64,000 nucleotides of DNA from Oscillospiraceae bacterium (GTDB lineage: Bacteria; Bacillota; Clostridia; Oscillospirales; Ruminococcaceae), in contig JAFUIS010000005.1 of assembly GCA_017468365.1 (NCBI GenBank), positions 124,001 to 188,000 of the forward strand, given 5' to 3'. Below the pieces are notes generated by a model that was not told where the DNA came from, did no database searches, and worked only from the letters and a program-made list of their open reading frames with translations. The first letter of the stretch is position 1. Each line of letters starts with the position of its first letter. Position numbers and translations under genes: made by a program. This document shows positions 1 to 64,000 of the stretch, piece by piece.

Positions 1-29
1 AAATCGCTTTTTATCTTTTCGTCCAGCAA
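1..29 (-). CDS. Possible 5' end of a gene running off the left edge
   Basis: Only about nine codons are visible, so no function can be given. On the minus strand a good Shine-Dalgarno (complement of 39-43) lies 9 nt before a TTG at 29-27, and the frame stays open to the edge (L-L-D-E-K-I-K-S-D). Further upstream, 67-62 reads TATAAT with an extended TGn on the minus strand. The promoter, RBS and open frame together suggest a real start, but ATG is absent and the call is weak. Confidence 0.25.
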
Positions 30-100
30 AAAGATGCGCCTCCTTTTTATATTTTCCGACAATTATATCATATCCTCAAAGCCGCAAAAAAGCAATAACA

Positions 101-137
101 AAAGCCGCCGTCTTTTTTGGGACGGCGGCCGTTTTTT
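101..137. terminator. Bidirectional terminator downstream of the AEC transporter gene
   Basis: The 9-bp perfect stem GCCGCCGTC (104-112) / GACGGCGGC (121-129) has a T-run on the plus side (131-137) and an A-rich stretch before it that gives Ts on the minus strand. It closes the minus-strand transcript of the ADH/AEC pair. Confidence 0.8.
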
Positions 138-139
138 TA

Positions 140-1135
140 TCAGAATATCCCGGCGGACCTCAAAACAAACGAGGAAACAAAAACCGTAAATGCGGAAGCA
201 ACGGTGGTCCAGACCACAAGCTGTCCCGCAAGCTTTGCGTCGCACCCCATTTCCTGAGCCATTGGAACGCTTGAAACAGCAACGGGCGTTGTAAAAAGTG
301 CTAAAAGCGCCGCAAACTGAGCACCGGTAAATGCATCTCTGAAAAAGAGATACGCGCATCCGATTCCGAAAACCGGCACCGCAAGACTTCGCATCGCCGT
401 TCCGAAAACGATTTCTTTTTTCATCTCTTTTATTGCGGAAAACTCAAATTCCGCACCAAGCACTATAAGCGCAAGGGGTGTTGCCGCACCGGAAAGATAT
501 TCCAGCACCTTCATCACCGGCGCAACATCCGAAAGTCGGAAAGAAATTCCCGCTGAAACAAAAAAGCTTCTTATCAAAAGCGCACAAAAACCCGCCGCCA
601 CTCCAAGGATAAGCGGATTTTTTATTATTCCGAGGAGTATTCCCTTAACGCTTGGTTTCTTTTCGTTTTTTCCGAAAACCGAAAGGCTCAGAACCGCAAG
701 AACGTTGAAAAACGGAATGGCAAAAGCCGAAAGCACCGCCGCCACAGCGGTACCCTCTTCACCAAAAAGGCTTCCCGCAAGGGGAATCCCGATGAGCGCA
801 TAGTTTGAGCGGAAAATCCCCTGGATAAGCGCTCCTCTTTTCGGAGATTCTTTTGTGACAAATCCGCTGGTAAAAAACGCCGTAAGAAAAACTGTGAAGG
901 TCACCAAAAGGGCATAAAAAACATAGCCCATTTCGATTTTTTCAAAGTTCTCAATTTTATAAACGTTGAGAAAAAGCATCGCCGGAAGAAGCACCCTGAA
1001 AACAAGGCGGTTTCCCACCTTTGAAAAAGCCTCGTTCAAAGCGCCCGCTCTTTTCAAAAAATATCCTATGGCGACCATTGCGATAATGGGCGTTACCGCG
1101 TTGAGCGCAAAGATAAACGAATCGATATTTTTCAT
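140..1135 (-). CDS. AEC-family (auxin efflux carrier-type) transporter
   Basis: This is a 331-aa integral membrane protein, almost entirely hydrophobic helices. About ten membrane segments are arranged in two halves around a charged middle (residues ~150-165), as in the AEC/BASS fold. AEC permeases are secondary transporters of small organic anions such as malate; the substrate here cannot be told. Its start overlaps the stop of the upstream alcohol dehydrogenase by 4 nt (ATGA), so the two are translationally coupled. The pairing suggests transport of the acid or alcohol handled by the dehydrogenase, which is inference. Confidence 0.85.
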   Translation of the reverse strand: MKNIDSFIFALNAVTPIIAMVAIGYFLKRAGALNEAFSKVGNRLVFRVLLPAMLFLNVYKIENFEKIEMGYVFYALLVTFTVFLTAFFTSGFVTKESPKRGALIQGIFRSNYALIGIPLAGSLFGEEGTAVAAVLSAFAIPFFNVLAVLSLSVFGKNEKKPSVKGILLGIIKNPLILGVAAGFCALLIRSFFVSAGISFRLSDVAPVMKVLEYLSGAATPLALIVLGAEFEFSAIKEMKKEIVFGTAMRSLAVPVFGIGCAYLFFRDAFTGAQFAALLALFTTPVAVSSVPMAQEMGCDAKLAGQLVVWTTVASAFTVFVSSFVLRSAGIF

Positions 1136-2316
1136 CTAGCCGCTTTATAAATGGCGATCATGTCGTCTTTATCGAGTTTTTTTGCGGAACCGGAAGGCTT
1201 TTTGCAAACGCGCATGCAGCTTTCTGCCATGGCTTCAATCTCTTCGTCGGTGGGCTCGATTCCAAGTTCGCGCATATTGGTGGGCATATCGATCTCGCGA
1301 TAAAACTCTTCCATTGCCTCGATTCCGCGAAGAGCGGTATCTTCGTCGGTTTCGCCGGGTTCGACCTGCATGACGTTAAGGGCATATTTTACAAACCTCG
1401 GCAGACAGTCTTTATAAACGTATCTTGCCCAGCTTGCCCAAATAGCCGCAAGACCCGCGCCGTGAGTGACGTCGAACATTCCGCCCATTTCATGTTCAAG
1501 CTTGTGGGACATAAAGTCGCCGCCGTCGTTTCCGCAGCCGGTAAGGTTGTTGTGCGAAAGGCTTCCCGCCCACATAACTTCGGCTCTTGCCTCGTAATTT
1601 TTCGGGTCTTTATGAAGAATCTTTGCGTTCTTTATAACGGTGCGAAGAAGCCCTTCGGCAATTTCGTCGGTCATTTCCATGTTTCCGCCGTTGGTGAAAT
1701 ATCTCTCCATGGTGTGCATCATAATATCAGCACAGCCGGACTGGGTCTGGTAATCCGGAAGAGTCATAGTGAGCACCGGATCCATTATCGCAAAGCGCGG
1801 TCTTGAAAGATCACTGTTGCAGGAGCGCTTTTCCTTGGTCTTTTCGTTGGTGATGACGCAGCTGGAACTGGTTTCGCTTCCGGCGGCAGAAATGGTAAGA
1901 ATGCTTCCGATGGGAATGCACTCCTTGGGTTTTCTTTCGCGAAGAAAAAGTTCCCAGACATCCTTATCCGGTTCGCCAAGAGAATAAGCAATGGCCTTTG
2001 CTGAATCGATAACGCTTCCGCCGCCCACAGCAAGAATAAAATCGACCTTTTCTTTTTTGCAAAGCTCGGCTCCTTCTCTCACAAGTCCGAGATGCGGGTT
2101 GGGAACAACTCCGCCGAGTTCGATATGCTCTATCCCTTCGCCGTCAAGAATGGTTTTCACCTTGTCTATAAGTCCCGAAGCAACAGCGCTTTTTCCGCCG
2201 TAATGGATAAGAACTTTTTTGCCGCCGAATTCTTTGATAAGTTCGCCGACTTTGTTTTCGGTGTTCTTTCCAAAAACCACTTTTGTGGGAGAATAATAAG
2301 AAAAATCAAAAGCCAT
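1132..2316 (-). CDS. Iron-containing alcohol dehydrogenase (butanol dehydrogenase/YqhD-like)
   Basis: A 394-aa protein, the usual length for group III Fe-dependent ADHs. The N-terminal Rossmann-like half carries the nucleotide motif GGGSVIDSAKAIA (around residue 98). The helical C-terminal half carries the metal ligands: Asp and His in DIMMHTMERYF, and two His in HKLEHEMGG and FDVTHGAG. It should reduce an aldehyde to an alcohol with NAD(P)H, re-oxidising cofactor in fermentation. The RBS (AAGGAGGAAAAAACC) sits just before the ATG at 2316. First gene of a two-gene operon with the AEC transporter. Confidence 0.92.
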   Translation of the reverse strand: MAFDFSYYSPTKVVFGKNTENKVGELIKEFGGKKVLIHYGGKSAVASGLIDKVKTILDGEGIEHIELGGVVPNPHLGLVREGAELCKKEKVDFILAVGGGSVIDSAKAIAYSLGEPDKDVWELFLRERKPKECIPIGSILTISAAGSETSSSCVITNEKTKEKRSCNSDLSRPRFAIMDPVLTMTLPDYQTQSGCADIMMHTMERYFTNGGNMEMTDEIAEGLLRTVIKNAKILHKDPKNYEARAEVMWAGSLSHNNLTGCGNDGGDFMSHKLEHEMGGMFDVTHGAGLAAIWASWARYVYKDCLPRFVKYALNVMQVEPGETDEDTALRGIEAMEEFYREIDMPTNMRELGIEPTDEEIEAMAESCMRVCKKPSGSAKKLDKDDMIAIYKAAR

Positions 2317-2413
2317 GGTTTTTTCCTCCTTTTTTGCTTCTAATTACATTATATCACCGCCGCGGAAAAATTAAAGAGCGGTTAAAATTTTATCTTTATT
2401 TTTTGCGGTTTCA

Positions 2414-2442
2414 TTGACCCTTTCGGCGTATAATTATATAAT
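2414..2442 (+). promoter_or_regulatory. Sigma-A promoter of the M20 peptidase gene
   Basis: -35 TTGACC (2414-2419), 17-nt spacer, -10 TATAAT (2437-2442). The predicted start of transcription, around 2449, leaves a short leader with the RBS AAGGAG at 2461-2466. Confidence 0.75.
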
Positions 2443-2474
2443 TGATTTATAATGTTATCCAAGGAGATATCGCT

Positions 2475-3854
2475 ATGAAAAAACACCTTCTCAAAACCGA
2501 AGCGGAACGCAAAGGCGTTTCTTCCGAAAAAAACGAGGAATATGCCAAAATCCTTTCAAGGCTTATAAACTGCAAAACCGTTTTTACCGAAAACGGTGAA
2601 AACGCCGCCGAATTCGAAAAACTTTATTCCGAAGTCGAAAAATCTTTTCCCCTTGTTTCCCAAAAGGCAAAAAGGCTCACCTTCGGAAGCGGCTGTTTCG
2701 TTTACGTCATCGAAGGCAAAAACCCAACCAAAAACGTCATGCTCATGTCTCACCACGACGTGGTAAACGGCGGCGACGGCTGGGAAACCGAACCTTTCTG
2801 CGCCACCGAAAAAAACGGTTTTCTTTACGGACGCGGCACCATTGACACCAAGACCTCAATTTTTGCGGAACTTATGGCCGCGGAAGAACTTCTTTCCGAA
2901 GGATATGATTTCGAGGGCATAAACCTTTATATCGGCTCTTCCAACAACGAAGAAACCAGCGGCGACGGAATGGTCCTTGCCACCGAATATTTTAAAGAGC
3001 AGGGAATCCGCTTCGACACCGTTCTTGATGAAGGCGGTGCCATTACCGAAGGTCTTATCCCCGGCGTAAAATGTAAAAGCGCAATGGTCGCCGTTCATGA
3101 AAAAAGCAGACATGTTTTCCGCTGCAAGGCGGCTACCTCTTCGAAAGGTCACACCAGCCTTAACGGAAGCAGCAGCAGTGCTGTTGAAAACGTCGCTGAA
3201 TTCGTCGCCGAAGTCAGAAAAAAATGTCCCTCTATTTATAAAGCAAACTTCTATCCCGAGGTAAAAGCCGCTTTTGAATATCACGTTCCCTATATGGCTT
3301 TCCCTATGAACGTCCTTTTCGGAAATATCGCGGTTTTCTCGCCCATTATTAAAAAAATCATGATGGGAATTCCCGCTGCAAGTGCAATGCTTGCCACCGG
3401 AATGTTCTTTACCACAGCTTCTTCCGGTCCCGACCGCAATATCCAGATTCGCGACAGCGAAGCCGAAGTCACCATGATGCTCCGCTGTGTAAGAGAGGAC
3501 GAGCTTTACCGTGGTCTCGAAAAGATCCGTGAAATCGGAAAGAAATACGGCGTTGAAGTGGAAGAAATCTATCACGATTACTGCAATCCCACCGACTTTA
3601 ACGGAAGAGCCTTTGCAGTCACCGAAGAAATCCTTCATGAAAACTTCCCGGACGTTGCCGTTGCGCCTTTTCTTCTTACCGCCGCCACCGATGCCCGAAG
3701 ATTCACCGACGTTGCTGATAACATCATCCGCTTTGCTCCCGTTGACCTTGATAAAGCCCAATTCGCCTCTATCCACGGCGCCAACGAACGCATAAAAATC
3801 AAAAACCTCGGCGAATGTGTTCTTTTCTATAAAGACTTCATCAAAAAAATCTGA
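2475..3854 (+). CDS. M20-family metallopeptidase (carboxypeptidase/deacylase type)
   Basis: A 459-aa zinc peptidase of the M20/M28 clan. The ATG at 2475 is chosen over an in-frame one at 2442, which lies inside the promoter -10; AAGGAG is 8 nt upstream. Metal and catalytic motifs are in order: SHHDVV (~residue 95), GRGTIDTK (bridging Asp) and NNEETSGDG (catalytic Glu pair), then a dimerisation-type lid domain and a distal His in IHGANE. It lacks a signal peptide, so it is probably cytosolic and acts on dipeptides or N-acyl amino acids. Length and the SHHDVV motif resemble the CPS1/Gly-X carboxypeptidase subgroup. Monocistronic. Confidence 0.88.
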   Translation: MKKHLLKTEAERKGVSSEKNEEYAKILSRLINCKTVFTENGENAAEFEKLYSEVEKSFPLVSQKAKRLTFGSGCFVYVIEGKNPTKNVMLMSHHDVVNGGDGWETEPFCATEKNGFLYGRGTIDTKTSIFAELMAAEELLSEGYDFEGINLYIGSSNNEETSGDGMVLATEYFKEQGIRFDTVLDEGGAITEGLIPGVKCKSAMVAVHEKSRHVFRCKAATSSKGHTSLNGSSSSAVENVAEFVAEVRKKCPSIYKANFYPEVKAAFEYHVPYMAFPMNVLFGNIAVFSPIIKKIMMGIPAASAMLATGMFFTTASSGPDRNIQIRDSEAEVTMMLRCVREDELYRGLEKIREIGKKYGVEVEEIYHDYCNPTDFNGRAFAVTEEILHENFPDVAVAPFLLTAATDARRFTDVADNIIRFAPVDLDKAQFASIHGANERIKIKNLGECVLFYKDFIKKI

Positions 3855-3880
3855 TTTTTTAAAAAACATACAAAGCCAAA

Positions 3881-3914
3881 AAAACACCGTCTTGCGAAAG
3901 CAAGACGGTGTTTT
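3881..3914. terminator. Strong bidirectional terminator
   Basis: A perfect 15-bp stem (3881-3895 / 3900-3914) with a GAAA tetraloop and A/T flanks. It serves the M20 peptidase on the plus strand and probably the riboswitch-led operon ending at 4032 on the minus strand. Confidence 0.9.
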
Positions 3915-3923
3915 TTGCTTTGT

Positions 3924-3993
3924 GTATCAGATCATTACCTTTGCGGCAAAGCCGCCGCAGAAAAAGAAGGTGTTCATCCAATACTGTTCTGGT
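3924..3993. repeat. 70-bp repeat, left copy (remnant of a gene 3' end)
   Basis: Identical base for base to 63870-63939 and in the same orientation. Read on the minus strand it encodes the C-terminal peptide PEQYWMNTFFFCGGFAAKVMI followed by TGA. In this copy, upstream of the match (minus strand) the frame meets stops almost immediately, so it is a fragment. In the right-hand copy the frame stays open to the window edge. Both copies abut a terminator hairpin. Confidence 0.75.
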
Positions 3994-4031
3994 CACACGA
4001 CCAAGGTTTTTCATTCTTCCTTCGTATTGCA

Positions 4032-6206
4032 TCAATAAATAAATTTTACAAACCTGTTTTTAAATTTCTGCCAAAAGCTCCATTTCTTTTTGCATTCAGC
4101 AAGAATCTTTTCCGCGTATTCATCAACGGTTTTCCTCTGATCATCAGTTATCGGGTGTTCGCTGAAAAGCGCCTCTTTGTTTATTGCAAAGGCCTCGTCA
4201 TATCCAAGGCTTTTTGCATCGATGTCGGCGCCTTCCGAAAGTTTCTGTGCATATCCAAATCGCATTGCGGCGCCGGTTTTGTTATCGGCGTTATCAATGG
4301 CCGAAAGCGCTTTTTTAAGGCGCTTCCTCATTACAATAACATAAACAATCGCCGCAACAACCGCAAGCACAAACACGCTCACCGAAACCGCAATCAGAAC
4401 TGTATAATTCTTTTTTGCTTCGGTGATATCATCCTTCGGCCTGTCCTGTTCAACGTTCGTTTCCGGAAGCTCGCTCTGCTCATATCGTTTCGAGCTTTCG
4501 CCGTTGGTGCTGAAAGCGGCTTTTTCAAGTTCGTCGTCCATATATCCGGGTGTTACCTCGAAAGGGATCCAGCCCACTCCTTCAAGATAATATTCTGCCC
4601 AGGCGTGCGCATGATTTTCTGTAAGGATTATGGTTTCGCCGGATTCATATTCCGCCGCTTCTTTTGCCGGAAGGAAATATCCTTCGGCGTATCTTGCGGG
4701 AATTCCGAAATATCGGAGCATCAGAGTTGCCGCGGTGGCATAATGGACGGAATATCCCCTTGCGGATTTTTCAAGGAAGAAAGCCGCAAAATCCGTGCCA
4801 CCATTCGACGAAAAATCCTCGTCGTATGTAACGCCTTTTTCGAGATAAATGAGGATTTCGCTGATGATTTCCGTCGCCGTTGCGGCTTTGGAATCTGCAA
4901 AAATTCTGTCTATTGCGTCGTATGCTTCCTCGGTGATTCCTAAGTAATTTGCTTTTACAAATTCGCGGTAAAGCTGTTCGTTTGCAAGGTGCTCATCGAC
5001 CGTTTCATCGGTATCTTGCTTCTCCGAAAGTTCCACCTGTGCCTTGTACCATTCGGAAAGACCGCCGGGAATATAACTTATCTCATAGCTTTTGCCGAAG
5101 GAATCTGTGTTGGCGCCGCCGATTTCAAGATTGTTAAAACCGGCATTTGAAACTGCGTAAGGCAGATACGCTCTTTTTGAGCACGCGGAAAGATTTTTGA
5201 TGCTCATGGCGGAATATTCCTGTTTTCCGGTTGCTTCCAGAGCGGAAGAAACCGCCGACTGACCGAAAAATCCGTTTTGGTGGAGAATATAAAAATCCTC
5301 TGCATATTCCGCAATGTCTTTGTTTGCGATTTCTTCCCAGCCGTAACCGTTATAAACTTCTCCCGCAAAGCCTTTGAGATAGAGTTTCTGCGGCTTTTCC
5401 ATTGTAATTTCAAGCGCAGGAGCATCGTTTTTATCAAAAGCACCGAGATTTTCAAAATCCCCTTCCGGCATTGCGTTGGTTTTGCTGTCAAAAACAACGC
5501 TGTGCGCCGTTTTTTCTGCAAAAGAGCGAACATTTTCGCCGAATCCCGCCGGAACAAAATTTATGAGCACCGCGCAAATCAAAACGCACGCAGCCGGAAC
5601 CTCAAAGACCGAAACCGCGGATTCTGCGGTTGTTTTTCTGCCGAAAAACGGCAGAAAAGCATTGAACACAATTCCCGCAATTCCGAAAAGGAAAAACAAA
5701 AACCAAAAATCCGTGCTCAAAAATCCGATGAGCAAACCGGCCGCGGTCAAAGTTCCCGCAAAGGCCAAAACAACCGGGTTTTTTATCAAAACGCAAATTG
5801 CGACAAGTAAAAATAAAAGCGAACCTGCGGGCAGGTTTTCTCCCGAAACCTCAAATGGAAGATAGATTCTTCCGCTGGCGGCGGTCAGAAATTCAAGCAA
5901 TTCGTTGCCGAGCACAAGAAACCCGTTCCTGAGCACCGGAATAGCAAACACCGCCGCAATACAAATTGCCGAAACGGCAAGCGGCGCAAATCTTCCGATT
6001 TTCTTTCCTGAAAAGAGAACGCAGACCGCCGCCGCGACACCAATCAGAAGTCCGAAAGCGGAGCTTATTCCTACGGAAAACGCTTTTATGAGCATTGCGG
6101 AAAAACCTCCTGCGGCGGCAAAAACCGCAAGAGCTTCCGGCAAAAGTTCCATGGCGTTTTTTTCTTTTTGCAGAATATTTATTTTTATCGAACTTTCTTT
6201 TTTCAT
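4032..6206 (-). CDS. TgpA-like transglutaminase-domain membrane protein (catalytic Cys replaced by Ser)
   Basis: A 724-aa protein. The N-terminus (~residues 25-220) has several hydrophobic segments. An extracellular region follows, with a transglutaminase core (~430-545), then one membrane segment near 620-645 and a cytoplasmic tail. The core keeps the second-motif His (HAHAW, H534) and a WIPFEVTPGY acidic position. The Cys motif, normally GYCVH or GFCEH, reads GYSVHYA: codon TCC at 4749-4751 makes residue 486 Ser. The start at 6206 is used because GGAG lies 7 nt upstream and it follows the DUF58 stop by 1 nt. This family is always paired with DUF58 and MoxR. Last gene of the riboswitch-led operon. 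Confidence 0.88.
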   Translation of the reverse strand: MKKESSIKINILQKEKNAMELLPEALAVFAAAGGFSAMLIKAFSVGISSAFGLLIGVAAAVCVLFSGKKIGRFAPLAVSAICIAAVFAIPVLRNGFLVLGNELLEFLTAASGRIYLPFEVSGENLPAGSLLFLLVAICVLIKNPVVLAFAGTLTAAGLLIGFLSTDFWFLFFLFGIAGIVFNAFLPFFGRKTTAESAVSVFEVPAACVLICAVLINFVPAGFGENVRSFAEKTAHSVVFDSKTNAMPEGDFENLGAFDKNDAPALEITMEKPQKLYLKGFAGEVYNGYGWEEIANKDIAEYAEDFYILHQNGFFGQSAVSSALEATGKQEYSAMSIKNLSACSKRAYLPYAVSNAGFNNLEIGGANTDSFGKSYEISYIPGGLSEWYKAQVELSEKQDTDETVDEHLANEQLYREFVKANYLGITEEAYDAIDRIFADSKAATATEIISEILIYLEKGVTYDEDFSSNGGTDFAAFFLEKSARGYSVHYATAATLMLRYFGIPARYAEGYFLPAKEAAEYESGETIILTENHAHAWAEYYLEGVGWIPFEVTPGYMDDELEKAAFSTNGESSKRYEQSELPETNVEQDRPKDDITEAKKNYTVLIAVSVSVFVLAVVAAIVYVIVMRKRLKKALSAIDNADNKTGAAMRFGYAQKLSEGADIDAKSLGYDEAFAINKEALFSEHPITDDQRKTVDEYAEKILAECKKKWSFWQKFKNRFVKFIY

Positions 6207-6207
6207 A

Positions 6208-7329
6208 TCAAAGCTCCATAAATTCAAGATCTTCTGTATAACTTTCCGCGCCGAACGGAATTATGTTTGCTCCGGCGGCGGATTTACCGCAGATAAGAAG
6301 GCTTGCGCCTTCATTTTCCAAAAGATTTTTCGGCGGCTCTTTTGTGGCGCAGATGATTTTTCCGAAATGTTCAAAAACGCCTTCAAAATCATCTTCCGGT
6401 TTTTCTCCGGCAAACTTTATCATCTTCGGAATCGCTTCAAGAAGGTCTTCCTCGGTCTTTATTTCCGCCGTTTCAATGCGGTCGCGGCTGTTCCAGCCCA
6501 GCAAAAATTCGTATCCGCTTCGAAGAAGGCTTTGGGCAACGGAACAGCTCACCTCCGCCATGGAATCCGTTTCTTTGGGGTTCGCCGGAGCGGTTTTATC
6601 CCAGAAAAGGAGAATATTTTTCGCAATGGGAAGGCTTGGGTCGCGGACTATGGTCCTGTCAAGTTTTTCCGAAAGCTTCCAGTGAATCTGCTTTATGCTG
6701 TCGCCGGGGGCATATTCCCGAATCTGAAAAGTTTCGGAATAATCGTTTCCTTTCTTATCCGGGGCATAGCTTTCGCTGTCTTCCGGAACCGGAAGGACCT
6801 TTCCAAAAACGATTACCGGCGCAAAAGTTTCCGGCAAAACTGTGGTTTTCCCTTTTGCGGAGCTGAAATTTTTAACCGCAACCGGCAGAAAACCGAAAAT
6901 ATCCGTAAGACGGATACGTTCAACTTTTGCGGTCAGGTATCCGCAAAATTCCGAAGAAAGGGCAAATTCCGCTTCGGTTTTGCTTTTCGGCATTGCACGA
7001 AGGCAGATATTTACCGTGTTTTCCTCGCCGGTAAGGTTGTTTTTTACCAAAACTTCGCAGTGCGCTTTAAAAACCGGAAAAGCGGAACCGTTTTCAAGAA
7101 TTATTTTCCCTGCAAAATCCTTTCCTTTTTCCGCAGTGGGCGGCAAAACCGCCTTTGCGGAAATTTTGTTTTTTACCGCAAAGGCTGTTCCAAAACTTGC
7201 CGCCGCAAGAAAAAGAAAAACGAAGAACGCAAAAAGCGCAAAGGCGGAATTCTGCAAAACAAAAACCCCTAGGAGCAGAATTTCTAAAACCGCAAAAAGA
7301 ACCGCGGATTTTATGATTTCTTTTTTCAT
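6208..7329 (-). CDS. DUF58 domain protein, partner of MoxR
   Basis: A 373-aa protein with two N-terminal membrane segments (~residues 8-55), a beta-rich part, then the DUF58 core with its hallmark YAPGDSIKQIHWKLSEKLDRT (~residues 190-210). A von Willebrand-A-like fold follows; its metal site is incomplete, as is common in the family. DUF58 proteins are thought to be the substrate-binding partners of MoxR AAA+ ATPases. The 4-nt overlap with the moxR stop and 1-nt gap to the transglutaminase gene indicate coupled translation. Confidence 0.9.
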   Translation of the reverse strand: MKKEIIKSAVLFAVLEILLLGVFVLQNSAFALFAFFVFLFLAAASFGTAFAVKNKISAKAVLPPTAEKGKDFAGKIILENGSAFPVFKAHCEVLVKNNLTGEENTVNICLRAMPKSKTEAEFALSSEFCGYLTAKVERIRLTDIFGFLPVAVKNFSSAKGKTTVLPETFAPVIVFGKVLPVPEDSESYAPDKKGNDYSETFQIREYAPGDSIKQIHWKLSEKLDRTIVRDPSLPIAKNILLFWDKTAPANPKETDSMAEVSCSVAQSLLRSGYEFLLGWNSRDRIETAEIKTEEDLLEAIPKMIKFAGEKPEDDFEGVFEHFGKIICATKEPPKNLLENEGASLLICGKSAAGANIIPFGAESYTEDLEFMEL

Positions 7330-8273
7330 TTTATTTTAAACTCCGTGATTTCCGGCTTGGTTACCTTTTTGGTGATTTCCGAAAGAATTTCTTCCGCGGA
7401 AAGTTCGTGAAGTCTTGCCTTCGCCTCAAGCAGAATTCTGTGCGCGCAAACGTCGCCAAAAACCGCTTCCACGTCATCGGGAATTACGTAATCCCTGCCC
7501 TCAAGGAAGGCAAAAGCCTTTGCCGCGCGGCAAAGCGCAAGTGCGCCTCTGGGGCTGATTCCAAGCTGGATATATGCGTTATGGCGGGTTTCCTCAACAA
7601 GTTCCGAAGCATAGGCATAAACGCTGTCCGCAACAAAAACGTTCTGCGCTTCGGCAATAAGACTGTTGAGGGTCTTTATATCCGTCACCGGGACAACTTT
7701 ATCAAGGGGATTTTCGTGGTGGCGGTCCTTCATAATTTCAATCTGGCTTTTAAGGTCAGGATAGCCCATGCTTGTCCTGATGAGAAAACGGTCAAGCTGG
7801 GAGGAAGGAAGCATCTGGGTTCCGGCAGAACCGGCGGTGTTCTGCGTTGCAAGAACGATGAAAGGCTCCGGAAGCTTATGGGTAACTCCGTCAACGGTAA
7901 CTCTCCGTTCCTCCATTGCTTCAAGAAGCGCGGACTGGGTCTTGCTGGAAGTTCGGTTGATTTCATCCGCAAGAAGAAGGTTAGTCATAACCGCGCCGGG
8001 TTTATAGCTGAGTTTTCCCTGCTCCCTTTCATAAACAGAAAAACCGATTATATCCGAAGGCATGGTATCGGAAGTGAACTGCACCCTTTTGTTTTCAAGC
8101 CCGAGAACTTTTGAAAAAGCCATGGCCATGGTGGTTTTTCCAACGCCCGGAACGTCTTCCATAAGAACGTGGCCCTGGGCAAGAACCGCCATAAGCACCT
8201 TTTTTATAACGTCATCTTTTCCGATGATGACCTTTTTTATTTCGCTTTGAATTTTTTCAGCAAGTTCGTTCAT
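7326..8273 (-). CDS. MoxR-family AAA+ ATPase
   Basis: A 315-aa AAA+ ATPase of the MoxR subfamily. Walker A is VPGVGKTT (residues ~41-48), Walker B LLLADEINR (~107-115), with a sensor-like ATQN motif and the C-terminal lid domain with ISPRGALAL. MoxR ATPases act as chaperone-like motors that mature or insert partner enzymes or surface complexes. The gene starts only 15 nt after the toroid lipoprotein gene, with no terminator between, so it appears to belong to the cobalamin-riboswitch transcript, an unusual regulation for a MoxR cluster. Confidence 0.93.
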   Translation of the reverse strand: MNELAEKIQSEIKKVIIGKDDVIKKVLMAVLAQGHVLMEDVPGVGKTTMAMAFSKVLGLENKRVQFTSDTMPSDIIGFSVYEREQGKLSYKPGAVMTNLLLADEINRTSSKTQSALLEAMEERRVTVDGVTHKLPEPFIVLATQNTAGSAGTQMLPSSQLDRFLIRTSMGYPDLKSQIEIMKDRHHENPLDKVVPVTDIKTLNSLIAEAQNVFVADSVYAYASELVEETRHNAYIQLGISPRGALALCRAAKAFAFLEGRDYVIPDDVEAVFGDVCAHRILLEAKARLHELSAEEILSEITKKVTKPEITEFKIK

Positions 8274-8288
8274 TTATCTATCCTCCGG

Positions 8289-9308
8289 TCAGTCAGTAAA
8301 AATAAAAGCGCCGCTTTTTCCGTTTTCAAAATTGATAAGCGCCATAAGCGCCATCATAGCCTGGTCCGTTGCAAGGGCGTCGCCTTTTTCAGAATCGAGA
8401 GTATGGGAAAAAGTTTTGTCCTTCTGGCGGAAATCGAAAAGCGCATCATAAACGGAAGTTCCGTGTTTGATAAACCTTTCGTCCGTTTTAGGTTCGATTC
8501 CGTTTGCGCAAAGGGCGATTATAACCTGGCTTATGCTTTCGGAAGTTTTTGAATCCATTCCGGAAAAGCTTCCGTCGCCGTTTTGTGCCGAAGAAAGAAA
8601 AGCAATTCCCTCGTCGATAACCTTTTTGATTTCCGGGTCATCGGAATAGGGCGCAAGGGCATGGAGCGCCATTGCGGTCATATCAACGTCGGAACGCTCG
8701 CCGAAACCGAAGGAACCGTCCTCGTGCTGTTCTGCGATAAGTGATTCAATTATGCTTTCTCTGGTATATCTGCTTCCTTCGGGAATTTCATAATTTCCGC
8801 AATCCAAAGCGAGAAGGGCATAGATAAATCCGTTTATGCCCTGGTTCGCGAGGTCTTCGTTTATGTAATTATAAATTCCGTCAGCCACAAGGTTAATCTT
8901 CGTTCCGTCCGGGTAAGTTCCGAAAGCGGTTGCGTCGCCGCCTAACGCGGTTACAACAAGAATGGTTCTGTGCCATTCGGTGGCCTTTGTGGAATCAAGC
9001 CCGCCTTTTGCGGCATATTCTTCGGTAACTTTCTGTTCAAGTTCGGAAAGATAGCTTTCAAAATCATCCTCGATTCCGAATTCTTTATAGGCTATTGCTG
9101 TCCAGTCGCAGATCGCCGTTCCTGCGCCGAAACCGGGATTTCCGGTCAGGAGATTTTTGTTTTCCTTTACGCCGAAAAGGTTTTTCTGACCGATGGCGGT
9201 GTTCACCGCAATATCAAGGGTGGTTTCTTCCGGTTTTTCGGCATTGCAGCCGGAAAACAAAATTAAAAAAGCAAGAACAAACGCAAATATTTTATGAATT
9301 TTCTTCAT
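8289..9308 (-). CDS. Lipoprotein with terpenoid-cyclase/prenyltransferase-like alpha/alpha toroid
   Basis: The ATG at 9308 gives a textbook lipoprotein signal: MKKIHK, a hydrophobic stretch and lipobox LFSGC with Cys21. The frame is open upstream, but that part is antisense-like to the neighbouring gene. The mature part (~318 aa) has helical-repeat signatures of the alpha6/alpha6 toroid: DGSFGFGERSDVDMTAMAL and NGDGSFSGMDSKTSESIS, as in squalene cyclases, prenyltransferase beta subunits and the alpha-domain of transcobalamin/intrinsic factor. No cyclase DXDD motif is seen. It overlaps the DUF4430 gene by 17 nt. I infer a corrinoid-binding role from the riboswitch and neighbours. Confidence 0.82.
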   Translation of the reverse strand: MKKIHKIFAFVLAFLILFSGCNAEKPEETTLDIAVNTAIGQKNLFGVKENKNLLTGNPGFGAGTAICDWTAIAYKEFGIEDDFESYLSELEQKVTEEYAAKGGLDSTKATEWHRTILVVTALGGDATAFGTYPDGTKINLVADGIYNYINEDLANQGINGFIYALLALDCGNYEIPEGSRYTRESIIESLIAEQHEDGSFGFGERSDVDMTAMALHALAPYSDDPEIKKVIDEGIAFLSSAQNGDGSFSGMDSKTSESISQVIIALCANGIEPKTDERFIKHGTSVYDALFDFRQKDKTFSHTLDSEKGDALATDQAMMALMALINFENGKSGAFIFTD

Positions 9309-11064
9309 CTTCTTCGCTTCCTTCCTCAAAATCTTCTTCATCGCCGGCGCCGGTTGCCGGAAGAACTTCTTCATACCAATCGCCGCATTCACATTCATAA
9401 ATAACGTATCCGTCCTCGGTTTCGGTGGGTTCAACGCGGTCAACCTCGTAATATTCATGTTCGTGTTCTTCCGGTTCTTCGGGAATAATTTCCTCGGTAT
9501 AATGCTTTTCGCAGATGGCACATTCATATTCGATATAATCGGTTCCCCGGTCGATTTCAACGTATTCATGTTCAAGTTCGTAATATCCGCCGTCGCTCCA
9601 GATTCCGCAGTAACCGGCAAGATTTCCGTTTCCGCCGCCGCTGCCGCCGATATCCTTTCCTTCCGCAACGGTATAGCGAAGATAAATGGTATCCCCGTCC
9701 GAAAGGTTATAGGCGGAAAGTCCTTTTCCCGGATAGAGCGTTCCGTTTATGGAATACATCCAGCCGGAGTTTGCGGTGAAATCTCCCGAAAAAAGTCCGC
9801 CGGAAGGAGCACCGGTAAGGGAAAGTCCGTCCCGAAGAATACATTCCCAAAGTTCCGCCGGAACTTCCGGAACGCCGCCGAATCCGCTTACTCCCCGGAC
9901 GTAAAATCCGCTTTCGGTATTGCCGTCGTAATGGATCGAAAGACCCATAAAATCCGCCGCGGAAACAAGGCTTTTTGCAGCTGTATCGCCCTGCAGAATC
10001 TCAACTTCATATTCGCCGATGATTCCAAGACCGGCGGCGGTGGCGTCAATTACCACATATGCAACGCCGATGGAATCACCGTCTTTGCTGCCCTTGAACT
10101 TAACTTCGTATTCCCGGTAGGCGGAGTTTCCTTCGTCGTCCCAGGCAAGAACCGTCACAAGGTGGGTATCTTCCGGTCCGAAGTTGAGAACGTATTCAAA
10201 AGTTGAAGAACCGGTGGGCGAATCCACGGTAGTTCCGTCAAGGGTGACTTCGATATGGTCGGAATATATGACCTTTCCGCTGCTTCTTGCGGAAACAGTG
10301 AAGGTGAAATAGCGGTTTGTCATAACCTCGTCATACCCGTCGAGGTTTGTTACTATCGAAATCCCTTCTCCGACATTGGGATTCGAAGCATCCGCCTTTG
10401 CCGCCTGATAGGTGATTATATACTGGACGGATGAAACGGTTTTTCCGTCCTCTTCGAGGTAAATGGTAAAATAGTTTGCCCCAAGGGCAAGCTTTGCTTC
10501 GTAATAATCATCGGCGGTTTCAAGGTTTTCGCCGGAAAATGAAGTTTCGGAATTTTTGAAGTTTATGGTAAGCGAATGTTTTTCGCTTCCGTTTTCGATA
10601 TAGGCGAAAAACTCGAACATATCTCCGGAAAGTTCGGAGGAGGTCACGATTTTGTTTTCCAGATCGGTAACAACTGTAACTTCGCCGGGTTCACCTTCGC
10701 CGGAAACATCTCCCTCGCCGCTTCCGGCGGTATCTCCTCCGCTTTCTTCGGTAACTTTATCGATATTTGGCTGGTTGGTTTCGCTTTGTTCTTCCTTCGG
10801 CATTTCCGGAATACTTTCCGGAATTTCCGTGCTCATATTTTCCTTCGGCGGGTCATCTTCGCTTTCTCCGTCCGTTTCTACATTGTTCGGAAGGAAGTTT
10901 TCGCCTTTTGAACCGAAGATAACGTCTGGAAGAAGTTCTTCCGCTTCGTTAAGCGTCATTTCCGGCGAGGCAACTGCCGCAGAAGAAATTGTTATAACTA
11001 TGCCGATGAGCACGGCAAAAATTATCGCCGTGCTCAATATTTTGGTTAAATTCTTTTTGAGCAT
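9292..11064 (-). CDS. Secreted DUF4430 (transcobalamin-like) surface protein
   Basis: A 590-aa exported protein. A signal peptide (residues 1-33) is followed by an acidic linker rich in Pro, Ser and Glu (~40-130), two beta-sandwich domains (~130-325) and a DUF4430 domain (~335-467) with the typical SGWMYSINGTLYPGKGLSAY and LSDGDTIYLRYT motifs. Two related C-terminal units follow, each a short strand pair with closely spaced cysteines (C515/C518 and C558/C560). The end carries LPATG (568-572) followed only by an acidic tail, without the hydrophobic segment of a working sortase signal. DUF4430 resembles the beta-domain of transcobalamins. Second gene under the cobalamin riboswitch, 18 nt after the first. 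Confidence 0.85.
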   Translation of the reverse strand: MLKKNLTKILSTAIIFAVLIGIVITISSAAVASPEMTLNEAEELLPDVIFGSKGENFLPNNVETDGESEDDPPKENMSTEIPESIPEMPKEEQSETNQPNIDKVTEESGGDTAGSGEGDVSGEGEPGEVTVVTDLENKIVTSSELSGDMFEFFAYIENGSEKHSLTINFKNSETSFSGENLETADDYYEAKLALGANYFTIYLEEDGKTVSSVQYIITYQAAKADASNPNVGEGISIVTNLDGYDEVMTNRYFTFTVSARSSGKVIYSDHIEVTLDGTTVDSPTGSSTFEYVLNFGPEDTHLVTVLAWDDEGNSAYREYEVKFKGSKDGDSIGVAYVVIDATAAGLGIIGEYEVEILQGDTAAKSLVSAADFMGLSIHYDGNTESGFYVRGVSGFGGVPEVPAELWECILRDGLSLTGAPSGGLFSGDFTANSGWMYSINGTLYPGKGLSAYNLSDGDTIYLRYTVAEGKDIGGSGGGNGNLAGYCGIWSDGGYYELEHEYVEIDRGTDYIEYECAICEKHYTEEIIPEEPEEHEHEYYEVDRVEPTETEDGYVIYECECGDWYEEVLPATGAGDEEDFEEGSEEDEENS

Positions 11065-11082
11065 GATAAGCTCCTTCGTTTT

Positions 11083-14000
11083 TTAAAAAATCGGTGCGCC
11101 GGTATTGGGGTTCACCTCTTCTGCATCGGAAAGCGCAGAATCTGCGTCAGCGGGTCTTGCGGTGGTGATGCGGTATGCTCCGAGGGTGGTGCCGCCTTCA
11201 TTTTCAAAGGTGAGAACGATATCTTCGTTTATATCGTCCTTCATATAGTCAACTGTGAACTCATCAAAATATTTTCCGTCCTTGGTGACGTAATAGGTGA
11301 TGATATCCTCTTCCTCGACCTTCGTCTTAAAGCTTTCGCGAAGTTCATAAGCGTTTACGCCAAGTTTCCATTCAATGGAAAAATCGCTTTGTATCGGCTG
11401 TTTTCCGAAGAAGGTAAGGCTGTAAACTGTAGTCTTTTTGTCGGAATCAAGTTCACCGACGGTGTTTTTATAAATAAAGTTTACACCGCGCTGCATAGAA
11501 CTGATTTCGGGAATGGTGATTTCAACGCCTTCGCCGCAGGCAAGGGTCATTTTCTTTCCGGCAACCGCTCTGAATGCGGTGGTAGAAACAACGGTGGGTT
11601 TTTCCCAAAGGGGCGGTGCATAATCCGGTTTTCCGTAGCCGTATTTATAGCTGAGATAATCGGAATAGCCTCTTGCTTCATCGCTCATAACTTCGACTTC
11701 GTCGTTTGCGGTCGCCCATTTAAGATATTCATATTCAAAAATCGCAACGTCGGTAACAACGGTGTATTCCGCGCTGGTATATTTCACCTTGTCTCTTTCA
11801 GCGGTGATTTTATAAGTGCCGGATTTATATGCGGTGCTGTAATTTTCCGGAACGGTTATCTTTGCAACGTAAACGAACTGTTCACATTCCACCGCATAAT
11901 AAGTCACCTTGTTTTCATCGTTGAGATGTTCGGCAAGTTTCTTTGCCTTATCATAGGTCATTCCTTCCGCCTTGTTGTCCGGACGGATTCCCGCTCCGGA
12001 AGAAAGAACGTTTTCAACGGTCTCGCCGGTAAGCTTGTTATAAACGCGATAAGTTTCGCCGATGCTGCGGTATTTTTCCGGGTCGAAATCCACAAGCTGA
12101 CCTTTAAGGTAACCGGTGGTGTGAACGTCAAGGTTTTCAAATTCCTCTTCATCGATGATTCCGACGTAGAAAACGCCGCCTTCGGGTTTGTCAGCAAAAT
12201 AAACCTCGGGGGTATCAACGGTGTTGTCGAGTTTTATGGTGTCTTTAAGAGTGATCTTGGTCTTGGTGGGCTCTTTTACGGGAAGAAGTTTAAGGCTTCC
12301 GTCGCTGATGTTAAGTTCGATGGTATCGAAAGGTTTTTTGTCGCCGCCGACGTTTTCAAAGACGATCTTGAATTTTGCGTCCTCTTCGGCAAGAGGTTCG
12401 GTGGACCAGGTTACATATTTTGTGATGTCGCGCTCGGTGCCGTTATAGTAATACGCGGTAACTTCCATTCCGGTGGGATCGAAAACTTCGCCGGGTTTAT
12501 AGTTCATCTTATCCGGGTTCTTGGTGACTTCGATATATTCAACGGCGGAGCCCACCGCAAAGAGGTTTGCGCTGTCGTTTTTGAAATAAAGAGTGCCGTC
12601 ATTATCAATAATCGGGGTACATATGCAGTATTGGGCAAGTTTTCCGGTGGGTTCAAAAACGCTGTAGCCAACTTCATAGGTTTTTCCGTTGGTGGTTTCT
12701 TCGATGGTTTTAAGCGGTTCGGTCATTCCGGGTTTATCCGCAAGAACGCGGAGCTTTCCGGGAGTATAGTTATCGAAGAAATAGACGTAAACGTAACCGT
12801 CGGTCTTTTCGTAATAGGTTGTAAGGGTTCCGGTGGTCTGGGGATAGCCCTGGGTCGGAACGGAATATGCAATGCTCCAGGAAGGAATATCGATTACAGT
12901 GATATTGTGTCCGGAATATGCGGAAAACTGGCCTTTTCCGGAAACGCCGATATATGCTCTTCCGTTATAAACGGTAGGGGTGCTGGTGCTCATGGGAACG
13001 CCGTTGCTTCCGTTCTGGAGTTCGATGAAGCGGAGATTTCCGATATCGCCGGTTTTGGGGTTATATTCCGCTTCGTAAAAATATCCGCCTTTGGAAGTGA
13101 AATAAAGCTTTCCGCCGGTCTGGTTGATGCTGCTTCTGATATCACCGACGTTCGGCATCGTGACGTCGTCAACGACTTTACCGGTGTGTTTGTCGATGGA
13201 AAGAAGATGCGCAAATCCTGTCTGGTAACCGTCTTCGCCGTCATCGGTTCCGATATAGAGGTAATCACCTTCGATATATGCGCCCGCCCAATAGAAACCG
13301 CCTTTCTGGATATGGCGCCATGTTGCGATTTTTGCTTCATCAGTATCAGTGGGGTCTTCATCTGTGATGGAAAGTGCTACGTAAGCCGCTTCGCCGTCTT
13401 CGGAATTCCAGAATCCGGTATAGACGTAGCCGTCGCTGTAAGTAATCTGGGCGTTGGGCTGACCTTTAAGCGGGTCGCAGTAGAGCCATACGGATTCAAG
13501 GGTTTCGGCATTGAACGCCTGAACGGTGCCGTTATTGAGTCCGACGAAGATAAGTCCTTCCGCATAGGTAAGAGAGCAGATTGCGTAGGCGGAAGAACCG
13601 CCGGTCATTTTTCCGGTCTGGATTATTTCGCCGCTTATCTTATCGATTTTCATAATGGTTTTGCCGGCGTAACAATAAAGATAATCGTCAACAAGAATCG
13701 GAACGCCCGTTGCGCCGTAATCGTAACCTGTTCCGATTTTGTTTGCCCAATAAAGAGCTGTTTCTTCTTTTACGGTAGGAGTGGGGCGGTCGATTACCAT
13801 GTTGTTATTGTTGTTAAGTCCAAAGAAAGGCCAGCTGGAATCGTATTCTTTAAAAGAGGTCGCCGGCGCTTTTTCAAGGTTCACCATAACAAGAGCATCG
13901 CCGGCGGGAACATATTCCGCGGTTTTGCCGATATATCCGAAAGCGGTTACGTTATAGGTATAGGTTTCGCCTTCAAGAAGTTCAAATTCTCCGTTTTCAT

Positions 14001-15858
14001 TTGCGGGAACGCCTTGCTTAAATTTATCGCTGATATAAACAAGGGCATTTTTCGGGTTTACGCTGAAAGTGATTTTTGCTTTTGCAAGTTTTGTTATTTT
14101 AAGGTTATATGTTTTTTCAAAACCTTCCGCATTCTTTACGGTAACGGCGATTATGTTTTCGCCTTCGGAAAGAGCAACAACGTTGTTTTCGCTTCCGTTA
14201 TAAGTAACGGTATAGCTTTCGTCATAGGGAACGCCGGTTACGGCGATTTTTTCTTCACCGGTTGAAGCGGTATATTCGGTGGTGCTGACTGCAAATTTTT
14301 CGTTGAAGGAAATTGCGTTTCCGTTTAAATCCGCGGCGGAAAGTCCGGTAAGACTCGGGGTTCTTTTAAGTTCAATGGTATAGGTCTGAATATCGCCTTC
14401 AACACCGACTTCAATAGTTACGGTGTTTCCGACCGTGCCTTTGTTGAGCGCCCTGGTCAGCAAAACGCCTTTTGCGTTGCCGGGTTTTACGTTTATTACC
14501 TGTTCGGTGCCTTTGGTTTCAATGAATTTTGCGGTGATGGTCGAACCTTCCGGTGTGTCGCCGGAAAGCTTTGCCTTGATGAAAATTCTGTTGACGTTGT
14601 CCTGAACTTTTACGTCATATCCAAAAATTTTGTTGCCCAGTTCCGGGCTCATTTCAAAAAATTCGCCGGTTGCAGTTTCGGAAAAACTGAGTTCGGAAAG
14701 ATAGAGCGCAAGTTCGGTTACCGTTACCTGACATTCTGCGGAAACGTCGCCGATTTTTGCGGTGACGGTCGCTTCGCCCTTTGAAACCGCGGTAACAACG
14801 CCTTCGGCAGAAACGGTCGCAACGGTTTCATCGGAAGAAGACCAGATTATTTCGGAAGCTTTTTCTTCCGGAACAACGGCTGCGGCAATTTCCGCGGTCT
14901 TTCCTTCGGTTATTGAAAGGGCGGTTTTATCGAGGGAAAGGGTGATTTCGGGTTCTGCTTCCTCCGCAATAACTTTCATATACGCAGGGCTGGATGCATA
15001 AGAACTGGATTCTCCGGGCTGACCGTCCGCCCAGATATACCAGGTTCCGGCTTCGGAAAGTTCAAGAACCGCGCTGCCGTTTGTTGTTCCGGCGGTTTTA
15101 TAATCGCTTCCGTAAAGTTCCTTTCCGTAATAAACGGTTGTTCCGTCCGAAGCGGGAACATTGCTGTAAGTTGCTTTTCCGTTTCCGTCGGAATAATCCC
15201 AATACTGGCTTATTCTTTTAAGATTTGCGGTATAACTGCCAACAGAAGCTTTGTCTTCAAAAATCACGTTTTCTTCCGAATCGAAGAAATAGTTGAATCC
15301 GTGAAGAGAATCCCAAAGGAAATAATAATCCGTGTAATGGCTGAGGCAGATAAAATCGCCGTTTTTAAGAACGATATGGTCCGCTGTTGCAACGGTTTCA
15401 TAGTTTCCTAAGGAAAAGCTTGCATCCATATATTCTTTTCCGTTGATCCAATATTTAAGGTTATTGTCCTCAAATCCCATAAGTCCGCTTGCAAAATAAA
15501 TGCTTCCGGAAGCACCGGTTATAAAAACTTCGCTCCAGTTTCTTCCGAAAATCTTTTCGTGCGCATAAATAAAAAGATGGAGCATGGTTGTTTCATAATT
15601 TCCGTCATAGTCGCTGTCAAAAACGAAATCGGTGAGTCCGTACATAGCAAGGTCTATTTTTTCAAGTTCCGAAAGCGGAACAGGAATATGTGCCGCAACG
15701 GAGCCTTCCGCGGTTTCGATGAATTTTTCGTCATGGCTTACAGAAAGATAAACGTATTCTTCTGTTTCTCCGTCCGCCATTGCCGTTACCGGGAACATTC
15801 CCACTGTCATTATCACAGCAAGGAAAAACGATAACGCCTTCTTAAAAATGTTTTTCAT
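11083..15858 (-). CDS. Giant secreted beta-propeller/Ig-like surface protein, first gene of the cobalamin-riboswitch operon
   Basis: Of two in-frame starts, 15858 has GGAGGAG just upstream and opens with a signal peptide (residues 1-29, ...VTAMA), giving 1591 aa. In order: a DUF4430-like N-terminal domain (~35-175; KYWINGKEY, LKNGDFICL); a further beta domain to ~295; a Big_2 bacterial Ig domain (~303-382); cadherin-like beta-sandwich repeats (~385-590); a PEGA-like unit (~595-662); a PQQ-type beta-propeller (~675-1110; repeats such as GDYLYIGTDDG and YIGVSGKGQF); and further Ig-like domains. It ends NPNTGAPIF, a sortase-like motif with no membrane tail. A propeller plus DUF4430 behind a B12 riboswitch recalls BtuG-type surface corrinoid binders, by analogy only. 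Confidence 0.85.
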   Translation of the reverse strand: MKNIFKKALSFFLAVIMTVGMFPVTAMADGETEEYVYLSVSHDEKFIETAEGSVAAHIPVPLSELEKIDLAMYGLTDFVFDSDYDGNYETTMLHLFIYAHEKIFGRNWSEVFITGASGSIYFASGLMGFEDNNLKYWINGKEYMDASFSLGNYETVATADHIVLKNGDFICLSHYTDYYFLWDSLHGFNYFFDSEENVIFEDKASVGSYTANLKRISQYWDYSDGNGKATYSNVPASDGTTVYYGKELYGSDYKTAGTTNGSAVLELSEAGTWYIWADGQPGESSSYASSPAYMKVIAEEAEPEITLSLDKTALSITEGKTAEIAAAVVPEEKASEIIWSSSDETVATVSAEGVVTAVSKGEATVTAKIGDVSAECQVTVTELALYLSELSFSETATGEFFEMSPELGNKIFGYDVKVQDNVNRIFIKAKLSGDTPEGSTITAKFIETKGTEQVINVKPGNAKGVLLTRALNKGTVGNTVTIEVGVEGDIQTYTIELKRTPSLTGLSAADLNGNAISFNEKFAVSTTEYTASTGEEKIAVTGVPYDESYTVTYNGSENNVVALSEGENIIAVTVKNAEGFEKTYNLKITKLAKAKITFSVNPKNALVYISDKFKQGVPANENGEFELLEGETYTYNVTAFGYIGKTAEYVPAGDALVMVNLEKAPATSFKEYDSSWPFFGLNNNNNMVIDRPTPTVKEETALYWANKIGTGYDYGATGVPILVDDYLYCYAGKTIMKIDKISGEIIQTGKMTGGSSAYAICSLTYAEGLIFVGLNNGTVQAFNAETLESVWLYCDPLKGQPNAQITYSDGYVYTGFWNSEDGEAAYVALSITDEDPTDTDEAKIATWRHIQKGGFYWAGAYIEGDYLYIGTDDGEDGYQTGFAHLLSIDKHTGKVVDDVTMPNVGDIRSSINQTGGKLYFTSKGGYFYEAEYNPKTGDIGNLRFIELQNGSNGVPMSTSTPTVYNGRAYIGVSGKGQFSAYSGHNITVIDIPSWSIAYSVPTQGYPQTTGTLTTYYEKTDGYVYVYFFDNYTPGKLRVLADKPGMTEPLKTIEETTNGKTYEVGYSVFEPTGKLAQYCICTPIIDNDGTLYFKNDSANLFAVGSAVEYIEVTKNPDKMNYKPGEVFDPTGMEVTAYYYNGTERDITKYVTWSTEPLAEEDAKFKIVFENVGGDKKPFDTIELNISDGSLKLLPVKEPTKTKITLKDTIKLDNTVDTPEVYFADKPEGGVFYVGIIDEEEFENLDVHTTGYLKGQLVDFDPEKYRSIGETYRVYNKLTGETVENVLSSGAGIRPDNKAEGMTYDKAKKLAEHLNDENKVTYYAVECEQFVYVAKITVPENYSTAYKSGTYKITAERDKVKYTSAEYTVVTDVAIFEYEYLKWATANDEVEVMSDEARGYSDYLSYKYGYGKPDYAPPLWEKPTVVSTTAFRAVAGKKMTLACGEGVEITIPEISSMQRGVNFIYKNTVGELDSDKKTTVYSLTFFGKQPIQSDFSIEWKLGVNAYELRESFKTKVEEEDIITYYVTKDGKYFDEFTVDYMKDDINEDIVLTFENEGGTTLGAYRITTARPADADSALSDAEEVNPNTGAPIF

Positions 15859-15878
15859 ATCTTCTCCTCCTTTTTTGC

Positions 15879-15917
15879 AAAAAAAGAAGCCGCCGAAGAT
15901 AAAAAACCTTCGGCGGC
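15879..15917 (-). terminator. Riboswitch expression-platform terminator
   Basis: On the minus strand, a 10-bp perfect stem GCCGCCGAAG (15917-15908) / CTTCGGCGGC (15898-15889) is followed by TTCTTTTTTT. It lies between the cobalamin aptamer and the RBS of the surface-protein gene, so it reads as the transcriptional OFF element when ligand is bound. Confidence 0.85.
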
Positions 15918-15977
15918 CGAATTTTTCCGCAGTCTTTGCTTTTTCGGGTGTAAACGCACCGCAAAAAAACTTTCCAC

Positions 15978-16184
15978 GCATTGTCGACATTCTGGCTCGC
16001 GCATTTGGGAAAAAATTTGTTTTCCTGCGTTTTTTGTTCTACCTTCTCGGTTTCCCAATGGCCGGTTCGCACCGCGAACAAAAAACTCCTGCGCATACAG
16101 CAACGGTTACTGCTCCGGACTCTCACCGGATTTCCTAATTCCGGCGCCTGCAAAAATTGCAGCCATAACGCCGGAACACAATGC
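15978..16184 (-). promoter_or_regulatory. Cobalamin riboswitch (AdoCbl/B12 aptamer)
   Basis: Read on the minus strand, the conserved B12-box region TCCGGTGAGAGTCCGG is followed by GCAGTAACCGTTGCTGTA (the place of the usual GCGGTCCCGCCACTGTA), then CCATTGGGAAACCGAGAAGG (usual CCACTGGGAA..GGGAAGG), and finally GAGCCAGAAT near the 3' side. The closing P1 helix is visible: GCATTGT (16184-16178) pairs with ACAATGC (15984-15978). A terminator follows 60 nt downstream. Riboswitches of this class repress B12 uptake or synthesis genes when B12 is plentiful. The subclass (adenosyl- or aquo-) is not determined. Confidence 0.92.
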
Positions 16185-16257
16185 AGATTATTAAGTTAAT
16201 TCAATAATATCACTATATTTTTCGGTTTTCTATCCGTTTTAATCAAGTCAGCAAGAT

Positions 16258-16291
16258 AGGACATGTCCTTTCTTGTTAAAAATTGTATAAT
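16258..16291 (+). promoter_or_regulatory. Promoter with palindromic operator for the AraC-type regulator
   Basis: A -10 hexamer TATAAT lies at 16286-16291. The -35 region is replaced by a perfect 12-bp palindrome AGGACATGTCCT (16258-16269), placed where a repressor or activator dimer would sit. Autoregulation by the downstream AraC protein is possible but not shown. Confidence 0.5.
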
Positions 16292-16336
16292 GGCAGTATT
16301 GAGAAAAATCCACACTCTTCGGAGGATTATATAATA

Positions 16337-17128
16337 ATGAACTATATAGAAGTAATGGAAAAATGCGAAAAATATATCGGGGAACATCTTGAATATCCGC
16401 CCACGGCAAAGGAACTTGCGGAATTTTCGGGATATTCTCTCTATCATTTCTGCCACCTTTTCCGGGCGCATTTCGGAATTTCCGTCGGGGAATACATTTC
16501 CCGCAAAAAGCTTGAAAAGGCGGCGGAAAACATTGCCGCCGGAATGAGCATAACGGAAACAGCCCTTCGGGCAGGTTACGATACTCCTTCCGGTTTTGCG
16601 AAGGCTTTCCGAAAAAATTTCGGAACAAACGCTTCGGAATACCGCAGAAACATTCTGAAAGAAGATGAAAAAATGACCATTATCGAAAAAGATGCTTTTT
16701 CCGCCATCGGTTACTGCATAATTCCGCCGGAAGAAATCAAAAGCGAAGAATACGGCGCATACTGGAAGAAAATCGATTTCACCAAATATCCCGCATACCC
16801 GGAAAACCTTGAGGACTTCGGCGAAGTTGCCGCCTGGATACATCCGACCGAAAACAACGGAGAACTCAGTTATTTCTTCGGTTTTGAAACAAATTGCGAA
16901 ACCGTTCCGGAAGGTTTTTTCTCAATTACAGTCCCGAAAGCGGAATACGCGGTTTTTGACGCGGAAGTTTCCGTTTTTGACGAAAAACTTTCCGAAGAAC
17001 TTAACCGGCTTTGGAAGCATATTTTTGACGAATGGTTCCCCGTTTCCGGAAAGAAATTTGACGAGGAAAAAATGTGCTTTGAGTTTTACAAAGGCGAAAA
17101 AGCCTATATCTATGTTCCGATAAAATAA
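16337..17128 (+). CDS. AraC-family regulator with GyrI-like small-molecule-binding domain
   Basis: A 263-aa protein from the ATG at 16337 (GGAGG 11 nt upstream). The AraC/XylS double helix-turn-helix is at the N-terminus (residues ~8-105: AKELAEFSGYSLYHFCHLFRAHFG and ITETALRAGYDTPSGFAKAF). A GyrI-like/effector-binding domain follows (~112-263), the Rob/SoxS-BltR-like layout that senses small hydrophobic or drug-like ligands. It is transcribed away from the riboswitch operon, sharing a 150-bp intergenic region. Its target is unknown; the nearby palindrome and the divergent operon are candidates. Confidence 0.9.
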   Translation: MNYIEVMEKCEKYIGEHLEYPPTAKELAEFSGYSLYHFCHLFRAHFGISVGEYISRKKLEKAAENIAAGMSITETALRAGYDTPSGFAKAFRKNFGTNASEYRRNILKEDEKMTIIEKDAFSAIGYCIIPPEEIKSEEYGAYWKKIDFTKYPAYPENLEDFGEVAAWIHPTENNGELSYFFGFETNCETVPEGFFSITVPKAEYAVFDAEVSVFDEKLSEELNRLWKHIFDEWFPVSGKKFDEEKMCFEFYKGEKAYIYVPIK

Positions 17129-17148
17129 ACTCCCATACTTTTTGAAAA

Positions 17149-17183
17149 GACACCGTGTTTTGGTTTGGGCACGGTGTCTTTTT
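17149..17183 (+). terminator. Terminator of the AraC-type regulator gene
   Basis: The perfect 9-bp stem GACACCGTG (17149-17157) / CACGGTGTC (17170-17178) is followed by a T-tract, 20 nt past the stop codon. Confidence 0.85.
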
Positions 17184-17224
17184 CTGTAACAAATTCCGTT
17201 CGGTGGTAGCGCTTATGCCGTATT

Positions 17225-17412
17225 TTCCTGTGGTGTCGCCTATAAAAAATATATACCCTACACCACCCAAAAACGCTGAAAATTGGCATTTTACAAAAAT
17301 CCGAAAACTTGTTTTGCCAAAGCAATCAAAGGCATCACAAACAAATAAGCCACCTGGCCAGCAAATATTGACCAGGTGGCTTATTCTGTAATTTTTCACA
17401 CTATGTGAAACT
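17225..17412. repeat. 188-bp dispersed repeat, left copy
   Basis: Collinear without gaps with 27437-27624, with about 18 differences by hand count (~90% identity), same orientation. It contains a long hairpin: AATAAGCCACCTGG (17344-17357) pairs with CCAGGTGGCTTATT (17372-17385). One end begins TTCCTGTGGTGTCGC. Shorter sequences of the same flavour (TTTTCCxTGGTG) occur near 27357 and 55814. No protein is convincing; one minus-strand frame is conserved between copies but has no start context. Confidence 0.85.
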
Positions 17413-17712
17413 CTGTGGCGGAGGCGACCCACCACTACAGAGCAACACGGAAATAATCATATGGCGAACGTTTTCAAAACGATTGCGAAAACCGGGACGG
17501 CGACTAAATCCACAAACCATGTTTTTGACCATTACCCTCCACCAGTCCCAGTCCAAACGTCCTGTTTTTGATGATTTTTGGCCATTTCCGCGGGTTGAAA
17601 CTGCATTTTCCGGGGGTTAGTCACGGGTATAAATTTGCATGTTGGAATGGGATTTGATGGTAGATGGGTTACACTACCATAGATTTACATTCCTTAATTC
17701 CGTCATCCCCCC
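17413..17712. other. Intergenic region with no convincing gene
   Basis: It starts with an imperfect hairpin (CTCTGTGG ... CCACCACTACAGAG). A 36-codon frame beginning ATG at 17460 (MANVFKTIAKTGT...) lacks a good ribosome binding site and is probably a remnant. The last 60 bases lead into the BlaI promoter. Base composition and the flanking repeat suggest debris of a mobile element. Confidence 0.4.
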
Positions 17713-17769
17713 TTGACATCCATTACACAGCTGTGTATAATGGAGCCAGAACCACTATACAGTTGTGTA
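17713..17769 (+). promoter_or_regulatory. blaI promoter with two BlaI/MecI-type operators
   Basis: A near-consensus promoter: -35 TTGACA (17713-17718), 17-nt spacer, -10 TATAAT (17736-17741). A perfect 14-bp palindrome TACACAGCTGTGTA (17724-17737) covers the spacer and the start of the -10. A second near-copy, TATACAGTTGTGTA (17756-17769), lies 32 bp downstream. TACA...TGTA is the core recognised by BlaI/MecI repressors, so the operon is expected to be tightly autorepressed. Confidence 0.85.
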
Positions 17770-17794
17770 ATATAGCATACTGGAGGAAAACATC

Positions 17795-18178
17795 ATGGCA
17801 AAAAGCACAAGACTCGGCGATGGCGAACTTGAAGTAATGCAGGCAATCTGGGAAGCAAAGGAACCCGTTTCTGCCGGAAGCATTCTTGAAAAAGTTAAAG
17901 AAAAACGCACCTGGGGACTTTCGACCCTTATGACTGTTCTCGGAAGACTCATCGAAAAAGGTTACCTTTCCGTCGATAAAACCAGCGGAACCAATATATA
18001 TACGCCTATAATCTCTGAAAAGGATTACAAAAACAAGGAAGGCCGCTCCTTCCTTGAAAAAGTTTACGGAAATTCTCTTTCCGCATTTGTTGCCGCTCTT
18101 TATGACGGCGGAAATATCAAAAACGAGGAACTGGAGGAGCTTCAAAGATTTATCGAAAGCGCGAAAAAGGAGGAATAA
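17795..18178 (+). CDS. blaI: BlaI/MecI-family transcriptional repressor
   Basis: A 127-aa winged-helix repressor with the family's core: LGDGELEVMQAIWEAKEPVSAGSILEKV (helices 1-2), WGLSTLMTVLGRLIEKGYL (recognition helix and wing), and a helical dimerisation tail. The RBS GGAGG is upstream, behind two matching operators. BlaI dimers are inactivated when the paired BlaR1 metalloprotease is triggered. The gene for that partner starts 4 nt downstream. The target operon includes an ABC exporter, not a beta-lactamase. Confidence 0.93.
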   Translation: MAKSTRLGDGELEVMQAIWEAKEPVSAGSILEKVKEKRTWGLSTLMTVLGRLIEKGYLSVDKTSGTNIYTPIISEKDYKNKEGRSFLEKVYGNSLSAFVAALYDGGNIKNEELEELQRFIESAKKEE

Positions 18179-18181
18179 GCA

Positions 18182-20377
18182 ATGAAGGAAATTTTTCTCG
18201 ATTTTCTCGAAGTTTCCGCTTCAATGGCAGTTGTAATCGCCGTTATTGCACTTTTTTCTTCGCTGATTGATAAAAAATTCAGTGCAAAATGGAAATATTG
18301 GGTCTGGCTTTTCATTGCGATAAGGCTCCTTATACCCATCAGCCCGGATTCTGAAATTGCCGAACAAAAAATGGAGCTTTCCGTTCCGGATAAGGTGGTC
18401 TATTACAATGCGGAGTTTGTTCCGGGAGAACCCGTTCCGAGCGAACCCGCAGTCGTTGTAACTCCTTCCGGACAGACTTCTGTTATGACCACGCCGGATT
18501 CGCTTACCATGAAAGAAACGAGAAGAACCGTTCTCGACGTTCTCGGAATCATCTGGGCGGCAGGAAGCGGAGTTTTTGTAATATGGTATATTGGCGGATA
18601 TTTTTATTTTAAAAACAGACAGCTTAAGAATTCCTACCCGGCAAGCGGCAAAGCAAAAAAAGCCGTGCTCAAAATCAAAAATGAGCTTGGAATAAAAAGC
18701 GATTTTGATGCTCTTGTTTCCGAAAACGTAACAAGCCCAATGGTTATGGGTTTTATAAAACCGAAGGTTATTCTCCCGGCGGAAGATTTTGAGCAGGAAG
18801 AACTTTCGCTGATTCTCCGCCATGAACTTACCCATTACAAACGCCACGATACGCTTTATAAAGCGCTTTTATTGCTTGTCAACGCGCTCCATTGGTTCAA
18901 TCCTATGGTCTGGATAATGCGCAGCATTGCCGCAACCGACCTTGAACTTTCCTGCGATTATTCCGTAATCGGCGAAATGAGCATGGATACCCGAATTAAA
19001 TACAGTGAAACTATTCTCGCCTGCGTTCATAGGGAAAGAACCGCCTGCACCGTATTTTCGACCCATTTTTACGGCGGTGCAAAAACCCTTGAAAAGCGCT
19101 TTGAAAATATTTTGAGCACCGAAAAACGCAGGAACGGTTTTCTTACTTTTGCTGCCGTGCTCATGCTTGCCGCAGTAACAGGAAGCCTTATTGCCTGCAG
19201 TGCGGTTTATAACGAACCTTCTGAAAATGAGATAAAAGAACTGCTCCAAAAGGCGGATTCGGTTTACCAAAGGAACGATTACAGCCTTTTCAAAATCCGG
19301 AACAATACCGTTGTTTTCAGCGAGGGGAATGCCTATATCCTCATTAACGATTACGATTCTGTCGTCCGGGAGATTTTTACCGAAAAGGAAATTGAAAAGC
19401 TTGAGGCGACCGGAACAAAAGACGGTATTCCCATTTATCTTGACCTTGACGGCAAAGTTTATAAACTCCGGGGCGAAAACCCGGATTTGATAACAGCAAA
19501 AACCCATTACAGTATTATCCATTGGATAAAGCTTATCTCCATCGAAGGAAACCGCTTTACCTATGACGTCTGCCATTCCGGAACGGAGCTTATTACAACA
19601 AGAAGCAGAATCGTTATAGTGAACGAAAGCGGAAAATTCCTTCTTGATGAGTTTGACAGCCACATGGATTACATAATCACCGAAGACCTTTTTGAAATCG
19701 GTGACGAAATGAGAGAAACAACTCCGAACCGGGAAGAGGAATTTGCCGTTAGAAGCGAAAAAATTTCCTCCTTCCTCAAAAACTATCCCGATCCGCTCGT
19801 AAAGATACCAAATCTTTCAACCGCATCGCCAAAGCAAATTTCTCCCGAAGACGCAAAGAATCACGAGGAGCGCGAGATCCTTGAATTTCTTTATACATAT
19901 TACAGCACCTTTGCCACCCTTGAGGAGCCGGATTTTTCCGGTTTCCAAGGTGGCGGCGGTGATTTTACCACCACAGAGCAGGTTCTTCGCTGCAGTGCGG
20001 CAAAACAAAGGCTCAATAAAACCTTCTGGAAGGATTTTGAACTTGATGTGGAGGTTCTTTCCCGAAGAGGAAAAGCCTATTTCGGAATGACCAGCTTCGA
20101 AATAAAATGCGGATATTCCGCAACGGATAATTACGGAAATACCGTTTTTGGAACGGATTACTGGGATATCGAACTTGCATCAAAGGCTTCTTCAAATCTT
20201 GCCTATATGAAAACCTTTGCTCCAAGCACAAAATATCAGAGCGAAAGCGGATATATTGAAACTTTAAACGAACTTATCGAAACCGCAAACAGTTTTCCGG
20301 AACTTAAATGGGATTACAGAAAACTTGCGGATTATATGATTGCGGAATATTATCTCGGTATCCGCCCGGTAAAATAA
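18182..20377 (+). CDS. BlaR1-like M56 membrane metalloprotease/sensor with non-PBP sensor domain
   Basis: A 731-aa protein. Its N-terminal third has membrane helices (residues ~10-55 and ~118-143) and the M56 zinc protease motif HELTH (214-218), followed by a conserved WFNPMVW and a further Glu/Asp-rich ligand region (LELSCDYSVI). A membrane segment (~318-340) leads to an external domain of ~390 aa. That domain shows no penicillin-binding SxxK/SxN triad; the part around residues 380-480 resembles the IseA/YoeB type, a hedged match. It presumably cleaves or releases BlaI on sensing an envelope signal. Gap to blaI is 3 nt. Confidence 0.88.
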   Translation: MKEIFLDFLEVSASMAVVIAVIALFSSLIDKKFSAKWKYWVWLFIAIRLLIPISPDSEIAEQKMELSVPDKVVYYNAEFVPGEPVPSEPAVVVTPSGQTSVMTTPDSLTMKETRRTVLDVLGIIWAAGSGVFVIWYIGGYFYFKNRQLKNSYPASGKAKKAVLKIKNELGIKSDFDALVSENVTSPMVMGFIKPKVILPAEDFEQEELSLILRHELTHYKRHDTLYKALLLLVNALHWFNPMVWIMRSIAATDLELSCDYSVIGEMSMDTRIKYSETILACVHRERTACTVFSTHFYGGAKTLEKRFENILSTEKRRNGFLTFAAVLMLAAVTGSLIACSAVYNEPSENEIKELLQKADSVYQRNDYSLFKIRNNTVVFSEGNAYILINDYDSVVREIFTEKEIEKLEATGTKDGIPIYLDLDGKVYKLRGENPDLITAKTHYSIIHWIKLISIEGNRFTYDVCHSGTELITTRSRIVIVNESGKFLLDEFDSHMDYIITEDLFEIGDEMRETTPNREEEFAVRSEKISSFLKNYPDPLVKIPNLSTASPKQISPEDAKNHEEREILEFLYTYYSTFATLEEPDFSGFQGGGGDFTTTEQVLRCSAAKQRLNKTFWKDFELDVEVLSRRGKAYFGMTSFEIKCGYSATDNYGNTVFGTDYWDIELASKASSNLAYMKTFAPSTKYQSESGYIETLNELIETANSFPELKWDYRKLADYMIAEYYLGIRPVK

Positions 20378-20474
20378 TTTTTTAATTTTTGCAGCGGTTC
20401 CTTTATAAAATCACACTTATTAATTAAAGGCCCTTTGTTTTTACGGATTCTCTTACAGAAAAGAGGTTTGATAT

Positions 20475-23400
20475 ATGTTTAAAATTGCTTTTCGCGGACT
20501 TTTGGGAAAGAAAAAAGATACCCTTCTTCTTTGGAGCGTTGTAGCTCTTGCTTTTGTTTTTCTTGTTCTTTCAACAACGCTTATTGTTTCGCTTAACGAA
20601 ACGGATTCCCACCAAAGGATTTATACCTACGGAAGCTGGCAGATTATGGGAACCGGCTTAACCGAAAATGAAGCGAAAAATTTATCTTCCTCCGCCGAAA
20701 AATCCGCCGTTCTTCCGATGATAAAAGTAAAAGGCGCGGATTATTTTGCCGGCGACAACGAATATTATTTCAGCACCATGAGCGATGACCTCGCAACACT
20801 TGGAAGTTTTGAACTCAAAGAAGGCCGCTGGCCCGAAAACAGCGACGAAATTGTTCTGGAATACGCAAGGCTGACCGCTCTCGGTCTTGAAGTAGGCGAT
20901 ACTTTCACCGTTGCATCTACCGTTTATCTCCCTTTTAATGAGGAAAAATTTGAAGCGCAAAGAGAAAAAAGGGATGAATATATCGAACTTGCCAATCAGG
21001 CGAGAATCGAACGGAACCTTGAAATTTTCAGAAACGGAACATGGGAACTTTATACCGGAATCGAATATACCCGATGGGACGCTCCGTTGGATTTAAGATT
21101 TTTTGCGGAATATACCCTCGGTGAAGGAAAAGGTTATATCGAAGTTTTTGCCGATGAGGAAAATCCAAACGGAAGATACATCCCCTTTGAAGAAATGACC
21201 GATGAGGAATTCATTAAGGTAATTACACATTATTTCAATTATTACGGCAATTACGGGCTTGATATAACCCCCTTTATGACCGAAGAAGAAAAAGAAACCT
21301 GGGCTTCATATATAAATGATCTTATGGGATATAAAAATATGAACATAAGGGTTTCCCAGGAGAAAAGCCTTTATTCGGATTATGACCCATATACCGAAAT
21401 GGCGAACACCACCGACCTCACCGTTATAATTCCGAAAACTTATACGGTCTGCGGCGTTATGGAAACCTATTCCGACCGTTGGGACAGCGGAAAACATAAT
21501 CTTCCAAGCGGATTTATTCTTCCGGAAAGCTACGCGGATTTTGTAAATGCGCAAAAAGCGGTCATTGAAAAATATCCCGATTTCGGATTTGTTGAATATG
21601 AGCATATTGCTCTGCTTCATTCCGAAGATAAAACAACGCTTTTTGATTCCGTAAACAATTATATGAACGAAAACGCTCCTCTTTTTAACGTCAACAACAG
21701 TGTTGTTTTTTATTGGGATGAGCAAAGCGGTGAAACTTTCGATTCGAGGTTCCTTCTCTGGTTCAATCTTCTTGATGAAACGGAAAATAATCTTATTTCC
21801 ATAGATTCCGTTTTTGTTCCGGAATATATTGAAAACCCGGAGGAATTCGCAAAGGAAACTCTTTCGCGGCAACACACGGAACAATATTATATTCCTGCAG
21901 AAAGCTTTACTCTTGAAAACAGCGGAAAGCGGATTTCTGTCCCCTATCTTGAGGACGATTATTTCATGGTGACCCTTCCGGAACTTTCCGGCGGAACTGT
22001 CGCTTTTGAATATGAAGGCGAAAACTATAAAATACCTTTTGAGGATTTTATAAACAGAGATTTTTCCGTCGCCGGAATGAAAATTACAAACCCGAACCAT
22101 GTTTTTGCATCTGGAGAAAATGAACAGGGCGATTATGACCCAATTATGGTGAATCGCTTTGCCTATCCTTCCTCCAGCGAAGGCAACGGAAAAGTTCTTA
22201 TCCTCGTAACGCTTATCCTTTTCGTAACAACGGTTTGCTCCGTTTTCCAGATTTTCTTCACCCAGGTAAGAAAACGTCTGCGCAGGGTGGTTCTTATGAA
22301 ATCCATCGGTGCGGAAAACGGACAGATCGCAAAGATGTATTTCTGGGAATTCTTCATCTTCTGGATTTCCACTTTGCCCATCGGAATAATCTTCGGTCTT
22401 GGCGGAGCGTTCCTTTCCTCCAAGGCTCTTGAAGGATTCCAAAACAGAGAAATCATCTTCTCTGTTGACCCGACTGTTTTTGCGCTTTCGCTTGTTGCGG
22501 GAACAGTTGCACTCGCTCTTGGAATGGTTGTTCCCGTTATCATGGCCGTCGGCGTTCCGCTTACAGGAAGAACCGCACACAAAAAACCTTTTGCACCGCC
22601 GAAGAAAGAAGTGCGCCAAAACTTCCTCAACGTAACCCTTCGTGAACTTTCGGTCAACAGAAACAAAACCGCAGTAAGCGGCGCACTTTGCCTTTTTATG
22701 GTGATGATAACAGTTCTTTGCGTATTCATCGGGTTCCGCTTTATGGATCCTTACCGCGAGAATGTTGAGCGCAGCGGAAAACCGGAATATTTACTCCAAA
22801 GCCCATTTGCAATGTCTAGCCGCCAGCTTGATGAATATATGGCAGAGATTGAAGCACTCGGAATCTGCGATTCCGTTTCTGTTTATCGCCATTGCGACGA
22901 AGCGATTATGCCGCTGAGTGATGCTCCGGAAAGCATCCTGCTCCAAACCGCATTTTCCGGAAACGGCATTTCTGTTCTCGGCCATTACGGTGTAACCGGT
23001 TATCCTATTTCTCTTTATTCTTTCAATTCCGATTCGGAGCTTTTCGGAAAGCTTCAAAATGCCGTAACGGTTGGAAAGCTTGATGCAAAGAAATTTGATT
23101 CCGGCGAAGAAATGCTTCTTCTTGTTCCGCTTTATAAGGAGACAAAACCGAAGGACGATTCCGAAGGACTTTTCGGTTGGGAAAATCTTTCCGAACTCGG
23201 AATCGAAACAAGCTACTATCCGGAATATAAGAATTATTATGATATAGATACTTCCGTCAGCCTCGGCAATGAAATATTTATCGGCGCGGAAACCCGCTCC
23301 GTTGCCGAAGGCGGAAATGTTTATAATTATCAATATAACGAAACGGGTTTGAAAATCGGCGCTATAATCTATTATTTCCCGGAAGAGGGAATATGGCCCC

Positions 23401-24083
23401 TTGGCGCAAACGGCGAAGGTTTCCAAATCATCTGTTCCGAAAAAGCAATGTCGAAAGTCCTTCCAAATACCTACAGAACAAGGAACAATGATGAGCTGCG
23501 CGCCCTTGAAATTATGAATATGGCAAGCGGTTACGGCACCACCGATTTTTATATCAACATTAAAGACGATGTTTCCCGGGAAGACGCTGACACCGCACTC
23601 CTTATTTTCAGCCGTGCGAACTATATGGATATTGAGTTTTACCATGAGAGCAGTCAGAAACTAATGAATGATGCAATCAATAATATCCTTTTGGTCGGGC
23701 TTCTTGGCTTCACAGCTGTGCTGATTGCGCTTCTTATTTTCTCCAACACGGTATCTTCCGATATCGAGCAGGAGCGAAACAAAATCGGTATTCTCCAATC
23801 CCTTGGTGTAAGTAACAGACAGCTTATAAAGCGTCAGCTTTATATAGGACTTGCAGTTTCCGGAATTGCGGTACTCATCGCAAACCTTCTTCTTTGGGGC
23901 GGAATTGCAATTTATGCCCTTCTTTCAGATGCGGTGCTTGGAAACCTTCTTTGGGGATATCCCTGGTGGCTGCATTTTGTTGCTTGCATAGTTCTTGCGG
24001 CAATAATCACCATTCTTTATATTCTTCCTATGAAGAGCATACAGAAATATCTTCCCATTGAAAACATCAAAACAAGAAAGTGA
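20475..24083 (+). CDS. FtsX-like ABC transporter permease (large, two FtsX cores)
   Basis: A 1202-aa permease of the MacB/BceB type. An N-terminal membrane helix (residues ~15-40) is followed by a large extracellular domain (to ~575), a first FtsX core with three helices (~578-690, with the motif QIFFTQVRKRLRRVVLMKSIGA), a second N-terminal helix (~735-760), a second external domain, and a last three-helix FtsX core (~1065-1195; DIEQERNKIGILQSLGVS). Such permeases export or detach peptides such as bacteriocins from the envelope. Co-transcribed with blaI-blaR1 (97-nt gap, no terminator) and the ATPase 10 nt downstream. Confidence 0.9.
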   Translation: MFKIAFRGLLGKKKDTLLLWSVVALAFVFLVLSTTLIVSLNETDSHQRIYTYGSWQIMGTGLTENEAKNLSSSAEKSAVLPMIKVKGADYFAGDNEYYFSTMSDDLATLGSFELKEGRWPENSDEIVLEYARLTALGLEVGDTFTVASTVYLPFNEEKFEAQREKRDEYIELANQARIERNLEIFRNGTWELYTGIEYTRWDAPLDLRFFAEYTLGEGKGYIEVFADEENPNGRYIPFEEMTDEEFIKVITHYFNYYGNYGLDITPFMTEEEKETWASYINDLMGYKNMNIRVSQEKSLYSDYDPYTEMANTTDLTVIIPKTYTVCGVMETYSDRWDSGKHNLPSGFILPESYADFVNAQKAVIEKYPDFGFVEYEHIALLHSEDKTTLFDSVNNYMNENAPLFNVNNSVVFYWDEQSGETFDSRFLLWFNLLDETENNLISIDSVFVPEYIENPEEFAKETLSRQHTEQYYIPAESFTLENSGKRISVPYLEDDYFMVTLPELSGGTVAFEYEGENYKIPFEDFINRDFSVAGMKITNPNHVFASGENEQGDYDPIMVNRFAYPSSSEGNGKVLILVTLILFVTTVCSVFQIFFTQVRKRLRRVVLMKSIGAENGQIAKMYFWEFFIFWISTLPIGIIFGLGGAFLSSKALEGFQNREIIFSVDPTVFALSLVAGTVALALGMVVPVIMAVGVPLTGRTAHKKPFAPPKKEVRQNFLNVTLRELSVNRNKTAVSGALCLFMVMITVLCVFIGFRFMDPYRENVERSGKPEYLLQSPFAMSSRQLDEYMAEIEALGICDSVSVYRHCDEAIMPLSDAPESILLQTAFSGNGISVLGHYGVTGYPISLYSFNSDSELFGKLQNAVTVGKLDAKKFDSGEEMLLLVPLYKETKPKDDSEGLFGWENLSELGIETSYYPEYKNYYDIDTSVSLGNEIFIGAETRSVAEGGNVYNYQYNETGLKIGAIIYYFPEEGIWPLGANGEGFQIICSEKAMSKVLPNTYRTRNNDELRALEIMNMASGYGTTDFYINIKDDVSREDADTALLIFSRANYMDIEFYHESSQKLMNDAINNILLVGLLGFTAVLIALLIFSNTVSSDIEQERNKIGILQSLGVSNRQLIKRQLYIGLAVSGIAVLIANLLLWGGIAIYALLSDAVLGNLLWGYPWWLHFVACIVLAAIITILYILPMKSIQKYLPIENIKTRK

Positions 24084-24093
24084 GGCTTTTTGA

Positions 24094-24774
24094 ATGGATA
24101 TTTTAAGAACCGAAGGCCTTTTTAAAACATATAACGAAGGCAGCGAAAACGAAGTCCATGCGCTGAAACCTCTTGATATTTCCATAGAGGAAGGCGTTTT
24201 CTATGCTATAATAGGCAGAAGTGGCTCCGGTAAATCCACACTTCTCCAGATTCTTGGCGGTCTTGACAGACCTTCCGGCGGAAAACTTTATATCGAAGAT
24301 AAAAGTATCTTCGACCTTTCCAACAACGAACTCTGCCGTCTCAGAAGACAAAGGATTGGCTTCGTATTCCAGGCATATAACCTTCTTGAAGAACATACCG
24401 TTAAAGAAAACATTCTTATGCCTCTTCATCTTGACGGAAGAGATATCGAACCGGAGTTTCTCAAGGAACTTGTTGAAGCTTTGGAAATTTCCGATAAGCT
24501 CGACCGTTACCCCGACCAGCTTTCCGGCGGTGAACAGCAAAGGGTTGCAATAGCACGTGCTCTTGCTTCCAAACCAGCAATTCTTCTTGCGGACGAACCC
24601 ACCGGCAACCTTGACCCCAAAACCGGCGACCAGGTTCTGCGTCATTTAAAAGCCCTTGCAGCGCGCTTCCACCAGACAATACTCCTTGTTACCCACGATA
24701 TGGAAATTGCCGCCATGGCGGACAGGGTTATAAGACTTCATAACGGAGAGATAGTTGAGACGAAGAATAATTAA
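24094..24774 (+). CDS. ABC transporter ATP-binding protein (LolD/MacB/BceA type)
   Basis: A 226-aa ATPase with Walker [10 protein letters not shown] (~residues 40-48), Q-loop FVFQAYNLL, signature [12 protein letters not shown], Walker [13 protein letters not shown] and switch VTHD. The LDP-type D-loop and short length are typical of the MacB/BceA subfamily that drives FtsX-like permeases. It starts 10 nt after the permease and ends before a terminator, so the BlaI-controlled operon has four genes. Confidence 0.95.
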
Positions 24775-24778
24775 TTGA

Positions 24779-24810
24779 AAAAGCCGAAGGAATAAAATCC
24801 TTCGGCTTTT
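24779..24810. terminator. Convergent terminator between the ABC operon and dinD
   Basis: The perfect 12-bp stem AAAAGCCGAAGG (24779-24790) / CCTTCGGCTTTT (24799-24810) gives a T-run on both strands and separates two converging transcripts. Confidence 0.9.
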
Positions 24811-24814
24811 CCTT

Positions 24815-25663
24815 TTATTTCTTCTTTTTTGGAGAATCAAGTTTCTTGTTCTCAAGTTCACGAGTAATTTCAGAAATGCTTTTCTCCGGGGTAGGCAGAT
24901 CTTCCGGCATTGTACCTCCAAGTTCTTTTATAGTTTGGCGTACTTTTTTACCCACTTCGTAATGAGCATTATTCGCCGCTTGTTTTCCTCTTATATTCTC
25001 GCGGCGGATTTTTTCATCCGTCTGGGTTGCTCGGAAAAGATTAGCCGCTAATTCGGTACTTCCCATATGATCAAGGATTTTTTCATTCTTTTTAAGCCCC
25101 TTTTTTGCATGAATTTCTTTTGCACCAAGGCCACCATATAATCCTTTATAACCATAATTTTGAAAAATCGCATAATCTCTCGGCTCTTGTATTCCTGCCA
25201 ACTGCGCTGCTTCGGCTAAAGATTTATTATGTGCAATCATTTCATTTCTGATAGCAAGGCGTTTTTGATCTTCGGATAGTTCCTCATAATTTTCTATAAG
25301 TTCCTGCTGACGGGTTTTTATTGCAAAATATGTTTGTCCAACTGCAATAGCTTCTTTTCGCGGATCACCGTTCATTACAATCAGATAGCAAGCATAACGC
25401 GAAAGCATAACATCTTCAATTTCACGCTCCGCACCTGAACCTATATTAACCATTTTGCCGACGTCGGCAAAATGGTCTTCTACATTAAATCCGCTATTCT
25501 TGCATGAAAGTTTTGCTCTTTCTATTGCATCAGAAAAACGACGCCACTGTCCATATTCCAATATTGGCTGAAGTTCCCTTGCAAGCCAGTATTCTTCGCC
25601 GTATTCGTTTATGTGTTTGATGTTTTCAAACGTTTGTTCGCTGTATTTTGCAAGTTCTTCCAT
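24815..25663 (-). CDS. dinD: DNA-damage-inducible protein D (DinD-like)
   Basis: A 282-aa protein with the DinD/BRO-N-type N-terminal domain (YWLARELQPILEYGQWRRF, residues ~25-45), the conserved MLSRYACYLIVMNGDPRKEAIAVGQTYFA (~82-110), and the central YKGLYGGLGAKEIHAKKGL. The charged C-terminus ends in a Lys run. In E. coli DinD inhibits RecA strand exchange. A LexA-type box precedes its promoter, consistent with SOS control. Codon use and AT content differ from the genes to the left, so it is likely acquired with the accessory patch. Confidence 0.9.
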   Translation of the reverse strand: MEELAKYSEQTFENIKHINEYGEEYWLARELQPILEYGQWRRFSDAIERAKLSCKNSGFNVEDHFADVGKMVNIGSGAEREIEDVMLSRYACYLIVMNGDPRKEAIAVGQTYFAIKTRQQELIENYEELSEDQKRLAIRNEMIAHNKSLAEAAQLAGIQEPRDYAIFQNYGYKGLYGGLGAKEIHAKKGLKKNEKILDHMGSTELAANLFRATQTDEKIRRENIRGKQAANNAHYEVGKKVRQTIKELGGTMPEDLPTPEKSISEITRELENKKLDSPKKKK

Positions 25664-25706
25664 AATCCAGCCTCCTGCAACGCCAATATTAGATGTATCT
25701 GTAAAT

Positions 25707-25759
25707 ATTATAAAATATATCAGACAGTAAAGTCAAGACAAATAACGAACATATGTTTT
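25707..25759 (-). promoter_or_regulatory. dinD promoter with LexA (SOS) box
   Basis: On the minus strand, TTGACT (25736-25731), an 18-nt spacer and TATAAT (25712-25707). The 14-mer CGAACATATGTTTT (25746-25759, plus strand) matches the Firmicute LexA consensus CGAACRNRYGTTYG at all but the last position and lies just upstream of the -35. Confidence 0.7.
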
Positions 25760-25799
25760 GTTTTTGCAAAATTAAATTCACTATCCGTATCATCCTTCT

Positions 25800-26125
25800 G
25801 ATTGTTTTTATTTTTCAATCGTCTTATAGAGCATGTCCAAAATTATTTACGGCTTCATCCAACTTGTATATGGGGTGCTCAACTTACCTTCTTTTGATTT
25901 TGATAAAAATCCACAACGGTCTTCGCAACATATCGTTTGATATTTAACACAAATTATTAAACACAAAACGTTTAACTAAAACAAAATTGCTTCTAAATAG
26001 TCAAATAGTTAAAATATGTAGCTAGTGATTCTATTTTCCATTGTATATAATTAGTTTTTGTGGCTTTTAACGAATTGATTCGCTATAAATAAAATTAATA
26101 GTGCTATAAAATATCGCAATCGCTA
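25800..26125. other. AT-rich intergenic region without recognised genes
   Basis: It lies between divergent dinD and the 257-aa gene. The visible content is AT-rich tracts and short frames with no RBS. No repeat or structured element was recognised by eye. Confidence 0.4.
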
Positions 26126-26154
26126 TTGACAGAACAAAATTATTGTGCTAAAAT
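26126..26154 (+). promoter_or_regulatory. Promoter of the winged-helix-like accessory gene
   Basis: -35 TTGACA (26126-26131), 17-nt spacer, extended -10 TGC-TAAAAT (26146-26154). The leader carries the RBS AAAGGGG before the ATG at 26192. Confidence 0.7.
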
Positions 26155-26191
26155 AAATTTGTAATAAAAAAGAAAGGGGTCGTGTGAAGCC

Positions 26192-26965
26192 ATGGAAGAA
26201 AATATGAAAGGTTCTAAAGAGCGTAGTTCGCTGTATCCCGCTATTGCCTTAGACGAATGCATCGAATTCGTCAGAATCATCAACAAACAGGGCGGCAGAA
26301 AGATTGCACTTGCAAATATAGCGGCAGCTGTCGGCGTAAGTACAACAACATATTCGTTCAAAGCAAAAATCAGCAGTTCCAAACAATTTGGATTAATTAA
26401 ATCATCTGGCGGTGCAATAGAGTTGAGCGACACTGCAAAAAAAATTCTGTATCCTACGGACGATGCATCTACTAACGAGTTGCTCTTGGAGTGCTTAATG
26501 ACGGCGCCTCTTTACCGCAAACTTATAGAAAAATATAGCGATCAGGCACTCCCTACCGAAGAAAAACTGGGTAATATTCTTTTCCAGGACTACAATATTA
26601 CTCGTTCTGCAAAGGATATTGCTGCCAAAAGATTCCTTTCCAGCGTTGAATACGCAGGGATCTTGCAAAACGGGGTTCTTGTCTTGAACCCTAGCAACAA
26701 TGAGATCGACCGTGAAAGACAAAGTGTTGTTCCTAATGAACAAAACGTTACTTTAGCAGACAACAATGAGAATATTCAAACAGTAAACATCCCAACAAAG
26801 GTCTTGCCAGCCGATGGTTACAATTTTACAATCCCTACACTATCGGGTGCGGTAGCACAGATAACAATCCCTAAAGATGTAACAAAAAAAGATCTTGACT
26901 ATATTCTCCTTTACATCAAGTCCATGTTGCCTACCTTCATCGAGAATCTCAAAGAAGAGCTTTAA
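26192..26965 (+). CDS. Accessory protein with winged-helix-like N-terminus, function unknown
   Basis: A 257-aa soluble protein. Residues ~1-145 look like tandem winged-helix units (LANIAAAVGVSTTTYSFKAKISSSKQFGLI; LSDTAKKIL; AAKRFLSSVEYAGIL), similar to DUF5343-type proteins of accessory regions. A polar linker (~165-195) leads to a small beta-rich C-terminal domain. No catalytic motif is seen. Its own promoter and position between dinD and a recombinase suggest a cargo or regulatory gene of a mobile or defence-type island. I do not know its function. Confidence 0.75.
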   Translation: MEENMKGSKERSSLYPAIALDECIEFVRIINKQGGRKIALANIAAAVGVSTTTYSFKAKISSSKQFGLIKSSGGAIELSDTAKKILYPTDDASTNELLLECLMTAPLYRKLIEKYSDQALPTEEKLGNILFQDYNITRSAKDIAAKRFLSSVEYAGILQNGVLVLNPSNNEIDRERQSVVPNEQNVTLADNNENIQTVNIPTKVLPADGYNFTIPTLSGAVAQITIPKDVTKKDLDYILLYIKSMLPTFIENLKEEL

Positions 26966-26995
26966 TAAAAAAACATACCACCCGTGAGTGATCTG

Positions 26996-27098
26996 CCCTC
27001 TTGAACCTGTGTTCCCGCACAGATTCTCCGACAATAATATGCCGGGATACTGTATCGCAAAATAATAGTATCATATTATCTCAGAGATTTCAAGAGGG
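26996..27098 (+). ncRNA. Possible structured leader RNA before a 42-aa ORF
   Basis: The perfect 10-bp long-range pairing CCCTCTTGAA (26996-27005) / TTCAAGAGGG (27089-27098) encloses smaller helices, including CTGTG (27007-27011) / CACAG (27018-27022) and GATAC/GTATC around 27045-27073. The strong RBS of the next small ORF begins 12 nt after the closing helix, so the fold could control its translation. I could not match it to a known RNA family. Confidence 0.4.
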
Positions 27099-27123
27099 AA
27101 CTTCCGATAGGAGGTGACCGCTT

Positions 27124-27252
27124 ATGGTTGAAGAATATGTATTGATATTTACCCCATACATAACCCGAAAAGGCGTGCGTATTTGGGCGAGCCAATACGG
27201 TCTTGAAGCATTTTGCTTAAAAATTCCTCGCTCTAAATACAGACCGAGATAA
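27124..27252 (+). CDS. Small basic protein of 42 aa, function unknown
   Basis: ATG at 27124 with an ideal RBS (AGGAGGTGA, 27111-27119). The product is MVEEYVLIFT...SKYRPR; the centre (YITRKGVRIWASQYGLEAF) reads like real coding sequence. Short proteins of this look occur beside recombinases in Clostridia, as far as I recall. It is preceded by the possible structured RNA and faces the serine recombinase convergently. Confidence 0.6.
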   Translation: MVEEYVLIFTPYITRKGVRIWASQYGLEAFCLKIPRSKYRPR

Positions 27253-27436
27253 AACTTATCCCGCTTGCGTCCGGCCGCAGGTGGGATTTTAAATTATAGG
27301 GAACATATTTTATGCATTTTTCTAATGCAGATTATTAGATTTCTCTCTAACGGTTTTCCCTGTGGTGCAGCCAACCGCTCCCAACCCCTGTCCAAAGAAT
27401 GGCCATTTTAATCCATTTATTCGCTTTCGGAATGGT

Positions 27437-27624
27437 TTCCTGTGGTGTCGCTTATCAAAAACACATACCCTACACCACCCGAAAACGCTGAAAATTGGCA
27501 TTTTACAAAAATCCGAAAGCTTGTTTTGCCAAGGCAACCCAAGGCATCACAAACAAATAAGCCACCTGGCCAGCAAAAGCTTTCCAAGTGGCTTATTCTG
27601 TAATTTTTCACTTTACGTGAAACT
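27437..27624. repeat. 188-bp dispersed repeat, right copy
   Basis: Same length and orientation as 17225-17412, ~90% identical. Its hairpin (from 27556) has lost a few pairs compared with the left copy. The recombinase stop codon and its last three codons lie inside it, so the repeat supplies the end of that gene. Confidence 0.85.
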
Positions 27625-29127
27625 GAGTGGTGGAACCCTTTCCGAGATGGATGAACACTCGTCAAAATCGCAATTTTCCACATTAAATGCCGCTTCAATC
27701 TCATCAAGAGGAATGTTTTCTATGCTTAGTGGTTTCTTGCTTGCGTTGACAATCAGAGTAAAATATCCGTCGTAAAGATAAATAGAGTGGACGAATATAT
27801 TTATAATCGCTCTGCGTTTTTTGAAATCATTAAGGGGCATTTCGCAGATATAATCAAGAAAAGCCAGGATCTGTGCTTCCGATAAATATATTTTCTTGTT
27901 GTTTTCAGCGGCAAGCTGAGCTTCCAATTCTGTTTTCTCTGCCTGACGTTTATGCAGACGTTCCGTCAGCATTTCAACCGCCTGTCCCTGTTCTATTCCC
28001 TTCCAGAGATTCTCGATGGCGGCATCAGTTTCCTTGATTGCTTTTTTGATTTCGCGAATTGATGTATTGTCTTCGCTCTTGTTGCATTCCTCCTCAATCT
28101 TCTTTGCTATATACCGGATTTTCTCATCCGTAAGCATTTTGAGGCATTCTTTGATAACGCGGTCTTCAAGATATTCTTTGCCGATAATATCTTTATCACA
28201 TTGTTTTCTTCGGGCTTTCTTGCACATATAGTAATGATATACTCTTCCCGATTTGCTCGTTCCGCCGTATCCAACCATCATTTCTTTGCAGTGTCCGCAA
28301 AATAGTTTTGTGGTCAGAAGATATTCGTTTTCTCCTCTTGTACGAGCAGGCACAGATTTGTTTTTATTAAGAATATCCTGTACTTTATAGAACAAATCAT
28401 CGTCCACTATTCTCGGCATACCTCCGGGAGTTTCGGTATCTTTGTAAAGATAAATCCCGATATAGCGTTTGTTTTTAAGAAGATGGCTGAGGCTGTTATA
28501 TGTAAATATTTTCCCTTGGGAAGTTTTTACTTTTCTCCTCTGTAAATCTTCTACTATTTCCGCCTTTGTCTCTCCTCTTGCGTAACGCTCAAATATTTCG
28601 CGGACAATCTTTGCCCCTTCTTCATCGACAGAAAAGGTTCTGTCTTTATTGACTATAAAGCCAAGTCCGGGATTACTTCCGTTGGATAAACATTTCTCGG
28701 CATTGATCAGCATGCCCCTGTGGATTTTCTGCGCAAGTTCTGCAGAATAATATTCTGCCATACTTTCAAGAACGCCTTCAATCAGAATACCGGAAGCGTC
28801 ATCGGTAATATTTTCTCTTGCCGAAAGAACACGGACACCGTTTTTCTTTAGTTTCGCTTTATAGATTGCGCTGTCATAACGGTTACGGGCAAAGCGGTCA
28901 AGCTGATAAACAAGTACACCCTGAAAAGTATGTTTTTCACTGTCTAAAATCATCTTTTGAAAGTCCGTACGGGTATCAAACTTTCCGCTCTGAGCACGAT
29001 CTATATATTCCCCGACAACCGTATATCCCATCCTTTCAGCGTAGGCATAACATTCTTTTAGCTGACCTTCTATCGACTGTTCCGTTTGGCTGTGGCTCGA
29101 AAATCTGGCATAAATTACAACATTCAT
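27613..29127 (-). CDS. Large serine recombinase (site-specific integrase/transposase type)
   Basis: A 504-aa protein. The N-terminal resolvase domain has the catalytic pattern YARFSS (R8, Ser10), YQLDRFARNRYD and the following E-helix. A 'Recombinase' domain (~160-265; TYNSLSHLLKNKRYIGIYLY), a zinc-ribbon domain (C-GHC ... MCKKARRKQC, ~275-315) and a coiled-coil (~375-420) complete the usual layout and length. Such enzymes insert and excise elements at short att sites without high-energy cofactors. The RBS GGAGG precedes the ATG. The last residues fall in the 188-bp repeat. Its own element boundaries are not resolved. Confidence 0.95.
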   Translation of the reverse strand: MNVVIYARFSSHSQTEQSIEGQLKECYAYAERMGYTVVGEYIDRAQSGKFDTRTDFQKMILDSEKHTFQGVLVYQLDRFARNRYDSAIYKAKLKKNGVRVLSARENITDDASGILIEGVLESMAEYYSAELAQKIHRGMLINAEKCLSNGSNPGLGFIVNKDRTFSVDEEGAKIVREIFERYARGETKAEIVEDLQRRKVKTSQGKIFTYNSLSHLLKNKRYIGIYLYKDTETPGGMPRIVDDDLFYKVQDILNKNKSVPARTRGENEYLLTTKLFCGHCKEMMVGYGGTSKSGRVYHYYMCKKARRKQCDKDIIGKEYLEDRVIKECLKMLTDEKIRYIAKKIEEECNKSEDNTSIREIKKAIKETDAAIENLWKGIEQGQAVEMLTERLHKRQAEKTELEAQLAAENNKKIYLSEAQILAFLDYICEMPLNDFKKRRAIINIFVHSIYLYDGYFTLIVNASKKPLSIENIPLDEIEAAFNVENCDFDECSSISERVPPLSFT

Positions 29128-29216
29128 ATATTTGACCTCCTTTTTTATACCTGGTAATATTTTACTGAAAGTTTTTTCTTTTGGCGAATGTACGGAGTTT
29201 TATTTTGATGGCATAT

Positions 29217-29260
29217 AAAAAAGAAACCCTTTGTTCATCTGAACATAGGGTTTCTTTTTT
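29217..29260. terminator. Bidirectional terminator
   Basis: The 14-bp perfect stem AAAAAAGAAACCCT (29217-29230) / AGGGTTTCTTTTTT (29247-29260) has a nested GTTCATCTGAAC hairpin. It ends the metabolic operon on the minus strand just upstream of the recombinase promoter region. Confidence 0.9.
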
Positions 29261-29267
29261 ATGAGAG

Positions 29268-30065
29268 TTACATTATCGAAATTATACCTTCCATAGCCGC
29301 CGCAAATTCCAATGGCAAATCATATGCACAGTTGTGCTTTCCGGCGATGCGGATAAAAGGCAACGCGGAGTTTTCCGCAAGCATCTGCGTGGTTTTATAG
29401 ATAAAATCTTCTCTATGGGCGTCGCCGGCACAGAAAACCGATTTAACTTTTTTCGGAATTTCCGGAGAAAGCTCCTTTGTAAAAGTTTCCGCAAATTCAT
29501 GTTCGATAAAAAACCGCATATTTTCCTCTTCCCGGAGCATCGCTTCTTCGGATTTCGGCTTTGCGTTTTCATCGCCGTTATCCATGAGAAGGAGGAATTT
29601 TGTTGCTCCTCTGCCGATTTTTCCCGCCGCAACAAAAGCGTTTATCTTATCCGCAATTTCAAAAGCTTCGTGGTTTTCCGGAAGAAAAGCCATGGTCGGC
29701 GGTTCGTGGATTATCGCAAGGGAAACAAGTTCCGGAAATTTGCTTGCAAGGCACATTGCGATAAGCGCGCCGGCGCTGCAGCCGATAGCCGTCACCGGTT
29801 CTTCCGGCGAAAATCTGTGGATAATTTCCGCCGCATCATCCGCGGAATCTTCAAGAAAGCCGTTTTTGATTTCTCCGGAACTTCTGGAATAACCCCGGCG
29901 GTCATAGGTTATGACTTTATGATTATTTGCGAGGATTTCCGCAGTTTCGTCAAAGAAATCCGAATCCACTGCCGCTCCGTGAATAAGCAAAATCGGCTTT
30001 CCTTCTCCGCGGATTTTGCAGAAAAGCGGCGCGCCGTTTATTTCAAAAATTCCTTCGGAATACAT
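29268..30065 (-). CDS. Alpha/beta hydrolase
   Basis: 265 aa from the ATG at 30065, chosen for its GGAGGGA RBS; an in-frame upstream ATG has none. Canonical fold marks: HGAAVDSDFF (oxyanion loop), DRRGYSRSS, nucleophile elbow GCSAGA, and a C-terminal His in GKHNCAYDLP; the Asp is probably in CAGDAHRED. No signal peptide, so cytosolic. It may hydrolyse an ester or act on an acyl-thioester of the neighbouring locus. Last gene of the metabolic run, 82 nt after the small membrane protein. Confidence 0.87.
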   Translation of the reverse strand: MYSEGIFEINGAPLFCKIRGEGKPILLIHGAAVDSDFFDETAEILANNHKVITYDRRGYSRSSGEIKNGFLEDSADDAAEIIHRFSPEEPVTAIGCSAGALIAMCLASKFPELVSLAIIHEPPTMAFLPENHEAFEIADKINAFVAAGKIGRGATKFLLLMDNGDENAKPKSEEAMLREEENMRFFIEHEFAETFTKELSPEIPKKVKSVFCAGDAHREDFIYKTTQMLAENSALPFIRIAGKHNCAYDLPLEFAAAMEGIISIM

Positions 30066-30147
30066 AAAAATCCCTCCATAGCACTGACGGACAGCCCCGA
30101 AAAGAGCTGTCCGCAGCATTTTATTGCAGAAAAGAAGTGAGAAGTTT

Positions 30148-30351
30148 TTAGTTTTTTTCGCTTTTTTTCATGTAGATAACAAGAGCAACAAGACTTCCTA
30201 CCAGTCCGGAAAGGAGTCCGCTTATGCCGTTGTTGATTGCGTTTTCAATTGCGGTTTCCGGGAAAGGAATAAGAAACATTGCAGCTGCAAAACTGAGGAT
30301 TGCGCCTGCTATTCCGGAAGGGATTGCGTTAAAAAGAGCTTTTTTGAACAT
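30148..30351 (-). CDS. Small two-helix membrane protein
   Basis: 67 aa, with hydrophobic segments at ~8-30 and ~40-61 and a basic tail (YMKKSEKN). A strong RBS (AAGGAGG) and the 15-nt gap after the transporter gene support it as a real gene. Its function is unknown; it could be an accessory subunit of the transporter. Confidence 0.75.
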   Translation of the reverse strand: MFKKALFNAIPSGIAGAILSFAAAMFLIPFPETAIENAINNGISGLLSGLVGSLVALVIYMKKSEKN

Positions 30352-30366
30352 ATTGTGTCCTCCTTT

Positions 30367-31590
30367 TTAATGGGTTGAGAGTTTTCTGAATATAAAAGAA
30401 AGAACGGCACCGGCAATCGCAAGAGCCATTGCCGCAAGGAATGCGGTTTGATAAGCGCCGGCGGAAGCGTAGATTTTGCTCATGATTGTGGGTCCGAAAT
30501 AACCCGCCGCGGCAAAACCGATGAACATGATTCCATAGTTGACGCTGTTGTTTCTTCCGCCGAACTGGGAAGCGGTGAATCCGGGATAAATTCCCATAAT
30601 AGAGCCGAAGCAAAGTCCGACTATGCAGACTCCGATATAGAAAGTCGCAACGCTTCCTTCACCGGAGATAAAGAGAAGCCCAAGGCCGAGAGCGGAAACA
30701 AGGAATACCCCGAGAATGGTGTTTACGGAACCGATTTTGTCGGAAATAAATCCTGCAAGGATTCGGCCGAGAGTGTTGAATATTGCAAGAACGGAAACAA
30801 CAACTGCCGCCTGCGCCGCGGTCATTCCAATCATGTTCTGTGCAACAGGAGAAGCCTGGGAAGTTACCATAAGTCCGGAAAAAGCTCCGCAGAGAAGCAT
30901 GAGAATCATAACGTAGAAAATAGGGTCTTTGAGCATCGCTTTCCAATCTTTATCCACAGGAGCTTTTGCACCTGCTTTTGGCGCGGGAGGATTCCAGCCT
31001 TCCGGTTTGAAATCCTTCGGGCAGGTTTGGATAAAGAACGCGGAAACGCAGATGATAACCAGCATTGCCGCGCCGAGGATTTTGAATGCTGTGGTGACGT
31101 CGAAGTTATCGATAAGAGCGTTCGCAACTATTGGGATGATTACGGAACTGCTTCCGTAGGAAGCGGTGGCGATTCCGCCGACCAGACCCCGTTTATCCGG
31201 GAAGAACTTTACGGAGTTTGATACGGTACAGCCATAAACCATACCGACTCCAAGTCCTACACCAAGACCGTATGTTAGAAGAAGCATTCCGACGCTTTTT
31301 GCAAAGCCTGATACTATCATTCCAAGTCCGAAAAGGATTCCTCCGATGAAAATTACCCATTTCGGGCCAATTTTATCGTTGATGAATCCGCCGGAAATCA
31401 TGGTGATTGGTCCGACCGCGTTGGCAATGGTGAAGATTATAGCAAGGCCCGCAACTTCACTTCCTGTTACAGAAGTAAGATATGCCGCCATTGGGGTTGC
31501 GAAAACGCTCCAAGCATAAAGGGAACCGATACAAAGATTTATAAGGCAGGAAGCGGCAAGGATTATCCAGCGTTTTTTTGTAAGGCTCAT
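30367..31590 (-). CDS. MFS transporter of the oxalate/formate antiporter (OFA) family
   Basis: A 407-aa protein with twelve predicted helices. The signature start LCIGSLYAWSVFATPM and the G-rich YGLGVGLGVGMVYGCTVSNSVKFFPDKRGLVGG loop are typical of OFA-type carriers, which exchange small monocarboxylates or dicarboxylates. The central loop (~200-225) is rich in Pro, Ala and Lys. It lies 3 nt after butyrate kinase, so it probably exports or imports the acid made or used by the kinase. Confidence 0.88.
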   Translation of the reverse strand: MSLTKKRWIILAASCLINLCIGSLYAWSVFATPMAAYLTSVTGSEVAGLAIIFTIANAVGPITMISGGFINDKIGPKWVIFIGGILFGLGMIVSGFAKSVGMLLLTYGLGVGLGVGMVYGCTVSNSVKFFPDKRGLVGGIATASYGSSSVIIPIVANALIDNFDVTTAFKILGAAMLVIICVSAFFIQTCPKDFKPEGWNPPAPKAGAKAPVDKDWKAMLKDPIFYVMILMLLCGAFSGLMVTSQASPVAQNMIGMTAAQAAVVVSVLAIFNTLGRILAGFISDKIGSVNTILGVFLVSALGLGLLFISGEGSVATFYIGVCIVGLCFGSIMGIYPGFTASQFGGRNNSVNYGIMFIGFAAAGYFGPTIMSKIYASAGAYQTAFLAAMALAIAGAVLSFIFRKLSTH

Positions 31591-31593
31591 GGC

Positions 31594-32694
31594 TTAATCC
31601 TCAAAACCGGACCAGCGGGGTTTTCCGGTATAAACTTTTGCTTCTTCTTCACCGGAAAGAACGCGGATTGCGCCGGCGGCCATTGCCTCGAGTTCAAATT
31701 CGCCCGGATATGCATAGACCGGAGCGATCCATTTGCAGGCTTCGGTGATCTGATTTACAAGGTCTTCGCTGTGAACCATTCCGCCGCCGAGAAGGATTCC
31801 GTCAACTTCGCCTTTAAGAGCGGTTGCCATGGAACCGATGTATTTGATAATCTGATAGATCATTGCGTTCCATACTCTTTCAGCGGTTTTGTTGCCGGAA
31901 GCGGCAAGAGCGGTAACTTCTCTTGCGTCGGCGGTTCCAAGATGGGAAACAAATCCGCCGGTTCTGGTGCAAAGGGATTTTACTTCTTTAAGGTCTTTGT
32001 CTTTTGCATAGCGGAGAAGTTCCGCAACCGGAACAGCACCGCATCTGGTAGGAGCCATTGGGCCTTCGCCGCCGACGATATCGTTGCCGTCTATCATTTT
32101 GCCCTTCTGATGTGCGGAAACGGAAATTCCGCCGCCGATATGGCAGACGATATAGTTGCAGTCCTCATATTTTTTGCCTTCGGAAGCGGCGTGGCGGATA
32201 GCGGTTTCTTTAAGGTTAAGGGCATGGAGATGTACGTTTCTGTAAACGCCTTTAACGCCGGTAACTCTTGCAAGGTCGCAGAGTTCATCGGTATCCGGAG
32301 GGTTTACTACGAATGCGGGTTTGCCGAATTTTGCGGCAAATTCGTTTGCAAGCTGGCTTCCGAGGTTTGCGGGATGCTGAACTCCGTTTGCGCCGCGTTT
32401 TGCGTGGTCAAGAATGGTTTCGTCAACGCCGTAAACGCCGCCTTCCATTGCCATAAGACCGCCGCCTCTGCCGACGAATGCGTCAACATCGGAAAGGTCG
32501 ATGTTGTTCTTTTCAAGAAGTTCGTTGATGGTATCTCGTCTGTAAGGGAGCTGGTCGCTTATGGTCGCGTATTCTTTAAGAACAGCGGCATCATGTGCTA
32601 CGTTTTCGGCAAAAAGGCATTTTTCGCCTTCAAAAAGACCGATTTTTGTGGAGGTGGAACCGGGGTTTATGGTAAGGATTTTATATTCGCTCAT
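31594..32694 (-). CDS. buk: Butyrate kinase
   Basis: A 366-aa ASKHA kinase. The N-terminal phosphate-1 motif is INPGSTSTKIGLFEG (~residues 9-23), with VGRGGG, HIGGGISVSAHQKG (~192-205), the HLGTADARE region and the adenosine-binding LLGGGMVHSE (~300). Length and sequence fit butyrate/branched-chain acyl kinases better than acetate kinase (~400 aa). It converts acyl phosphate plus ADP to the acid plus ATP. It follows the phosphotransacylase gene by 1 nt, forming the classical acyl-CoA to acid pair. Confidence 0.93.
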   Translation of the reverse strand: MSEYKILTINPGSTSTKIGLFEGEKCLFAENVAHDAAVLKEYATISDQLPYRRDTINELLEKNNIDLSDVDAFVGRGGGLMAMEGGVYGVDETILDHAKRGANGVQHPANLGSQLANEFAAKFGKPAFVVNPPDTDELCDLARVTGVKGVYRNVHLHALNLKETAIRHAASEGKKYEDCNYIVCHIGGGISVSAHQKGKMIDGNDIVGGEGPMAPTRCGAVPVAELLRYAKDKDLKEVKSLCTRTGGFVSHLGTADAREVTALAASGNKTAERVWNAMIYQIIKYIGSMATALKGEVDGILLGGGMVHSEDLVNQITEACKWIAPVYAYPGEFELEAMAAGAIRVLSGEEEAKVYTGKPRWSGFED

Positions 32695-32695
32695 C

Positions 32696-33694
32696 TTATT
32701 TTACCCCCTGTGCTCTTACGCAGCTCATGGCGATGTTGCCGACCATTTCGGAAACGGGTGCGCCTCTGGAGCAGTCGCAGACAATTTTTGCAAAGCCCTG
32801 GAGCATCGGACCGTATGCATCGGCGTGTGCAAACTGCTGAACAAGTTTTACACCGACGTTACCTACGTTAAGGTCGGGCCAGATTACGATGTTTGCCTTA
32901 CCGGCAACTTTGCTTTCCTTTTTGACTTTCTTTGCGGCAACTTTGGGGTTGATTGCGGAATCGAACTGGAATTCGCCGTCGATAGCAAGATCGGGTCTTC
33001 TTTCGTTTGCGATTTTTACCGCTTCAACAACTTTGTCAACAAGGGGACCTTCGCCGCTTCCGCAGGTGGAATAGGAAAGCATTGCGCATCTGGGTTCCCA
33101 TTCAACAAGGGAATGAACGGTGTCGCAGGCGGCGATTGCAATGCTTGCAAGCATATCGGAATCCGGGTTGGTGCAGACTGCGGAATCGCCGAAGCCGAGA
33201 AGCTGGCCTTCGCTGCCTTCGTAACCGGGAATATTGAAAATACCTACACTGGAAATGGTGGAAACGCCTTCCTGAAGACCGACAACCATCTGTCCTGCCA
33301 TAATAACGTCGCCGGTGGAATGGGTAAGACCCGCAAAGGTTACGTCAACTATTCCGACAGCCTGCATCATAAGGGCGGTGTACATGGGGTCTTTGGATTT
33401 GCGTTTCATGGTTTTTGCGCTGTTGAGGGGATATTTTTCGCAGTAGTTTGCGATGAGTTTTTCAAGCCATTCTTCGTTGAAAGCGTCAACAACGGTGATG
33501 CCGTCAAGGGAAACACCGTATTCTTCGGCGGCGTTCACGATATCGTTTTCGTTGCCGACAAGGACGGAAGTGCAGTAACCTTTATCCGCACATTCTTTTG
33601 CGGCAAGAAGAATTTTTTCTTCGGTTGCTTCCGGGAAAGCAACTCTCTGGGGAGCGGCTTTTGCGCGCTCATAAATTTTTTCCATTATATCCAT
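32696..33694 (-). CDS. Phosphate acyltransferase (phosphotransacetylase-like, Pta/EutD/Ptb type)
   Basis: 332 aa from the ATG at 33694 (AAGGAGG 7 nt upstream); the open frame continues further upstream without an RBS. It matches the PTA_PTB family: FPEATEEKILLAA, GLTHSTGDVIMAGQMVVG, SSVGIFNIPG and the C-terminal NIVIWPDLNVGNVGVKLVQQFA. The residues align best with phosphotransacetylases, but its partner is a butyrate kinase, so the natural acyl chain is open. It makes acyl phosphate from an acyl thioester and phosphate. Confidence 0.9.
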   Translation of the reverse strand: MDIMEKIYERAKAAPQRVAFPEATEEKILLAAKECADKGYCTSVLVGNENDIVNAAEEYGVSLDGITVVDAFNEEWLEKLIANYCEKYPLNSAKTMKRKSKDPMYTALMMQAVGIVDVTFAGLTHSTGDVIMAGQMVVGLQEGVSTISSVGIFNIPGYEGSEGQLLGFGDSAVCTNPDSDMLASIAIAACDTVHSLVEWEPRCAMLSYSTCGSGEGPLVDKVVEAVKIANERRPDLAIDGEFQFDSAINPKVAAKKVKKESKVAGKANIVIWPDLNVGNVGVKLVQQFAHADAYGPMLQGFAKIVCDCSRGAPVSEMVGNIAMSCVRAQGVK

Positions 33695-33707
33695 TTTGTT
33701 TTCCTCC

Positions 33708-34091
33708 TTAAAGTTTTTCGGTGACCGCGAACGCGGAAACGATTTCGGTTTCGTGGGAAATTGAAATATGGATAACGTAATCCGTTCCGAAAACCGATTC
33801 AAAAGCTTCCTTTGTTTTGCCGAGGAGCTTTGAGCACGGCTTTCCGTTTTCGTCATCAATAATTTCGATTTCTCCGGGACGGAATTCGATTTTGCAGGCG
33901 CTTATGGATTTATAAACCGCCTCTTTTGCGGAAAAGCGCCCCGCAAAAAATTCGTGTCTTCTGATTTGAGCATTGCCCTGAGCACGCTCTTTTTCAGTAA
34001 AAGCGCGCAGAAGGAACGGGTCGCCTTCGGAAATTGCGGCTTTGGAGAGCCTTTTTACATCAAAAATATCCGTTCCGATACCGATAATCAT
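33708..34091 (-). CDS. acpS: Holo-[acyl-carrier-protein] synthase
   Basis: A 127-aa protein with the AcpS marks GIGTDIFDVKRL (Mg-binding Asp), FAGRFSAKEAVYKS (catalytic Glu) and the C-terminal HISISHE. It transfers 4'-phosphopantetheine to the Ser of an ACP. The RBS GAGGTG precedes the ATG. It is 13 nt upstream of the phosphotransacylase gene and just below the ACP/hydrolase unit, so this may be a dedicated AcpS for the odd ACP at 36 kb. Confidence 0.95.
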   Translation of the reverse strand: MIIGIGTDIFDVKRLSKAAISEGDPFLLRAFTEKERAQGNAQIRRHEFFAGRFSAKEAVYKSISACKIEFRPGEIEIIDDENGKPCSKLLGKTKEAFESVFGTDYVIHISISHETEIVSAFAVTEKL

Positions 34092-34118
34092 CTTTTCACC
34101 TCGTTTTTTGGGTGCAAA

Positions 34119-34152
34119 AAGGGCAGCAGCCAGTTTTTTGACCGCTGCCCTT
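34119..34152 (-). terminator. Terminator between the CocE-like hydrolase and acpS
   Basis: On the minus strand GGGCAGC (34150-34144) pairs with GCTGCCC (34127-34121), followed by TTTTT. It would end the ACP-hydrolase transcript, leaving acpS-pta-buk to a separate or read-through transcript. Confidence 0.65.
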
Positions 34153-34230
34153 CTCGTTGGGGATTATTATGTTTTGTCTGAGCACCGCACAGCGGTCCGC
34201 GCCGTGCTCAAACCTTTTTATGCTGATTTA

Positions 34231-36003
34231 TCAGTCGAATCTGCCGTATTCGATATCGCCGTCAACATATTTGGGCGGAACAACGGGGATCTGGAGATAG
34301 GAATCGTATTTTCCGCCGGTATAGATGGAGGTATCGCCGTGGTTGTCGGTATCCCAGAAGAGAGGTTCGAACCAGCCTTCGCGGATATAATGACCTGCAA
34401 CCTGGATACGGAGGGACTGACCTTTGTGCCAGAAACGGCTGGAAGGAACGATTTCAACATCTACCGGAACAACTTCGCCGGGCTGAATTTTTTCTTCTTT
34501 AAGATGGCTCTGGATGGGCTGGAAATCGGTGGATTTGTCCGGGTCAAGAGCGCGGTGGGAAATTCTCATCTTGCCCCAGGTACCGGGATGAGGTTCGCCG
34601 AGAACGTCGGTGGGAAGCCATTCACCTTTGGTATCGAGTTTCTGGATGTTGATGAACATATCGGCGTCGTTATATTCCTCTGCGGTTACCCACATATGGA
34701 GTTTCATATAACCGGTGATTTCAACGTCTTCGGTGAATTTGATATCGAAGTTGGTTACGCCGGTGTTGCCGTCATAGCTGACTTTGCTTTCGGCTTCAAC
34801 AGGATTCCAGGAAAGTGCGCCGTTTGCGGCATCAAGATAAAGTTTCTTATACTGGGTGCGTTTGAGCGGGAAAGTCTGTTCGGGACGGTCTTTTGCATAA
34901 AGGAATTCGTGTGCGTCCTGAACTTCAAGGCGAACTCTCGGGGTGGATTCCCAGCAGTTGTGGATATCTTTGAGGTAACGTTCGAAGAAGAGTTCAAGCT
35001 CTGCAAGATGCTCTTTGTTATAGCCGTCCGGCCATTCGAATTCGCGGTGTGCTCTCATCCATTTTTTCTTGGATTTGATTTTTCTGAAGCCCTGGAAAGC
35101 TCCGCGGAGATGGAAGTGGTTCCAGCAAGCGGTGCAATATACCGGGATTTTGATTTTTTCGAACTGAGGAATTTTGTCTTCCCAATATGCGTTCATAAGG
35201 GGAGATCTTTCTGCCATGGCGACCATGTCGTCAACTTTGTTTTCGCTGGTGATGGAGCTTACGATGAATTCGTTGAATGCGATTGCGGGAACGCCGCCTT
35301 CGAACATGGATTCACGGTAAATATCGGAAGTTCCTTCCCAGGGGGCGATACATGCAAGGTGCGGCGGCTGCTGTGCTGCAATTCTCCACTGGCTCATTGC
35401 AACTGCGGAGTTACCGCCCATACCGATTTTGCCGTTGCACCAGGGCTGCTGTGCAAGCCATTCGATTACGTCGTAACCGTCGCGGGCTTCCTGAGTTCCG
35501 AAGCAGCAGACGTCGCCTTCGGAATGGCCAACGCCTCTGGGGTCGATGTTGATGATTGCGTAATCTTTATAGCACCAATAGAGAGGGTCGGTGGATTCGA
35601 ATTTGGTGAGTTTGGAAACAGTTCCGGGTGCAACACCCATGATCTGCCATTCGCTCATTCCTTCGCCGGGGCGTTTTCCATAGAAGCTCCAGGAAAGGAT
35701 TGCGGGGATGCCGACTTTGTCTTTCGGACGGAAGATATCGATATAGATGTTAACGCCGTCGCGAAGCGGAACTTTAACGTCCTGTTCGCAGATGATTCCG
35801 GGTGCGCATTCATAAGTTCTGGGGTTAAGGTCGGGGCAGACGCCCATTCCCATGGAGTTCATTCCGGGACCGCCTGCATCGCGGTTTTCGGATCTGGGGT
35901 CAACGGGAGTTTTACCCTGGCGGTAAACGGTTTCCATTTCAACGCCGTTGAAAGTTTCAATTTTGGTGGATCTGATAGGTTCGGGCATTCCGGGCATAGG
36001 CAT
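34231..36003 (-). CDS. CocE/NonD-family (peptidase S15-like) hydrolase
   Basis: A 590-aa two-domain protein. The N-terminal alpha/beta hydrolase has VPLRDGVNIYIDIFRP (~77-92), INIDPRGVGHSEGDVCC and the nucleophile elbow GMGGNSAVAMSQW (~215-227). The C-terminal jelly-roll (~370-590) has VTGYMKLHMW-type and LRIQVAGHY motifs. The family includes cocaine esterase, X-Pro dipeptidyl peptidase and glutaryl-acylases; no signal peptide, so intracellular. It lies 53 nt after the ACP gene, an unusual pairing that suggests an acyl or ester substrate tied to the ACP. Confidence 0.9.
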   Translation of the reverse strand: MPMPGMPEPIRSTKIETFNGVEMETVYRQGKTPVDPRSENRDAGGPGMNSMGMGVCPDLNPRTYECAPGIICEQDVKVPLRDGVNIYIDIFRPKDKVGIPAILSWSFYGKRPGEGMSEWQIMGVAPGTVSKLTKFESTDPLYWCYKDYAIINIDPRGVGHSEGDVCCFGTQEARDGYDVIEWLAQQPWCNGKIGMGGNSAVAMSQWRIAAQQPPHLACIAPWEGTSDIYRESMFEGGVPAIAFNEFIVSSITSENKVDDMVAMAERSPLMNAYWEDKIPQFEKIKIPVYCTACWNHFHLRGAFQGFRKIKSKKKWMRAHREFEWPDGYNKEHLAELELFFERYLKDIHNCWESTPRVRLEVQDAHEFLYAKDRPEQTFPLKRTQYKKLYLDAANGALSWNPVEAESKVSYDGNTGVTNFDIKFTEDVEITGYMKLHMWVTAEEYNDADMFINIQKLDTKGEWLPTDVLGEPHPGTWGKMRISHRALDPDKSTDFQPIQSHLKEEKIQPGEVVPVDVEIVPSSRFWHKGQSLRIQVAGHYIREGWFEPLFWDTDNHGDTSIYTGGKYDSYLQIPVVPPKYVDGDIEYGRFD

Positions 36004-36056
36004 GATTAAATCCTCCTTTTAATATTAAATAAATGAATAAATATACAGTTTATATG

Positions 36057-36305
36057 TTATTCTTCACAAAGTTCTTCGATGTAATCTGCCGCAAGTCCGA
36101 TGGTGGGGCAGCGGCGGAAGCGCATAAAGGAAATTTCAACATCAAACTCATCTTCAAGGAAGTTGGTCATCTGGGAAACGTTTCCGGATCTTGCGCCGAG
36201 GTCTTCGATAAAACGGGTATCCTCGTTGATTTCTTCGGGCTTTTTGCCGAAAAGAACACAGCATCTTTCGATGATTTTTTCAACAGCCTGTTCGCGTACA
36301 GTCAT
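36057..36305 (-). CDS. Divergent acyl carrier protein
   Basis: An 82-aa acidic four-helix ACP. Where canonical ACPs read LGADSLD, this reads LGARSGN: the phosphopantetheine Ser is kept but the flanking Asp and Leu are not. The rest (FLEDEFDVEISFMRFRRCPTIG) fits the ACP fold. Two Cys at 15-16 and one at 65 are unusual. It is the first gene of the minus-strand metabolic run. It is unlikely to be the housekeeping fatty-acid ACP because no fab genes are near. Confidence 0.85.
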   Translation of the reverse strand: MTVREQAVEKIIERCCVLFGKKPEEINEDTRFIEDLGARSGNVSQMTNFLEDEFDVEISFMRFRRCPTIGLAADYIEELCEE

Positions 36306-36343
36306 TTTGCATTACTCCTTTTCAAAAAGTTTTCAGGTATCCC

Positions 36344-36372
36344 TTGATACCGACAATAATATTGTATATAAT
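36344..36372 (+). promoter_or_regulatory. Promoter of the PucR-type regulator
   Basis: -35 TTGATA (36344-36349), 17-nt spacer, -10 TATAAT (36367-36372). The same AT-rich stretch also offers TTGTTT/TACAAT in the minus direction for the ACP gene, so divergent promoters overlap here. Confidence 0.7.
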
Positions 36373-36430
36373 ATTTTTGACCGAAACAATGTAGCCAAAA
36401 ACAAAGTTTGAAGGCAAAATTGCATTTCAA

Positions 36431-36448
36431 TTTGTGAGCGCTCACAAA
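36431..36448 (+). promoter_or_regulatory. Perfect 18-bp palindrome, probable operator in the regulator leader
   Basis: TTTGTGAGCGCTCACAAA is a perfect palindrome centred about 60 nt after the predicted transcription start and 15 nt before the regulator's TTG start. Its core matches the symmetric lac-type operator. Roadblock or autorepression is the likeliest use; an RNA hairpin is the alternative. Confidence 0.6.
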
Positions 36449-36463
36449 ACGGAGGTGTTCTTT

Positions 36464-38014
36464 TTGGAAATACATAAGATACTCGAAAAACTAAGCTCCT
36501 TTTCACCGAAAGCGGTTGCCGAAGTCAAAGAGCCGACTTATATCCAGACCCATAAGATGATAAAACCCGGTCAGCCGAGTTTTTTCCCCGCATGTCTTTA
36601 TGTGGGATATGTTTCCGAACTTCCTCCGGTTCTTGAAGATAAGGGAAAGGCAAACCTTATCTGCATTGACGATGCACCAATTCCTTCCGGTTTTACCGCA
36701 AGCGGGGATATAAACCTTTATCTTATTCCTAAAGACACGAACCAGTTCGACGTTCTGAATAAAATTGCGGATATCATGATCGATGAGGCGACCCTTACCT
36801 CTGCAATGCGCCGAATTCTTGATACGCTCTATGCCGGAAGCGGTCTTCAGGCGCTTGTTGATGTTGCCTCGGAAGTTTTCGAAAACCCGATCTTCATAAA
36901 CGACAGCGCATATAAAATCATCGCTATGTCCCATAAAACACAGTTCAAGAACGAAACCCTTGAAGAAGAAAAAAGCCTTGGCTACGTTCATGTTTCCAAT
37001 ATTGAAGGAATGAAGCGTGACGGACTTTTAAGCAAATTCCTTGGCAAAAGCGACAAAATCATGACAAGTAAGCGCAGGGACAAAAACGAAACCTGGCTTT
37101 TCAAAAACGTTCTTCTTCACGGGATTTTTATTGCCGCTGTTGCTATTGTTGATAACAACCGCCCCTTCCGGGAGCTGGATTACGAACTTCTGGAACGCTT
37201 TTCAAAAATCGTCGCGGTTGAAATGGAAAAGAACGATTTTTATAAGGATAACCGGGGAGTTATGTACAACTATTTCCTCAGCGACCTTATAAGCGGAAAA
37301 ATACAGAACCAGAAAAGTATTGTTCAGCGCGCCAATATCCTCAACTGGAAAATGTACGAATGGTTCAAGATAATCGTGATTGTTGACGGAAAGAAGGAGT
37401 TTTCCGAAAGCAGAATGCAGTCCATTGCGGATAATATCCGCAGAGCGATTCCGGATTGCCGCTGGACCATTTATCAGAAAAACCTTATTGTTTTTATAAG
37501 CAGACCGAAAAAGGATATCGCTTCCGCAAACGAAACCGAAACCTTTAAAATTTTCCTTAAAAACAACGATATTTATGCCGGGGTAAGCTCCGCTTTCAAC
37601 AATCTCATGGAGGCTTCAAGGTATTACAAACAGGCTGTCCGCGCCGTTGATGTGGGTGTTTTTTCTCATAAAAGCGAAAATCTTTTCTTCTATCCGAATG
37701 TTTCGCCATATTACGCCGCTTCGCTTATCCTCAAACGTTCCGAACCGAGGGATTTTTGCCCGGACGAAATCGAAGCGATTCAGCAATATGATGCGGACAA
37801 TAATTCTGAACTTCTGCTCACCCTTGAAAAATATCTCTATTACGTCGATGACCCGGTTTCCGCAGCGAAAAGCCTTAATATTCACCGCAACACACTTTTA
37901 TATAGAATAAATAAGATAAAAGAGCTAACCGGACTCGATCTTTCTAATGGTGATGAAAGGTTCAAGGTTCAGCTTTATCTTAAACTTGCGGAATATCATA
38001 AAAATAATATATAA
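36464..38014 (+). CDS. PucR/CdaR-type transcriptional regulator
   Basis: 516 aa from the TTG at 36464, chosen because GGAGGTG (36451-36457) is 6 nt upstream; the in-frame GTG at 36434 lies inside the palindrome. It has an N-terminal sensor-like region (~1-120), a GAF-like middle (~120-255), a GGDEF-derived CdaR domain (~270-400) and the C-terminal PucR helix-turn-helix (DPVSAAKSLNIHRNTLLYRINKIKELTG). Divergent from the ACP locus, it is the natural candidate regulator of those genes. Confidence 0.88.
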   Translation: MEIHKILEKLSSFSPKAVAEVKEPTYIQTHKMIKPGQPSFFPACLYVGYVSELPPVLEDKGKANLICIDDAPIPSGFTASGDINLYLIPKDTNQFDVLNKIADIMIDEATLTSAMRRILDTLYAGSGLQALVDVASEVFENPIFINDSAYKIIAMSHKTQFKNETLEEEKSLGYVHVSNIEGMKRDGLLSKFLGKSDKIMTSKRRDKNETWLFKNVLLHGIFIAAVAIVDNNRPFRELDYELLERFSKIVAVEMEKNDFYKDNRGVMYNYFLSDLISGKIQNQKSIVQRANILNWKMYEWFKIIVIVDGKKEFSESRMQSIADNIRRAIPDCRWTIYQKNLIVFISRPKKDIASANETETFKIFLKNNDIYAGVSSAFNNLMEASRYYKQAVRAVDVGVFSHKSENLFFYPNVSPYYAASLILKRSEPRDFCPDEIEAIQQYDADNNSELLLTLEKYLYYVDDPVSAAKSLNIHRNTLLYRINKIKELTGLDLSNGDERFKVQLYLKLAEYHKNNI

Positions 38015-38050
38015 AAGCTCCCTGCAAATCTTTCGATTTGCAGGGGCTTT
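38014..38050. terminator. Terminator after the PucR-type regulator; left limit of the mobilizable element
   Basis: The stem AAAGCTCCCTGCAAATC (38014-38030) pairs with GATTTGCAGGGGCTTT (38035-38050) with one bulge and T-rich flanks. Confidence 0.8.
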
Positions 38051-38063
38051 CTTTTGTCCGTTT

Positions 38064-38258
38064 TTATGTCGGATGTACTAACTCAAGTTTCTTTTCTCTC
38101 TTATATTCCGGATGAGCACCGAGCCAATGCTCAAAATATTCTTTGCCTTTATCCGTGTTGTAAAAGCTTCGGATTTCCGGTACAAGCGACTTTGCATAGA
38201 GGTCAAAAAGCTCTTTTTCAATCTCAATTTTCTGATAAATGTTTCTTTCATACTCCAT
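38064..38258 (-). CDS. Small charged protein (64 aa) downstream of parB
   Basis: ATG at 38258 with a GAGGTGG RBS and a 9-nt gap after the ParB-like gene. It is helical and highly charged (MEYERNIYQKIEIEKELFDLY...), ending KREKKLELVHPT. I do not recognise the family. Spacing and RBS support a real gene of the mobilizable element. Confidence 0.6.
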   Translation of the reverse strand: MEYERNIYQKIEIEKELFDLYAKSLVPEIRSFYNTDKGKEYFEHWLGAHPEYKREKKLELVHPT

Positions 38259-38267
38259 GCTTCCACC

Positions 38268-39134
38268 TCACCGTTCTCGTTCTTTCTGTTTGATGAGGTA
38301 TTTTGCGTAATATTCGCAGGCTTTGAGCACGAAATCTTCGAGCTGTTTGCGGCTCCCTTTGGGAACATATTTTTCTATTTTTGCAACCGGAACTTTAAAC
38401 ATTTCCCGCTGGTTCGCCTTTTCCTCGGACATGATTTTCTGTATTTCTTCGGGAGTAAGTTTCCCTTCCTGCGAAAGTTTTTTCATGCGGTTCGCCTGTG
38501 AAAGGGAAGGTGTGCAGTCATTGAGCACAACGTGCTCAAGCAGAGTTCTCTGTTCGTGCTCGGTCAGAAACGAAAGCTCAACAGCAGGAGTGAACGCGAT
38601 TTTTCCTTCGTCCACAAGTATCAGGAGTTCGCCGATAAGCTGGGTAAGGCGGATATATCTGCGTATCTGTTCTCTGCTTTCGCTGTTTTGTTCACCGACT
38701 GTTTCGTTTGTACGGAACTTCGACCCAACTTGTGTCGAAGTTAGGTCAGAGCGGTAACCCTGCCGGTTCATAGCTTCCAGCTTCATTTTGTAGGCGAAGG
38801 CTTTTTCCGAAGGAAGAACATGTTCCCGGAAAAGATTGCTGTCCACCAGCATAACAATGGCGTCTTCACGGCTGATGTCATAAACAATTACCGGAACTTC
38901 TTTAAGCCCAAGCCGCCTTGCGGCAAAAAGTCTGCGATGACCGGATATTATCTCATATTCACCTTTCGCGTTTTCCAAAGGACGAACCAACAGCGGCATT
39001 GCGATGCCTTGCTCACTTATGCTTTCTTCAAGGTTTTCCATATCCGCATCGTCACGGACTTTGTAGGGATTGCCTTCAAAAGGATGAAGTTTCGTTATCT
39101 CAATGTTCTCTATAAATCTTTCTGTGTTTTTCAT
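38268..39134 (-). CDS. ParB/Spo0J-like partition protein
   Basis: A 288-aa protein. The ParB N-terminal CTPase domain has NPYKVRDD, ISEQGIAMPLLVRP and EIISGHRRLFAARRLG (box II, ~residues 60-77). The central helix-turn-helix region (~130-215) is less conserved, followed by a Lys/Glu-rich tail. No parA lies next to it. On mobile elements such ParB-only proteins often act as regulators or in replication/partition. Upstream is the relaxase gene, 5 nt away, so it is co-transcribed with the mobilisation genes. Confidence 0.88.
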   Translation of the reverse strand: MKNTERFIENIEITKLHPFEGNPYKVRDDADMENLEESISEQGIAMPLLVRPLENAKGEYEIISGHRRLFAARRLGLKEVPVIVYDISREDAIVMLVDSNLFREHVLPSEKAFAYKMKLEAMNRQGYRSDLTSTQVGSKFRTNETVGEQNSESREQIRRYIRLTQLIGELLILVDEGKIAFTPAVELSFLTEHEQRTLLEHVVLNDCTPSLSQANRMKKLSQEGKLTPEEIQKIMSEEKANQREMFKVPVAKIEKYVPKGSRKQLEDFVLKACEYYAKYLIKQKERER

Positions 39135-39139
39135 GTATA

Positions 39140-40516
39140 TTACCTCTCTCTCGATCGTTGTCTGGTGTTTTCTTTTTCCAAAACGGAAACTTCCATTTCC
39201 ATTTCCGTTCTTAGAAGTTCTTTGATTTTCGGAATGTTTTCCGCAATCTCCTCCGCGGTTTTCTTTTGTTTTCGCAAAGGTTTTATCTCCGCGGAAATAT
39301 CTTTTGCTCTCTGTTTTAATTTTTCCTCTTCTTCGGGTGTTTTAACCCTTCGGATTTTGTTATAGATTTTCTGCCGCTCGTTTTCGAGATTCTTTATCTT
39401 TTCTCGCGTTTCTTCGATAAATGAAAGAAGCTCCTCACCGGTTTCGATTTCGAATCCGGCAAGAAGCCTTATCTGTTCATTGTATTTATCCAATTTTCGC
39501 ATTTCATCACGCAGTAACGGTGAAACGGGTCTTTTCCTTTCCGGTACATCAAGATTCAGCGCATGCATAAGCATATCAATGAATATCTGCATCAAAAGCT
39601 GAATCGCATCCATCTGCATGGCTTTTCGAAATTCTATCTCGATTTCATAAAGGGGAGCCTTCGGTTTCCTTATCCAGTTTCGCGGTTCAAATTCCGGGTG
39701 GTTGGGATTTTGCAAAATACGCCTTTTAATATTCTCTTCGGTATATTTTTCTCCGAGGGAATCTATACGGACCGCCCTTTTCCAGCCCGGTGCGATTATT
39801 GACGGGTGCGCATAGTTTCCGGTTCTTGCGTATCTGTAACCCAGCATCATAAGCTGATGGTCGAACTGCTGTCTTGTCATAGCAACAGAAAGAGCTTCGT
39901 CGATATCTCTTTTCAGCATATCCCTGTGGGTTATGCCGCCGTTTTTGTGAATCCAGTATTCTTTCTTTTTGCCTTTGCTGTAAAAGTTCGAATCCTTCAG
40001 AACGGATTTTCCGTATTCCGCACATATCTCGTCCGATTCTTCCCGGAGTGCGATATGGTCGCGGATATGGTTTTCGTATTTCTTCCCGTCAACAAACGAT
40101 ACGGAATTGATTACGATGTGGTTATGGATATTATCCGTATTCAAATGAGTGGTGACTACCATCTCGAATCTTCCTCCCCACATTCTTCTTGCGGTTTTAA
40201 CTCCGATTTCATGCGCTTCTTCGGGAGTGACTTCTCCGGTTTTAAAACTCTGATAACCGTGATATGCAACGTTTCCGCCCTGCTTTCCGAATCTTGCCTT
40301 TGTAGCGCTCATTTGCTCATATGCGGTTTTCGGCGAACAGTTTATTCCGCTCACATACATCTTTTTATCGGTTTTTCTGTCGTTTTCCGCATAGCGGATA
40401 ACATACCACAAATCCTCATCGACACATTTTTTATCAATGGTCTTATCCGGATTTTCAGCATAATCTATCACATCTTTGAGCCTGCTTTTAACAGGCCAGA
40501 ATCCCGTTGTTGCCAT
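39140..40516 (-). CDS. Relaxase/mobilization nuclease (MOBP type)
   Basis: A 458-aa protein with an N-terminal relaxase domain (~1-240): Tyr19 in VIDYAENPDKT is a candidate nicking residue, and the metal-binding histidines appear in HLNTDNIHNHIVINSV (~120-135). The C-terminal half is a long charged coiled-coil (~310-455). It should nick oriT and lead single-strand transfer with a helper conjugation system; no coupling protein or T4SS genes are nearby. Its start overlaps the mobC stop (TAATG), so the two are coupled. Confidence 0.93.
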   Translation of the reverse strand: MATTGFWPVKSRLKDVIDYAENPDKTIDKKCVDEDLWYVIRYAENDRKTDKKMYVSGINCSPKTAYEQMSATKARFGKQGGNVAYHGYQSFKTGEVTPEEAHEIGVKTARRMWGGRFEMVVTTHLNTDNIHNHIVINSVSFVDGKKYENHIRDHIALREESDEICAEYGKSVLKDSNFYSKGKKKEYWIHKNGGITHRDMLKRDIDEALSVAMTRQQFDHQLMMLGYRYARTGNYAHPSIIAPGWKRAVRIDSLGEKYTEENIKRRILQNPNHPEFEPRNWIRKPKAPLYEIEIEFRKAMQMDAIQLLMQIFIDMLMHALNLDVPERKRPVSPLLRDEMRKLDKYNEQIRLLAGFEIETGEELLSFIEETREKIKNLENERQKIYNKIRRVKTPEEEEKLKQRAKDISAEIKPLRKQKKTAEEIAENIPKIKELLRTEMEMEVSVLEKENTRQRSRER

Positions 40517-40845
40517 TATCCGCTCACCGATTTCTTAATCTCATCCGCGTTTTCTTTTCCCGGAGCAAGAAACTGCAGACGCATATCTTTGATAAGAGAA
40601 TCAAGCTTTCTTTCCGTTTCCGGGGAATATTTATCGAGCCTTTCATTCATTTTGTAAAGAGAGTTAAGAATGGCGTACCATTCGAGAGGCGGAATCTCCC
40701 TCGGAGAAAATCCCAAAGCCCTTTGCCTCATATATTCCGAAACGGATATTCCGCATTTCTTTGCGGTGGATTCTATCTTTTTCTTTTCCTGCGGCGATAC
40801 CCTTAAATCCAGCCGCATGGTCCTTTCTTTTTCATTTCTGTTCAT
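40516..40845 (-). CDS. MobC-like relaxosome accessory protein
   Basis: A 109-aa protein with a ribbon-helix-helix start (MRLDLRVSPQEKKKIESTAKKCGISVSEYMRQRALG) typical of MobC/NikA-type proteins that bind oriT next to the nick site. The RBS AGGAGC precedes the ATG. It lies directly downstream of a palindrome-rich stretch proposed as oriT and is coupled to the relaxase gene. Confidence 0.88.
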   Translation of the reverse strand: MNRNEKERTMRLDLRVSPQEKKKIESTAKKCGISVSEYMRQRALGFSPREIPPLEWYAILNSLYKMNERLDKYSPETERKLDSLIKDMRLQFLAPGKENADEIKKSVSG

Positions 40846-40875
40846 TAAAATCAGCTCCTTTCCAATTCGGGGTTT

Positions 40876-40925
40876 CAGGGGTTACCCCTGACAAGCGGAA
40901 CTTGCCGTACAAGTTCCCTGCTTGT
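40876..40925. other. Candidate origin of transfer (oriT)
   Basis: Two adjacent inverted repeats: CAGGGG-TTA-CCCCTG (40876-40890), then ACAAGC-GGAACTTG (40891-40904) pairing with CAAGTTCC-CT-GCTTGT (40910-40925). They lie 30 nt upstream of mobC, the standard position of oriT in MOBP elements. No nic sequence is proven. Confidence 0.5.
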
Positions 40926-41245
40926 TACATCATAAGACAGGAATTCTCCTCTTCTGCTTTTTCAACCTTTCGGAGATAGGGGATTCCCTTTTTGTTTTTC
41001 TCAAAAGTGATTAAAAGCTTGGCTCCTTTCTCAATATCCTGGATTCCGAGATAATTATCTTTCTGCCATGCGGAAGCAATAATCTTTCTTCCGTCCGCAA
41101 GAGTGAAAAAGGCAAGAATGTTGATACTGTTGCCCCAGCATCTGTCGTCAAGAGTTGCTTCAAAAGTGCCTTCCCGGTCAATATACTGATATTCATCGGT
41201 GCACATTCCGTTGTAATAAGATTTTCTGATAGAACAAGTTTTCAT
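40925..41245 (-). CDS. Hypothetical 106-aa protein of the mobilizable element
   Basis: A soluble beta-rich protein (MKTCSIRKSYYNGMC...) with a conserved-looking core ILAFFTLADGRKIIASAWQKDNYLG. The RBS AAGGAGG is 6-10 nt before the ATG. No family recognised. It sits between the segregation genes and oriT, and its stop touches the oriT palindrome. Confidence 0.65.
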   Translation of the reverse strand: MKTCSIRKSYYNGMCTDEYQYIDREGTFEATLDDRCWGNSINILAFFTLADGRKIIASAWQKDNYLGIQDIEKGAKLLITFEKNKKGIPYLRKVEKAEEENSCLMM

Positions 41246-41329
41246 AAATAAATCCTCCTTAAAAAATGTAATGCCAAAATGATGCCGCCTGATTTTTCCG
41301 CATCAAAAAACGGCATCACTTTGATGCCG

Positions 41330-41605
41330 TCAGTTTCCGAGAAACATATCCACCGAATCCAGAAGTTCGTTTTCTTCTTCCGAAAGTGCTTCTGTTTTAA
41401 CCGGTGCAACAGGAATATCTTTCAGACATTCCCGGATAGTTTCTCTTATTGTTTCTTTCAAATCGTCCTTCGGTTCAAAATATAAATTTATCGCCGAGAT
41501 AACGGCGCTGTTTTTGGAACCCTTGTAATTTTCAAGATATTCCCATGCTCTGCGTTCCTCCTTGTTTTCAAGGTTAAAACGCAGGCTTCTTCTTTTCGTG
41601 CTCAT
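41330..41605 (-). CDS. ParR/StbB-like segregation adaptor (putative)
   Basis: A 91-aa protein with a basic ribbon-helix-helix-like N-terminus (MSTKRRSLRFNLENKEERRAWEYL) and an acidic C-terminal tail. This is the layout of ParR adaptors, whose tail contacts ParM. It overlaps the actin-like gene by 4 nt. Assignment rests on size, charge pattern and partner gene. Confidence 0.65.
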   Translation of the reverse strand: MSTKRRSLRFNLENKEERRAWEYLENYKGSKNSAVISAINLYFEPKDDLKETIRETIRECLKDIPVAPVKTEALSEEENELLDSVDMFLGN

Positions 41606-42528
41606 ATCTTTTTACCGTTTCTGATAAGCTTCATTTCGAGCATTCGCTCATATCCTTTTGCGGTTGCGCAGATGTCATCGTTTGTGATGACTCTGCTTTT
41701 GTCATAATCCGCAAAATTACAGATAAGGCAGCTTCCTCCTCCGACCACATGAAGTTTCATAATCTTTGGGTCATAGCCGTGTTTGCGAAGCCTTTGGAAA
41801 ATCCCTTCAACATATTCCTTTGCGGTATCGGTTATGGTTTTAAGATACTCCTCATCGATATCTGCTTTTCCGAACCGGAGAACATCGGTTATCATTTCTT
41901 CGGGCGGTTCAGCATGATGGATTCTCATAAGGCTTTCCTGAACTTCCTGCACGCATTTATGAGTACCGAATTTTTCGGTATAGCAGTTTCTCGGGTCCGG
42001 CTTTTTATCGTTCACGAACATTATGTTCATAGTACCGTTTCCGATGTCGCAGAGCATATTGATTCCGGTGAAATCCGAAATATTGTTGACTATTGCGGCA
42101 AAGCCCTGTGGATAAATATCCGCACCTGCAATTTTGATATGGTATTCAATATTGCGAAATTTGAAGTTCACTTCACTGTGCTGAAGAAGATATTCTTTAA
42201 AATTCTCCTTTTGTTCTGCGACCCAGGTAAGCGGCAGACCCGCAGCGATGATTACTTCCGCATCGGTTATCTTTTCTCTTTTAAGCTCCCTTGCGATTGC
42301 GGCAAGGGTGAGAACGTAATAGTCCTCATCGTCGAATTTATCCGCGGTAAATTCCTTGTGACCTACTCCGACGGAATAGTATTTTCCGTTCCATACAAGC
42401 AGGTCACCTGCAAAGGTGGGTTCGGAATCGCTTTTCATAACCCCGGTCGGAAAACAGCAGTTTGCCGTTTTGATATTCCCGTAACCGTGGTCGATTCCGA
42501 TAATTAATTTGTTTCCGATTTTCTTCAT
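41602..42528 (-). CDS. ParM/StbA-like actin-family segregation protein
   Basis: A 308-aa actin-fold ATPase: phosphate-1 GIDHGYGNIKTA (~10-21), a PLTW-containing stretch, phosphate-2 LCDIGNGTMNIMF (~160-172) and adenosine motif HVVGGGSCLI (~263-272). ParM-type filaments push plasmid copies apart with ParR bound to parC. Its presence says the element is, or was, a low-copy plasmid or a self-segregating integrated element. Confidence 0.88.
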   Translation of the reverse strand: MKKIGNKLIIGIDHGYGNIKTANCCFPTGVMKSDSEPTFAGDLLVWNGKYYSVGVGHKEFTADKFDDEDYYVLTLAAIARELKREKITDAEVIIAAGLPLTWVAEQKENFKEYLLQHSEVNFKFRNIEYHIKIAGADIYPQGFAAIVNNISDFTGINMLCDIGNGTMNIMFVNDKKPDPRNCYTEKFGTHKCVQEVQESLMRIHHAEPPEEMITDVLRFGKADIDEEYLKTITDTAKEYVEGIFQRLRKHGYDPKIMKLHVVGGGSCLICNFADYDKSRVITNDDICATAKGYERMLEMKLIRNGKKI

Positions 42529-42549
42529 TTTTGATTCTCCTTTCGATTT

Positions 42550-42768
42550 TCAGTTTCGTTTTTTGATTTCTGAACATAATTTTTTGTGCGCCGGAAGTAC
42601 AGATTTTTCAAAATACCCGCAGGATATTTCAAAAGCCGTAAGAAGCTGAACACAGCCGTGTTTTTCGCCGTCATCAAGAAGCAGACAGCTTCCTTCAAAA
42701 AAATTTGCACATTCTTTTCGGACAAGCTTTTTCACTTTTTTGCACTGCTGTTCGGTGATTTCAAGCAT
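42550..42768 (-). CDS. Cysteine-rich VLP-domain protein
   Basis: A 72-aa protein matching the Cys-rich VLP pattern seen in Firmicute mobile elements: RKECANFFEGSCLLLDDGEKHGCVQ, then C in EISCGYF, VLPAHKK and a final C. It probably binds zinc and DNA. It lies 21 nt upstream of parM, first in the minus-strand run of the element. Confidence 0.75.
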   Translation of the reverse strand: MLEITEQQCKKVKKLVRKECANFFEGSCLLLDDGEKHGCVQLLTAFEISCGYFEKSVLPAHKKLCSEIKKRN

Positions 42769-42796
42769 TGTATCGCCTTCTTTCTTTGCAATAGTA

Positions 42797-42831
42797 AAAA
42801 AGAACCGCCGGATTATTCCGACGGTCCTTTT
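42797..42831. terminator. Imperfect hairpin upstream of the element's divergent genes
   Basis: AAAAGAACCGCCGGA pairs with TCCGACGGTCCTTTT with two mismatches, flanked by A/T runs. It lies upstream of the Cys-rich VLP gene, so it may be a leader attenuator on the minus strand or a left-over terminator. Confidence 0.4.
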
Positions 42832-43030
42832 TGTTGGAGGTTTTCTGTCTCCTCACTTATATTAATGTCGCATTTTTACCAAAACACATAAAGTAAAGTA
42901 ACATTGTAAAAATAAAAAGCGTAACAACTTAAAAACGTTGATTTTATAAGGTTTTTATGTTAAGTTTATAGGTAGATAACAATTATTTGTAACATGCTTT
43001 CAAAAAAAATATTTCGGAGAAATTTTATCT

Positions 43031-44164
43031 ATGGAAAAAATCAATTATTTCAGCGCAGATTACCGCGACGGATTGGTCACAATGGCAGGCAAAACCTATC
43101 CTGCAGGGACTTTTGCGACCCATCTTTTGAATCAATATTACGAAAACGATACTGTTGCAAGAATAAGTGTTTTTACCGTTAAAAACTGGCACTTGCAGGA
43201 TACTCTTGAAAAAGGTTACGTTGACCCGGATCTTTTTGAAGAAGCGGGAGAAGAACTGCTTTTAAGATTCAGAGCACTTCCCTGGCTCAAGCCTTTTGAC
43301 CGGCTTGACCTCGAAAGCGAAAAGATACGTATAAAGAACCTTTTCACCAAAGATAAAGCCGAAATAATTGTGGATTATTACCATCGAAAAGCAAAAGTCC
43401 ATATGATGCCATGGGATATGGCTTATCTCGACCATGTTCCGGAAGAATATGACAAATATTTTTTCAAATACGCTTCCGGCCTTGCTGACGAAGCTTTAAG
43501 GACTCTTAAATTTTACGAAAGTATCGGAAATGACGCGACTGTTGCTTTTAAGAATTTTCGAGAATTCACAAAAAGGCTTGATGATGCAAAACGACTTGAC
43601 GAAGCAAATCTTCTTCCGATTGCAATGGAAATATTTGAAAGACCGTATTTCCCCGTTAACGTGGAATACGTTTCGGTAAAGAAGACCGCAAAAAGTAAAA
43701 GCGTAACACTTGCAAAACGCATGTATTTTGATAACTATTACAGCTTTATCGTTACTGATTTTTTCGAAGGTTTGCATTACGGTCACTATCCCAGAAGATG
43801 TCCTATCTGCAAAAAATATTTCCTTATGGAAAGCGCAAGAAGACAGACTTACTGCAACGGATATTCTCCTTATGAAATAAACGGCAAAAAAATAACTTGC
43901 AAAAAATATGCCGCAAGAATCAACAGAAAAGAACTTGCGGAAAATGACCCTGTTAACGCAATTTATAAAAACTGCTGTTCCGCAATACGTGTAAAATACA
44001 GCCGAGGAGAAATAACCGAAGAAATTAAAAAATTCGCCTGTGAAATCGCCAAAGAAAATTACCAAACGGCAAAATTCGACGATAATTATGCAAATAATCA
44101 ATATATCATTGATATGAAGGCAAACGACATTTGCGAAAAAGCAAAAGAAAAACAAATCAGCTAA
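43031..44164 (+). CDS. DUF6076-like protein with C-terminal zinc-finger
   Basis: A 377-aa soluble protein. The helical N-terminal two-thirds is followed by a Cys cluster (~residues 258-300: RRCPICKKYFL, YCNGYSP, TCKKYAA), a CGNR/treble-clef-like finger. Proteins of this look (DUF6076) are common cargo of Clostridial integrative elements; the function is unknown. Upstream RBS CGGAGA. It forms a unit with the sigma-like gene 28 nt downstream, transcribed away from the mobilisation genes. Confidence 0.75.
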   Translation: MEKINYFSADYRDGLVTMAGKTYPAGTFATHLLNQYYENDTVARISVFTVKNWHLQDTLEKGYVDPDLFEEAGEELLLRFRALPWLKPFDRLDLESEKIRIKNLFTKDKAEIIVDYYHRKAKVHMMPWDMAYLDHVPEEYDKYFFKYASGLADEALRTLKFYESIGNDATVAFKNFREFTKRLDDAKRLDEANLLPIAMEIFERPYFPVNVEYVSVKKTAKSKSVTLAKRMYFDNYYSFIVTDFFEGLHYGHYPRRCPICKKYFLMESARRQTYCNGYSPYEINGKKITCKKYAARINRKELAENDPVNAIYKNCCSAIRVKYSRGEITEEIKKFACEIAKENYQTAKFDDNYANNQYIIDMKANDICEKAKEKQIS

Positions 44165-44192
44165 TGATTGACACATAAAGGAGGTGGGTGCC

Positions 44193-45077
44193 GTGTCAGA
44201 AAACAATATCTCAAATTATATTTATCAGCTTGATCCGGCACCCGCCGAAGACAACATTCAAGAACTGATAGAAAAATACTTTGCTGAAAAAGAAGATAAA
44301 TACATAGCTTGGCTTCTTCATTGCTACGAAAACACAATCAATTCCGATATATTGAAATTTGCGAAACATTATAATTCAAGAAATCTTTTCGAGGATTTAA
44401 AACAAGCTTATGTTACAGGGCTTTTATCCGCTTTGAAAAACTACGATCCCTCTCTAGGAGTTTGTTTTACAGCGTATGCCAAAAAATATGTTCAGCACGA
44501 AATGACCGAATGCCTACGCAAAGAAACAACCGGATTCAGCGCAAAAAATTACGGTGAATATGCAAAGCTCCGGAAAGCAATGGCAATATGGAACGAACTT
44601 GACCGTTTAATGTCAAGTGATGTTATAGCGGATATAGCATCCAGAATCGGAGAATCCGAAGAGAAAACAAAACAGATACTTATAAGTGGAATTACAAATA
44701 TGAACCGAACCAATCTGTTTTCGGATGAATCTGAGCAGGCCGAAACTGAAATAGCGGATAGTTCTTCGGACCCGGAAAAGCTTTTCATAAGGCACGAACG
44801 ATATTTAAAACTGTGGGAAGCCTATGATAATCTTGAATTCACCGAAAGAATTATGCTTGCACAGCGATACGGCTTTTGCCCGGATTGCGGCAGCACATTT
44901 TACATGGACTATGAAGATGGTATTCCTAAAAAGAAAACATTTGAACGCATGACATATACGGATATTGCAACGCTGCATGGTTTCAGTTCACCGGATACGG
45001 CAAAACACATCTGTGAAAAAGCATTACAAAAAATCAAGGAAGTAATTGCCGGTAACGGCGGCTGGACTCTTGTTTGA
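44193..45077 (+). CDS. Sigma-70-like RNA polymerase sigma factor of a mobile element
   Basis: 294 aa from GTG at 44193 (AAGGAGGTG 6 nt upstream). Region 2-like residues ~90-125 (YDPSLGVCFTAYAKKYVQHEMTECLR), a region 3-like helix (IADIASRIGESEEKTKQIL), and a region 4-like end (TYTDIATLHGFSSPDTAKHICEKAL). A CPDCG sequence in the linker is unusual for sigma factors. It may drive transcription of element genes. Confidence 0.72.
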   Translation: MSENNISNYIYQLDPAPAEDNIQELIEKYFAEKEDKYIAWLLHCYENTINSDILKFAKHYNSRNLFEDLKQAYVTGLLSALKNYDPSLGVCFTAYAKKYVQHEMTECLRKETTGFSAKNYGEYAKLRKAMAIWNELDRLMSSDVIADIASRIGESEEKTKQILISGITNMNRTNLFSDESEQAETEIADSSSDPEKLFIRHERYLKLWEAYDNLEFTERIMLAQRYGFCPDCGSTFYMDYEDGIPKKKTFERMTYTDIATLHGFSSPDTAKHICEKALQKIKEVIAGNGGWTLV

Positions 45078-45118
45078 TAATTTACTTGCGTTCTTTATAA
45101 ATACCCCCAAATCCACAA

Positions 45119-45157
45119 AAAGAAAAAGTTCCCGGTTTTGCCGGGAACTTTTTCTTT
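45119..45157. terminator. Bidirectional terminator; right limit of the mobilizable element
   Basis: The 17-bp perfect stem AAAGAAAAAGTTCCCGG (45119-45135) / CCGGGAACTTTTTCTTT (45141-45157) has a 5-nt loop. Confidence 0.92.
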
Positions 45158-45268
45158 ATACATTTTTTGCGTATTTTCAACAATTTTTTATTCACAGTTG
45201 AATTCTTATTGAACTTTGTGCGGTAAATTATTATGGAAATACTATATTTATCTGACAGAAGGATTTTT

Positions 45269-48200
45269 ATGAACACATATCGCGCAGGAATTGACATAGG
45301 TTCCACAACAGTCAAGCTTGTTGTGCTTGATGATAAAAATGAAATAATATTCGGTGAATACCGCCGCCATTGCGCAAAAACCCAGGAAACTCTCCGGGAG
45401 CTTTTGCTTGAAGCAAAGGAAAAGCTTGGTGACTGTCTGATTAAAATTAAAATAACCGGTTCCGGCTCCATAAACCTTGGCAAGGCTCTTAATATTGATT
45501 TTGTGCAGGAAGTCGTTGCCGTTGCAACCGCTTTAAAAACCGTCGCACCCCAAACCGACATTGCGGTGGAACTTGGCGGTGAAGACGCAAAAATAATCTA
45601 TTTCACAGGCGGACTTGAGGAAAGAATGAACGGAATCTGCGCCGGCGGAACAGGTTCTTTTATTGACCAGATGGCTTCGCTTTTACAAACGGACGCCTTG
45701 GGACTTAATGAAGAAGCGGAAAATTACAAAGAAATATATCCTATAGCCGCAAGATGCGGAGTTTTTGCAAAATCGGATATACAGCCTCTTATAAATGAAG
45801 GTGCCGCAAAGGCGGACCTTGCAGCTTCAATTTTCCAGGCAGTGGTAAACCAGACAATTTCCGGTCTTGCCTGCGGAAAACCCATAAAAGGCTGTGTTGC
45901 GTTTCTTGGCGGACCTTTGCATTTTCTTCCGGAACTTAAAAAAGCTTTTATAAGAACACTTAAACTGAGCCCGGAAAACGTTGTGGATCCGGAAAATTCG
46001 CACCTTTTTGCAGCTATGGGCGCGGCTCTTGAATCCGGCGAATCCTGGCCGGTGCTCATAAGCTTCCTTGAAGAAAAGCTTGAGCACGGAGTTGCTCTTG
46101 AATATGAGCTTAAACGCCTTGAACCGCTTTTTGAGAACACGAAAGAATACGAACGATTCTGCTCGCGCCATTCCGTCGCCGCCGTTGAAAAGGCCAGCCT
46201 TGAAAATTACAGCGGAAACTGCTTTCTCGGAATTGATGCGGGTTCCACCACAACAAAACTTGCGCTTATCGGAGAAAAAGGCGAGCTTTTGTTTTCCCAT
46301 TATTCAAATAACAGCGGTTCACCAATAAAAACCGCTGTTGATGCTATAGAAAAGCTTCGGGAAGAGCTTCCTGAAAGCGCAAAAATAGTCCGTTCCTGCT
46401 CAACCGGTTACGGCGAGGGACTTTTAAAATCCGCTTTCAATCTTGATGAAGGCGAGGTTGAAACCATTGCCCATTGTACCGCAGCGGCTTTTTTTGATCC
46501 GAAAGTTGACTGCGTCCTCGATATCGGCGGACAGGATATGAAATGCATAAAACTTAAAAACGGTTCTGTCGATACCATAATGCTCAACGAAGCCTGTTCT
46601 TCCGGGTGCGGTTCATTTATTGAAAATTTTGCGAATTCCATGGGCTATTCCGCGGAGGAATTTGCAGAAAAGGCTCTTTTTGCAAAGAATCCGATAGATC
46701 TTGGAACAAGATGTACCGTTTTTATGAATTCAAACGTAAAACAGGCACAGAAGGAAGGCGCTTCCATAGAGGATATTTCAGCCGGACTTGCCTGCTCCGT
46801 AATAAAAAACGCGCTTTACAAAGTTATAAAACTTGCCGATCCTTCGGAACTCGGAAGCCACATAGTTGTTCAGGGCGGAACATTTTATAACAAAGCTGTC
46901 CTTCGCGCTTTTGAAAAAATTTCCGGAACAAATGCAACCTGCCCCGATATTTCCGGAATCATGGGTGCATTCGGTGCAGCGCTTATTGCGAAAGAACGCT
47001 ACACCGGTCAGGAAACAAAAATGCTTTCCCTTTCCGAAATCAAAAATCTTACATATAATACAAAAACCGCAAGATGTTCCGGTTGCTCAAACCGTTGTAT
47101 GCTCACAATAAATACTTTTCCCGGCGGAAGAAAACACATCACCGGAAACCGCTGTGAACGTGGGCTCGGTATCACCGAACTCTCTGAAAAAGGCCCGAAC
47201 CTTGCGGCATATAAACTCCGGCGGATTTTTGATTATGACTTTCCCAAGAATGCTCCGAGAGGCGAAATCGGAATTCCGAGGGTTCTCAATATTTATGAAA
47301 ACTATCCCTTCTGGGCAACCTTTTTCGGGAATCTCGGATTTTCCGTTGTGCTTTCTCCGGTTTCATCCAGAAACGTATATGAACTCGGAATGGATTCCAT
47401 TCCTTCGGAATCCGAATGTTATCCGGCAAAACTTTCCCATGGTCACGTTCAATGGCTTATTGAAAGCGGTATAAAAACGATTTTTCACCCTTGTGTTTTT
47501 TATGAAAAGCAGGAAACAAAAGCAGCGCAGAACCACTATAACTGCCCTATAGTTATTTCCTATGCGGAAAACCTTAAAAACAATGTTGAAGGCATCATAA
47601 ACGGCGACGTAAAATATATACGCCCATTCATAGCTTTCACCGACATTGAAACGGTTGAAAAGCGCCTTGTTTCCGTTTGCAAAAAGGAATGGAACATTCC
47701 CGCTTCGGAAGTAAAAATGGCGGTAAAAGCCGCCTGGGAAGAACAGATTCGCGCAAAGGAAGAAATTCGTCTTGAAGGAAAAAAAGTTCTTCGGGAGCTT
47801 GAAAAAAGCGGCAGGAAAGGAATTGTCCTTGCTGGAAGACCATATCATATCGACCCGGAAATAAACCATGGAATCCCGGAGATGATTTCTTCATACGGTC
47901 TTGCTGTTTTTACCGAAGACAGCCTTCCCCTTGATTTTGAACCCGAACGTCCTTTAAGGGTCAACGACCAATGGGTATATCATTCAAGACTTTATAACGC
48001 GGCCGAATTTGTCAGCAGAAGAAACGACCTTGAACTTGTTCAGCTGAATTCTTTCGGTTGCGGACTTGATGCGGTAACCACCGACCAGGTCTGTGATATC
48101 CTTGAAAAAAACGGAAAATTATATACCGTCCTTAAAATTGATGAAGTAAACAACCTCGGCGCCGCAAGAATCCGCATAAGAAGTCTTATTTCCGCAATGA

Positions 48201-49495
48201 AGAAACGCGAAGAGCAGGGTATTTATGCAAAACCCTCTTCCGCCGTTTATCACCGTTCTCATTTTACAAAAGAGATGTTTGAAAGCGGATATACCATTCT
48301 TGCGCCACAGATGAGCCCGATTCATTTTGATATCCTTGAACCGGTTTTCAGAAAATACGGATTCAATATGGAGGTTCTTGATAACGATAACCGAAGCGCC
48401 ATCGATACCGGCCTTAAATTCGTAAACAACGATGCCTGCTTCCCGTCAATAACGGTTGTGGGGCAGATTATGGAAGCTGTTCTTTCCGGAAGATATGATA
48501 CAAACCGTCTTGCAGTCATCATGACTCAAACAGGCGGCTGCTGCCGTGCAAGCAACTATGTTGGCTTTATCCGCAGAGCGCTTGATAAAGTCGGGCTTGG
48601 TCATATTCCGGTAATTTCCCTTAATGCAAACGGAATGGAAACCAACGAAGGATTCCGGATTCCGTCAAAACTTCTTATTGCCGCGGCAAAAGGCATTGTT
48701 TACGGCGATCTTTTCATGCGCTGTCTTTATCGGGTGCGCCCCTATGAACTTGAAAAAGGAAGCGCAAACGCTCTGCACAAAAAATGGCAGGATATTGCCG
48801 TTGAAAGCCTTATAAACGAAAAAAGCCGATGGAATTACAGTTCGGTTTGCAAGGGAATCGTAAAAGCCTTTGATGAATTCCCGATTGACGAAAATCTTAA
48901 AAAACCGAAAGTAGGCATCGTCGGCGAAATCCTTGTAAAATATATGCCTCTTGCCAACAACCATCTTGTGGAGCTTCTTGAGGCAGAAGGCGCAGAAGCG
49001 GTTGTTCCGGACCTTCTTGATTTTATGAACTATTCTCTTTATGACGGAAACTATCGCCACAAATATCTCGGAACAGATTTCAAAGACGGCGCAGTGGCCA
49101 ATATAGGCGTTGATGTTATCCGAGCATTGAGAAAGCCTGCTCTTGATGCACTTAAAAACAGCAAAAGATTTGAAGCCCCGCTTCCCATAAGAAAAGTTGC
49201 AGAACTTGCAAAGCCTTTTCTTTCAATGGGCAACCAATATGGCGAAGGCTGGTTCCTTTGCGGAGAAATGGTTGAACTTATTACCGCCGGAACTCCTAAC
49301 ATCGTCTGCATTCAGCCTTTCGCCTGCCTTCCAAACCATGTTGTTGGAAAAGGTGTTGTAAAAGCTTTGAAAAAATCTTATCCGAAAGCGAATATTGTTG
49401 CGGTTGATTATGACCCAGGTGCTTCGGAAGTAAACCAGCTAAACAGAATCAAGCTTATGCTTTCTCAGGCCAAAAACGACCTTGCGGGGACATAA
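45269..49495 (+). CDS. Giant 2-hydroxyacyl-CoA dehydratase activator-type protein (two BadF ATPase domains + DUF2229)
   Basis: 1408 aa from the ATG at 45269 (AGAAGG upstream). Two ASKHA/BadF-BadG-HgdC ATPase domains (GIDIGSTTVKLV at ~7-18 and GIDAGSTTTKLAL at ~327-339; each with a Cys-containing GGTGSF or CSSGCGSF cluster motif) precede a DUF2229 region (~640-860; SRNVYELGMDSIPSESECYPAKLSHGH) and a dehydratase-like C-terminal part (~930-1400). Such fusions belong to the CoA-substrate-specific activase family, using ATP and a [4Fe-4S] cluster for low-potential electron transfer. No dehydratase alpha/beta genes adjoin. Monocistronic. Confidence 0.92.
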   Translation: MNTYRAGIDIGSTTVKLVVLDDKNEIIFGEYRRHCAKTQETLRELLLEAKEKLGDCLIKIKITGSGSINLGKALNIDFVQEVVAVATALKTVAPQTDIAVELGGEDAKIIYFTGGLEERMNGICAGGTGSFIDQMASLLQTDALGLNEEAENYKEIYPIAARCGVFAKSDIQPLINEGAAKADLAASIFQAVVNQTISGLACGKPIKGCVAFLGGPLHFLPELKKAFIRTLKLSPENVVDPENSHLFAAMGAALESGESWPVLISFLEEKLEHGVALEYELKRLEPLFENTKEYERFCSRHSVAAVEKASLENYSGNCFLGIDAGSTTTKLALIGEKGELLFSHYSNNSGSPIKTAVDAIEKLREELPESAKIVRSCSTGYGEGLLKSAFNLDEGEVETIAHCTAAAFFDPKVDCVLDIGGQDMKCIKLKNGSVDTIMLNEACSSGCGSFIENFANSMGYSAEEFAEKALFAKNPIDLGTRCTVFMNSNVKQAQKEGASIEDISAGLACSVIKNALYKVIKLADPSELGSHIVVQGGTFYNKAVLRAFEKISGTNATCPDISGIMGAFGAALIAKERYTGQETKMLSLSEIKNLTYNTKTARCSGCSNRCMLTINTFPGGRKHITGNRCERGLGITELSEKGPNLAAYKLRRIFDYDFPKNAPRGEIGIPRVLNIYENYPFWATFFGNLGFSVVLSPVSSRNVYELGMDSIPSESECYPAKLSHGHVQWLIESGIKTIFHPCVFYEKQETKAAQNHYNCPIVISYAENLKNNVEGIINGDVKYIRPFIAFTDIETVEKRLVSVCKKEWNIPASEVKMAVKAAWEEQIRAKEEIRLEGKKVLRELEKSGRKGIVLAGRPYHIDPEINHGIPEMISSYGLAVFTEDSLPLDFEPERPLRVNDQWVYHSRLYNAAEFVSRRNDLELVQLNSFGCGLDAVTTDQVCDILEKNGKLYTVLKIDEVNNLGAARIRIRSLISAMKKREEQGIYAKPSSAVYHRSHFTKEMFESGYTILAPQMSPIHFDILEPVFRKYGFNMEVLDNDNRSAIDTGLKFVNNDACFPSITVVGQIMEAVLSGRYDTNRLAVIMTQTGGCCRASNYVGFIRRALDKVGLGHIPVISLNANGMETNEGFRIPSKLLIAAAKGIVYGDLFMRCLYRVRPYELEKGSANALHKKWQDIAVESLINEKSRWNYSSVCKGIVKAFDEFPIDENLKKPKVGIVGEILVKYMPLANNHLVELLEAEGAEAVVPDLLDFMNYSLYDGNYRHKYLGTDFKDGAVANIGVDVIRALRKPALDALKNSKRFEAPLPIRKVAELAKPFLSMGNQYGEGWFLCGEMVELITAGTPNIVCIQPFACLPNHVVGKGVVKALKKSYPKANIVAVDYDPGASEVNQLNRIKLMLSQAKNDLAGT

Positions 49496-49527
49496 CCCGC
49501 AAGGGTTTCTCTCTTTTTCCATAAACG

Positions 49528-49565
49528 CCAAAAGCCCCTGCGCTTAAAAACGCAGGGGCTTTTGG
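49528..49565. terminator. Convergent terminator between the activase gene and metK
   Basis: The perfect 15-bp stem CCAAAAGCCCCTGCG (49528-49542) / CGCAGGGGCTTTTGG (49551-49565) is followed by a T-run. Confidence 0.92.
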
Positions 49566-49583
49566 TTTTTTATGAGGCGAAAT

Positions 49584-50759
49584 TCAATACGATGACTTCA
49601 GATTTTCAATGGAATCGATAAGTCTTGGCGAAAAACCTTCCCAGGGAAGATATTGTTTCCCAAAATGTCCGTAAGCGGAAGTTCCGTAATAAATCGGGCT
49701 GCGAAGTCCAAGTGTGCTTATAATCGCATCCGGACGAAGGTCAATATTTTTTTCAATCCATTTTTCAATATCACTTTCCGGTATTTTTCCGGTTCCGAAG
49801 GTATCGACAAAAACAGAAAGAGGTTTTGCAACGCCGATGGCATAGCTCAGCTGTATTTCGCATTTTTCCGCAATTCCGGAAGCAACGATATGTTTCGCGA
49901 TAAATCTTGCCATATAGGCCGCGCTTCGGTCAACTTTAGTCGGGTCTTTTCCGGAAAAAGATCCGCCTCCATGGCGGGAATAGCCGCCGTAAGTATCCGC
50001 TATGATTTTTCTTCCGGTAAGGCCTGTATCATTCGCAGGACCGCCCAGAACAAATCTTCCTGTGGGATTTATGAATATTTTGGTATCTTCATCAATAAGT
50101 TCCGGCGGAATTGCTTTTAAGATAAGCTTTTCAAAAATATCTTTGCGCAGAGTTTCAATATCAATTTCCGGATCGTGCTGGGCAGAAACAACTATTGCTT
50201 CAATTCTCTTTGCTTTTCCATCGTGATATTCGACCGTAACCTGACTTTTTCCGTCCGGGCGGAGATAATTTATGATTCTGCTTTTACGAAGAGCGGTAAG
50301 ACCGGCTGTAAGGCTGTTGGCCAGCTGTATCGGAAGAGGCATAAAATTTTCCGTTTCGCTGCAGGCAAAGCCGAACATCATTCCCTGGTCGCCCGCTCCT
50401 GTGGATTTTTCTCCGGAGTTTTTGCTTTCTATGGAATCGTCAACTCCCATGGCAATATCCGGCGATTGTTTATGAATCGAACAGGTTATGTCGCAGCGGT
50501 CCGTAAAACCGTATTCATCTTTTGTGTATCCGATTTCTTTTATGACTTCCCTTGCGGCTTTTTCATAATCAATGTTTGCTTTTGAGGTAATTTCACCCAT
50601 TATATGAACGTGACCCGACTCCGCAATAACTTCGCAGGCACAGCGGCTCATTGGGTCTTTTTCAAGAAGCAGATCAAGGATTTTGTCCGCAATTCTGTCA
50701 CAGACTTTATCCGGATGCCCTTCCGTAACGGATTCGGAAGTAAAATAACTTTTTCTCAT
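49584..50759 (-). CDS. metK: S-adenosylmethionine synthetase
   Basis: A 391-aa protein, full length, with all hallmarks: [15 protein letters not shown] (residues ~7-21), [13 protein letters not shown] (~118-130), the [19 protein letters not shown] loop (~265-283) and a C-terminal GHFGKQ. It makes SAM from methionine and ATP. It lies 18 nt after degV and downstream of a radical SAM gene on the same strand, so it is probably co-transcribed with a SAM-consuming enzyme. No SAM riboswitch is seen. Confidence 0.97.
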
Positions 50760-50777
50760 ATTAATTCTTCTTTCTTT

Positions 50778-51656
50778 TTATCTGTTAGCTCCCCAATAAA
50801 TAAGTGCAAGCATTCCGGGACCGGTGTGAGCTCCGATTATGGGACCGATTTCAGAAATATAGGTTTCCGCATCCTGAAATTCCCTCTGTACTGCCTGTTC
50901 AAGTTTCAGCGCGCCTTCAATATTATCTCCATGGCCGATTATAACGAGTTTTCCCTTTCTCGGATTCCATGAATTTTTCATTATGGAAATCTGTGTTTTT
51001 ATGGCGCTGATCTGCCCTCTCGGTTTTCCGGCAAGTTCAAGTTTTCCGCCGTTATCAACCTTTAAAAGAGGTTTTACCTTAACAAGAGTTCCGGCTACTG
51101 CCGTTGCGGAAGAAACCCTTCCGCCGTGTTTAAGATGATCAAAAACATCAACTGTGAACCAATGGCAAACCTTTTCTCTGTTCCATAAAACCCATTCAAC
51201 AAGTTCTTCGTATCCAAAACCTTCTGCCTGTTTTTTTGCCGCTTCCCTTACAAGGAATCCTTCGCCGACAGAAGCGCAGAGTGAATCTATACAGACGATT
51301 TTTCTTTCAGGAAATTCGCGCTGAAGTTCATCTGCGCAGGTTCTTGCGGCATCTATTGTGCCGGACATTCCTGAAGAAAAACCGATATAAATAACATCTT
51401 TTCCTGCTCTTAAAGCCGGTTCAAAGTAGCTGAAATAAACCGTCGGATTTATCTGCGAGGTTGAGGCAAAATTGCCTTTTCGCAAAAGCGCATAAAACTC
51501 CTCCGCCGAAATATTTCCGCCCGGACCGAAAAGGTATTCCTTTCCGCAGATTTCCACCTCCATCGGAATCACTTCCACTTTTGGAAGTCCCGCCATAAAG
51601 TTTTCGGAAAGATCTGCCGTTGCGTCGGTAAAAAGCTGATAATCAGTCATTTTCAA
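50778..51656 (-). CDS. DegV-family fatty-acid-binding protein
   Basis: A 292-aa protein with the DegV signatures TDATADLSENF near the start, GNFASTSQINPTVYFSYF, VIYIGFSSGMSGT (fatty-acid headgroup Ser) and the domain-2 HTGPGMLALIYWG. DegV/FakB proteins present fatty acids to the FakA kinase or act as lipid carriers; no fakA is in the window. It directly follows the radical SAM gene (stop and start abut). Confidence 0.95.
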   Translation of the reverse strand: MKMTDYQLFTDATADLSENFMAGLPKVEVIPMEVEICGKEYLFGPGGNISAEEFYALLRKGNFASTSQINPTVYFSYFEPALRAGKDVIYIGFSSGMSGTIDAARTCADELQREFPERKIVCIDSLCASVGEGFLVREAAKKQAEGFGYEELVEWVLWNREKVCHWFTVDVFDHLKHGGRVSSATAVAGTLVKVKPLLKVDNGGKLELAGKPRGQISAIKTQISIMKNSWNPRKGKLVIIGHGDNIEGALKLEQAVQREFQDAETYISEIGPIIGAHTGPGMLALIYWGANR

Positions 51657-53021
51657 TCAGTTCTTTCCGCAGCCTTTGCATTTACTGCAATCGCCGCAGC
51701 TCCAGAGTTCATCTGCCTTGCCTTTCCAGTTTTCCGCATAGGGAGTTGTTTTATCGCAAAGGTGGTCAACGCTTTCGGGGCTTTCATAATCGGTGTTCAC
51801 TGCGCCGGTTGCTTTTACCATTTCGCGGAGTGCTTCGGGGTTTTCGAGCATAGGGCAGGGACGAAGCATATTATCGTTGAAAGGCTGGTTATCGTGATAA
51901 GCCATAAAAATCGGGCTCTTGAGTGCTTCAAGAAGGCTGCAGTCGTTTATGTTTGCGTTGGAATAATGGATGAAAACGCAGGGTTCAACGTCGCCTTTTG
52001 CATTGATATGGAGATAGTTTCTTCCTCCGGCAATGCAGCCGCCGACAAATTCAGCATCGTTCTGGAAATCCATTGTGAAAATGGGTTTGCTGTTTCTGAA
52101 ATCGCGGATTCTGTGATAAACGGTTTCTCTCTGTTCGGGAGTGGGAAGAAGTTCAGTAACTGCGGAGTTCCCAACGGGCATATAGTGGAAGAACCATGCA
52201 AAAAGCGCACCGCTTTCGATCATATAATCAAAGAATTCCTCGCTTGTAATGTCGTTATAGTTGCGGCTGGTATAGCAGGTGGAAATTCCGAAAGGAAGTT
52301 TATTTTCTTTAAGAAGAGCCATTGCGTTTTTAACTTTCTGATAAACGCCTTCTCCTCTTCTGGAATCGTTTGCCTCTTCGAAACCTTCAAGAGAAATTGC
52401 CGGAACAAAGTTTTTTACACGGAGCATTTCTTTGCAGAAATCCTTGTCAATAAGAGTACCGTTGGTGAAGGAAAGGAATTCGCAGTCCGGGTGCATCTCG
52501 CAGATTTTAATGAGGTCTGCTTTGCGGACAAGGGGTTCGCCGCCGGTATAGATATACATATGAACTCCGAGTTCTTTGCCCTGTTTTATGATGGAATCAA
52601 TGGTTTCAAGGCTGAGGTTAAGTCTGTTGCCGTATTCCGCTGCCCAGCATCCGGTGCAGTGGAGGTTGCATGCGGAAGTGGGGTCAAGAAGAATTGCCCA
52701 GGGAATATTGCATTTTTCTCTTTCTCTGGATTCTTCGATTATTGCGCTTCCTTTAAGGCTTGCGTTGAAAAGGAAGTTCTGGAAAAAAGCTTTTCTTACG
52801 CCCGGATCAAGTTCATAAAGCTTGAGAATAAGCTGATACCAGTTTCCTTTTCTTTCAATTTCTTTTTTAATAGCCTCTCTCTGTTCTCCGTACCATTCCT
52901 TCGGAAAAACGTTATCTACCATTTCAAGAAGTTTAGGAAGATTTTCTTCCGGGTTGCTTTCAACATAGTTAAGTGCACGGTTGATTGCAAAGTTCTGTGC
53001 ACTTTCTTTAAGGGATTTCAT
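51657..53021 (-). CDS. Radical SAM protein with SPASM-like C-terminus
   Basis: A 454-aa protein. After a helical N-terminal domain and the CNIPWAILLDPT strand, it has the cluster motif CNLHCTGC (C118, C122, C125), the SAM-binding TGGEP (159-163) and the usual barrel. The C-terminal half has scattered Cys (GGCIAGG, VEPCVF, NDCS, RPCPM) and a terminal CGDCSKCKGCGKN, suggesting auxiliary Fe-S clusters. The substrate is unknown. First gene of an operon with degV and metK, divergent from a cluster-less paralogue. Confidence 0.93.
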   Translation of the reverse strand: MKSLKESAQNFAINRALNYVESNPEENLPKLLEMVDNVFPKEWYGEQREAIKKEIERKGNWYQLILKLYELDPGVRKAFFQNFLFNASLKGSAIIEESREREKCNIPWAILLDPTSACNLHCTGCWAAEYGNRLNLSLETIDSIIKQGKELGVHMYIYTGGEPLVRKADLIKICEMHPDCEFLSFTNGTLIDKDFCKEMLRVKNFVPAISLEGFEEANDSRRGEGVYQKVKNAMALLKENKLPFGISTCYTSRNYNDITSEEFFDYMIESGALFAWFFHYMPVGNSAVTELLPTPEQRETVYHRIRDFRNSKPIFTMDFQNDAEFVGGCIAGGRNYLHINAKGDVEPCVFIHYSNANINDCSLLEALKSPIFMAYHDNQPFNDNMLRPCPMLENPEALREMVKATGAVNTDYESPESVDHLCDKTTPYAENWKGKADELWSCGDCSKCKGCGKN

Positions 53022-53397
53022 TTATAATTCCGCCTTTCGTTTTTTGGATTATGAAAAAATTATAAAAACTTTTTCCGCCGAAGTCACCGGACACCAAAAA
53101 GCCCCTGTCCAAAAATGTAACACGGAAGCGGAAATGGGATTTTTTGGGACAAAAATGCCGTTGTGTCCATTGCCGGAATTTTTGCGGAAAGATAATATTG
53201 AATAGGTAAAATATTTTTGAAAGAAGGCGGCAAAAACGGAAAACAAAACTTCCCGCGCAATTGCGGAAACCCTTATCAGAAAGACGCTTAAAGATATAAA
53301 CCGTTCCCCGGAAAGAAGCATACGCAACATTGTTGACCTTGCTTCGGAAGTTTCCTGTGGAAGATTTCAGAACGAATTTTTCAATGCAGCCCAGACC

Positions 53398-54258
53398 ATG
53401 CTCAAAAATGAGCACGGTTCATACTATGCTCTTATCGAGGACGTTGCGGAAAATTTTGAGCACGAAAGTCTTCTATGCTTCGGTCTAAACGTCGGATATA
53501 ACAGCTGTACCTTCGGCGCAAAAAAGATTCGCGAACTTGAGAAAAAGGGTAGTTTTAACATTCCCTGGTCGGTTTCGCTTAAAATAAGTCCCGAAAACTT
53601 CCATAATCTTTCAAAAAAGTATGATACGGTCATAAAACAGGGCGAAAAAATCGGAATTTACACCTGGCTTCTTTTTGAAGAAAACTGTTTTGAAGACGTC
53701 CTTTCCCTTGCGGAAAGCCATCCGGAAAGCGCCTTTGCCTTTTTCTGTGACCCTGCAAAAATAACCGCTTCTTTTGCGAAAAAAGCCGCCGTGCTCAAAA
53801 ATGTAACACCGGTAATAAAATTCGGTGAGGATACCGAAGCGGTTACGGAATATTTCCGCAGACACAAATTTCTGTACTCTGTCTATTACGGTTATTCGGA
53901 CGATGATCTTGATTTTGTTGAAAGCGGAAAATATTTTTCTGAAACTTCAAAGCTTCATTCCCCTTTTTCCGTTCTTCTTGCAAAAGAAGGATGCTCCGAA
54001 CAGACCAAAACCTCGGTTCATGAATATTGCATAAACGCAAGGAACAACCAGCTTTTCCCCACTATCCCTTGGGAAGCTGAACTTGACGGAAAATTTGTTG
54101 ACGAAATAATTTCCGGAGATTCCTGCTCTGCCTTTTTTGATGAAAACGGATACCTTTTTTCAAAAAAAGAAAAACAGCTCAATCTTTTCGAAAATGATTT
54201 GAAAAGCATTTTCAAAATCGCCTTTCCGAAAGAAAAAAACGGAGGAATGAACAAATGA
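53398..54258 (+). CDS. Radical-SAM-like paralogue lacking the Fe-S motif
   Basis: 286 aa from the first ATG, but the frame is open and protein-like from 53221 (about 59 more codons, ...SPERSIRNIVDLASEVSCGRF), with no ATG/GTG/TTG; an ATT at 53260 or a lost start is possible. The sequence is collinear with the divergent radical SAM protein: FNIPWSVSLKI matches CNIPWAILLDP, and YDTVIKQGEKIGIYTWLLFEEN matches IDSIIKQGKELGVHMYIYTGGEP. However, the CxxxCxxC segment is missing and GGEP reads FEEN. It is therefore likely a non-catalytic partner or a protein in decay. Its stop overlaps the patatin start by 4 nt. Confidence 0.75.
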   Translation: MLKNEHGSYYALIEDVAENFEHESLLCFGLNVGYNSCTFGAKKIRELEKKGSFNIPWSVSLKISPENFHNLSKKYDTVIKQGEKIGIYTWLLFEENCFEDVLSLAESHPESAFAFFCDPAKITASFAKKAAVLKNVTPVIKFGEDTEAVTEYFRRHKFLYSVYYGYSDDDLDFVESGKYFSETSKLHSPFSVLLAKEGCSEQTKTSVHEYCINARNNQLFPTIPWEAELDGKFVDEIISGDSCSAFFDENGYLFSKKEKQLNLFENDLKSIFKIAFPKEKNGGMNK

Positions 54259-55100
54259 AAGAAAAAATCGGTGTTGTTGATGTGGGCGGAGGACTTCGGG
54301 GTGCCTATGCTGCCGGGGTTCTGGATTATTGCCTTGATAATAATATTATCTTCGATCTCGGAATCGGTGTTTCCGCCGGAAGCGCAAATCTTGTTTCCTA
54401 TGCCGCGGGACAGGTTCGCAGAAATTTGCGGTACTACACGGAATACGCTCTTCGAAAAGAATATATGAGCCTTGGCAATTTTATAAAAACCGGTTCCTAT
54501 ATCGACCTTGACTATGTTTACAGCATTTTAAGCAATTCAGGCGGCGAATATCCCCTTGATTATCCCGCATTAAAAGAAAGCAAAACAGAGCTTCTTGTTG
54601 TTGCGGCTGAAGCTGAAACAGGAAACACAAAATATTTTTCAAAGGAAGATATTCATCAGGACGGATATGATATTTTCAAAGCTTCTTCCGCAATTCCTTT
54701 CGTCTGCAAACCGTATCCGGTGGAAGGCGTTTTCTATTATGACGGTGCCATCGGCGACCCGGTTCCCATCGAAAAAGCTTTTGCGGAAGGCTGTGATAAA
54801 GTTGTTCTTCTGCTCACTCTGCCGGAAGATGAACTCCGCTCTCCGAAAAGAGATGTAAAGCTTGCCAAAAGAATAAGAAAAAAATATCCCCTTGCGGCAA
54901 AAGCGCTTGAACAGCGTGCCGAAAATTATAACCTTTCCGTAAAAGCCGCAAAAAAATATCAAAAGGAAGGAAAACTTTTTATTATTGCCCCTGATGATAC
55001 CTGCGGGGTTAAAACCTTGAGCAGAAACCGGGATAACATTCGCAGTCTTTATGAAAAAGGTTACCGCGACGGCGCAAAAATAAAAGATTTTCTGCAATAA
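54255..55100 (+). CDS. Patatin-like phospholipase
   Basis: A 281-aa protein with the RssA/patatin marks: the oxyanion stretch DVGGGLRGAYAAGVLDY (residues ~8-24), the nucleophile GVSAGSANL (G-x-S-x-G, Ser ~41) and catalytic DGA (YYDGAIGDPVP, ~158). It hydrolyses acyl esters of membrane lipids. Translationally coupled (ATGA) to the cluster-less radical-SAM-like gene. Convergent with the TetR gene. Confidence 0.93.
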   Translation: MKEKIGVVDVGGGLRGAYAAGVLDYCLDNNIIFDLGIGVSAGSANLVSYAAGQVRRNLRYYTEYALRKEYMSLGNFIKTGSYIDLDYVYSILSNSGGEYPLDYPALKESKTELLVVAAEAETGNTKYFSKEDIHQDGYDIFKASSAIPFVCKPYPVEGVFYYDGAIGDPVPIEKAFAEGCDKVVLLLTLPEDELRSPKRDVKLAKRIRKKYPLAAKALEQRAENYNLSVKAAKKYQKEGKLFIIAPDDTCGVKTLSRNRDNIRSLYEKGYRDGAKIKDFLQ

Positions 55101-55130
55101 AAAAACAGCCGTTTTTTGCGGCTGCTTTTA
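55101..55130. terminator. Convergent terminator between the patatin and TetR genes
   Basis: The stem CAGCCG (55106-55111) / CGGCTG (55119-55124) is flanked by an A-run and a T-run on opposite sides. Confidence 0.7.
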
Positions 55131-55133
55131 AAA

Positions 55134-55718
55134 TCAATTTTCGTTTTTTGTTTCGTTATGAACCTTTTCTGCCATTCCGGTGATGCAGGAATGGATAAGC
55201 TCAAGGAACTCGTTAGGTTCAATGCAGTTTTTATCAAGAATCCAGCGCTTTATTGCACAGACGATTCCGTCCGCAATAAAGAAACTGTAAAAATCCTTTT
55301 CTTTTTCCGAACAGCTTTTGCCGGAACGAACAGAGTTAAAGATTACGTTTTCGTTAATGTATTCTCCTACAACAGAAATCAGCACTTCCTGGAAATGTTC
55401 CGGAAAAGAATTTTGTCCTTCAATTTTAAGGGCCTTTCGGTAAAAATCCCGGTGGTTATAAAGATATTCCAAAAGCCTTTCCATAAAGTTCCATGCATTT
55501 TCCGAAGGCTTTTTATTGCTCATTGCAAGAATAAATTCCGTATCGAAAATCCAGTTCACAAGGTCATATTTATCCCGGAAATGGTAATAAAAGCTTTTTC
55601 GGTTCATTCCGCATTTTTCGCAGATATCACCCACGTTTATTTTATCGAAAGGATTTTCTTCCATAAGCTTTTTAAGAGATTCGGCAAGAGCGTGTTTTGT
55701 GATATTTGAATCCGCCAT
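55134..55718 (-). CDS. TetR/AcrR-family regulator
   Basis: A 194-aa protein. The N-terminal HTH (residues ~8-52: FDKINVGDICEKCGMNRKSFYYHFRDKYDLVNW) is followed by a DhaS-type (TetR_C_7-like) ligand domain with LLEYLYNHRDFYRKAL. The RBS GGAGG precedes the ATG. Probably controls its own gene and neighbouring lipid genes; the target is not established. Confidence 0.92.
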   Translation of the reverse strand: MADSNITKHALAESLKKLMEENPFDKINVGDICEKCGMNRKSFYYHFRDKYDLVNWIFDTEFILAMSNKKPSENAWNFMERLLEYLYNHRDFYRKALKIEGQNSFPEHFQEVLISVVGEYINENVIFNSVRSGKSCSEKEKDFYSFFIADGIVCAIKRWILDKNCIEPNEFLELIHSCITGMAEKVHNETKNEN

Positions 55719-55949
55719 TACGGAAGCCTCCTTTCAATAAAATAAAAAAAGACGGAACATACCTGTTTTTTTAAACAGATAAGTCTCGCCATTTAAGATG
55801 ATTCCAGGATATTTTCCGTGGTGTTGGACCCACCGCACAAAAAGTGCCGACTACTCCCTTATTGATTATAAGTTTATCAAAAAAGACAGAACGATTCAAC
55901 TCAAGAAATGTTGACGATAATTTGAAAGGAAGATGTATATGAATATAAA

Positions 55950-56807
55950 ATGGAAAAGCTGTTGGATTTTCTCAATCGCTGTGGTATATTGTATTCGGAA
56001 ACATCAATATTAACGAAAGCGGCGATTTTTTTGAAAATATATGAATTCGGTTCGAAAGAAAACAAATCAATAATGTGCCTTCCGGGGAATTTTATGACCC
56101 ACAGACAATTCGAAAGTATCGTGCCGGAACTTTCGGAAGAATATCATATCCTTACGGTTTCATTCGACGGATATGACGAAACCGGCGAAACTTTTTATAC
56201 CACCGGAAAAGACCAGGCAGACAAACTTTCGGAATACATCGAAGAAAATCTTGGCGGAAAAATCGACCTTGTCTATGCGGAATCTCTCGGAAGCATTCCG
56301 GCGCTTTTTCTCACCCAAAACGAAAATATAAAAGTCGGCGGGGTTATTTTAAGCGGAGCGGAATATATGAACTACGGCGTTTTCAACAAAATTGCAATAG
56401 ATCTTTTCGCACCGATGACCTATAAGCTTATGACAAAAATCATCGAAACAGAAGAGGTAAAGTTCCCGACTTTTCTCAAAATCAAAATGGGAATCACCGA
56501 CGACGTTTTCAAGCCCATGCTCAAACAGGCCTGCCAGAATCTCACTCTTGAAACCACGAAGGCAACCTTTTGGGAAGCAGTAAGGCTTTATCCGGAACAT
56601 GTGAGCAAATGGGAACCCAATCCGGATTTTAAAATAGCCTGCTGGTACGGAGAAAAGGAAATGAATATGAAAAAGGCCGTAAAACATCTTAAAAGAGCTT
56701 TCCCGAATATTGATATTCACCCCTTCAAAGGTCTTGGCCACGGCGAAATTATGGCGCACAAGGATTTGCTCATTAAAGAAATCAAAAATTTTATAAACGA
56801 ACAGTAA
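55950..56807 (+). CDS. Alpha/beta hydrolase (uncertain start)
   Basis: 285 aa from the ATG at 55950, but family members usually begin near KIYEFG, which here follows an in-frame TTG at 56031; the first ~27 residues may be untranslated. Fold marks: LPGNFMTHRQFE, SFDGYDET, nucleophile AESLGS, and a terminal GLGHGEIMAH His; the acid residue is not clear. A separate ATG at 55939 with a better RBS opens a 24-codon frame overlapping this start. Cytosolic; the substrate is unknown. Confidence 0.78.
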   Translation: MEKLLDFLNRCGILYSETSILTKAAIFLKIYEFGSKENKSIMCLPGNFMTHRQFESIVPELSEEYHILTVSFDGYDETGETFYTTGKDQADKLSEYIEENLGGKIDLVYAESLGSIPALFLTQNENIKVGGVILSGAEYMNYGVFNKIAIDLFAPMTYKLMTKIIETEEVKFPTFLKIKMGITDDVFKPMLKQACQNLTLETTKATFWEAVRLYPEHVSKWEPNPDFKIACWYGEKEMNMKKAVKHLKRAFPNIDIHPFKGLGHGEIMAHKDLLIKEIKNFINEQ

Positions 56808-56846
56808 AACAACAAAAGCCGGGAAAATCCCGGCTTTTGTTGTTTT
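56806..56846. terminator. Bidirectional terminator
   Basis: A perfect 19-bp stem (56806-56824 / 56828-56846) with a 3-nt loop, ending the hydrolase transcript. Confidence 0.92.
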
Positions 56847-57071
56847 ATCTGTGCCGCCAATTAAATCCGTCCGGAGGAGAAAGATTAAGGAAATAAAAAT
56901 TTTTATTCCGGCGGCGCATTTATATCACCGCCCCGCCCCGAAAAAACGCATATATGAATGCAAACTATAACGATTATGAATCGGCTGAATGAGGCGAGCA
57001 CCGTTCTTTTTGAGAAGTGCGTGTTTAGGGATTTCGAATAAATCCCAAGGGCAGGGCGGTTTTTAAACGCT

Positions 57072-57917
57072 TTAATCTGAATATACTTTATAGCCCGTTA
57101 CGTCGCGAATGGTTTCTCCGTCAATCTGAAGCGGAGTGGGTCTGTCGAATTCGACCGTAATTTCCTTTCCGGTATGAATTGCAACGGATTTTTTATGCTT
57201 TATATGTTCACCTTTAAAAATTCCCGGAAAAATACAGAGAGTGCGGAGCCTCCCCGCTCCGTGAAAAACAACAAGGGAAAGTTCGCCGGAATTTCTGTTT
57301 TGCTGCGGTGCAGCCATCATTCCGCCGCCGTAATATCTTCCGAACATTGTCGGCGCGATCCAGACCTTTTTATAAAAGTATTCCCTACCGTCAACTGTGA
57401 CCTTTGCGTTTCTCGGCGCAAAATCGAAAAGCAGACCTTTTACTGCAATTTTAGTATAGTCCGCCTTTTTACCCGGAATTTTTTCCAGTTCGTCGCCTAC
57501 CTGGCAGCAATAACCGTCTATCCCAAAGCCAACTCCGTTGATAAAGCGGTATTTTTTGCCTTTCACTTCGGCTGTCGGAAGATTTTTAAGATATTCTGTG
57601 ATTTTAAAAGGATTTCCGCTTGTTTTTTCCATATCGTTTGCAAAATCGTTTCCGTTTCCCGACGGTAGATAAAAAATCTCCTGCGGAATATCAATTCCCG
57701 CAGTATCGTTTATAAAACGATTAAGGGTGCCGTCGCCGCCGGCAATTATAATATAATCGTCCTTTTCCATTCCGCTGAAAAAGGTCTTATAGTTGGTGAT
57801 CCGGGTTATATCATAATATTCCAGTTCATCGTCAAAAATCATCTCAAGGAGTTTTGAGTTTTCTTCACTTTTTCCGTCGCCAGAAAGAGGGTTGTAAATC
57901 ACAAATCCGTTTCCCAC
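57072..57917 (-). CDS. Diacylglycerol kinase-family lipid kinase (YegS/DgkB-like)
   Basis: A 281-aa protein with IYNPLSGDGKSEEN, the nucleotide loop AGGDGTLNRFIND (~62-74) and SGNGNDFANDM (~92-102), plus the C-terminal beta-sandwich ending QIDGETI. It phosphorylates diacylglycerol or related lipids. It lies 4 nt after the glycosyltransferase gene, so kinase and glycosyltransferase probably share diacylglycerol as substrate. Confidence 0.93.
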   Translation of the reverse strand: MGNGFVIYNPLSGDGKSEENSKLLEMIFDDELEYYDITRITNYKTFFSGMEKDDYIIIAGGDGTLNRFINDTAGIDIPQEIFYLPSGNGNDFANDMEKTSGNPFKITEYLKNLPTAEVKGKKYRFINGVGFGIDGYCCQVGDELEKIPGKKADYTKIAVKGLLFDFAPRNAKVTVDGREYFYKKVWIAPTMFGRYYGGGMMAAPQQNRNSGELSLVVFHGAGRLRTLCIFPGIFKGEHIKHKKSVAIHTGKEITVEFDRPTPLQIDGETIRDVTGYKVYSD

Positions 57918-57921
57918 CGAT

Positions 57922-59034
57922 TCACACCTCTTTGCACATAATTTCGCAGATTATATTTGCCGCATTGCCGGAAACGGCGGATTCCAACGCTTTTGACATG
58001 GCTTTTCTTTTTTCTTCGTCACCGAGAAGATTTACGCAGATTTTCGCAAGTTCTTCCGGAGTTTCCGCCGTAACAGCGCCGCCGAGAGATACAAAAAACT
58101 CAAGATTAAATTTTTCGCACCCCGCAACCGCATCAATAAGCACCATAGGCAGGCCTTTTACCGCGGCTTCGCTTGAACTCAGTCCGCCGGGTTTTGTAAT
58201 ATATAAATCCGAGCTGTCCATAAATTTGCTGATGTTTTTTACAAAACCGCGGATATGAATATTCCGATTTCCGGAAAATTTTTCCGCAAGTTCTTTCCGT
58301 AGTTTTTCGTTCGTTCCGCAGATTACCGAAAGTTCCATATCCGCGTCCATCTGTTCTCCGATTAGCTCCGCAAGCTTTTCGATTGGTCCGCAGCCCATAC
58401 TTCCGCACATCATAAGAAGATGCGAATTTTCGGGAGAAATTCCGAGTTTTCTTTTTGCTTCGGCTTTGTCTTCGCGGATATAAAATTCCTTCCGGACCGG
58501 GATTCCCGAGGAAACGATTTTTTCTTTCGGAACGCCTTTTGCGATAAATTCTTCCGCAAGAGAAGATTCCGGGATAAAATAGTAATCCATTCCTTTTTTC
58601 GGCATTCCGGGGCTGCAGGTATAATCCGTTGCAACAAAAGCGGTTTTTAAATCCGCCGGATATTCTTCCAGCATCTGCTGCATAAGCATTCCGGAAAAAA
58701 CATGGGTGCAGATAACTGCATCGTAACCGCCTTTTTTCAGAAAAGAATAAAGTTCTTCCGTTCCGGAAGTGATGAGTTTATATACCGCGGCTTTTTCTTC
58801 AAGAAGCGAGCGGTGTTTTTCCGCAAAACCGTAACCGAAACGAAAAAGTCCCGGAACGCGGCGATACATTGTTGTATGACCTTTGGACATAAATTTTGAA
58901 AATCTGTCCGATATGAACGCAAGGGCATCAGCAGTATCACAGCAGATGCCTTTTTCCGAAAACGCCTGCTTGATTGCAAAAGCGCAGGAATTATGTCCTC
59001 CGCCGGTATCACAGCTCAGTATCAGCACACGCAT
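57922..59034 (-). CDS. Diacylglycerol glucosyl/galactosyltransferase (MGDG synthase/UgtP-like, GT28)
   Basis: A 370-aa GT-B protein: the N-terminal DTGGGHNSCAFAIKQAF (~10-26), typical of MGDG synthase-type enzymes, and the C-terminal UDP-sugar site MCGSMGCGPIEKL plus DLYITKPGGLSSSEAAVKGLPM (~275-296). It glycosylates diacylglycerol to membrane glycolipid. It overlaps the upstream acyltransferase-like gene by 13 nt and is followed 4 nt later by the lipid kinase. Confidence 0.9.
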   Translation of the reverse strand: MRVLILSCDTGGGHNSCAFAIKQAFSEKGICCDTADALAFISDRFSKFMSKGHTTMYRRVPGLFRFGYGFAEKHRSLLEEKAAVYKLITSGTEELYSFLKKGGYDAVICTHVFSGMLMQQMLEEYPADLKTAFVATDYTCSPGMPKKGMDYYFIPESSLAEEFIAKGVPKEKIVSSGIPVRKEFYIREDKAEAKRKLGISPENSHLLMMCGSMGCGPIEKLAELIGEQMDADMELSVICGTNEKLRKELAEKFSGNRNIHIRGFVKNISKFMDSSDLYITKPGGLSSSEAAVKGLPMVLIDAVAGCEKFNLEFFVSLGGAVTAETPEELAKICVNLLGDEEKRKAMSKALESAVSGNAANIICEIMCKEV

Positions 59035-59516
59035 ACCTTTTCCTTCTTCCTTTCTTTCCTTTCAAGCAGCTTTTTTTGAAGATGAACCAGACGCGGACGG
59101 TTATACCGCTGGATAATAATAAAAGGGAAATTGAGAACAAAAACAAAAATCAAAAAAACGATTATTCCGCCCGTTCCCGGCAAAATCCATAAAGCCGGAA
59201 TACCGAAAATGCTGATGATAATATGGCTCAGTTCCGCAACGCAGGTTTCGTTTATCATAAGCGGAAGCCGTTCTTCATAACTTCCGGAAAGGTTTTTCGG
59301 CGGCATAAGAAAAGGAAGAATTCTGCTCATATCCGGAACCTTTGACTGCCATTTCTGAATCCCGATTTTTTCGTAGATTCTGCCTTCTTTTTCAAAAGCA
59401 AAGGAGCGAAAAATTCCCTTTTCCGGATTAAAACGGATTTTTGAACCGAGCCTTCCGAAAATAAAACCCAAAGCGCCGGTCAGCGCAAAATAAACCACAC
59501 AGTTCCAAAACTTCAT
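59022..59516 (-). CDS. CrtO-like (glycosyl-diaponeurosporenoate acyltransferase-type) membrane protein
   Basis: A 164-aa protein with an N-terminal membrane helix, the IQKWQSKVPDMSRILPF stretch, a Glu/His-bearing CVAELSHIII segment, and a second hydrophobic region leading to NFPFIIIQRYNRPRL. These match the short CrtO family named after staphyloxanthin acyltransferase. No carotenoid genes are present. With the glycosyltransferase and kinase it more likely acylates a glycolipid, by inference. Confidence 0.72.
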   Translation of the reverse strand: MKFWNCVVYFALTGALGFIFGRLGSKIRFNPEKGIFRSFAFEKEGRIYEKIGIQKWQSKVPDMSRILPFLMPPKNLSGSYEERLPLMINETCVAELSHIIISIFGIPALWILPGTGGIIVFLIFVFVLNFPFIIIQRYNRPRLVHLQKKLLERKERKKEKVCVC

Positions 59517-59621
59517 TTTCTCCGCTCCTTCCCTTTGAATATGGATAACCTATTATGAAATCAATGATACATAATCATTTGCAACTGAAAGTAAAGTTTA
59601 AGTCAAATTTTGTTGAAACAA

Positions 59622-59654
59622 AAAAAGACTTCGCCAAAAAAGCGAAGTCTTTTT
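59622..59654. terminator. Bidirectional terminator after the DUF368 gene
   Basis: The perfect 13-bp stem AAAAAGACTTCGC (59622-59634) / GCGAAGTCTTTTT (59642-59654) follows the DUF368 stop on the minus strand. Confidence 0.9.
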
Positions 59655-59669
59655 ATTTTATAAATATCT

Positions 59670-60485
59670 TTATTTATCTTTTGCCGTATCCATATAGCGC
59701 GCAACGATAAAACCGCCCGCAAAACAAAGCATTGAAATTACAAGCGTTCCGATTCCGCCGAAGGAAGAAGGCAGGATTTTTAGCGAAGAAGCAATTACAA
59801 AACCGAGAATTACTTTTGACATAATCGGATAGTGTTTTGTATAAAGCATATTTACCACCCTTGCCAGAAGAAGAGTCGTTCCCGCAATTCCTATCACAAA
59901 AGGCAGAAGAACGTTAAAATCAAGGGAACCTATTCCGGCGGTCAAAGGTTCGAAAAGTCCGAGGATAATGAGAATTGTCGAAGAGCTCATTCCCGGAACG
60001 ATAAGGCTCAGTCCCCAGAGAACACCGCAAAGCACAAAACTTCCGAAGTTCGAAGCCATTGTTATTGATGCGCCGTTTTCCAGCACATGGAAGAACAAAA
60101 ACGCAAGGGCAAGGGTTATTACAAACGGAGTCCAGCTACTTTCCGTGTCGCTTTTTTCGGAGGATTTTATAAGCTCCGGAAGGGTTCCGCAAATAAGTCC
60201 GAAGAAAAGCATAAGAGCAACAGTGGGCGAAAGTTCAAAAAGATATTCAACTCCTTTTGCAAGGAATATAAATCCAAGCACCCAGCCGATAATGAAAGGT
60301 GTAAACATCTTATAATGCTTTCTGAACGATTTTACCGGACTTGTCAGCAGTTCCATCATCGGTTCGTAAATTCTGAAAGCAACGCAGAGAACACCGCCGC
60401 TCACTCCCGGAAGAATTGCGCCAACTCCGACTATTGCGCCCTGTATCGCATACATTATTGATTTGAAAAATTTGTTGTTTTTCAA
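59670..60485 (-). CDS. DUF368 membrane protein (polyprenyl-phosphate translocase family)
   Basis: A 271-aa protein with about eight membrane segments. The family motif GAIVGVGAILPGVSGGVLCVA (~15-35) and its internal-repeat partner GLSLIVPGMSSSTILIILG (~158-176) are clear. DUF368 proteins have been reported as undecaprenyl-phosphate flippases recycling the cell-wall lipid carrier. It is the third gene of a two-component operon (6 nt after the kinase). Confidence 0.92.
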   Translation of the reverse strand: MKNNKFFKSIMYAIQGAIVGVGAILPGVSGGVLCVAFRIYEPMMELLTSPVKSFRKHYKMFTPFIIGWVLGFIFLAKGVEYLFELSPTVALMLFFGLICGTLPELIKSSEKSDTESSWTPFVITLALAFLFFHVLENGASITMASNFGSFVLCGVLWGLSLIVPGMSSSTILIILGLFEPLTAGIGSLDFNVLLPFVIGIAGTTLLLARVVNMLYTKHYPIMSKVILGFVIASSLKILPSSFGGIGTLVISMLCFAGGFIVARYMDTAKDK

Positions 60486-60491
60486 TTATCG

Positions 60492-61550
60492 TCACTTCAC
60501 TTTCAGTTTTACTGTAAAGCAACAGCCGCCTTTCGGAAGATTTTCCGCAGAAATTTCTCCCTGCTCAATGGTAAGGATTCTTTTTACAAGGGCAAGACCA
60601 AGGCCGTTGCCTTCCTCTTTATGGGAAGTATCGCCCTGATAGAATTTATCGAAAATATGTTTCTGCGCTTCTTCCGAAAGACCGGGTCCCTCATCTTCTA
60701 TTGTAAAGATAATTCCTTCCGCGGTTTTTGTCAACTTCATTTTAACGATTCCGCCAAAGGGGCTGAACTTTACCGCATTGGAAATAAGATTATCCCAAAC
60801 ATGGCGCATCATCTGCTCGTTTCCGAGATAGGTCGTTTTTTCAAGTTCCACGTCAAGTTCAATATCTTTTTGCACCCAGGCTGTTTCAAGCGCAACAACC
60901 GACTGGCGTATCTGTTCATCAAGGCGATATTCCGTCCGGTTTTTCGGAATCTGCTGATTTTCAATCTTGTTCATCAGCAAAATGCTGCCCATAAGGGAAG
61001 AAAGCCGCTTTGTGTTGAAAAGGATTTTTTCCGTATATATCCTTTCCTCTTCACAGCAGTCCGGATTGCATTGCAGAAGAGTTGCATAACCTTCTATGGC
61101 GTTTATCGGGGTTTTGAATTCATGGGAAACGTTTGAAACAAAATCCGTCTGCAAAATCTCCGTTGCGGCAAGTTCTTCCGCCATAAGGTTAAAACCTGTA
61201 TAGATTTCCATTATCTCTTTTGATGTGGATTCTTCATTAAGACGCACCGAAAAATCCCCTTCCGCAACCTTATCCATGGCACTCCGGAGTTTTTTTATGG
61301 GGTTAAAAAAATACCTTGAAAGAAGGCTTGTTACAAGTATTCCGATAAGCAGGCAGGTGCAGAAAAGTTCCAGTTCAAGCGGAACTTCCCACGGGATTGA
61401 AAGAAGGTCGTTGAAAATCAGATCCAACGTATATGCTATAAGAATACAGACGAGCATTTCAACGGTAACAAGGGCGGTAAGCCTTGTTCGAAGGCTGAAG
61501 CGGTTCCGCTGTTCCCGCCTTACCTTTTCAAAGCGTTCTCTTACTGTCAA
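60492..61550 (-). CDS. Sensor histidine kinase
   Basis: A 352-aa protein with two membrane helices (~30-50 and ~66-84) and a very short external loop, then HAMP (~85-140), HisKA with phospho-His in FVSNVSHEFKTPINAIEGY (~140-158), and HATPase with a G1 box DEGPGLSEEAQKHIFDKFYQGD and GNGLGLALVKRI. The tiny loop points to sensing within the membrane. Overlaps the response regulator gene by 4 nt. Confidence 0.95.
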   Translation of the reverse strand: MTVRERFEKVRREQRNRFSLRTRLTALVTVEMLVCILIAYTLDLIFNDLLSIPWEVPLELELFCTCLLIGILVTSLLSRYFFNPIKKLRSAMDKVAEGDFSVRLNEESTSKEIMEIYTGFNLMAEELAATEILQTDFVSNVSHEFKTPINAIEGYATLLQCNPDCCEEERIYTEKILFNTKRLSSLMGSILLMNKIENQQIPKNRTEYRLDEQIRQSVVALETAWVQKDIELDVELEKTTYLGNEQMMRHVWDNLISNAVKFSPFGGIVKMKLTKTAEGIIFTIEDEGPGLSEEAQKHIFDKFYQGDTSHKEEGNGLGLALVKRILTIEQGEISAENLPKGGCCFTVKLKVK

Positions 61551-62218
61551 AGTTTCACCACCTTATAGCCTACTCCGCGGATGGTGACGATTTTAAAATC
61601 TTTGCTGTCGCGGAATCTTTCACGAAGTCTTCCGATATGTACGTCAACGGTATGGGTGTCGCTTTCGGAATCATATCCCCAGATTTCGTCCATCATCTGC
61701 TGTCTTGTAAAGATTTTTCCCGGATATGCCGCCATTTTATAAAGAATCATAAATTCCTTCTGCGGGAGAATCATACTTTTTCCGTCAACGGTAACGGTAA
61801 GGGAATCACATTCCATAACCGTGTTTCCGATAATCTGTCTGCGGTCGTTTATCATTTGAGCACGACGAAGAAGGGCTTGGACACGCAGAACCATTTCGTT
61901 TATGTTTACCGGCTTTACCATGTAATCATCAACTCCGGACTGGAAACCCATGCGCATATCGTCAAAAGCGTCCTTTGCGGTTATCATAAGAACCGGGGTT
62001 GTGTTTCCGCTTTCCCTAAGCTGGCGAACAAGTTCGTATCCGTCCATAACCGGCATCATAATATCAGAAATTATCATATCGTAATATTCTTCATCCATGG
62101 CGTCCAGCGCTTCTTTTCCGTTGGAAACGCCGAAAACCGTATATCCCTGGCGACCGAGAACATGGCTGAAAAGCTGGCGAAGTTCGCGGTCGTCCTCCGC
62201 AATAAGTATTTTAAGCAT
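61547..62218 (-). CDS. OmpR/PhoB-family response regulator
   Basis: 223 aa from the ATG at 62218 (GGAGG upstream); an in-frame upstream ATG lies inside the promoter. Receiver domain with the acidic pocket AEDD, phospho-Asp in MIISDIMMPVMDG and Lys in ITAKDAF, followed by the winged-helix output domain (HTVDVHIGRLRERF and TIRGVGYKVV). It probably controls its own operon and perhaps the divergent PAP2 phosphatase. Confidence 0.96.
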   Translation of the reverse strand: MLKILIAEDDRELRQLFSHVLGRQGYTVFGVSNGKEALDAMDEEYYDMIISDIMMPVMDGYELVRQLRESGNTTPVLMITAKDAFDDMRMGFQSGVDDYMVKPVNINEMVLRVQALLRRAQMINDRRQIIGNTVMECDSLTVTVDGKSMILPQKEFMILYKMAAYPGKIFTRQQMMDEIWGYDSESDTHTVDVHIGRLRERFRDSKDFKIVTIRGVGYKVVKL

Positions 62219-62251
62219 ATAAAAAACCTCCCTGAGATGGAATTTGTTTAA

Positions 62252-62260
62252 ATTATAGCA
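62252..62260 (-). promoter_or_regulatory. Extended -10 promoter of the two-component operon
   Basis: On the minus strand TGC-TATAAT (62260-62252), 34 nt before the start codon. No good -35 at 17 nt; candidates TTGAAG or TTGATA are off-spacing, so an activator may help. Confidence 0.55.
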
Positions 62261-62356
62261 CGCTTCTATCAACTGTTCTTCAACAAAGATTGAATTTTAG
62301 TTGAAAATTTTTTGACTCAAAAGATTTATAATTTAAGACAGAATTTTCCGAAAGCG

Positions 62357-63028
62357 GTGTTAATTATAAAAAATTCAGTTCCGGAAGTAAATTATCGCGG
62401 ATTCCGCCTTAAAAAAATAAACGAACCGGAATACAAGCATCTTTGGTGGCTTTTGTTCTTTCCTTTATATTGGCTTCGTTATCCGATTATCGAAAATCTG
62501 AATCCGGCAAAAGAATATCACCCGATATATTCTCCTCTTGATGACGCAATTCCTTTTTGCGAATGGTTCATAATTCCGTATATGCTATGGATGTTCTCCA
62601 TGGTCGCGCTCTGTGTTTATACCATGCTTTACGATGTGGATTCCTTCAGGCGGTATATGAAATTCCTTACGGTTTCAATGACCATATCCACTTTGATTTT
62701 TCTCATTTATCCAAGCTGTCAGAATCTGCGTCCGGCTGAGTTTCCAAGGGATAACTTCTTTACGGACTGTGTTGCCCTATTGTATTCTGTTGATACAAAC
62801 ACAAACGTTTTTCCTTCGGAGCATGCAATAGGTTCCGTTGCAGTATGGCTTTCCGCATTGCACACAAAAGGACTTGATTCGCCCGGAAAAACCTTCTTCA
62901 TTACAATACTTATGCTGCTCATCTGTTTTTCCACAGTTTTTTTGAAACAGCATTCCATTCTTGACGTTGCGGCGGCTGTTCCGGTTTGCCTTATCGCTTT
63001 TCTTTTCTGCAAAAAAAGAACAAACTGA
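62357..63028 (+). CDS. PAP2-superfamily phosphatase (lipid phosphatase)
   Basis: About 223 aa if GTG at 62357 is the start (the frame opens earlier, in the promoter region; no strong RBS, start uncertain). Six hydrophobic segments. The phosphatase signature is partly visible: FPSEHAIGSVAVWLS (motif 2, SxxH-like) and KQHSILDVAAAVP (motif 3 with His and Asp); the first Lys/Arg-rich motif is weak. It may dephosphorylate undecaprenyl pyrophosphate, phosphatidate or inositol lipids. Divergent from the two-component/DUF368 operon. Confidence 0.82.
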   Translation: MLIIKNSVPEVNYRGFRLKKINEPEYKHLWWLLFFPLYWLRYPIIENLNPAKEYHPIYSPLDDAIPFCEWFIIPYMLWMFSMVALCVYTMLYDVDSFRRYMKFLTVSMTISTLIFLIYPSCQNLRPAEFPRDNFFTDCVALLYSVDTNTNVFPSEHAIGSVAVWLSALHTKGLDSPGKTFFITILMLLICFSTVFLKQHSILDVAAAVPVCLIAFLFCKKRTN

Positions 63029-63029
63029 A

Positions 63030-63056
63030 AACCGGCGGCAAAATTTGCCGCCGGTT
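63030..63056. terminator. Convergent terminator between PAP2 and tnpV
   Basis: The inverted repeat ACCGGCGGCAAA / TTTGCCGCCGGT directly after the PAP2 stop has A/T-rich borders on both sides. Confidence 0.75.
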
Positions 63057-63059
63057 TAC

Positions 63060-63431
63060 TTATCCAAACATTTCTTTGAATATAATTTCTTCCGCCCTGT
63101 TCCGGATATTATTCATACGCTGAACCCATTCCAGTTGATTATGCTCTTTTAGTGCTTCATTCACGCCCTCCTTCTCCGCCATTTGTTTTATAAACACAGC
63201 TTTCATATTATGAGCATGCTCATTGATTTCCGCAAGACGTGCGCCCAGTTTTCCGCTTGTCAGAAGATTGGTATATAAAATTCTGTCATGCTTTTTTATG
63301 TAACGCAAATATCTCTGCCCGTAAATTCCGGATTCATATTCGTCCTGCGGCGGCAGAAGATTTGGCAGATAATAATCACCGCAAAGGGTATAATCAAGTC
63401 CGTTTTTCTTGTTGTGAAAAGTCTGCTCCAT
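63060..63431 (-). CDS. tnpV: TnpV-like transposon-encoded protein
   Basis: 123 aa from the ATG at 63431 (GGAGGT upstream). The core GDYYLPNLLPP, GIYGQRYLRYIKKHDRILYTNLLTSGKL and NQLEWVQRMNNIRNRAEEII is characteristic of TnpV from Tn4451-type elements. No tnpX-type recombinase lies beside it, so the element is partial or continues beyond the window. Role unknown. Coupled to a 57-aa gene 4 nt upstream. Confidence 0.88.
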   Translation of the reverse strand: MEQTFHNKKNGLDYTLCGDYYLPNLLPPQDEYESGIYGQRYLRYIKKHDRILYTNLLTSGKLGARLAEINEHAHNMKAVFIKQMAEKEGVNEALKEHNQLEWVQRMNNIRNRAEEIIFKEMFG

Positions 63432-63435
63432 TATG

Positions 63436-63609
63436 TTACCTCCAAAAAAGAAATTTACGATTTTTTGCTTCAATAATTTTTATTAAAACATCGTCCACCG
63501 CGTCGGTGTACCTTTCTTCCCTGATTAGAGCAGTTCTAAAATCGTTGAGGGCGTTTATAACGATTCTCCATTCATAATCTTCAAGAACAATTCTGCGTTT
63601 CTTTTCCAT
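63436..63609 (-). CDS. Small 57-aa protein paired with tnpV
   Basis: ATG at 63609 with an AGGAGG RBS. The product MEKKRRIVLEDYEWRIVINA...RKFLFWR is basic and helical, ending 4 nt before tnpV. Arrangement and RBS make it a real gene of the same element; function unknown. Confidence 0.72.
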   Translation of the reverse strand: MEKKRRIVLEDYEWRIVINALNDFRTALIREERYTDAVDDVLIKIIEAKNRKFLFWR

Positions 63610-63723
63610 TGCTTTCGCCTCCTTTAGTTATAGTTTATCAAAGGATTTCAGCATTGGCGAATGTGCGGAAAAATTTAAAAACATCTTGATTTTTATATTC
63701 AAAGAACAAATTCATAATCTGTT

Positions 63724-63813
63724 ATGAGCGATTTTATTTTCAACGGCGATAGTATCAATGGATCAAATGCTCCCATCCGTGAAGCGTGGCTGAAGCAGCG
63801 CGAAGACACCTAA
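63724..63813 (+). pseudogene. Possible gene remnant (29 codons)
   Basis: An open stretch MSDFIFNGDSINGSN...WLKQREDT without an RBS but with protein-like composition, ending just before a terminator. It may be the C-terminal fragment of a lost gene. The rest of 63610-63816 shows nothing else. Confidence 0.3.
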
Positions 63814-63818
63814 GGCAA

Positions 63819-63860
63819 AAAAATGAGGGCCAAGGTTATTAAACCTTGGTCCTCATTTTT
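63819..63860. terminator. Terminator before the edge gene
   Basis: AAAAATGAGGGCCAAGGTT (63819-63837) pairs with AACCTTGGTCCTCATTTTT (63842-63860) with one mismatch. It ends the minus-strand gene entering from the right edge. Confidence 0.88.
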
Positions 63861-63869
63861 CTGTTTTGC

Positions 63870-63939
63870 GTATCAGATCATTACCTTTGCGGCAAAGCCG
63901 CCGCAGAAAAAGAAGGTGTTCATCCAATACTGTTCTGGT
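63870..63939. repeat. 70-bp repeat, right copy
   Basis: Identical to 3924-3993, same orientation. Here it is the end of an open minus-strand frame rather than an isolated fragment. Confidence 0.85.
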
Positions 63940-64000
63940 GGAGCGTCCGCAACCATAGACGAACACTCCGCCGAATCAGAAATTTGAGAGTCAAAGTAGT
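63873..64000 (-). CDS. C-terminal end of a gene truncated by the right edge
   Basis: Forty-one codons are visible: YFDSQISDSAECSSMVADAP, then PEQYWMNTFFFCGGFAAKVMI and TGA, followed by a strong terminator. The family is not recognised. Its last 21 codons recur as an isolated fragment at 3.9 kb. Confidence 0.6.
   Translation of the reverse strand, partial: YFDSQISDSAECSSMVADAPPEQYWMNTFFFCGGFAAKVMI

What the first reader, a model, noticed from the sequence alone, without database searches (positions are those of the whole stretch)
4032..16184. Cobalamin-riboswitch operon encoding transcobalamin-like surface proteins plus a MoxR/DUF58/transglutaminase module
Seen: a cobalamin aptamer with P1 closure and a terminator heads six tightly spaced minus-strand genes. 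They encode (1) a 1591-aa exported protein with a DUF4430-like domain and PQQ-type propeller, (2) an exported DUF4430 protein, (3) a lipoprotein alpha/alpha toroid, then MoxR, DUF58 and a TgpA-like protein. Established: transcobalamin and intrinsic factor bind B12 between an alpha6/alpha6 toroid and a small beta-domain, and Bacteroides BtuG is a surface beta-propeller that binds B12. Inference: toroid and beta-domain are split into separate proteins here and assembled with a propeller at a Gram-positive surface to scavenge corrinoids. The MoxR/DUF58/transglutaminase genes would serve assembly or anchoring. No BtuFCD or ECF transporter is in the operon.
Basis: partly seen in the sequence, partly recalled or inferred. 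Interest (0 to 1): 0.88.

Follow-up and report, generated by a model that had tools for sequence, protein, structure and literature searches.

The report
Bacterial transcobalamin-like vitamin B12 capture operon
A vitamin B12 riboswitch here heads six genes whose surface proteins would likely capture B12 much as the human carrier transcobalamin does, and because some related bacteria keep the same genes beside genes resembling the known B12 importer ECF-CbrT, this is predicted to be an overlooked route by which B12-requiring bacteria obtain the vitamin.

Summary
In detail: RF00174 (44.2 bits, cut-off 31.5) and a strong terminator head six tightly spaced minus-strand genes (propeller protein, DUF4430 protein, toroid lipoprotein, MoxR, DUF58, TgpA-like). 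The B12 link reaches far beyond the window. In 117 genomes of the order, 44 of 112 B12 riboswitches are followed by a DUF4430 hit (1 pair in a wrong orientation; roughly 0.14 expected). In relatives, toroid and DUF4430 are fused in one membrane protein directly before EcfT-EcfAA-EcfS, and the S components match ECF-CbrT, a solved B12 importer (E 7e-20). In Clostridium cadaveris the window's six genes stand in the same order and continue into DUF4430-EcfT-EcfAA-EcfS. The window's genome has such an ECF set behind another B12 riboswitch. Two corrections: the propeller is BamB/YxaL-like, not shown to be BtuG-like; and the transglutaminase-like protein has Ser where ordinary relatives have Cys (Cys in 0 of 24 linked loci of one survey, 37 of 39 unlinked; one linked locus outside it keeps Cys). 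B12 binding, hand-over and the role of MoxR/DUF58/TgpA are inferred. Ten searches of an open-licence paper library found no account of this system.

The parts
15965..16196 (-). Cobalamin riboswitch aptamer (RF00174)
   Evidence: 44.2 bits, gathering score 31.5
15888..15918 (-). Intrinsic terminator between aptamer and gene 1, the probable expression platform
11083..15858 (-). Gene 1: exported 1591-aa protein (N domain, Big_2, Cadherin-like, PQQ-type propeller, C-terminal part ending in NPNTGAPIF)
12544..13848 (-). Propeller domain of gene 1 (aa 671-1105), BamB/YxaL-like, probably eight-bladed
9292..11064 (-). Gene 2: exported or membrane-tethered DUF4430 protein (590 aa)
   Evidence: PF14478, aa 426-465; HHalign 99.7% with DUF4430 domains of riboswitch and ECF loci
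8289..9308 (-). Gene 3: alpha/alpha-toroid protein with a lipobox (LFSGC)
   Evidence: model pLDDT 94.7, made without the first 6 residues; lipobox read from the sequence
7326..8273 (-). Gene 4: MoxR-type AAA+ ATPase
   Evidence: AAA_3 183.7 bits; Walker A and B stretches printed
6208..7329 (-). Gene 5: DUF58-type protein with a hydrophobic N-terminus
   Evidence: (21.9 bits, under the cut-off)
4032..6206 (-). Gene 6: TgpA-like membrane protein with a transglutaminase-like domain
   Evidence: seven hydrophobic segments
4749..4751 (-). Codon of Ser486 of gene 6, at the column where ordinary relatives have Cys

Best explanation
This operon most likely makes a B12-repressed surface system that captures corrinoids with a split transcobalamin-like pair, a toroid lipoprotein and a DUF4430 protein, and would pass them to a CbrT-type ECF importer that this genome encodes behind another B12 riboswitch. 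With ample corrinoid the aptamer would favour the terminator and silence the six genes; when it is scarce they would be made (inferred from the anatomy). The propeller protein probably widens the capture surface or holds the pair in the wall. The MoxR ATPase with DUF58 and a TgpA-like protein that lacks the usual cysteine likely assembles the capture complex or drives release of tightly held corrinoid, not covalent cross-linking. Shown: riboswitch, terminator, gene order, linkage of these genes to each other, to B12 riboswitches and to ECF genes in many relatives, fused toroid-DUF4430 proteins, loss of the cysteine. Inferred: ligand, binding mode, hand-over, role of the ATPase module.
For: DUF4430 within 6.5 kb downstream of 44 of 112 riboswitches in 117 genomes, 1 pair on a wrong side or strand. 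Toroid within 4 kb of DUF4430 on the same strand for 37 of 55 hits, 0 opposite; riboswitch upstream for 23 of 55, 0 on a wrong side. Twelve mapped ORFs carry toroid and DUF4430; the nine aligned ones precede ECF genes. S components match ECF-CbrT 6fnp: own genome 1.3e-7, profile of ten 7.2e-20. Propeller: 14 of 26 hits have a riboswitch within 3.6 kb upstream. Window's six genes plus DUF4430 and ECF genes in one array in C. cadaveris. Own genome: four B12 riboswitches, no CbiD.
Against: No binding evidence. Sixty-eight of 112 riboswitches and 69 of 118 DUF4430 hits are not paired; 12 of 26 propeller hits have no riboswitch within 3.6 kb. Terpene cyclases outrank transcobalamin for the toroid model; the window's toroid has no match to the eukaryotic cobalamin-binding family, and only 4 of 67 homologs match it, weakly (best E 0.0055). 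Profiles of DUF4430 proteins or domains find no transcobalamin in the PDB. The genome also has one Peripla_BP_2 lipoprotein of unknown substrate, so a BtuF-type route is not excluded. No ECF gene is in the window's operon.
Confidence: 0.72

Rival explanations
1. The MoxR-DUF58-TgpA part is an envelope-assembly module that shares the transcript and matures or places the surface proteins, with no part in moving the corrinoid.
For: MoxR-DUF58-TgpA sets also occur away from these genes: 39 of the 65 loci show no toroid, DUF4430 or propeller (MoxR in 33, DUF58 in 26). Gene 1 and gene 2 are exported proteins that need placing.
Against: The linked set is nearly one clade with its own loss of the cysteine and stays with toroid, DUF4430 and in seven loci ECF genes, which a general module would not need. 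This does not exclude assembly of this one complex.
Confidence: 0.4
2. The toroid is an enzyme of terpene-cyclase or hydrolase type and the operon is a B12-repressed substitute for a B12-dependent reaction, not an uptake system.
For: Best sequence and fold matches of the toroid are terpene cyclases; B12 riboswitches can also control B12-independent isoenzymes (recalled).
Against: The toroid carries a lipobox and sits with DUF4430 and CbrT-type ECF genes; in nine relatives it is on one membrane chain with DUF4430.
Confidence: 0.06
3. The system imports another nutrient (for example haem, cobalt or a corrinoid precursor such as cobinamide) and is only co-regulated by B12.
For: The ligand is untested; B12 importers of both known families are reported to import cobinamide too (PMC6593275, passage seen).
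Against: The S-component profile's only strong PDB match is the B12 importer ECF-CbrT, and DUF4430 is the C-terminal domain of vertebrate transcobalamins.
Confidence: 0.12

Closest known systems
Transcobalamin and intrinsic factor (animal B12 carriers)
   Same: A toroid paired with a DUF4430-family domain (for DUF4430 in transcobalamins; transcobalamin is among the toroid's Foldseek hits).
   Different: Two separate proteins in the window, one chain with a hydrophobic hairpin in relatives; toroid sequence is not in the eukaryotic cobalamin-binding family; tied to an importer and a riboswitch; binding untested.
ECF-CbrT, the ECF-type B12 importer (PMC5997447, passages seen)
   Same: S components of the riboswitch loci match 6fnp, with EcfT and a double EcfA.
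   Different: CbrT is described there as the substrate-binding component itself; here capture proteins precede the ECF genes, and in the window the ECF set lies in another locus.
BtuG and BtuH of gut Bacteroidetes (PMC6143338 and PMC8941943, passages seen)
   Same: Surface proteins in B12-riboswitch loci proposed to capture B12; BtuG is also a propeller.
   Different: Different domains; BtuG2 is seven-bladed and serves an outer-membrane BtuB, the propeller here is BamB/YxaL-like.
MoxR-DUF58-TgpA gene sets of other bacteria
   Same: Same three genes in the same order.
   Different: Ser, Asn, Asp or Ala in place of Cys in the linked loci of the survey, and close linkage to B12 genes.

Membership tests
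Cobalamin riboswitch (RF00174) | Covariance-model score over the family's gathering score | tested here: met
   44.2 against 31.5 bits
Cobalamin riboswitch (RF00174) | Expression platform next to the aptamer | tested here: met
   strong terminator 15918-15888
Cobalamin riboswitch (RF00174) | Binds a corrinoid and changes expression | not testable with these tools
   no experiment possible
Transcobalamin / intrinsic factor | Toroid belongs to PF01122 (eukaryotic cobalamin-binding protein) | tested here: not met
   no match for the window's toroid at E up to 10; 4 of 67 homologs, best E 0.0055
Transcobalamin / intrinsic factor | Alpha/alpha toroid fold | tested here: met
   the fold is shared with terpene cyclases and epimerases, which score higher
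Transcobalamin / intrinsic factor | C-terminal DUF4430-family beta-domain | tested here: met
   gene 2 PF14478 29.8 bits, cut-off 23.8; for transcobalamins
Transcobalamin / intrinsic factor | Both domains on one chain | tested here: not met
   separate genes in the window; met in 12 ORFs of relatives
Transcobalamin / intrinsic factor | Binds cobalamin between the two domains | not testable with these tools
   no co-folding with ligand available
BtuG | Seven-bladed propeller of the BtuG type | tested here: inconclusive
ECF-CbrT importer | CbrT-type S component with EcfT and EcfA in the operon | tested here: not met
   none in the window's operon; met at L008 of the same genome
Active transglutaminase-like protein (TgpA type) | Transglut_core domain | tested here: met
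   71.3 bits, cut-off 23
Active transglutaminase-like protein (TgpA type) | Cysteine at the catalytic position (its catalytic role is recalled) | tested here: not met
   Ser486
MoxR AAA+ ATPase | AAA_3 domain with lid | tested here: met
   AAA_3 183.7 and AAA_lid_2 92.1 bits
DUF58 | PF01882 over its cut-off | tested here: inconclusive
   21.9 against 23.4 bits

The most novel reading that the evidence does not exclude
An ATP-driven B12 unloading machine in Gram-positive bacteria: a bacterial transcobalamin (toroid plus DUF4430) clamps B12 outside the cell, and the cytoplasmic MoxR ATPase, acting through DUF58 and a dead transglutaminase-like membrane protein, pries it open so that B12 passes to a CbrT-type ECF importer. 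It would do for a one-membrane cell what TonB does for BtuB, and the architecture of the animal B12 carriers would exist in bacteria as an uptake receptor.
Probability: 0.22. Interest if true: 0.93.

Novelty: new variant of a known kind. Interest (0 to 1): 0.8.

Why it matters
A 2019 survey of human gut genomes found known B12 importers in nearly half of the B12-auxotroph variants and called the identification of B12 transport systems in numerous gut genomes an open problem (PMC6593275, passages seen). This gene set is a concrete candidate for part of that gap, recognisable by DUF4430, toroid and CbrT-type ECF genes behind B12 riboswitches in many families. It would also place the two-domain architecture of our own B12 carriers in bacteria, give ECF importers a surface capture protein, and give a job to a MoxR-DUF58-TgpA module that has lost its cysteine.

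Tried and rejected
Rejected or not supported: BtuG kinship of the propeller (BtuG is not among the rows shown). Chance as the reason for riboswitch-DUF4430 adjacency. A membrane tail of gene 1 lost by frameshift: the three frames behind its stop show none, and P0241-P0261 (21 of 21, the first being the window's own) end within a few residues after NPNTG or NPETG without a tail, so this ending is real. Left open: gene 1's N domain as a DUF4430 domain (HHalign 62% against DUF4430 domains, 0.2% against gene 2's domain); it does match, at 6e-16 with 28% identity, a dockerin protein behind another B12 riboswitch of the same genome.

Led nowhere: PDB profile searches for gene 2 and for 16 DUF4430 domains; NCBIfam; paper searches. 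The ten paper searches were made, in an open-licence library without preprints. DUF4430 occurs in 6 of its papers; I saw a passage of one (PMC4350170) and only the listing of the other five. PMC8123684 was also opened for passages. InterPro's naming of DUF4430 as transcobalamin-like is recalled and comes from no call.

Results against my reading: L053 (G311) is B12-linked and keeps the Cys in TgpA. L127 and L128 (archaea) are unlinked and lack it. The linked TgpAs form nearly one clade, with the long-branched, Cys-bearing L106 inside (50 of 67 rows kept, short ones dropped), so the loss is probably one event and the Fisher value is not independent evidence. L075 and L076 are contig fragments without visible linkage and have Ser; one search counts them as unlinked in its Fisher test (37 of 41 with Cys) but with the linked rows in its tree. 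In L094 one of two TgpAs also has Arg at the histidine column. In L093 toroid and propeller lie on the opposite strand. G392 has MoxR and DUF58 near the propeller but no TgpA hit beside them. Rfam gave no riboswitch over the gathering score in L081, L083, L085, L087, L088, L089, L090, L092, L094 and L097, several of them cut by the 10-kb flank; L083 has a sub-threshold one outside the flank (L072, 28.5 bits).
Full report
What is there. The window lies in a 1.86-Mb assembly of 33 contigs, estimated 97.8% complete. The closest named relatives of gene 6 are Oscillospiraceae MAGs from water deer, goat and sheep guts, 88-90% identical (L074-L078). A cobalamin riboswitch lies at 15965-16196 on the minus strand, followed by a strong intrinsic terminator and six minus-strand genes with gaps of 18, -17, 15, -4 and 1 nt. 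Gene 1 has a signal-like N-terminus, gene 2 an N-terminal hydrophobic segment, gene 3 a lipobox (LFSGC, read from the sequence), gene 4 is a MoxR ATPase, gene 5 a DUF58-type protein and gene 6 a TgpA-like membrane protein.

The rest of the regulon. The genome holds four RF00174 hits. The best (98.7 bits) precedes DUF2752, a DUF4430 lipoprotein, EcfT, a double EcfA and an S component. Another precedes a dockerin protein that matches gene 1's N-terminal part at E 6e-16, followed by a Big_2 protein ending in NPNTG, a hydrophobic stretch and basic residues. CobA-type adenosyltransferase genes stand just before two of the four. CbiD is absent, so corrin is probably not made de novo; one protein over the PF02310 cut-off was found. 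The own S component's only significant PDB match is 6fnp (E 1.3e-7), which PMC5997447 reports as the crystal structure of the B12 importer ECF-CbrT (passages seen).

DUF4430 and toroid follow B12 riboswitches. In 117 genomes of the order RF00174 was found in 71 (112 hits) and PF14478 in 82 (118 hits). Forty-four of 112 riboswitches have a DUF4430 hit within 6.5 kb downstream on the same strand, in 40 genomes, and 49 of 118 DUF4430 hits are so preceded; one pair has a wrong side or strand. About 0.14 pairs would be expected (rough, with 2.2-Mb genomes). The toroid was found in 43 of 117 genomes (55 hits): 37 of 55 lie within 4 kb of DUF4430 on the same strand and none on the opposite strand; 23 of 55 have a riboswitch within 6.5 kb upstream and none on a wrong side. 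The remaining 68 riboswitches and 69 DUF4430 hits are not so paired; above 40 genomes the tool uses stricter filters that lose weak riboswitches.

One-chain proteins beside ECF genes. Mapping of fetched loci shows a recurrent order: riboswitch, toroid-DUF4430 protein, EcfT, EcfAA, EcfS. Twelve ORFs in the mapped loci carry both domains. Nine were aligned (L017, L018, L019, L024, L025, L026, L029, L031, L040): signal-like N-terminus, toroid, linker, two hydrophobic stretches, DUF4430; all nine hit PF14478 and toroid families. A riboswitch over the cut-off precedes six of them (L018, L019, L024, L025, L026; L040, which is G322); for L017 there is a sub-threshold hit of 28.5 bits; L029 and L031 show none. 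Ten S components from such loci match 6fnp at 7.2e-20, next best a riboflavin protein at 0.003. Elsewhere toroid and DUF4430 are separate genes ahead of the ECF genes (L014, L015, L028, L038, L042).

MoxR-DUF58-TgpA belongs to the set. In 23 propeller genomes DUF58 gave 13 hits in 10 genomes; in seven of these ten (G000, G434, G360, G373, G334, G392, G311) a hit lies within 12 kb of a propeller hit on the same strand (read). G318 and G453 hold EcfT-EcfAA-EcfS-DUF4430-DUF4430-toroid-MoxR-DUF58-TgpA on one strand; in G318 a 388-aa opposite-strand ORF stands between MoxR and DUF58. G434 and G360 have DUF4430-toroid-MoxR-DUF58-TgpA-propeller, behind a sub-threshold riboswitch (28.5 bits) in G434 and, after four further genes, a clear one (60.3 bits) in G360. 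A pattern scan of genome contigs with four TgpAs returned 65 loci. They range from Oscillospiraceae, Lachnospiraceae, Eubacteriaceae and Clostridiaceae to Kurthia senegalensis. In the complete genome of Clostridium cadaveris (L088) the window's six genes stand in the same order and are followed by DUF4430-EcfT-EcfAA-EcfS; no riboswitch was seen in that locus. In Kurthia (L099) a 106-bit riboswitch heads DUF4430-toroid-DUF4430-EcfT-EcfAA-MoxR-DUF58-TgpA, and a second (112 bits) precedes another toroid; riboswitches also head the arrays in L077, L079, L080 and L084 (Rfam was run on 16 of the 24 linked loci).

A TgpA without its cysteine. Gene 6 reads GYSVHYATA where ordinary relatives read mostly GYCxxFA or GYCxxYA; the histidine of HAWAE is kept. 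At that column none of the 25 TgpA ORFs in the 24 linked loci has Cys (mostly Ser; also Asn, Asp, Ala), while 37 of 39 unlinked loci have it; the 39 include no toroid, DUF4430 or propeller. Outside that survey the linked copies of G334 (Asp), G318 and G453 (Ser) lack it and that of G311 (L053) has it, while three unlinked copies (G403:C10, G373:C43, G392:C17) have it; so within G373 the linked copy has Ser and the other Cys. L127 and L128 (archaea) are unlinked and lack it; L075 and L076, contig fragments of close relatives without visible linkage, have Ser. The tree puts the linked TgpAs almost in one clade, so a single ancestral loss is the simplest reading. That this Cys is catalytic is recalled from the transglutaminase fold, not tested.

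How it likely works. Inferred from the above: at low B12 the terminator is not formed and the six proteins are made; toroid and DUF4430 proteins close on a corrinoid outside the membrane as the two domains of transcobalamin do; the corrinoid passes to the CbrT-type S component encoded at L008. A tight binder needs help to let go: animals digest the carrier (recalled); here MoxR with DUF58 and the cysteine-less TgpA could supply the force. An assembly role for the same module is about as plausible.

What is known. BtuG and BtuH of Bacteroidetes are the nearest functional parallels (PMC6143338 and PMC8941943, passages seen). [quoted passage not shown] PMC6593275 (passages) calls the identification of B12 transport systems in numerous gut genomes an open problem. 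Ten searches of the library found no account of a DUF4430-toroid-ECF system; subscription papers and preprints are mostly or wholly missing from it.

Noticed in passing
window 11086-11112 (-); proteins P0241-P0261: Gene 1 and its 20 closest listed homologs end within a few residues after an NPNTG (once NPETG) motif with no membrane tail, while a protein behind another riboswitch of the same genome (L010:9578-13528) has the motif followed by a hydrophobic stretch and basic residues: a conserved tail-less sorting-like ending.
   Followed up: partly
window 9295-9363 (-): Gene 2 ends in LPATG followed by an acidic tail without a membrane segment; common among close homologs, lost in farther ones.
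   Followed up: partly
window 16283-17128 (+); L009 4951-5690: An AraC-type regulator with a GyrI-like/Cass2 domain is divergent from the riboswitch; another B12 riboswitch of the genome (L009) is followed by a short ORF that looks AraC-like by reading only.
   Followed up: no
window 27613-42528 (-): Site-specific recombinase, ParB-type protein, relaxase and actin-like protein: probably an integrated mobile element.
   Followed up: no
G000:C12:148774-149586 (L056 8625-9617): A second toroid protein in the same genome, 37% identical, with no DUF4430 or ECF gene recognised nearby.
   Followed up: no
L027 (G068) 7399-8969: Three B12 riboswitches within 1.6 kb, one divergent from the other two; two further genomes, G102 and G088, show similar clusters of three.
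   Followed up: no
L093 5455-5967 (-): A TwoAYGGAY RNA lies next to a B12 riboswitch on the same strand.
   Followed up: no
protein search: The propeller protein has 2375 relatives at E up to 0.001; the listed ones carry dockerin, SLH, Ig-like or fibronectin-type modules, so one propeller is attached to the surface in several ways.
   Followed up: no
L062 2508-3674 (-) (G318): A 388-aa opposite-strand ORF, by reading an insertion-sequence transposase, splits MoxR from DUF58 in an array that is intact in G453.
   Followed up: no
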